DNA of 21,975 nucleotides from a virus: positions 1 through 21,975 of IMG/VR virus record IMGVR_UViG_3300010153_003428; one strand, 5' to 3'. This document shows positions 1 to 21,975 of the stretch, piece after piece. The notes beneath the pieces were generated by a model. That model was not told the origin of the DNA and ran no database searches. It worked only from the letters and a program-made list of their open reading frames with translations. The position numbers and the translations under genes were made by a program. Numbering within the stretch: position 1 is the stretch's first letter; the number at the start of each line of letters is the position of its first letter.

Positions 1-2471
1 CCATCAGCGACTACTTCCAAATACTCAGCCGCCGTTAGCACATCATCGAAGGCTCCACTTTTGTCCCCCCGATCTGCCGACGCATACTCGTCCAGCTTAG
101 ACTCAAGCTCCATGATCCCGTCAAGTACGTCATCGGGATAAAGCTCCTTACCTTTCTTGGCGACCACAGCTTTACGGAATTTATCAACTCTCCTTTTCAG
201 CTTCGCTATAGTCACGCCTTTCTGGCCCTCGTCAGCTTCCTCTACTATGGTTTTGGTTTCTTTGCTTATCGTCCTAGCGAGCTTGTTAAGATTTTCAACA
301 GCGACTTCCTCTGCTTGCTGGGCATCTGCTTCTTCCTGTTGCTTTCGCGCTTCTTCCTGTGCCGCTTGTTCTTCCCCCCTTTGTGCTGCCAACTGTTCGC
401 GCTCAGCAATCATCTCACCTCTTAACTGATCTGCCTTCCGCGCTCTTTCCGCAACAGCGTCAGGGGTGGTTCCGTACCGCGCAGCTTGGATGGCGGCCTT
501 GTCTCTCCTTGCTTTTACCTCTGCTGCTTGCAGTTCTGCCTCGAAATCTTCTTCATCAATCTGTTCCGACAGGGATCTTTTTTTGTTCTCGGCGAGCCGT
601 TCCCTTTCCTGCCTTGCCGCAATAGGGTCATCAGGTATCTGCCCTGTGTTCTTTGCAAAAGCTATCTGTGCCTTTGCTCTCTCATCAAAAGCCTCCTCGT
701 CCCTTCGATTTTGTTCCTCCCTTTGAGCTTCCGGCCCCATCATGCCGCTCATGGCATCTTCCCGAAGTACATCCAGCTTCTCTGCGGCGGTTAAGTCTGC
801 ACCCTTCTTCCTTACAGCCTCCTGCAACAGCGCACTTTCCGCATCGGTCAGCTCACCCCCGGCTTCAGCCTTCAGCATTATATCCTCTATCAATGCCTCT
901 GTTTCAGCTTCTGCCTTTGCCTCCTCCGTGACAGATAAAATCTTATTCTTAGTTTGATCGTAAAGTTTCTTGGCGAGAGGGTCTTCGCTTCCCGGCACCC
1001 CAAGGAGCCTGTTGTACTCCTCCTGCACCTCTCTGGTAAAACCTTCCTTCGCCTCGCGCTGGGCAAGTGCCACTATGGCTGCGCTGTTTGGCCCCTCATA
1101 GGCTCTCCTTGCCACTTTCTCTGGCGTGTCAGGCTTAGTGGCTACCCCGTTCGAGTCGATGTGATAACCGGCTTGCGCTGCCCTTAACTGTTCTTCCTTT
1201 TCCAGCGGCTCATCGGCAAGAATCTTTGCGTCTAAGTCATTGGCGACTTCAGGGTCAATCCCGCTATCTATTTTTTGCTTCCGGAAAACTTTTGCCCCTA
1301 TAATGCTTGACGCTAGACTCAGGATTACACCAGCCGCGCCACCCACCGCCGCATCCTCCTTCCAATCTTTCAGCACCTCACGGTCTGGGTCGTATGCAAC
1401 TATCCACTGGGCTATGACATCCCCGCCTAATCCTTGAAACCATTCTTGAGCCGCCTCTTCTAACCCTTCCCGTCCTGCGTCAACTAGAGCTTTATAGAAC
1501 CCTTTCCCACCACCCATCCCAGTTATGCGCCCTATCATCTTGCTTATGGGGAGAACCTCGGTGGTTCCTAGTCCTGCGTTTAGGAGGTATGAGCTAAATG
1601 CCTGCCCCGGTGATGCCCCGTTCGCAACTGCGTCATGGTATCCTACTGGCCCTGCTACTATTGCCCCAACTCCTGCTGTTACCCTAAAATTAATTTTGGT
1701 AGCGGCTTTCTTTAAGAACGCTTCTTGAGCTTCCGTGGCGGCCTTTAGCCCAACCTCTTCAGCAACCTCCCTTGTCGCCTTTTTCTCTAAAGCTTTTTCA
1801 GTTGTCTCTTTTAATGTTTTCTCAAATAATTCTTCTCCACCTTTCTTTAATCCGCGCTTTAGAATGTGACTGATGAACCCTCCTCCGACAATAAAACCTG
1901 CACCTGAACCAACGCCGTGGAGTGCTTTTGTCTTAAAGAAGTCATCGGACATTTCCCTTTGCTTCCTTTCGGATATTTCAGGTGTAAGGAATTGGTGAAC
2001 GTCTTTCTTGATGAACTCGGCTGTTGCTCCCGCTGCCGTTTCCTTTGTGTCTTTGGCGGTTAGGAAAGGTAATGCCCCCCCATCTTCTGCCCCCAATGCT
2101 TGTCCCGCCAAAGTGCCAGCAATCCCAACTGTTTCAAGGCCACCTGTAACTAAGTTCTGCTCGGCAAAGCCCTTCATGAACTGGGTGTACCCCTGCTTTA
2201 CTGCGTCCCAATTAGAAACCGGGCTTCCATCATCACCGCCGCCACCACCCAAAGCGGAGTAGTCTATCTCGGCCATCTCAACCTTTGGCTCGGTTGCTTC
2301 AGCCTCTCGTCCCCAAATCCTTCTTATGTCTACCTCGAACGACGGGTCTGCTTTGAAGATGTCTTCGAGCTTGTCCTTGTGTTCTTTGGCGTAACGAAGA
2401 GTGATCTCATCATCCGTCAATGAGGTGCCGGGGTTTTTACCCCTGTAAGATTCAACAAGTAGGTTGGCCAT
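1..2471 (-). CDS. Large internal virion/ejection protein candidate, C-terminal part missing at window edge
   Basis: The frame opens with ATG at 2471 and stays open to the window edge, giving at least 823 residues; it has no stop here. The N-terminal part is mixed and has a GGGGG linker near residue 75. Three glycine/alanine-rich hydrophobic stretches follow, at about residues 185-204, 264-277 and 374-394 (for example GVGSGAGFIVGGGF), each next to basic or amphipathic helix. The rest, from about residue 400, is charged A/E/K/Q-rich helix typical of coiled coil. Phage proteins that enter the cell envelope during DNA ejection (T7 gp16, P22 gp16 or gp20 class) often combine long helical rods with such segments. 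The gene is last in a four-gene ejection cassette and starts 4 bp after the previous stop. Its leader is an A-run with no clear Shine-Dalgarno. No lysozyme or transglycosylase motif is visible in this part; one could lie in the missing C terminus. The role is inferred from layout and composition. Confidence 0.6.
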   Translation of the reverse strand, partial: MANLLVESYRGKNPGTSLTDDEITLRYAKEHKDKLEDIFKADPSFEVDIRRIWGREAEATEPKVEMAEIDYSALGGGGGDDGSPVSNWDAVKQGYTQFMKGFAEQNLVTGGLETVGIAGTLAGQALGAEDGGALPFLTAKDTKETAAGATAEFIKKDVHQFLTPEISERKQREMSDDFFKTKALHGVGSGAGFIVGGGFISHILKRGLKKGGEELFEKTLKETTEKALEKKATREVAEEVGLKAATEAQEAFLKKAATKINFRVTAGVGAIVAGPVGYHDAVANGASPGQAFSSYLLNAGLGTTEVLPISKMIGRITGMGGGKGFYKALVDAGREGLEEAAQEWFQGLGGDVIAQWIVAYDPDREVLKDWKEDAAVGGAAGVILSLASSIIGAKVFRKQKIDSGIDPEVANDLDAKILADEPLEKEEQLRAAQAGYHIDSNGVATKPDTPEKVARRAYEGPNSAAIVALAQREAKEGFTREVQEEYNRLLGVPGSEDPLAKKLYDQTKNKILSVTEEAKAEAETEALIEDIMLKAEAGGELTDAESALLQEAVRKKGADLTAAEKLDVLREDAMSGMMGPEAQREEQNRRDEEAFDERAKAQIAFAKNTGQIPDDPIAARQERERLAENKKRSLSEQIDEEDFEAELQAAEVKARRDKAAIQAARYGTTPDAVAERARKADQLRGEMIAEREQLAAQRGEEQAAQEEARKQQEEADAQQAEEVAVENLNKLARTISKETKTIVEEADEGQKGVTIAKLKRRVDKFRKAVVAKKGKELYPDDVLDGIMELESKLDEYASADRGDKSGAFDDVLTAAEYLEVVAD
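1677..1691 (+). promoter_or_regulatory. Plus-strand match to the TGTTACCCTA element inside the last gene
   Basis: TGTTACCCTAAAATT on the plus strand is identical over 15 bases to the start of copy 1. It lies inside the large ejection gene (around residues 260-266) and points against all genes of the window. The downstream conserved positions are not kept well. A chance match or an antisense promoter are both possible. Confidence 0.3.
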
Positions 2472-2475
2472 TTTT

Positions 2476-4284
2476 TTATTGAGTAGCGGGATTCCGTGCC
2501 CACCAGTTATTACCAGCTCTTAACTTTCTAACAGGCTCAGGAGGTTGTTCCATATCCAGCAGCGCAGGTGTTCCTTCAGGTGTTCCTTCCCTGTGGTAGT
2601 AGCCTACGTCCATGTTCCTTCTTATTTTCTCTGCCTCCTGTTCACGGGGAAGTAGCTGTCCCATCGATGGAGGAGCTTGGCCCAGTTGTCCCCGTATTGC
2701 CTCTATCGCGCCGGGAAGCCGAGGGTCGTAATCGCCTGGCTGGGCAAAACCCCCGTAGAGAGCTTCCCTCATCCGGCTCAACCCTTCCTGTGCTTCTCGA
2801 CTTGTTGCTGGGCGCCCTTCCGTTATTTCGCTGACAGCCTGTGCGTCTAGCGGCGTAGATTGTTGCTGCGGAAGTAGAGCGGGATAACCTTCAGGTGTGC
2901 CTTCTCTGTGTAGGTAGCCGCCCACCCCCGGCATTGGTGGCGGTACAGGACTTGACTGAACAGGCGCGGGTGCAGCAGGAACAGGCACGGCTTGAGGAGC
3001 GGCTTCGTTAACGGGTGTCCACCACTCACGGGGGTTGGTGCTGATTCCCCCATTGGCAACAGTAGTGTTGAGCGGTTGTCCTTGCGGTTCCTCTCTCGCA
3101 GCCCTCGCAGCTCTTGCCGACTCTATCTCAGCGAGCGGATCGCCTTCTACGCTTTCTGGTTTAGGCTCCTGTGCTGACCTGAAAAGAGGCTTGGTGAACT
3201 CGCCGGTCATCACATTGTACCTGTTCATTGTTGGAAAGGCTGTTGTGATGCCCCTCATCTCATCCCGTATTTCCTTAGCTCTAGCGTTTGAGCTTTGCTG
3301 GCTGGCGACGTTCTTGTCTAGCTTAAGTTTTGCTGTCCAATATTTTATTTCCGCATCTGTCTTGGCAGCCTCAAAAGCTTGTTGACTTGCCTGTCCCCAT
3401 GCCGCCAGCAACTCTGTTCTGGCCTCGGTAGGGAAATCTTGGTGCCACATATTCATCGGCAACATTGGCCCATCTGGACCGTCAGGGTCATGTACCGGCA
3501 AGTCTCCTATGATCACTTTACCGGCGTTTTTCTTCCAGTTCTCAGTCAGCAGTTTATAATCGGAAAAGATTACCTCCATACCTGGTTGTGATAGCGTCAG
3601 CGTGGAGGCGATTCGCTCTTGAGTCATGGCCGTTTGGTTTCCCGCTTCGTAGTCAGCTATTATTCCGTCTGCCCTTTCCCTTATTTCTTCCCCTTTAAGT
3701 TCGGACAATTCCCCTGCAAGCTCTGTGTACCTAGCCTTGGACGCTTCAAATTTCCGCTGCCAACCCGGCGTGTTTCTCACTAATTCGTCTGCTTGAGACT
3801 TCCTCCATGTGTCGATGGCGGGCTTAAACCTTGCTTCCATGCCTTCCATCTCGGCCTTCTTCATCTCACCCCTTGTGAGCCGCCCGATCTCTTCCTCGCT
3901 TAACAGTTTGTATTCCCTGATAACGTCGATGTTAGACATGAGCCTACCCTGTGGCCCCAACTTCTCCTTGTGGGCAGCTATGTCTTGGTTGAGTTGTGCT
4001 GAGTTCTTCCCTTCGGTTGTCAGTCCGTAACGGTTGGCTTCAGCTATTGACATCTCCAGAGCAAAGTCTTCTGCCTGATCTATGCGCCTTTGTTCAGCGG
4101 CAAGAGTTCGCGCATTAGCTCGCTCCTCGGTTGCTATCTTCCGTGCATCAGCTCGCTCCTCGGCAGCCAGCGCTTCACGGGCAGCTCGTTCCTTTGCTTG
4201 GTGGGCGAAGATGCCCTGTATATTCTGACGCATGGGAGCCATTGCTGACTCGTAGACATCCATTCCAGTATCCTTGATTGGCAT
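2476..4284 (-). CDS. Internal virion protein candidate, coiled coil with HREGTPEG repeats (602 aa)
   Basis: The protein is probably part of the injected inner core. Residues 28-75 form a charged Ala/Glu/Arg helix with an imperfect 10-11-residue repeat (EERADARKIA / EERANARTLA). The middle, to about residue 370, is helical and rich in E, K and W. Residues about 410-450 form a Pro/Ala/Gln linker. The C-terminal part carries two copies of a short motif, HREGTPEGxPALL, with His at residues 459 and 564. The start is well supported: AAGGA sits 8 nt before the ATG, and the ATG overlaps the previous stop as TAATG, so translation is probably coupled. By position it corresponds to the middle ejection protein (T7 gp15 or P22 gp20 slot). 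I recognise no named family, so the function is inferred from context. Next to it, 4 bp downstream, is the very large last ejection protein. Confidence 0.65.
   Translation of the reverse strand: MPIKDTGMDVYESAMAPMRQNIQGIFAHQAKERAAREALAAEERADARKIATEERANARTLAAEQRRIDQAEDFALEMSIAEANRYGLTTEGKNSAQLNQDIAAHKEKLGPQGRLMSNIDVIREYKLLSEEEIGRLTRGEMKKAEMEGMEARFKPAIDTWRKSQADELVRNTPGWQRKFEASKARYTELAGELSELKGEEIRERADGIIADYEAGNQTAMTQERIASTLTLSQPGMEVIFSDYKLLTENWKKNAGKVIIGDLPVHDPDGPDGPMLPMNMWHQDFPTEARTELLAAWGQASQQAFEAAKTDAEIKYWTAKLKLDKNVASQQSSNARAKEIRDEMRGITTAFPTMNRYNVMTGEFTKPLFRSAQEPKPESVEGDPLAEIESARAARAAREEPQGQPLNTTVANGGISTNPREWWTPVNEAAPQAVPVPAAPAPVQSSPVPPPMPGVGGYLHREGTPEGYPALLPQQQSTPLDAQAVSEITEGRPATSREAQEGLSRMREALYGGFAQPGDYDPRLPGAIEAIRGQLGQAPPSMGQLLPREQEAEKIRRNMDVGYYHREGTPEGTPALLDMEQPPEPVRKLRAGNNWWARNPATQ
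2593..2910 (-). repeat. Two HREGTPEG motif copies in an ejection protein gene
   Basis: The coding strand carries two similar segments around 2910-2886 and 2595-2571 that encode HREGTPEGYPALL and HREGTPEGTPALL. They are about 315 bp apart, with Pro/Gln-rich linker and a helical part between them. The preceding residues, GGY-L and VGY-Y, are also alike. Confidence 0.7.
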
Positions 4285-5312
4285 TATTCTGATCCTTTCC
4301 TTTGAGCATCAAGCTCCTCTATAAGCAAACTCACTAACCCCGTATTAAATAGTTTGATGTCATTTGGAGACATTATCCACCTTTCCAGCTTGGGGTTTTC
4401 AGCAAGTCGCACAGCTTCGTCACCGGCAAACACGATAGGAGGCAGGGGTTGTTTGTCTGCCAGCATTGCGTTGAGTTCTGAAATCATTGTCTCCCGGTCT
4501 TCATACCTTGGGGCCATCAGCAGCTTGTCGTTAGGTATGTCCTTCAGCCCTAGTATTTCATCTGGTGGCAGCTCGTAGGTGTACCGCGAATACAGAGGCT
4601 CATCTACAGGAGGGGGAGGAGGAGCTGGTGCGGGAACAACGGGAGCCGGTGCCGGAGCTGGTGGCGGTGGAGGGGGAACTTCACCTGTGGTGTCTGTCCC
4701 GCTGGGGAAGGTGTAGTATCTACCGTCTTCGCCCTGTACCACCTCGTTACCTATTGCTGCTTCACCTTCTAATGTCCGCTGAAAGCTGGGGTGTTGGTTG
4801 CCTTTTAATAGCATTCCCGTGTCTGGAACCCTGCCGGTTGTACCCGGAGCTAATCCGTACTCCTTCGCCGTGTCGTAATCGTACCCCGTTCCTTCTGGGT
4901 CAAATGCTGGCGGGGCTTGTTCGAGAATCTGTTGCCTTACAAGATCGTCCTCCTGTTGGCGAACCTGTTGCTGTCCTATTGTCTGCTGCATCACAGACTC
5001 AAGGGAATCTATCTTGGCATTTAAAGTATCTATCTGCGCTTGCTTGGGGTCTTCGGGAGGCGGCTCGAAGGTGGCTGCGAACTCCATTGCTTCCTGCCAT
5101 CTGGACGGTTCCTCCATTGGCGGAGGCCTTAACGGTTCAGGTGAAGTCGGCGGTGGTTGTAACGCTATCTCCTGTGGATAGACATACCCTTCCTCGAACA
5201 CTTCCTTGCCCTCGGCCAACGCCGCAAGCTCCGGGTTGTAGGTGATGTGTTCCTCGCCACGATATGGGGGTAAGTCCTCGGTTGTTTTAGGCAACCTCTT
5301 CCCCATCTCCAT
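4284..5312 (-). CDS. Proline-rich virion protein, probable ejection cassette member
   Basis: Counting from the upstream ATG at 5336, the protein has a Pro/Glu-rich N terminus (to about 95), a short coiled coil (about 98-140, Gln-rich), a globular patch (about 147-212), a run of Pro and Ala residues (about 220-245) and a helical C terminus. The globular patch, with D-Y-D, then PDTG, then K-G-N-Q-HPSF near residue 183, resembles the PDT...HPTF motif I know from other phage structural proteins of unknown role. Two starts are possible. ATG 5336 overlaps the upstream stop as ATGA but has a poor ribosome site. ATG 5312 is preceded by a very strong GGAGGA at 5322-5327, 9 nt away, so I chose 5312 (342 aa). 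The gene ends in a TAATG overlap with the next one. The virion role is inferred; another possibility is a scaffolding or tail-assembly accessory. Confidence 0.6.
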   Translation of the reverse strand: MEMGKRLPKTTEDLPPYRGEEHITYNPELAALAEGKEVFEEGYVYPQEIALQPPPTSPEPLRPPPMEEPSRWQEAMEFAATFEPPPEDPKQAQIDTLNAKIDSLESVMQQTIGQQQVRQQEDDLVRQQILEQAPPAFDPEGTGYDYDTAKEYGLAPGTTGRVPDTGMLLKGNQHPSFQRTLEGEAAIGNEVVQGEDGRYYTFPSGTDTTGEVPPPPPPAPAPAPVVPAPAPPPPPVDEPLYSRYTYELPPDEILGLKDIPNDKLLMAPRYEDRETMISELNAMLADKQPLPPIVFAGDEAVRLAENPKLERWIMSPNDIKLFNTGLVSLLIEELDAQRKGSE

Positions 5313-5332
5313 TAACTGTTGTCCTCCTTTTT

Positions 5333-6523
5333 TCATGGGCCTGGTGCTACGCTTACGGGCAATCCGTTGGGGTCAAACCCTGCCGTGGTTCCTGCTGGTG
5401 CTGCGCCTCTTCCCTCCCAAAGCTCTCCGCCTCCACCACCGCCCATCGCACCCGTGGCATAAGCCTGTCCGATTGTTCCTGCTACATCTGCTATTCCTTT
5501 GCCTATGTAGGCTCCAGTTGGTGTGATTGGTGCGCTTTCAAAAGCAGTTGTTGTGGGAGCCTGACCGACACCCAGCCTGAACGGATTGGTTACACTAAAC
5601 TTATCTGTGAACGCCTTGGTCTGTGCCACTTGTGGGGCTGTCTCAAATCCCATTGCCCTAGCCATCCCGGCATTAGCTTGATCCACGTTGGACAGTCTCA
5701 AGTCTCTCTCTTGGTCTTGTATCTGGAACTTCTCCTGCGCGTTCTTCAGGTTAGCCAAACTGGTAGCCAGCGCACCTTTCCCTGCAATCTGTTGACCAAT
5801 CTGTAGTTGCCCTAGCCTGTTGCCATACCCTGTACCGACATAACCCTTCCGTTGGTTCTGGGCCGCGAACTGATTGAGTTGCTCTTGCTGTTTCAGCTTT
5901 AGGGCTTCGTTCTCTAAACGGGCAGCCGATGTTCTTTGATCCGCTAACGCTTGGAAGTCTCCTAATCTTTGGCTCTCCCGTGCGCCTGTGTAAATTCCTG
6001 TGATAGCCTCGGCTGCACCCTCTTGAGCTGGTCTGAATCTATCTTGAATACCACCAAAGACGGCAGCCAGTTCCTCTGGGGTTTTGCCCATGTTATATAT
6101 GGACATTGCCTCCTTGGCTGTTGTTGACTCAAACGGCTTGGAAACCAGATCAACTAACCGGGACTCCAACATATCTCGGTTTCCGTCTGGCCCAAATGAG
6201 TCCACTCCTTGTGCGTCTGTAGTTATCCCCGGCACAACCACACCGCTTTCCTTCGCCAAGTTAATGAGTTGGGTGTCGCTCATCCCTCGAAGGTCTTGGT
6301 GGGAGTATGCCCCCTCTCGGAAGTACAACGGCAGTATCGCGCTACCGTATGCCCCCCTGGATTCTAGGAACCTCTCATAGTCGAGCCGGTTCTTTTCATC
6401 CATTGCAGCCTTGTTTTGCCTCTGTGCGTTCTTGGCAGCCTTCGATTGCTGTGACCCCGCATACGCAGACCCAGCGGCACCGATGACCGCACTTCCTACT
6501 ATCGCTCCTGCAACTCCACTCAT
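5333..6523 (-). CDS. T7 gp14-like internal virion protein candidate with glycine-zipper N terminus (396 aa)
   Basis: Residues 3-23 form a small-residue hydrophobic segment (GVAGAIVGSAVIGAAGSAYAG, here split as residues 3-12 and 13-23) with a glycine-zipper pattern suited to membrane insertion. A basic A/K/Q/N-rich helix (about 24-55) follows. The middle is helical, and about residues 190-290 are Gln-rich coiled coil. The C terminus returns to Gly/Ala/Pro-rich sequence with GGGGGG near residue 365. This architecture matches the first inner-core ejection protein of podoviruses (T7 gp14 type), which forms a pore in the outer membrane during genome entry. The start has a good ribosome site, AAGGA 6 nt before the ATG, and overlaps the acetyltransferase stop as ATGA. 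It opens the ejection cassette. The family call rests on architecture and position, not on a visible signature motif. Confidence 0.65.
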   Translation of the reverse strand: MSGVAGAIVGSAVIGAAGSAYAGSQQSKAAKNAQRQNKAAMDEKNRLDYERFLESRGAYGSAILPLYFREGAYSHQDLRGMSDTQLINLAKESGVVVPGITTDAQGVDSFGPDGNRDMLESRLVDLVSKPFESTTAKEAMSIYNMGKTPEELAAVFGGIQDRFRPAQEGAAEAITGIYTGARESQRLGDFQALADQRTSAARLENEALKLKQQEQLNQFAAQNQRKGYVGTGYGNRLGQLQIGQQIAGKGALATSLANLKNAQEKFQIQDQERDLRLSNVDQANAGMARAMGFETAPQVAQTKAFTDKFSVTNPFRLGVGQAPTTTAFESAPITPTGAYIGKGIADVAGTIGQAYATGAMGGGGGGELWEGRGAAPAGTTAGFDPNGLPVSVAPGP

Positions 6524-6957
6524 AATAATTCCTTTACATATACTTTCTCTTTAAGCTCGTATCCTGACTTGGTGTAGTATCTCTCCATTTTATCTGAGTT
6601 CAAGGCGAGTAGATGAATCATCCAAATTCTTTTAGCCCCCCTAAACTTTGCCTCTTGCTCAAAGCGAGTGAACAACTTGAGTCCACCCTTCCCTCTATGG
6701 TCTGGATCGACATACCAAAACGCTTCCAAGCAACTGACATCCCCTGTAATAAAATCATCATATATCGCACCCGCCATCGTCCCCTTAACCTCTCCACCTT
6801 CCACAAGGGAAAGGGCAACCCCTGTATCCATTAGCTTCACGACCCCGTCCTTGAACGAACTAGGACTAGGTTTCCCTGACAGTTTCCCCTCCTTAAAGAA
6901 CTTGTGGTAGAGGGTGATAATGTCAGGCAGATCACGCAGAGTCGTTTGTCTTACCAT
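6520..6957 (-). CDS. GNAT-family N-acetyltransferase
   Basis: The protein is 145 aa, the usual size for a single-domain GNAT enzyme, which transfers an acetyl group from acetyl-CoA to an amine. The acetyl-CoA-binding motif A is seen as RGKGGLKL at residues 88-95, just after a beta-strand (ECLEAFWYVDPDH region) and followed by a helix. The C-terminal NSDKMERYYTKSGYEL stretch is the usual last helix (N-x-x-x-x-x-Y-x-K-x-G-Y/F). The substrate cannot be told. The gene overlaps the 2OG oxygenase by 26 bp and the ejection gene by 4 bp (ATGA), so it is made with the virion proteins. Similar small GNATs occur in phage late regions, where modification of virion proteins or of host targets has been proposed. 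No clear Shine-Dalgarno is visible, which fits translation coupled to the gene before it. Confidence 0.85.
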   Translation of the reverse strand: MVRQTTLRDLPDIITLYHKFFKEGKLSGKPSPSSFKDGVVKLMDTGVALSLVEGGEVKGTMAGAIYDDFITGDVSCLEAFWYVDPDHRGKGGLKLFTRFEQEAKFRGAKRIWMIHLLALNSDKMERYYTKSGYELKEKVYVKELL

Positions 6958-7522
6958 TAAAAAAACATACCCACACTAACCTTCCATCTTCATTGCTCGT
7001 ACCAAACCCTTCGTGGGGGTAGCGGCTATGGAAAACCTTCGTTGGGTAAACTATAAATCTGTTAAACTTCATACCGATAAACCCTGACATTTCCCAGAGT
7101 TCCTTGTCCTTCCAATCTGCTGTCAACTGCTCACCGAACTCCACCTGTGAAACACCTAAAGCATTCACCTCTTCATCTTCAGGAACCCTGTCCCACTTCA
7201 TGTGCTTGTGCTTCCAGAATGCTGTGCCTCCCTTGGCTTGCTCATCCGTGTTCAGGTACAAAAGCCCAGCCCAATCAGCGCATATCTCGTCACTATGAAC
7301 ATAGCTATGGGGCATCTCACCCTCTAGGTTCTGGCGGAAGAAAGACATCTTGTGGGTGACACCGTTCATCAGCTTGTCCACTTCACCTTTCAGCTCTTCA
7401 TCCTCGCCCATGTTGATGCCGGTATAGCTGAACCCATCTGGGCCGACCTCTTCCGTGAACCCTTCAGACACAACCCTGTTGCGTATCTCTTGGGCAGAGG
7501 AACTGAACTCGTCTTTAACCAT
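6932..7522 (-). CDS. 2-oxoglutarate/Fe(II)-dependent oxygenase-like protein (hydroxylase)
   Basis: The protein has about 196 residues. It shows the layout of the double-stranded beta-helix oxygenases, including the metal ligands HxD (H76, D78 in YVHSDE, numbered from the ATG at 7522), a distal His (H165 in KVFHS) and a following Arg (R181 in DGRLVWV) in the place that binds 2-oxoglutarate. The section LLYLN...GGTAFWKHK is typical of the prolyl-hydroxylase-like phage proteins of the DUF6445 type; that family name is from memory. The likely reaction is hydroxylation of a protein side chain or small molecule. A GTG at 7531 overlaps the fibre stop as GTGA and is the alternative start; neither start has a good Shine-Dalgarno. 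It lies directly after the tail fibre and before a GNAT gene, so fibre or virion modification is possible but unproven. Confidence 0.8.
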   Translation of the reverse strand: MVKDEFSSSAQEIRNRVVSEGFTEEVGPDGFSYTGINMGEDEELKGEVDKLMNGVTHKMSFFRQNLEGEMPHSYVHSDEICADWAGLLYLNTDEQAKGGTAFWKHKHMKWDRVPEDEEVNALGVSQVEFGEQLTADWKDKELWEMSGFIGMKFNRFIVYPTKVFHSRYPHEGFGTSNEDGRLVWVCFFNGKTNDSA

Positions 7523-7527
7523 TAGCG

Positions 7528-8973
7528 TCACGTTATATCATAAATAGCAGCCCAACCGTGGCCCCCACTTTGGCGGGTTGGCCGATCACCGGCAGCATAA
7601 TTTCCATTCCCGCCGCCACCTCCAAACCCATATCCAAGGCCAGTTGATTGCTTGCCAGGAGCAGTAACGCTGCTAATGCTACCAAACCCAGGTGTTCCCT
7701 TGTAGCTTACGCCTCCATGCCCTCCCAAGTCGCCTGTTAGTGCTGATGCTCCCGGATAAACAACTCCCTTCGCGCCTCCTGCTGACCCTGGAACGGTTTT
7801 AAGGTTTTGTGTGCCACCTGAAGATGCCGAACCGGCTGACGAACTTGTTCCAAGATTACCTCCGTTTGCGCTGGCCTTGACTGTTAGGGTCAATACCCCT
7901 TGGCCGCCGGTTCCGGTAACCAGTTTAAATGTAGTAGCCTCCCCGGCAGCAGCGGTAGTGTTCCCCCAGTAGTCGCGGTAGTCGCTGGGCCCCCCCGCCG
8001 CCGGTGGTCCTCCAGTTCCAACATGAATCTGGTACACCTGGTTTGACGCCACGGTAAACTCTGACTCGGTGTATTCTCCTCCCCCGCCCCCGTAATGCCC
8101 GTAGCCGCTTGCACCTGCGCCCTGAAGGCACACTCGTATTTTTGTCACCCCGGTGGGAGGAACCCAGATTTGTCCATTAGAATCACCCGCATTGCGCATA
8201 TTGGGAGTCACGACGTCAGCCGTAGGCTCTGTTAGCTCTATTAGTGGAGCTATTCCTATGTTTTGAAAAGATGGAGGTGCGTTGTTTGAGGTTGCGGTAA
8301 GTACCTGACCAGTTGATCCAGCAGGAATTAGAACAGGTGCGCCACCGCCGGTAGCAAAAGAGATAAGGTTGCCCGATGACTGAGTGGCTAACGCTGCAAG
8401 GGCAATGCTGTCTTCTACTCCTCCACCCAAAAGTTGAAACGCTGTGTTACTTAAATCGTACAGCATCCCCACCATTTCCCCTGCTTTTAAGTCCCCAGAA
8501 ATAAGCGGTGTGTTCTTGTTTTTGTAGACACTCTTTGCTCCTAGCGAACCAGAAGAGCCGGTTACTTCCAATGTGGTTGCACCCGTGTTGGCATTTGAAA
8601 CCTTAACAAGAAACAGCATCCCGTCCTCAAGCGCAGCAAGCCCCGCCGCCGTGAACGTAAGCGTATTAGCCGCCGACCCGCCATCCACCCCATAGTGTAC
8701 TGACTTGATCTTGCTGTAGTCCACGCTGTTGGCAGACAAATCTCCACCGTCCACACTTAATGCCTTGAGACTGCCATCCTCATTGTGAGCCTCGTCAAAC
8801 CGAGTGGAAGTACCTTCTATTGCGTCCTTCAGGTTGAGAAGGTTCATGTCCATCTCGGACGAGGTTAATGCTGCCCCCTTGTTGGTGGATGTGTCGCTCG
8901 CCCCGTATGCTGGGTTGGTAGCCGCGGTGTTGGAGGCCGTGGAGCGTGTGATGACTTTTACTGTTTGTGCCAT
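7528..8973 (-). CDS. Tail fibre / adhesin with C-terminal polyglycine domain (481 aa)
   Basis: The N terminus has the phage-fibre pattern in which ALTSSEMDMNLLNLKDAI (residues 35-52) precedes the shaft. Residues about 98-182 match a common fibre beta-domain (NTLTF..., LEVTGSSG, LKAGEMVGMLYD, FQLLG). Residues about 267-480 form a glycine-rich tip: WVPPTGVTKIRVCLQGAGA followed by glycine runs (GGGGG at about 295-299 and 451-455) and an end GWAAIYDI. This is the Gly_rich_2 type of domain, comparable to polyglycine adhesins such as T-even gp38, which bind the host surface. The start ATG overlaps the upstream stop as TAATG with no Shine-Dalgarno, so coupling is likely. No chaperone or pectate-lyase-like domain is visible. 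Receptor binding is inferred from the domain type and from its place next to the tail tube gene. Confidence 0.82.
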   Translation of the reverse strand: MAQTVKVITRSTASNTAATNPAYGASDTSTNKGAALTSSEMDMNLLNLKDAIEGTSTRFDEAHNEDGSLKALSVDGGDLSANSVDYSKIKSVHYGVDGGSAANTLTFTAAGLAALEDGMLFLVKVSNANTGATTLEVTGSSGSLGAKSVYKNKNTPLISGDLKAGEMVGMLYDLSNTAFQLLGGGVEDSIALAALATQSSGNLISFATGGGAPVLIPAGSTGQVLTATSNNAPPSFQNIGIAPLIELTEPTADVVTPNMRNAGDSNGQIWVPPTGVTKIRVCLQGAGASGYGHYGGGGGEYTESEFTVASNQVYQIHVGTGGPPAAGGPSDYRDYWGNTTAAAGEATTFKLVTGTGGQGVLTLTVKASANGGNLGTSSSAGSASSGGTQNLKTVPGSAGGAKGVVYPGASALTGDLGGHGGVSYKGTPGFGSISSVTAPGKQSTGLGYGFGGGGGNGNYAAGDRPTRQSGGHGWAAIYDIT

Positions 8974-11192
8974 TATGCTATTGCTGGTGTTCTAACTTCG
9001 CTGGAACTCTTGACTTTGCTGACATCGAATATCCTTCCCGCCAGCCTGACGTTGGTGGTTCCGTTTACCATTATCTCGTCTTGATAGAGATGTTGCCTGA
9101 AAAAAACTGGTATTAAATTCTGCCCCTTCGGGTTGGTGATCTGGTATGCAGAGCTTCCCGTGAGCGTGGTTGCGTCATCGTAAGGGTTCTCGTAGCCATA
9201 GACCTTTATGTTAAGGGTAGCGTTGTTATCCTGCTGACTTGCCAACTGAACCACATACGCCTTCAAATCCTTTTCATTATAGGCATCCCCAAAGTTAGCC
9301 AACCCACTCTTGATTGTACTGTTGTAAGCGGTCTGTGTTGCGTTGTAAGGGTTGGCATCTGTTCTGTAGTAGATGGCCTTCTTGTTGCTCCAAGTGCTTT
9401 GCGGTTCATTGGTCAACCCGTACCGAAGCACAACCCCGTTCTTGTTGCCCATGATGAACCAGTTCTGCTTGTCGTTGGGCGGCTTCTTGATTGACGCAGC
9501 AGCACCTATCTCTACAGCCGTGGTTGAAATGGTGTTGCTTATGTAGTCCAGACAGATTGACTTGTGTGTTGCGCTTGAAGCTGGAAGCCCAAACCAAATC
9601 TCGTTGGTCAACACGTTGTCGGCGGCGAACACATCGTCCGTCTTGGTTATGTCTGCCACATCGTAAAACAAATCCTTAACTGCTTGCCCAGGTATCAGCT
9701 CCTTCGGGCCTCTGGATGACAGGTCGAACGCATAGATATTGTCCCTGCCTACATAGATGTGAACAGATTCCTTAACGCTGACAAGAGTGTTCTTGTAGTA
9801 GAGAGTCTTTGAGTTGGGAACCTTGATGAGCCTGAACTTGAAAGGCGCAGTCACATTCCCTGTGTACTCTGCAATAAAGATTGATGTGTCCTTGTAGATG
9901 GCGAGCGAGTTCTGGAGGGGGGCCATGTTGACAATACCTGACCCGTCATCCTCTATGTCCTCGTAACCGATGATGCTGCTGGCCTCTGCTGTCTGCGATA
10001 CAAGGGCTGAAGCAACAGTCGTAACAGCAGCCTCATGGAGGTACAGTTTTGCCCCGTCTATGTACCCTATCCTTGACGTAAAGTTTCCGCCGTTAGTTCC
10101 TGCTCCGATAATGGTTATCTGGTCGCCCTTGCTGTATGACTTAACCTTGTAGTCAAGGGTTAGGAGTGTACTTCCAGCGGTGATGCTTCCCTTGTTGGAT
10201 GCGGAAAACTTTTTGGGATTGTTGATCTGGCTCCAGATTAGCCTCGCATGGTTTCGGGTGGTAGAGGTTAAGAGTTTCCCGTAAGTTCCTCGCCCTGTTG
10301 TTGTCCCCTCTTCACCGTTCTGAATGGTAGCTCCCGTTAGTGTTCCGTAAAGAGTGGTTGCAGTCTCGTTGGCGTTCGCTGAGAGGGTGAAAATACCACC
10401 TCCTGCAAACGTAATAACCGAACCGTTACTTAGGTCTTTGGGCAATGCCGTAACCGCAACCCCGCTACCACTTGTGTAGTCTGTTGAAGAGCCTATAAGT
10501 AATTTAATGGCTGTGCTTTTAACAGATGCGGGAAGTGTAATCTTCTTCCAGTTCTCAAAGTCTGCAATCTCTGTGATATCCCCAAGCATTAGGATTCCGT
10601 TGTAACTAGCAATGCAGCCCACCGAAGATACACCAGACTCCCTTAACTCATAGATCGGAACTGCTAAATGATCCTCACCCCTGTACACCACAGGCAAATC
10701 ATAGCCGTTGTTAAATACGGTGTAGCCGTTCAGGTTTACCGCTTGCCACCTCTTGGCTCCGTTTGCTTTTGTGGTGAAACCCGCACCAATGGTGATCCAG
10801 TTTGAGTTGGTGCTTACAAAGTAATCTGAAGCAGACAGGTAGGTGGACTCCACATAGGCAGCATCATCCAGTTTCGTGTAGCGGTACAAGGTGGTTTCGG
10901 TTCCAACTATCAAAGCCGAGTCACCGTTAGGCCGCCGTGTCATGTGGACTAGATTGATTGCATTGCCTTGCGGGTTGTCAGGAAAGGCTTCCCCTCCGTT
11001 GCTCGACCCACCGGGGTTAAAGTATTCATGCCCCTCTCTCCTTACCTCCACATCGAGGTCACGCCGCCAATCCTGTTTCTCTACATAATTGGTAACGCCA
11101 GCAAGCTCCGCAGACAAAGCCGTGAAGAGCTGCCCACCATCCTTGGGCTTGTAGTTAACGCTCTTGAACAGGCTCTTTGTCTTGGCAGCCAT
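8973..11192 (-). CDS. Tail tubular protein B-like (nozzle) protein (739 aa)
   Basis: The protein is long and beta-rich, beginning MAAKTKSLFKSVNYKPKDGG and then a WRRD(L)DVEVRREGHEYFNPGG stretch. It contains many short repeats of aromatic and Gly/Thr-rich strands, and phrases such as YNGILMLGD, FIAEYTGNV and IYVGRDNIYAFDLS that suggest propeller-like blades. Size and position after the adaptor gene match T7 gp12-type proteins (794 aa in T7), which form the tail tube or nozzle. I chose ATG 11192, which overlaps the upstream stop as TAATG; an in-frame TTG at 11204 adds only four residues and has no ribosome site. It overlaps the fibre gene downstream. The P22 gp10-type hub is the alternative family. 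The role is fairly safe from layout, but the exact family is uncertain. Confidence 0.7.
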   Translation of the reverse strand: MAAKTKSLFKSVNYKPKDGGQLFTALSAELAGVTNYVEKQDWRRDLDVEVRREGHEYFNPGGSSNGGEAFPDNPQGNAINLVHMTRRPNGDSALIVGTETTLYRYTKLDDAAYVESTYLSASDYFVSTNSNWITIGAGFTTKANGAKRWQAVNLNGYTVFNNGYDLPVVYRGEDHLAVPIYELRESGVSSVGCIASYNGILMLGDITEIADFENWKKITLPASVKSTAIKLLIGSSTDYTSGSGVAVTALPKDLSNGSVITFAGGGIFTLSANANETATTLYGTLTGATIQNGEEGTTTGRGTYGKLLTSTTRNHARLIWSQINNPKKFSASNKGSITAGSTLLTLDYKVKSYSKGDQITIIGAGTNGGNFTSRIGYIDGAKLYLHEAAVTTVASALVSQTAEASSIIGYEDIEDDGSGIVNMAPLQNSLAIYKDTSIFIAEYTGNVTAPFKFRLIKVPNSKTLYYKNTLVSVKESVHIYVGRDNIYAFDLSSRGPKELIPGQAVKDLFYDVADITKTDDVFAADNVLTNEIWFGLPASSATHKSICLDYISNTISTTAVEIGAAASIKKPPNDKQNWFIMGNKNGVVLRYGLTNEPQSTWSNKKAIYYRTDANPYNATQTAYNSTIKSGLANFGDAYNEKDLKAYVVQLASQQDNNATLNIKVYGYENPYDDATTLTGSSAYQITNPKGQNLIPVFFRQHLYQDEIMVNGTTNVRLAGRIFDVSKVKSSSEVRTPAIA

Positions 11193-11992
11193 TATGTTGT
11201 GCAAGCGGCCAAGGTTGAGCCTCCAGAAACATTTTCCTTTAGTCGCTCTCTACCGAAGCTGTTCACATACAACTCCTGTCTCTTCTTACGGAAGCTGGAA
11301 TAGTAGGAGTCATACAGTTTCAAGTCTTTGTCCACCTCACGGGTGATCTTTGCCTTGCAGTATTCCGCTACCGCCTCGGCCATGGGAAGGTCGTAAGGAA
11401 CCGTGTCACCATCTGCGTGTGAGGCATCTGCAACAGAGTAAACAATCTCAAGTACCTCCTTGTCATCAAAGCTGGGATACAAATAGAAATCACAGGCCCG
11501 ACTCGTTCCCTCACTCAAGCCAGAACCAATGGCGATCAGCGTGGCCCCGGCTTGGATCAACGGGTTGGCGCAGATCATGTCGTTGCGGTTAGCCCAAGGG
11601 TAGTTCTCTACTGGGGTGCGATTGCAATGAGTTGCTGCTGTTGCTGCCGGGGTTGCTGTTACCGCTGCGGTAGTTTCATAGTTGAGCCGGTAAGCCTCCT
11701 CTATTCTCTGATCCAGTAGTGCGGCTGCTCCTCCCGGCAGGAATCCTGTGCTTGCGTTCCCGTCTGTACCTAGAAGAAGGAACCCGGAAGGTGGCCCCGA
11801 TTGCGTGGTGTACTTGGCTGTAGCCTTAGTGATGTAGTAATCGACATGGGACAGAACCTCTACCACCGCGAGCTGGGTCATCCTGTCTAGGTAACTGGTC
11901 CCCCCAGATGTAGGGGAAGTTGCCACACCCACGCGAACACCGTCCACCGTGAGAAGTTCCTTAACTGCTGTCTTAAATTGTAACCAAGTCAT
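11192..11992 (-). CDS. Head-tail adaptor / tail tubular protein A-like protein (266 aa)
   Basis: The N terminus MTWLQFKTAVKELLTVDG and the helix LDRMTQLAVVEVLSHVDYY suggest the helical bundle of connector proteins that dock on the portal ring. The middle is Gly/Ala/Thr-rich. The C terminus returns to helix: YDLPMAEAVAEYCKAKITRE, then VDKDLKLYDSYYSSFRKKRQELY. This late helix pattern (A-x-A-E-Y-x-K-A-K-I-x-R-E, then K-x-x-x-L-Y) is common to adaptors of the T7 gp11/P22 gp4 group. The gene overlaps its upstream neighbour by 4 bp (ATGA) and the nozzle gene by 1 bp (TAATG). It sits in the expected place, between capsid genes and the nozzle gene. The call depends on helix pattern and layout rather than a clear signature, and the length is somewhat above T7 gp11 (196 aa). 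Confidence 0.65.
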   Translation of the reverse strand: MTWLQFKTAVKELLTVDGVRVGVATSPTSGGTSYLDRMTQLAVVEVLSHVDYYITKATAKYTTQSGPPSGFLLLGTDGNASTGFLPGGAAALLDQRIEEAYRLNYETTAAVTATPAATAATHCNRTPVENYPWANRNDMICANPLIQAGATLIAIGSGLSEGTSRACDFYLYPSFDDKEVLEIVYSVADASHADGDTVPYDLPMAEAVAEYCKAKITREVDKDLKLYDSYYSSFRKKRQELYVNSFGRERLKENVSGGSTLAACTT

Positions 11993-12243
11993 TTGAGTTT
12001 CGGTTTCTTGTACCTCTTTGCCTTAACCATTAAGTCTGCTGCTAGTTCAGGGTTCGATGTCTGGTTCCCAATGGCTGCTGCCTTACACTCGCTGTATGTT
12101 GGGTTTCTTTCCTTGAGTATATCTAGTCCATGACTCCTCCAGTATTCGTTAATGGCATCCCCCTCCCTTTGTGTTTCAAATTTTCTTTGCTGGTCGCCCT
12201 TTGCGTTTAGGGGGTTCAACCTGTTGGACTTCGAGGACATCAT
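11989..12243 (-). CDS. Small basic protein of unknown function (84 aa)
   Basis: I do not recognise this protein. It is basic, with many Lys, Arg, Asn and Gln residues, a middle segment EYWRSHGLDILKERNPTYSE and a very basic tail ending KRYKKPKLK. The start is ATG 12243: AAGGAG lies 7 nt before it at 12251-12256, the clearest ribosome site of this part of the window. An upstream ATG at 12276 lacks a ribosome site and adds only an unlikely leader. The gene overlaps the previous gene by 68 bp in another frame and the adaptor gene by 4 bp (ATGA). Its position between capsid and adaptor genes suggests a virion completion or DNA-binding part, but nothing in the sequence shows the function. Confidence 0.6.
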   Translation of the reverse strand: MMSSKSNRLNPLNAKGDQQRKFETQREGDAINEYWRSHGLDILKERNPTYSECKAAAIGNQTSNPELAADLMVKAKRYKKPKLK

Positions 12244-12553
12244 CGACTGACTCCTTGGGAGCTGGAGGGGCCACATGACCCACAGCTTGTTGTTCCGACG
12301 CGGCGTTCAAGTTTGGAGAGGTAGCTTGCCTCACCGCTTTTTTTTTCAGGAAGTCATTGTAGGTTCCCTCTGAAATTTCCTTAACTTGACCGTCATCAGC
12401 CAACTTGGATAGGGCGACAATCTCACCATCTGATTCAGTCTTGTAGACCCCCCTCCAGCTTCCGCCTGTGACCTCAATGGCCTCAAAGACAAAGGTGAAT
12501 CCGTCCATTTGCTTCCCGCTCATCGGAGAACCGGCGTAGTATTTAGCAGCCAT
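12176..12553 (-). CDS. Unknown small protein with basic AT-hook-like C terminus (125 aa)
   Basis: The protein has a compact N-terminal domain (residues 1-72) with strands such as FTFVFEAIEVTGGSWRGVY and a final EGTYNDFLKKK helix. A variable Ala/Pro/Gln-rich linker follows, and the C terminus ends PPKRKGRPAKKI, like a single AT-hook (a short K/R-G-R-P motif that grips the DNA minor groove). It is the first gene after the terminator at 12.6 kb, and the TGTTACCCTA element ends exactly at its ATG, so it probably heads the third late transcription unit. The ribosome site is weak. Its tail is read through in another frame by the next gene. Related small proteins with a similar N-terminal layout occur near head genes of other phages, but their role is not known to me. 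Confidence 0.6.
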   Translation of the reverse strand: MAAKYYAGSPMSGKQMDGFTFVFEAIEVTGGSWRGVYKTESDGEIVALSKLADDGQVKEISEGTYNDFLKKKAVRQATSPNLNAASEQQAVGHVAPPAPKESVDDVLEVQQVEPPKRKGRPAKKI

Positions 12554-12581
12554 AGTTAAGAACCTAGTTATAGGGTAACAT
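12553..12581 (-). promoter_or_regulatory. TGTTACCCTA element, copy 3 (putative phage promoter/operator)
   Basis: The decamer TGTTACCCTA lies at 12580-12571 and is followed at the same spacings as in the other copies by T, GT and AAC; the last base of the element is the A of the next ATG. It begins 11 nt after the T-run of the terminator, the order expected of a terminator-promoter junction. Compare the copies at 15058-15086 and 19412-19440. The promoter role is inferred; an operator or processing site is also possible. Confidence 0.6.
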
Positions 12582-12591
12582 TATTTCAAGG

Positions 12592-12625
12592 AAAAAAAAG
12601 GGCCGAGGCTTTTACACCCCGACCC
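12592..12625 (-). terminator. Strong intrinsic (rho-independent) terminator after the capsid unit
   Basis: On the coding (minus) strand GGGTCGGGG (12625-12617) can pair with CCTCGGCCC (12608-12600) as 9 pairs including two G-U wobbles, around an 8-nt loop, and is followed at once by eight T residues (12599-12592). It follows the stop of the decoration gene by about 35 nt and sits 11 nt before the third TGTTACCCTA element. This is a textbook terminator and probably limits read-through from the capsid unit into the tail genes, as T-phi does after T7 gene 10. Confidence 0.85.
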
Positions 12626-12659
12626 CAGTAGCAGAGACAGAACAGGTATGGAGCAAAAA

Positions 12660-13037
12660 TTAGCTGTTACTATGAGTGCTGAGTGCGACCCACTTGGTTC
12701 CTGTCCACATCAACGTGATGCTATCATCTTCGCTGTCCAAGCTGAAGTCAGCCCCTATTTCTAGCGTCGAGCCGGGGTCTGAGTTGTTTTTAACGACAAC
12801 TGTATCACCGCCATCGGCAGCCATTAAGACAAGGATTTGCCCTGCCTGAGTGCCACCGCTAATGGTGGAGAGGTTATCAGTACTGGCAGCACCTTCTGTC
12901 GCAACCAGATGAAACGAATCGGTAACAGTAATCGCCCCGGTTGCTATCGTTAGAGTCGCGCCTTTGGAGAGGATTCTGCCTTTTTCGATGTGGCTCTTTA
13001 CATCAGTCAGAGTATCGTATGGTTTAATCTGTGGCAT
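12660..13037 (-). CDS. Capsid decoration or head-fibre candidate (125 aa)
   Basis: The protein begins MPQIKPYDTLTDVKSHIEKG and then becomes almost wholly beta-strand, with repeating hydrophobic/Gly-Thr strands (ATLTIATGAITVTDSFHLV, ILVLMAADGGDTVVVKN, EIGADFSLDSEDDSITLMW, GTKWVALS). The last strands, ADFSLDSEDDSITLMW then GTKWVAL, are the pattern of a trimeric fibre or head-decoration beta domain known from phages. It follows the capsid gene directly and is closed by the strong terminator, so it probably shares the high expression of the capsid. I chose ATG 13037: the in-frame ATG at 13082 would add 15 residues encoded by the hairpin region and has no support. The A/T leader matches the capsid gene's leader. 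Not recognised as a named family. Confidence 0.6.
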   Translation of the reverse strand: MPQIKPYDTLTDVKSHIEKGRILSKGATLTIATGAITVTDSFHLVATEGAASTDNLSTISGGTQAGQILVLMAADGGDTVVVKNNSDPGSTLEIGADFSLDSEDDSITLMWTGTKWVALSTHSNS

Positions 13038-13052
13038 AATATTTAATGTTAA

Positions 13053-13080
13053 GGGCAGGGGCCGGTTAAGACCCCCACCC
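13053..13080 (-). terminator. GC-rich hairpin between capsid and decoration genes
   Basis: On the coding strand GGGTGGGGG (13080-13072) can pair with CCCCTGCCC (13061-13053) as 9 pairs with two G-U wobbles around a 10-nt loop. No T-run follows, so it is at most a weak or partial terminator; a processing site or mRNA-stabilising end for the capsid message fits as well. It is flanked by an 8-bp direct repeat, AATGTTAA on the plus strand, at 13081-13088 and 13045-13052. Confidence 0.5.
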
Positions 13081-13096
13081 AATGTTAATCCTTTTC

Positions 13097-15046
13097 TTAG
13101 GTGATTGTTACGTCAGCCCCGGCAACACTCACACTAGGCGAGGCATCGCTGAAGTTTTCAACCAAAGCGTGACGGTTGGTGTTACCTACACGCACCTCGT
13201 ATGTCTTACTATTCAACTGATAGTGGGAGACATTGGGCTGAATGACACAGTTGTAGAGGTCATCAGCGGTGTTGGTCTGACGCTTCACGCTCGCAGTCTT
13301 GAGGACGTTGATCTGAATGTCTGACCAATCTATCAACCAGAGTTGGCGACCGATGTTCTTGTTGGTCGTGGTTCCGTCCGTGGCCGACAGGGTAGCCCCC
13401 AGCTTATCATCAAAGAACGTATCCGTGAAGACAGCCAAGCTGCACCCTTGATCCGGCAAGTCGTACTTGTTGTACTCAAGAACCACCTTGCCCTCGAACG
13501 TAATCTGCTGCTTGGGCTGCATGAACAGCGTCAGGTCAGCGGAATACTTGGCCTTGTAGTATTTGGTCATCAAGTCCCGAATCTTGGCAGCGGTAAACCG
13601 ATCCGTCATGGCGTCGATGGTATCCACCGTGCCACCAGAGTTCTCGCGTTCGCGCTTCAGCATATAGATAGACTCGAACAAGATATCCAAGTTCAATGCA
13701 GCGCCCGCGTTATCCCAAGTGCGTGAGCAATCGTTCAACTGGGTACGAATACCAAGCGTGTTGGACTTGTACTCAATCGTCGGAACAGAACTGCAACCAT
13801 CAAACGGATGTCCGCCGGATGGGTTCATTCCTTGGCCAGTATTAGGATCAACAACCGTAGGCAGACTTGTGTAAGTCTCAACCGTCTGGTTGCCGTTCAT
13901 CCTCTGCCCGTAGAACACAGAGTTCATAAAGGCATTCTGCTGGTAAGCCTCCTGTTGCTTGCGCTGTTGGGCGAGTGGCAACTGGCGGAACTTCTTGAAA
14001 TACTCCGAAGTCAACGGAGCTTGCAGGGCTTTGAGGTACTCCTCATTGTACTGGTGTGTCCACCGTTGAGTTTGTTGCCAATATTCTATCAACGTAAGAT
14101 CGTTAACGGCTGGCCCTTGGTGACACCACTTCTCGTAGTCGCTCACCGAGTTGCCCATAATCATGCCTGTACCAAGAGCAACCTCGTAACCAAGGTCAGC
14201 CTTCTCGGCATTAGTTAACTCTGTGATAGCGGGACTAGCTTGACCGTGCCACTTGATGTCAAGAGAATCGGTTGCGCTGCTAGAAGCATAATCACTTGGA
14301 GCAACAACTAGCCGTGCCTTGGAAACCCCGCCAGCATCTGCGTTTTCAGCAGCGTAAACCTTATACTGAATGTAAGATGTGGCCTTGTCCGCAAGAGTGG
14401 CGTTAGCTCCAAGCGACCTTCCGCTAACCATCACATTGATGTATGAACCGGGGTTGAAATACTTCTCAAGGTTTTGAACCTGACTCTTGTTGAAGTTAGT
14501 CTTCTCAAGGGCGTGAGTTCCTCCACCGGGAGCCGCATCCGTTCCAGCGTTGACGGTCATCACAAAAGCAGATGAAGGAATCCATCCGTATGTGGTGTTG
14601 TTCGTTGCTGGCCCTATCGTGAGGGTCATGGCGCTGAAGTTTCCAGTTGGGACCGCGTTGGTGTTATCCGTAACCCCGGCAACCGAACGACCTTCAATCT
14701 GGAAGTAGTTAAAGTTCAGCGTGTTCCTGCGTGGAACCAGAGTGAACGGGGCAATCACAGACTGCGAACCGCCACCAGATTTCTCACCCAAGGCAACGTG
14801 CTTTGAAAGTAATAGGTCATACAGGGATTTTTCGTGCATACCGGCAAGGCGAGCCTCGGCAGTTTGTGCGATGATCCTGTCCATCCCGACTTCTTTGGCT
14901 GCTTGAGCCTCAAAGTCGCTGCGTTTGAAGGCCGTTATGTTGGCCCTTGTCAGCGAGCAGCCTGTGGATTCATCGACAAGAATATGCCGAGGAGTACAGT
15001 TGTTAGTAATTGCGCCCGCTACAGGTGTAAGCGTTGAATTAGCCAT
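13097..15046 (-). CDS. Major capsid protein candidate (649 aa)
   Basis: The protein has a Thr/Ala-rich N terminus, a helical patch (residues about 39-80: FKRSDFEAQAAKEVG... EKSLYDLLLSK), then long beta-rich stretches and a helix-rich region (about 470-520: ESIYMLKRER, FTAAKIRDLMTKYYKAKY) followed by a strand-rich end. It is not a T7 or P22 coat by eye and is far longer than those (about 345 and 430 aa). It is called capsid because it directly follows the scaffold-like gene, carries its own promoter-like element and ends in a hairpin/terminator unit. HK97-fold coat proteins with large insertions reach such lengths. The leader (TAACAGTAAAATATATT before ATG) has no Shine-Dalgarno. The alternative is a very large tail or head protein, but the position argues strongly for the coat. 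Confidence 0.72.
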   Translation of the reverse strand: MANSTLTPVAGAITNNCTPRHILVDESTGCSLTRANITAFKRSDFEAQAAKEVGMDRIIAQTAEARLAGMHEKSLYDLLLSKHVALGEKSGGGSQSVIAPFTLVPRRNTLNFNYFQIEGRSVAGVTDNTNAVPTGNFSAMTLTIGPATNNTTYGWIPSSAFVMTVNAGTDAAPGGGTHALEKTNFNKSQVQNLEKYFNPGSYINVMVSGRSLGANATLADKATSYIQYKVYAAENADAGGVSKARLVVAPSDYASSSATDSLDIKWHGQASPAITELTNAEKADLGYEVALGTGMIMGNSVSDYEKWCHQGPAVNDLTLIEYWQQTQRWTHQYNEEYLKALQAPLTSEYFKKFRQLPLAQQRKQQEAYQQNAFMNSVFYGQRMNGNQTVETYTSLPTVVDPNTGQGMNPSGGHPFDGCSSVPTIEYKSNTLGIRTQLNDCSRTWDNAGAALNLDILFESIYMLKRERENSGGTVDTIDAMTDRFTAAKIRDLMTKYYKAKYSADLTLFMQPKQQITFEGKVVLEYNKYDLPDQGCSLAVFTDTFFDDKLGATLSATDGTTTNKNIGRQLWLIDWSDIQINVLKTASVKRQTNTADDLYNCVIQPNVSHYQLNSKTYEVRVGNTNRHALVENFSDASPSVSVAGADVTIT

Positions 15047-15057
15047 AATATATTTTA

Positions 15058-15086
15058 CTGTTATCTACCCACATTTAGGGTAACAA
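15058..15086 (-). promoter_or_regulatory. TGTTACCCTA element, copy 2 (putative phage promoter/operator)
   Basis: The decamer TGTTACCCTA at 15085-15076 is followed, at the same spacings as the other copies, by T, GGT and TAAC. It matches copy 1 at 24 of 29 positions counted by eye. It ends 11 nt before the capsid ATG. Part of the element (GTTACCC ... GGGTA ... TAAC) is also weakly palindromic, so a protein-binding site is as possible as a promoter. Confidence 0.6.
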
Positions 15087-15127
15087 CAAGACTACGCTTG
15101 GCTTATGGCTAAACGCTGAAGTTTTAG

Positions 15128-15173
15128 AAAAAACCTAGAAGAATCTTTATTTTTGCAGGAGGTTTTTAGATTC
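15128..15173 (-). terminator. Terminator-like or pseudoknot-forming region between scaffold and capsid genes
   Basis: Two crossing complementary pairs are seen on the coding strand: GAATCT (15173-15168) with AGATTC (15146-15141), and AAAAACCT (15167-15160) with AGGTTTTT (15136-15129), the latter ending in a T-run. Ordered a-b-a'-b', they could form an H-type pseudoknot, or be two alternative hairpins of which the second is a weak A/T-rich terminator. The region lies just after the scaffold stop and about 40 nt before the promoter-like element. No folding was calculated. Confidence 0.35.
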
Positions 15174-15175
15174 CA

Positions 15176-16555
15176 CTACTCTGTGGATACTGGGGAGAAG
15201 TCCATGCCCAAGGTTTTTACCAAGTCTTCACCGAATGATATGTCCTCTGCGCCCCCGGATTCCGCAGCTCCAGGTGACTTGGCTGTCCTCGCTTTAGGTG
15301 TGGTTATAGGCTTGGCATCCTCCTTAACTTTCCCTGTCTTTGTGGATTTCTTTCCCTTGCCCTTGGTGAATCCCATCTTCTCAAGCCGGTTATACTCTGA
15401 TTCAACCTGTTTTTTTGCGGTATTAGAGAAGAAGTTGTTGAACATTTGCAGCACTTCATCGGGGCCGAACGTCCAGTTTTCAGTTGGATTACCCTGTGCA
15501 GCATAGGTGGCGGGGGTCATAAAGTTTTTGTTATCCCTCACCAGATGGTTGCCTCCTTTCTGCGAGAACACGTTGGACTGATGGGTAACGAAATCCACGA
15601 TCCATTTCTGGGTGGAGTCGCTGCCGTCCCATGTCTTCATCCCATAGTACAGGTCAAGGTATTCCTTCCCTATCCCCTCGGCCTGATCTAGCTGTTGCTT
15701 GTAGATGGATTGAGCAAACTCGTCCTCTGTCTCCCCTGATTGCTTCAGGTTTTCGGTGAACTTGGAGAACTTCTTCTCGACGGTGGGCTTCGTCTCCAGC
15801 ACCCGCATCTTCTCCTTGAGGGCGTTGATCTCGGAATCCTTTTCGGTGGCTACCTGTTGAGCAGCCAAGTCCGCAATCATTTCCCTTTCGAGTTTCTTGT
15901 GGCCGGTTAGCTTTGGCTTGTGCTTGGCGACAAACTCTTGGAAATCTGTGTCATCATCACCAAACGACCCGTCACTTTCAGATGCGTACTTATCCAGTTT
16001 GCCGTAGAAATCTAGCAGCTTTTTGGATTGTCCTTTGTATTTGTCCGGGTGTTTTCTTTCAGCAAATCGCGCCAGTTCAAGTTCCTCAAGTTGTTCAGGG
16101 ACCAAGCTAGATGTGTCCTCCTCTGGTGCTTGATCTGGCTGTTGTGCTTGTTGCTGCTGTGGCGGTGTGGGGGTTGGTCGCTGCCTTGATACCTCATCGC
16201 GGACAGTACGCCGTATCTCTTCATAGTCTACCTTGGGAGCTTTGTAACTGACACGCTTCTTGGGCTTCTCCTCTGCTACCTGAACTTCTTGTGATTCTCC
16301 CCCCTCGCCCCGACCTTCGGCCTCGTTTGCCACGCTCCCTTCTTCTTCTTGGGTTTCTTGCTCTGGTTCTTGCTCTTCTTCACCTTGTTCTCCTTTCTCT
16401 TCAGGGGTTTCTGTTTCTTCTTGAACCACCCCAAGGTCTTGAAAGAGGGAATCCATAAAGGACTCTGGCTCTTCTGTCTCTTGGGTTTCTTCTACTTGCT
16501 CTTCTGTTTGTGGCTCTTGCTCCTCTACCTGTTCCGCTACTGCGATTTCACTCAT
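15176..16555 (-). CDS. Scaffolding protein-like acidic coiled-coil protein (459 aa)
   Basis: The first 95 residues are almost all Glu, Gln, Thr and Pro. A basic patch follows (about 96-105, KPKKRVSYKAPK), then a Pro/Gln linker (about 125-145), and helix-rich charged sequence from about 150 on, including FQEFVAKHKPKLTGHKKLER and coiled coil around 220-290. A Lys-rich stretch (about 390-420) lies near the C terminus. This is the usual make-up of phage scaffolding proteins, which assemble inside the procapsid with the coat protein and leave before packaging. The gene lies between portal and capsid genes, the standard scaffold place. The start is 5 bp after the portal stop, without a clear Shine-Dalgarno. 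It is longer than T7 or P22 scaffolds (about 300 aa), and no protease domain is visible. The call is position plus composition. Confidence 0.75.
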   Translation of the reverse strand: MSEIAVAEQVEEQEPQTEEQVEETQETEEPESFMDSLFQDLGVVQEETETPEEKGEQGEEEQEPEQETQEEEGSVANEAEGRGEGGESQEVQVAEEKPKKRVSYKAPKVDYEEIRRTVRDEVSRQRPTPTPPQQQQAQQPDQAPEEDTSSLVPEQLEELELARFAERKHPDKYKGQSKKLLDFYGKLDKYASESDGSFGDDDTDFQEFVAKHKPKLTGHKKLEREMIADLAAQQVATEKDSEINALKEKMRVLETKPTVEKKFSKFTENLKQSGETEDEFAQSIYKQQLDQAEGIGKEYLDLYYGMKTWDGSDSTQKWIVDFVTHQSNVFSQKGGNHLVRDNKNFMTPATYAAQGNPTENWTFGPDEVLQMFNNFFSNTAKKQVESEYNRLEKMGFTKGKGKKSTKTGKVKEDAKPITTPKARTAKSPGAAESGGAEDISFGEDLVKTLGMDFSPVSTE

Positions 16556-16560
16556 TGATT

Positions 16561-18909
16561 TTATTGCACCATAGGCATTTGTTGTTCTGCTTCTAACTCT
16601 GCTGCTGCTTCAGCTTCCATTGGGGCGGCTGCCTGTGGTTGTTGTTGGCCTCCCAATAAATCCCTTAACCCAGCTATCTCTTGGGCGTTAGTCTGTACCG
16701 CACCGATCACTTGCTGGACAACTCCTTCCATCTCCTTGTTCGGCCCACCCAGTTGGTTGTCATCTCCGGGTGCTACCTCCAGCTTGATGTCTGTTGCCCC
16801 TGACTTACGGGCTATCTCGTTAAGCAATTCGTAGTATTTGTCCTTGCCTAATGCCTCAAGAATAACAGGTGTCGAGCTGATAATCTGGAACAACTGGATC
16901 AGGGCTTGGGCCTCCTGCACGTTCGAGCTTCGTTCCGATCCGTCTCGGCTTGTGAAGATGTAGTCGTGTATCAGATTCTTCTTACTGCCTATAACGGTAT
17001 GCCTTCGCTCAAGGTCAGGCGACATAAACTCCAAGTCCTCTGGGTCTATCTCGAACCCTGCTTGTTCAATGATTGCAGGGCTGTACCGATTCTTGACCGG
17101 CAAATGGATTGTATTACTGCCCATGCTCATCAGGCTTTCGTAAACCACCCGCTTCATGGCTGCTCGTCCCTCATCAATAGCCTCGGAGATAAAGCTGTAG
17201 ACCGATTCAGTCGTGTTGTTGATGGTCATTATCTCGGTGGCACTTGTTTCCCTTGGCGCGGGTTGCCCCTGTTCCTGTGGGCTTAATGCCATCAAGCGTT
17301 CGGCCATCATCAGCAGTTGGTTGATCGACTGAAAGATGGTGTTAAGGTTCCCGTTGGGTTGGCTCCGAATAATCTTGAACACATTGTCGGGGCTGGTGTC
17401 CATCCCAAGGTTGGCGAGCTTCGAGAAGGATGTCTCCAGCACATGGGTCGAGGCGTAAAAGTTATCCCCCTGCATGGTATCCCTGAACTCATCCCTCACC
17501 TTCATCCCCTCTTCTGTGTCAGGGAATATGTCCGTATTCAGTACCCCTACCGAGAACATATCCGCCTTGGCTGTCTCAAGTAACTGGCTGAACAGGTTGG
17601 ATAACTGATCTTGAAACGGCATCAACTCATGGGCTACCGATATGTTTCTCAAACGGTTGTCGTTCTCGTTGAATGCAAATACGGCAGCCGGTGAGGACGG
17701 GAGGAACTCGGCAAAGATCACCGTCGAATCACCAGCTACCCGGAGATGAACCCAGAGGGGGTAAGGGTAGTCGCCTACACCCCATTGGTTGGGAATCATC
17801 TTCCAAAAGTAATCTGTAATAAACACAGAGGTATCCGTCATCTCACCAGAGTAGATGCCCACCGTGTTCTTTCTGTCGTTCCAACTGGTCAGGTCATCCT
17901 CTGTATGGGGCGGGACAATCTGCGTGTAGTAGGTGTTGAAGTAGGTGCTGTACTGGGTAAACAAGCCAGCCGTTGCAGATGTGTACCCCACCGAGTCCCG
18001 GTTGAAATACTCAGGGTTCTGCATTACATCCCCGTATCTTGCTATGTCCCAGAAGCCAATGTATTCGCTGCCAGTATCGGTGTTAACGGATGTCAGAGGG
18101 GAATCGTTATCCCAGAACACACGGCTTGGGTGCGGGTTGATCCAGCAGATGCCCTCCTTGCTGACGGTGGTCTTAATCCTTTGCCCACCCTCCATCTTGA
18201 ACTCGGCATCGCTTACATCCTTCTCCCATTGAACCTCCCTCTCCCAAGCAGCCCTTGGAAATGCTACAGCGTGACCGTACAGGAACATATCCCGCATGAT
18301 CTGGGTCTGGAAGTGGCGGTAGTCATACTGGTCGGCCATGATGTCCACCCTTTGAGACAGTACATCTGCCCTCAACTTACCGGCGGCGCTAGTTCCCCTT
18401 GGTTGATACTTAAAGAATGGGTACAGGTTGTTGTACTTGTTGACCTGTGCCGCCAGCCGACGAGTGACAAAGCTCCTCACTAGGTTGATGTTCACCTCGA
18501 AGAACTTTGGTAGGTCAATCTCGGTGGGCTTCCCGGCGGCATCTCGCTTCACATACTTGTCAGTAATCTTGAGCTTGCTTAACTCCTTGGCGCAGGACTC
18601 CACGTTGATCCTCTTCTGCGCGTACATGATGAGGGGAATGTTCCTGCTGTTGATGGGTGAACTGTCCCACGCCAGGTCTACGCTGCTGTAAAGGTGGTGG
18701 TTGCGTAGGCTGAAGGTGATGTGTTCGGTGATCCTTGAGGCGATTAAATCCTCTGCCTTCTCCCTTCTCTCAACGTCCTTCTCCAATGCCCTGACATCAT
18801 CCTTTGACATCTTATCAAGAGCCACCTTGCTTGGTAGCTTGGCTGTGAAGAGTTCCCTTAACCGCTCGTTGGTGGTTCCGTGTGCCTTTAGTACATCAAA
18901 ATCAATCAT
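16561..18909 (-). CDS. Portal protein (782 aa)
   Basis: The protein is of the podovirus portal size class. It starts with a charged helical segment (KMSKDDVRALEKDVERREKA), then shows the portal-type pattern of aromatic and charged blocks (FFKYQPRG, QYDYRHFQTQIMRDMFLYGH, PHPSRVFWDNDSPL, DYPYPLWVHLRV). The region ISVAHELMPFQDQLSNLFSQ is the long central helix area expected near the tunnel. The end, past about 745, is a Gln/Ala/Glu-rich flexible tail (GGQQQPQAAAP...), a common portal ending. The position between terminase and scaffold genes supports the call. The 12 subunits would form the ring at the capsid vertex through which DNA enters. Its ATG overlaps the stop of the preceding HTH-like reading frame by 8 bp (ATGATTGA). 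No strong Shine-Dalgarno is visible, consistent with coupling. Confidence 0.85.
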   Translation of the reverse strand: MIDFDVLKAHGTTNERLRELFTAKLPSKVALDKMSKDDVRALEKDVERREKAEDLIASRITEHITFSLRNHHLYSSVDLAWDSSPINSRNIPLIMYAQKRINVESCAKELSKLKITDKYVKRDAAGKPTEIDLPKFFEVNINLVRSFVTRRLAAQVNKYNNLYPFFKYQPRGTSAAGKLRADVLSQRVDIMADQYDYRHFQTQIMRDMFLYGHAVAFPRAAWEREVQWEKDVSDAEFKMEGGQRIKTTVSKEGICWINPHPSRVFWDNDSPLTSVNTDTGSEYIGFWDIARYGDVMQNPEYFNRDSVGYTSATAGLFTQYSTYFNTYYTQIVPPHTEDDLTSWNDRKNTVGIYSGEMTDTSVFITDYFWKMIPNQWGVGDYPYPLWVHLRVAGDSTVIFAEFLPSSPAAVFAFNENDNRLRNISVAHELMPFQDQLSNLFSQLLETAKADMFSVGVLNTDIFPDTEEGMKVRDEFRDTMQGDNFYASTHVLETSFSKLANLGMDTSPDNVFKIIRSQPNGNLNTIFQSINQLLMMAERLMALSPQEQGQPAPRETSATEIMTINNTTESVYSFISEAIDEGRAAMKRVVYESLMSMGSNTIHLPVKNRYSPAIIEQAGFEIDPEDLEFMSPDLERRHTVIGSKKNLIHDYIFTSRDGSERSSNVQEAQALIQLFQIISSTPVILEALGKDKYYELLNEIARKSGATDIKLEVAPGDDNQLGGPNKEMEGVVQQVIGAVQTNAQEIAGLRDLLGGQQQPQAAAPMEAEAAAELEAEQQMPMVQ

Positions 18910-19153
18910 ATCTTGCTTCTATTTCGGAGCGTTCCTGTAGGTAAAACAACAGAGCTATGTACGAGGGAACCCTCCCTGACCTCATCCACATCCTCAATCT
19001 GTTGACAGGGATACAGCTCCTTGCCGCCAGTTCCTCCACGGTTACATTCAGAAAAGCGCAACATCTTTTAACCCTGTCCCTGTCCCAACCCTTGAGTACC
19101 CCGGCCTTGTCGTGGATTCTCTCAAGCAGGAAAGTTGTGGCATTAGTAGCTAT
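18902..19153 (-). CDS. Small HTH-like protein with no ordinary start codon (about 83 aa)
   Basis: This reading frame is open from 19168 to the stop at 18902-18904. The product looks like a real protein: a helix (FLLERIHDKAGVLKGW), then a helix-turn-helix-like stretch (FLNVTVEELAARSCIPVNRL, then RMWMRSGRVPS) and a helical end (IALLFYLQERSEIEARYD). No ATG, GTG or TTG lies before the HTH part. The candidates are ATA at 19153 (chosen here), CTG at 19129, or +1 frameshifting from the acidic gene just upstream, where AAA-G near 19160 would let tRNA-Lys slip from AAA to AAG and continue in this frame. The frame overlaps the acidic gene's end and the portal start by 8 bp (ATGATTGA). A sequence error cannot be ruled out. 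The HTH resembles many small phage DNA-binding proteins, so a role in packaging or in regulating the late genes is possible but unproven. Confidence 0.55.
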   Translation of the reverse strand: MATNATTFLLERIHDKAGVLKGWDRDRVKRCCAFLNVTVEELAARSCIPVNRLRMWMRSGRVPSYIALLFYLQERSEIEARYD

Positions 19154-19400
19154 CTTCTTTACCGCCCATCATTACCGCCATTACGGGGGACTCCTCATCT
19201 TCATCCCCTTCTTCATCCTCATCGTCAGCATCGGCGTGTTCCACAGATACATCCTTGATTGAGAAGACAGCCTGTTCGTCAGTTAATTCGTCCAAGGTGG
19301 CTGTTATTTCCATCTTGCACTCATCGCCGGGAGCCTTGCTTGTGATGTACTCGGCCAGTTCCTCGTCATCCGCCAGGTCTAAAACTACTTTGTCCGTCAT
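19143..19400 (-). CDS. Small very acidic protein of unknown function (85 aa)
   Basis: The protein is rich in Asp and Glu, with a strongly acidic run near the C terminus (HADADDEDEEGDEDEESP) and a short hydrophobic patch, VMAVMMGG, before the end KEDSY. It could be a small head or packaging accessory, or a DNA mimic, but nothing decides this. The start is ATG 19400: AGGA lies 9 nt before it, while the ATG at 19409 lies directly on that ribosome site. It is the first gene after the large terminase and is preceded by a copy of the TGTTACCCTA element, so it probably opens the unit that carries the portal and scaffold genes. Confidence 0.65.
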   Translation of the reverse strand: MTDKVVLDLADDEELAEYITSKAPGDECKMEITATLDELTDEQAVFSIKDVSVEHADADDEDEEGDEDEESPVMAVMMGGKEDSY

Positions 19401-19411
19401 GTTGACCATTC

Positions 19412-19440
19412 CTGTTTACTACTCAATTTTAGGGTAACAA
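19412..19440 (-). promoter_or_regulatory. TGTTACCCTA element, copy 1 (putative phage promoter/operator)
   Basis: The decamer TGTTACCCTA at 19439-19430 begins right after the terminase stop codon. Downstream it keeps T, GT and AAC at the same spacings as the copies at 15058-15086 and 12553-12581. It ends with the A-C-A-G that begins the ribosome site of the acidic gene. No terminator is seen before it, so late genes behind it may be read both from this site and from the terminase transcript. Confidence 0.6.
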
Positions 19441-20952
19441 TCAAGGGTTTCCGCAATGAATTAAATTTGGCCTTATGTCCGCCGCTCTTGGTAATTGGGA
19501 GTTATTGTTCAGGTCGAGCTTAAACATGGGGTATGTGATGGAGTCAAACTTGTGGATGTATTTGCTCCGCTTTGGTTTTGTCGGGGCTTTCTTGTCAGAC
19601 TCCAGATTCATTAGCATATCCACGGAGTTAGTGCAGAGAGCCGACACATAGAACTCATCCTGAAAGAGCTTCCCTGATAGCAGCCTGACCCTTGCCTCCA
19701 CGCTGCCATGCCCCTTGGGACACCCAACCATCTTGATTCGCCCATCGCTGAACCGCTCGAAGTCCCAGCTATCGTAGCTTCCTTCCCCGCCGGGATGCCA
19801 TTGGTTGATAGCACTTGAGTCGGTGATGTGTTCATAGGAGAACTCCGTACCCATCTTCTCGTTCCAGTAGTCCATCCGTTGCATAATCTGCTGGGCCAGC
19901 CGCTTGTAAAGGTGGCGTTCCCCTAGATAATCCACCTCATCAAAGGCAATCCATAGGTTTCCGCGCTCGGTGGGTATCATCTGAAGGAATGTCACGGCAG
20001 AGTAAACCTGTCCCAAGTCATACCCTATGATGATTGGATGCCCCACCTTTGGCATGAGTCCCTTCCCGCTGATCTCGTCCCCTTTCTTGTGCAGTTCAGG
20101 CGAGAAGTATTCCTTGAACAGCGACTCCCCCGTGGGTCTGTCTACCCATTCCCCTTGGATGAGCCGCCGCCACTCTACGGGATCAGAACGAAGGATGTCC
20201 TCCAAGCTCTCAACATAACCAGGGGGTAGCCTCTTGGCATTCTCCCGCATTGGAACATGGTAGACCTTAAAGTTCTTGTTCCTCTTGCCCTTGTCATCAA
20301 CGCAATCCTCGAAGAACTGCTTGTAAACCCAATGGCTTGGCCCCTCTGGGTTGCAGCTCGCGCAGTATTGCTGTGGCCCCTCTATCCCTCTGCGCCTACC
20401 CAACTGGGCGGCAGGGTATCGGAAGTATTCCACCCCATCGCATTGGGTTAGCTCGTCCACATAGCAATGGCTGGGGGCTGGGCCTTTGATCCTAGTCTCG
20501 ACTGCCCCTGAGTAGGGAATCGAAACCAGAAGCAATTTGCTCCAGCCCCCGAACCGATTGCGTATCCACCTGTGTCTGTCCTTCGTATTGGGGTCAAGCT
20601 TGGATACCGTGTACTCTAGCCCTATGCCTTCCTCCCATTGTGGAAGTACCAGCGTGTCCAGATCATGCCAGATACCCTCCGACCCAGTACGGATTGAAGG
20701 GGCAAGGATAAGGACTAGGGCATTGTTCTCTTCGTAGGCGTGTCGGGTCAGTTTGTGGGCAAAACCAATGGTCTTACCGCTACCTTTCTCACCGTATCCC
20801 AACACATACTTTGACGGGTCGTTAAAAATTTTCTCTTGGGTTTTGTTCAGGTCAGGGAACCAATCAGTTTTAGGTGGGGTCGGCTCTGTATCCATCACAG
20901 CTCCGGCGATGGCCTCGATCTCCTCATCTGAAAGGTTGGTCTTACTTGGCAT
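19441..20952 (-). CDS. Terminase large subunit (DNA-packaging ATPase/nuclease, 503 aa)
   Basis: This is the packaging motor that drives the genome into the procapsid and cuts it. The N-terminal ATPase shows Walker A GEKGSGKT (residues 54-61), Walker B CYVDE (163-167) and a coupling region YCASCNPEG (about 197-204). The RNase H-like nuclease shows acidic residues at D312 (IIIGYDLGQVYSAVTF), D378 (EHITDSSA) and D470 (HKFDSITYPMF). The length is normal for the family. GAGGT lies 8 nt before the ATG. The gene overlaps the small-terminase candidate by 11 bp and is followed directly by a promoter-like element. A complete set of motifs makes the call firm; the packaging type (cos or headful) cannot be read from this. 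Confidence 0.95.
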   Translation of the reverse strand: MPSKTNLSDEEIEAIAGAVMDTEPTPPKTDWFPDLNKTQEKIFNDPSKYVLGYGEKGSGKTIGFAHKLTRHAYEENNALVLILAPSIRTGSEGIWHDLDTLVLPQWEEGIGLEYTVSKLDPNTKDRHRWIRNRFGGWSKLLLVSIPYSGAVETRIKGPAPSHCYVDELTQCDGVEYFRYPAAQLGRRRGIEGPQQYCASCNPEGPSHWVYKQFFEDCVDDKGKRNKNFKVYHVPMRENAKRLPPGYVESLEDILRSDPVEWRRLIQGEWVDRPTGESLFKEYFSPELHKKGDEISGKGLMPKVGHPIIIGYDLGQVYSAVTFLQMIPTERGNLWIAFDEVDYLGERHLYKRLAQQIMQRMDYWNEKMGTEFSYEHITDSSAINQWHPGGEGSYDSWDFERFSDGRIKMVGCPKGHGSVEARVRLLSGKLFQDEFYVSALCTNSVDMLMNLESDKKAPTKPKRSKYIHKFDSITYPMFKLDLNNNSQLPRAADIRPNLIHCGNP

Positions 20953-21604
20953 TCTTGCTGACCTCGACCTTACCCTCAGTCTTAATCATAATGTTATTCA
21001 TGGGGGCAAACCCCGGCTTACCTGATGGCCCCTTGCCGTTGCGCTCCTCGGCCTTCTGTTTTATCTGTGCATCTATCAGCGCACCCTTGATGACCTCCCG
21101 GTTGATCTCATTACGCAGCTTAACCGTATTAAACAGGGCATCATACAAGGTTTGTTCCCTCTCCTGCTCCTGTCCCTCTGCCAGTTCTCCTCTGATTTCC
21201 CTGAACACCACGCCCAACTCCATGAAATCCTTGAGCAATCCGCCCGTGGTCATCTGCCTCATCTGGCCAAGGTGCGCTGCCGCAAATGCTGATGTGGCTA
21301 TTGCCTCCTGCTTGCACTCACCCTTTATCCCGACAGCCTCAAGCCCCCTACCTAGCGAAGCCTCCTCCTCTTTGAGCTTGGCCACGAACTTATCGGCTGG
21401 GTCTTGGCGGTGGATCACATCTGTTGAGGTTGGAACCTTGACATCCCCGTTGCCCCACTTTAAATTAAACTCTGGGTCTGTCTTGATTAGCTTCGTGAGC
21501 TTGTAATGACTGATCCCGACGAGATTGGCCGCTGTATCAATAACGCCGCTGGACTCATCCAATGCAATATGTATCGCCTTGCGCTCGCCGTCAGTTAACT
21601 TCAT
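20942..21604 (-). CDS. Small terminase subunit candidate (220 aa)
   Basis: The N terminus has a helix-turn-helix of the Fis-like kind: ALDESSGVIDTAANLVGISH then YKLTKLIKTDPEF (residues about 13-45). The rest is mainly helical, with A/E/Q/K-rich segments around 110-195 that could assemble the ring, and a basic/Gly/Pro tail (KGPSGKPGF). The small subunit recognises the packaging site on the genome and passes DNA to the large subunit. It lies directly upstream of the large terminase, overlapping by 11 bp. Its ATG overlaps the integrase stop as ATGA. The role is from position and architecture; the length is above most small terminases (about 100-200 aa). Confidence 0.65.
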   Translation of the reverse strand: MKLTDGERKAIHIALDESSGVIDTAANLVGISHYKLTKLIKTDPEFNLKWGNGDVKVPTSTDVIHRQDPADKFVAKLKEEEASLGRGLEAVGIKGECKQEAIATSAFAAAHLGQMRQMTTGGLLKDFMELGVVFREIRGELAEGQEQEREQTLYDALFNTVKLRNEINREVIKGALIDAQIKQKAEERNGKGPSGKPGFAPMNNIMIKTEGKVEVSKNAK

Positions 21605-21975
21605 GCCGAAATGTAGTGCCTCTCTGTTGTCCTCTCTGAGCTATGCCCTAAATCCCTGGCGATCTTGGCCAACTTCCCTCCGGCTTTCTTCGCGTTGGTG
21701 GCAAATGTCACCCTAGTGCAATGGAAAGTTTTCCCCTCTACACCATGTTTCTTCATCAGCCTCTTGAAGCTCACGGAAAATCTAGCCCTGTTCCCCTTGT
21801 TGTATTCGCTTTGCTGATAAGGAAACAGGTAGGTGTCATCTTCCATCGGGACAGACATGATTGCTTTACGCAGGGCAGGACTCATCTTGAGCTTCACCCT
21901 CTTGTCCTTCTTGTCTGTCCATACGGTGATCGTGGATGAGGTTAGGCAGTCCCACTCAAGCTGGATAATGTCGCC
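21601..21975 (-). CDS. Tyrosine recombinase (integrase), C-terminal fragment cut by window edge
   Basis: The 124 residues visible are the end of the catalytic domain. A beta hairpin with TDKKDKRVKLKMSPALR (about 20-36) is followed by the conserved residues of the family: H85 and R88 (FHCTR), H111 (DLGHSS) and the nucleophile Y121 (ERHYISA), 3 residues from the end. Tyrosine recombinases join phage and host DNA at attachment sites. The first catalytic Arg lies in the missing part. The gene overlaps the small-terminase start by 4 bp (ATGA), so it is translated with the packaging genes. No attachment site was recognised. Confidence 0.9.
   Translation of the reverse strand, partial: GDIIQLEWDCLTSSTITVWTDKKDKRVKLKMSPALRKAIMSVPMEDDTYLFPYQQSEYNKGNRARFSVSFKRLMKKHGVEGKTFHCTRVTFATNAKKAGGKLAKIARDLGHSSERTTERHYISA

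Follow-up and report, generated by a model that had tools for sequence, protein, structure and literature searches.

A directional intergenic element in a group of metagenomic phages and its possible role as the operator of an HTH protein

In a group of related phages, a short, directional element directly precedes structural genes, some early genes, and the gene for a small HTH protein. With slightly better than even confidence, we regard it as the operator of one phage DNA-binding regulator, most likely an XRE-like HTH protein that would be autoregulated and would control the structural genes and some early genes. Among possible factors, the HTH protein is singled out as the most likely one by its association with the sites only.

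Copies of the element and neighboring genes in the window

The window, that is, the whole stretch of 21,975 nucleotides that was analysed, is a 22-kb fragment of a virus record and contains terminase and integrase genes. The decamer TGTTACCCTA occurs three times on its coding (-) strand, at 12571-12580, 15076-15085, and 19430-19439, whereas 0.01 copies are expected on that strand (exact-match count, whole window). All three copies fall wholly inside the intergenic share of the window, which amounts to 587 bases (2.7%), and start codons at 12553, 15046, and 19409 (- strand) follow right after them. When up to one mismatch to TGTTACCCTA was allowed, 5 matches were obtained, whereas 100 shuffles averaged 1.03 and never exceeded 3. 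The exact search agrees with the preliminary description, which had placed three intergenic copies on the - strand, each directly before a gene, and had judged them unlikely to be due to chance; the excess of the three copies over the 0.01 expected and the conservation in relatives bear out this judgement. A fourth exact TGTTACCCTA at 1677-1686 lies on the + strand within a - strand gene, lacks the right-hand part, and is taken as chance. Apart from this extra copy, an origin of the element by chance or as a neutral repeat family has practically no probability left, given the expectation of 0.01, the strictly intergenic position, the conservation, and the in-step change across relatives.

Site A (19412-19440, - strand; TGTTACCCTA at 19439-19430) lies right after the stop codon of the gene for the terminase large subunit (19441-20952, - strand), which ends just upstream and has weak matches to actinophages only. 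It precedes an 88-aa gene (19143-19409, - strand), in which a second ATG at 19400 has a better spaced AGGA. Site B (15058-15086, - strand; TGTTACCCTA at 15085-15076), with the arms TACCC-N7-GGGTA, is located before the gene for a 649-aa putative major capsid protein (13097-15046, - strand), which was assigned by position and has no family match. Sites A and B share identical bases at 24 of 29 positions, and our recount gave the same figure as before. Site C (12553-12581, - strand; TGTTACCCTA at 12580-12571) precedes the gene for a 125-aa protein (12176-12553, - strand); its end overlaps the ATG and an SD-like AGG is present inside it. Directly upstream of site C there is an intrinsic terminator (12599-12626, - strand), so that the strong terminator described earlier before one of the copies was located just before copy 3 (12626-12599). 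In contrast to the bulk of the intergenic DNA, this terminator is retained by almost every relative.

The portal, scaffold, and capsid genes in the window are putative and were assigned by position and size only; the putative portal protein (782 aa; 16561-18909, - strand) also has no family match. The capsid and portal proteins had no match among 50,697 phage records, and no annotated isolate relatives were found for the capsid, portal, or HTH protein. A search for prophages and hosts returned only one low-coverage MAG contig. Contig L119 (DTSG01000084.1), which is filed under a Planctomycetaceae MAG with a coverage of 0.09, encodes a capsid protein of 90% identity and is probably either a wrongly binned phage contig or a hint of the host. 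The C-terminal part of a tyrosine recombinase (21601-21975, - strand) is cut by the window end, and in relatives the HTH gene and its own element lie just beyond. At the other end, positions 1-2475 (- strand) hold the first part of a 3.1-3.7-k-residue gene, which is fuller in G003 (33583-43293) and L067 (2242-11715). Its product is probably a virion protein; a HEIGH metallopeptidase-like motif was seen in relatives and no Pfam family scored above the cut-off. An acetyltransferase-like gene and one of the 'minor coat protein' family were observed among the tail genes at 6520-7531.

Conservation of the sites in related phages

Relatives were fetched by capsid (15) and by portal (31). In the close relatives site A is kept, site C is present in most, and site B in some. 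Site A occupies the orthologous place with a clade-specific core in G001, G003, G005, G008, G011, G012, and others, and it is missing in some distant clades (L079, L080, L082, L096). Site B is present in G001, L007, L009, and L018 and missing in G003 and the distant clades, while all main clades retain site C. A further site outside the window, site D, was found in relatives before a 172-aa tail gene that follows a 3.2-k-residue gene. Relatives also carry copies that are missing from the window, at early genes and at the small HTH gene beside the integrase gene. The search of related phages, which had been proposed as a check, yielded sites kept at orthologous positions as well as further copies. 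It had also been suggested that the copies divide the late genes into separately driven units; they do mark transcription units, but some early genes and the HTH gene carry copies as well. The regions of sites C and D are nearly identical in G003 and G016, which come from one dataset (IMG 2788500413), indicating that at least two close relatives co-occur there.

For a genome-wide count, a 12-base profile trained on the A and C sites plus one D site was applied to six records. It gave 37 sense versus 5 antisense matches with 2.7 expected, the training sites being counted in. Sense matches above the threshold numbered 3-10 per record, and distinct sites only about 5-10 per genome. A literature search for the motif found nothing.

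Architecture of the element and concerted change of its core

The left half of the element is strong (TGTnACnCTAWW), whereas the right half is weaker and consists of a TAAC/TCAC box, or GGGTnAC in G021; the centre is located ~13 bp from the element start. The 29-bp element of the preliminary description is a genuine repeated signal, but it really comprises a core of ~12 bp and a right part that is weaker and specific to each clade. All 37 tabulated sites have A or T at position 13, and nearly all of them have a TG at -15/-14, an A at -11, a T at -7, and a purine at +1. The invariance of the tabulated sites at positions 2, 5, 6, 8, 9, and 10 stems partly from the search pattern, and unselected orthologous sites also show it. 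Covariation of the arms over all sites was not significant (p about 0.24), and dyads exist only in single sites, namely site B and one of G021. A perfect dyad or an RNA hairpin was rejected, since covariation between the halves is lacking across the full set of sites and the folds are weak (mean z -0.5).

The same observations make it improbable that the element acts at the RNA level in the 5' leader, as a translational operator or a ribosome-binding signal. Its constant position just before start codons and the SD-like AGG in site C would agree with such a function, but neither a stable fold nor arm covariation was found, and at the HTH gene, where a promoter is recognisable, the element spans its positions -15 to -1 and would therefore be mostly untranscribed.

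In more distant clades, the orthologous places are occupied by TGTAACACTA (G005, G006, G012, L012) or TGTGACACTA (G008, G011, L014, L015). Within one genome the core is largely the same (TGTTACCCTA, TGTAACACTA, or TGTGACACTA), and it differs between clades, the change being common to nearly all sites of a genome. T4/C7 was found at 15/15 sites in clade 1, A4/A7 at 4/4 sites in G005, and A7 at 5/5 sites in G012, while G008/G011 have A7 at 12/12 sites and G4 at 10/12. A shared reader explains this in-step change across the sites of a genome, which would not arise if every site drifted on its own. Since the core is clade-specific yet mostly uniform within a genome, its pattern suggests that one trans-acting factor probably reads all copies in a genome.

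The HTH gene and promoter signals at the sites

The gene just upstream of the integrase and terminase genes, seen in relatives beyond the window end, encodes a conserved protein of about 115-175 aa as judged from the alignment. Its predicted model has a mean pLDDT of 86. A fold search with this model assigned XRE controller proteins as the best matches, with a probability of 0.99 but an E-value of 0.1, and the model also resembles XRE/Cro-CI proteins of viruses. The HTH protein, as modelled, hence resembles an XRE-like controller-type regulator, and a profile search of solved structures detected no sequence similarity to solved repressors.

In most lineages examined, down to ~37% protein identity, the HTH gene has the element or a clade variant of it in its own sigma70-type promoter; these lineages include all main clades. 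In the main clades, TTGAC(A/T/C) is followed after 16-18 nt by NACNCT (element positions 4-9) and, 6 nt further on, by the start codon, which corresponds to element position 16 and is the sole possible start in several genomes. The promoter of distant clades is TTGACA-N16-TAnnnT, with a spacer holding GTTACCTAAC, CTATACC, or TGATACC, and this clade-specific word recurs at site A in several of those genomes. In G021 and G023, whose HTH proteins are about 40% and 37% identical, GTTACC sites occur at the HTH gene and in a small number of intergenic gaps, and one of those in G021 is the dyad GTAACCCTACAATAAGGGTAACA before the capsid gene. Since G021 and G023 keep sites at such divergent HTH genes, the link between regulator and site outlasts much of both sequences. 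The farthest HTH homologues (L150-L161) have no clear site before the gene.

The C sites contain TTGAMW-N17-TAGKTT with the element within the spacer. At site C of the window, the -35-like hexamer is TTGAAA (12584-12589, - strand; TTGACA/TTGACT in relatives), and the -10-like hexamer TAGGTT (12561-12566, - strand) lies 17 nt past it, with the element core within the spacer. The sigma70-like signal at the C sites reached 8.4 of 12 versus 6.35 in shuffles. TTGACA 16-18 nt before a -10 hexamer was found at the HTH gene and site C and is missing at sites A, B, and E and at the giant gene, where no recognisable sigma70 promoter was seen around the element. A -35 at the right distance from the core taken as a -10 box is present at the HTH gene only. 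A canonical sigma70 promoter at every site was rejected because sites A, B, and E and the giant gene have none, and a CII-like activator at -35 because the start codons are only 15-40 nt from the element, which is too close. The early impression of a repeated signal that differs from a bacterial -35/-10 pair and marks transcription units is supported, since the element is conserved, directional, present in multiple copies, and subject to in-step change.

The element could instead be a dedicated -10-type promoter, which the host RNA polymerase would recognize with the help of either a phage sigma or a sigma-modifying factor, an explanation that we rate as possible and well short of even. It would consist of an extended -10-like box (TGn + NACNCT) without a -35, and transcription would start at the conserved purine at position 16-17 to give leaderless or short-leader mRNAs, in the manner of the phiEco32 gp36 promoters. 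The TG at -15/-14, the A at -11, the T at -7, and the purine at +1 in nearly all sites are in line with this, as is the element right after the terminator at site C. At the main-clade HTH gene, TTGAC precedes NACNCT by 16-18 nt and the start codon invariably follows it 6 nt downstream, which matches the layout TTGACA-N16-TAnnnT-N6/7-ATG of the distant relatives, and phiEco32 and 7-11 provide precedents (PMC8948821). However, two fixed C's within a -10 hexamer are unusual, the distant clades have the factor site in the spacer and not at -10, site C owns a separate -35/-10 pair, and no sigma gene was found in the G008 ORFs scanned. An operator is favored by the distant HTH genes and site C, where the element lies between a -35 and a -10 that are distinct from it, and by the weaker right half, which brings the centre close to the start point. 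At the main-clade HTH gene, however, the element occupies the -10 position itself, which is what one would expect of a promoter. On balance, we prefer the operator to the dedicated promoter.

Polymerase and sigma genes in a closed relative

The preliminary description had proposed either a dedicated phage promoter or a regulator site, together with a search for the gene of a T7-type RNA polymerase or a phage sigma. G008 is a circularly closed relative of 70.7 kb. No RNA polymerase or sigma family was detected among its ORFs in a Pfam scan, which left out the smallest ORFs and some structural genes and by which divergent phage sigmas can be missed. The giant virion protein of G011, a relative of G008, contains no polymerase domain. 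Neither of the two genes was encountered in the ORFs scanned, and of the proposed alternatives a regulator site fits best, while the promoter of a single-subunit RNA polymerase is not supported.

The core of T7-family promoters is CACTA(T/A)A. The clade-2 version of the element, ACACTAAA, resembles it, and the element is directional and present in multiple copies. Nevertheless, with no such gene in the G008 ORFs scanned, no polymerase match in the giant virion protein, and no conserved +1 G directly behind the TATA-like core, where position 13 is A or T, a T7-type promoter is very improbable and was rejected on the missing polymerase gene and the missing +1 G.

Two other features of G008 were observed. 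A tyrosine-recombinase-like ORF (L060:11437-12902; G008 51437-52902), recognized by eye and without a Pfam match, ends directly at tRNA-Met near a stretch of Ns, which is possibly an attachment site or an assembly join. At L059:12523-16057, a gene for an AAA_5/MoxR-like ATPase adjoins a 685-aa gene containing a DRSGSM motif (von Willebrand-like); this pair, unusual for a phage, is also present in G005.

Discussion

If the element is an operator, the HTH protein would bind bipartite sites that coincide with or adjoin promoter cores immediately ahead of start codons, and it would repress its own promoter. By analogy with L5 and Bxb1, it may repress initiation at the other sites or block a passing polymerase, and structural and some early genes would thereby be controlled together. 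Since sites A, B, and E and the giant gene have no visible sigma70 promoter, a plain operator at these places would presuppose promoters that escaped detection or a block of elongation. The protein may halt an elongating polymerase here, or a promoter that depends on a factor may be present. It is a more doubtful proposal that a dispersed one-orientation operator/stoperator regulon, read by an autoregulated XRE-like protein, arose independently in this phage family, with a half-site over the -10-like, leaderless promoter of the regulator gene and a specificity that switched in concert at least three times. The site and its candidate regulator offer a testable regulatory code in a phage family that has been seen in metagenomes only, and the matched site/regulator series TGTTACCCTA, TGTAACACTA, TGTGACACTA, GTTACCTAAC, CTATACC, and GTTACCGG would let the evolution of operator specificity be studied.

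Restriction-modification C proteins, such as C.Esp1396I, are autoregulated. Their XRE-type fold is the best structural match of the HTH model, although the match is weak, and the HTH protein differs in serving a phage regulon and in having extra conserved C-terminal helices.

The nearest known forms of the dedicated promoter are those of the phiEco32 type and of P23-45. The late promoters of phiEco32 (gp36) and 7-11 depend on sigma and have a short element before several units and no -35 (PMC8948821). A start 6-8 nt downstream of the present element is likewise geometrically possible, but no sigma gene was found and at some sites sigma70 promoters enclose the element in their spacer. Thermus phage P23-45 with gp39 uses extended -10, -35-less middle and late promoters (PMC7403470). 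The layout here is similarly extended -10-like and -35-less, whereas the box is NACNCT instead of TATAAT and no gp39-like protein was identified.

In Cluster A mycobacteriophages (L5 gp71, Bxb1 gp69), asymmetric operators and stoperators lie in short intergenic gaps, mostly in one orientation with respect to transcription. Their genome-specific consensus shifts with the repressor, some sites are in promoters, and one is upstream of the gene for the repressor, a small HTH regulator; L5-type repressors stop elongation at stoperators (PMC6550527, PMC9283540). The present sites are also asymmetric and mostly in one orientation (37 sense versus 5 antisense matches, 2.7 expected), share a consensus specific to each genome, and include one at a regulator gene, if the HTH protein is the repressor. 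On the other hand, there are 5-10 sites per genome compared with more than 20 in L5-type phages, the sites have another sequence with a weak right half-site, and the HTH protein had no match to L5 gp71 (HTH plus stoperator domain) in profile and fold searches. Since the putative repressor has no detectable similarity and the sites are fewer, we do not assign the system to this group, although by analogy it would work most like a Cluster A operator/stoperator set. A stoperator-like mode of action, if true, suggests that such silencing is not confined to Cluster A mycobacteriophages.
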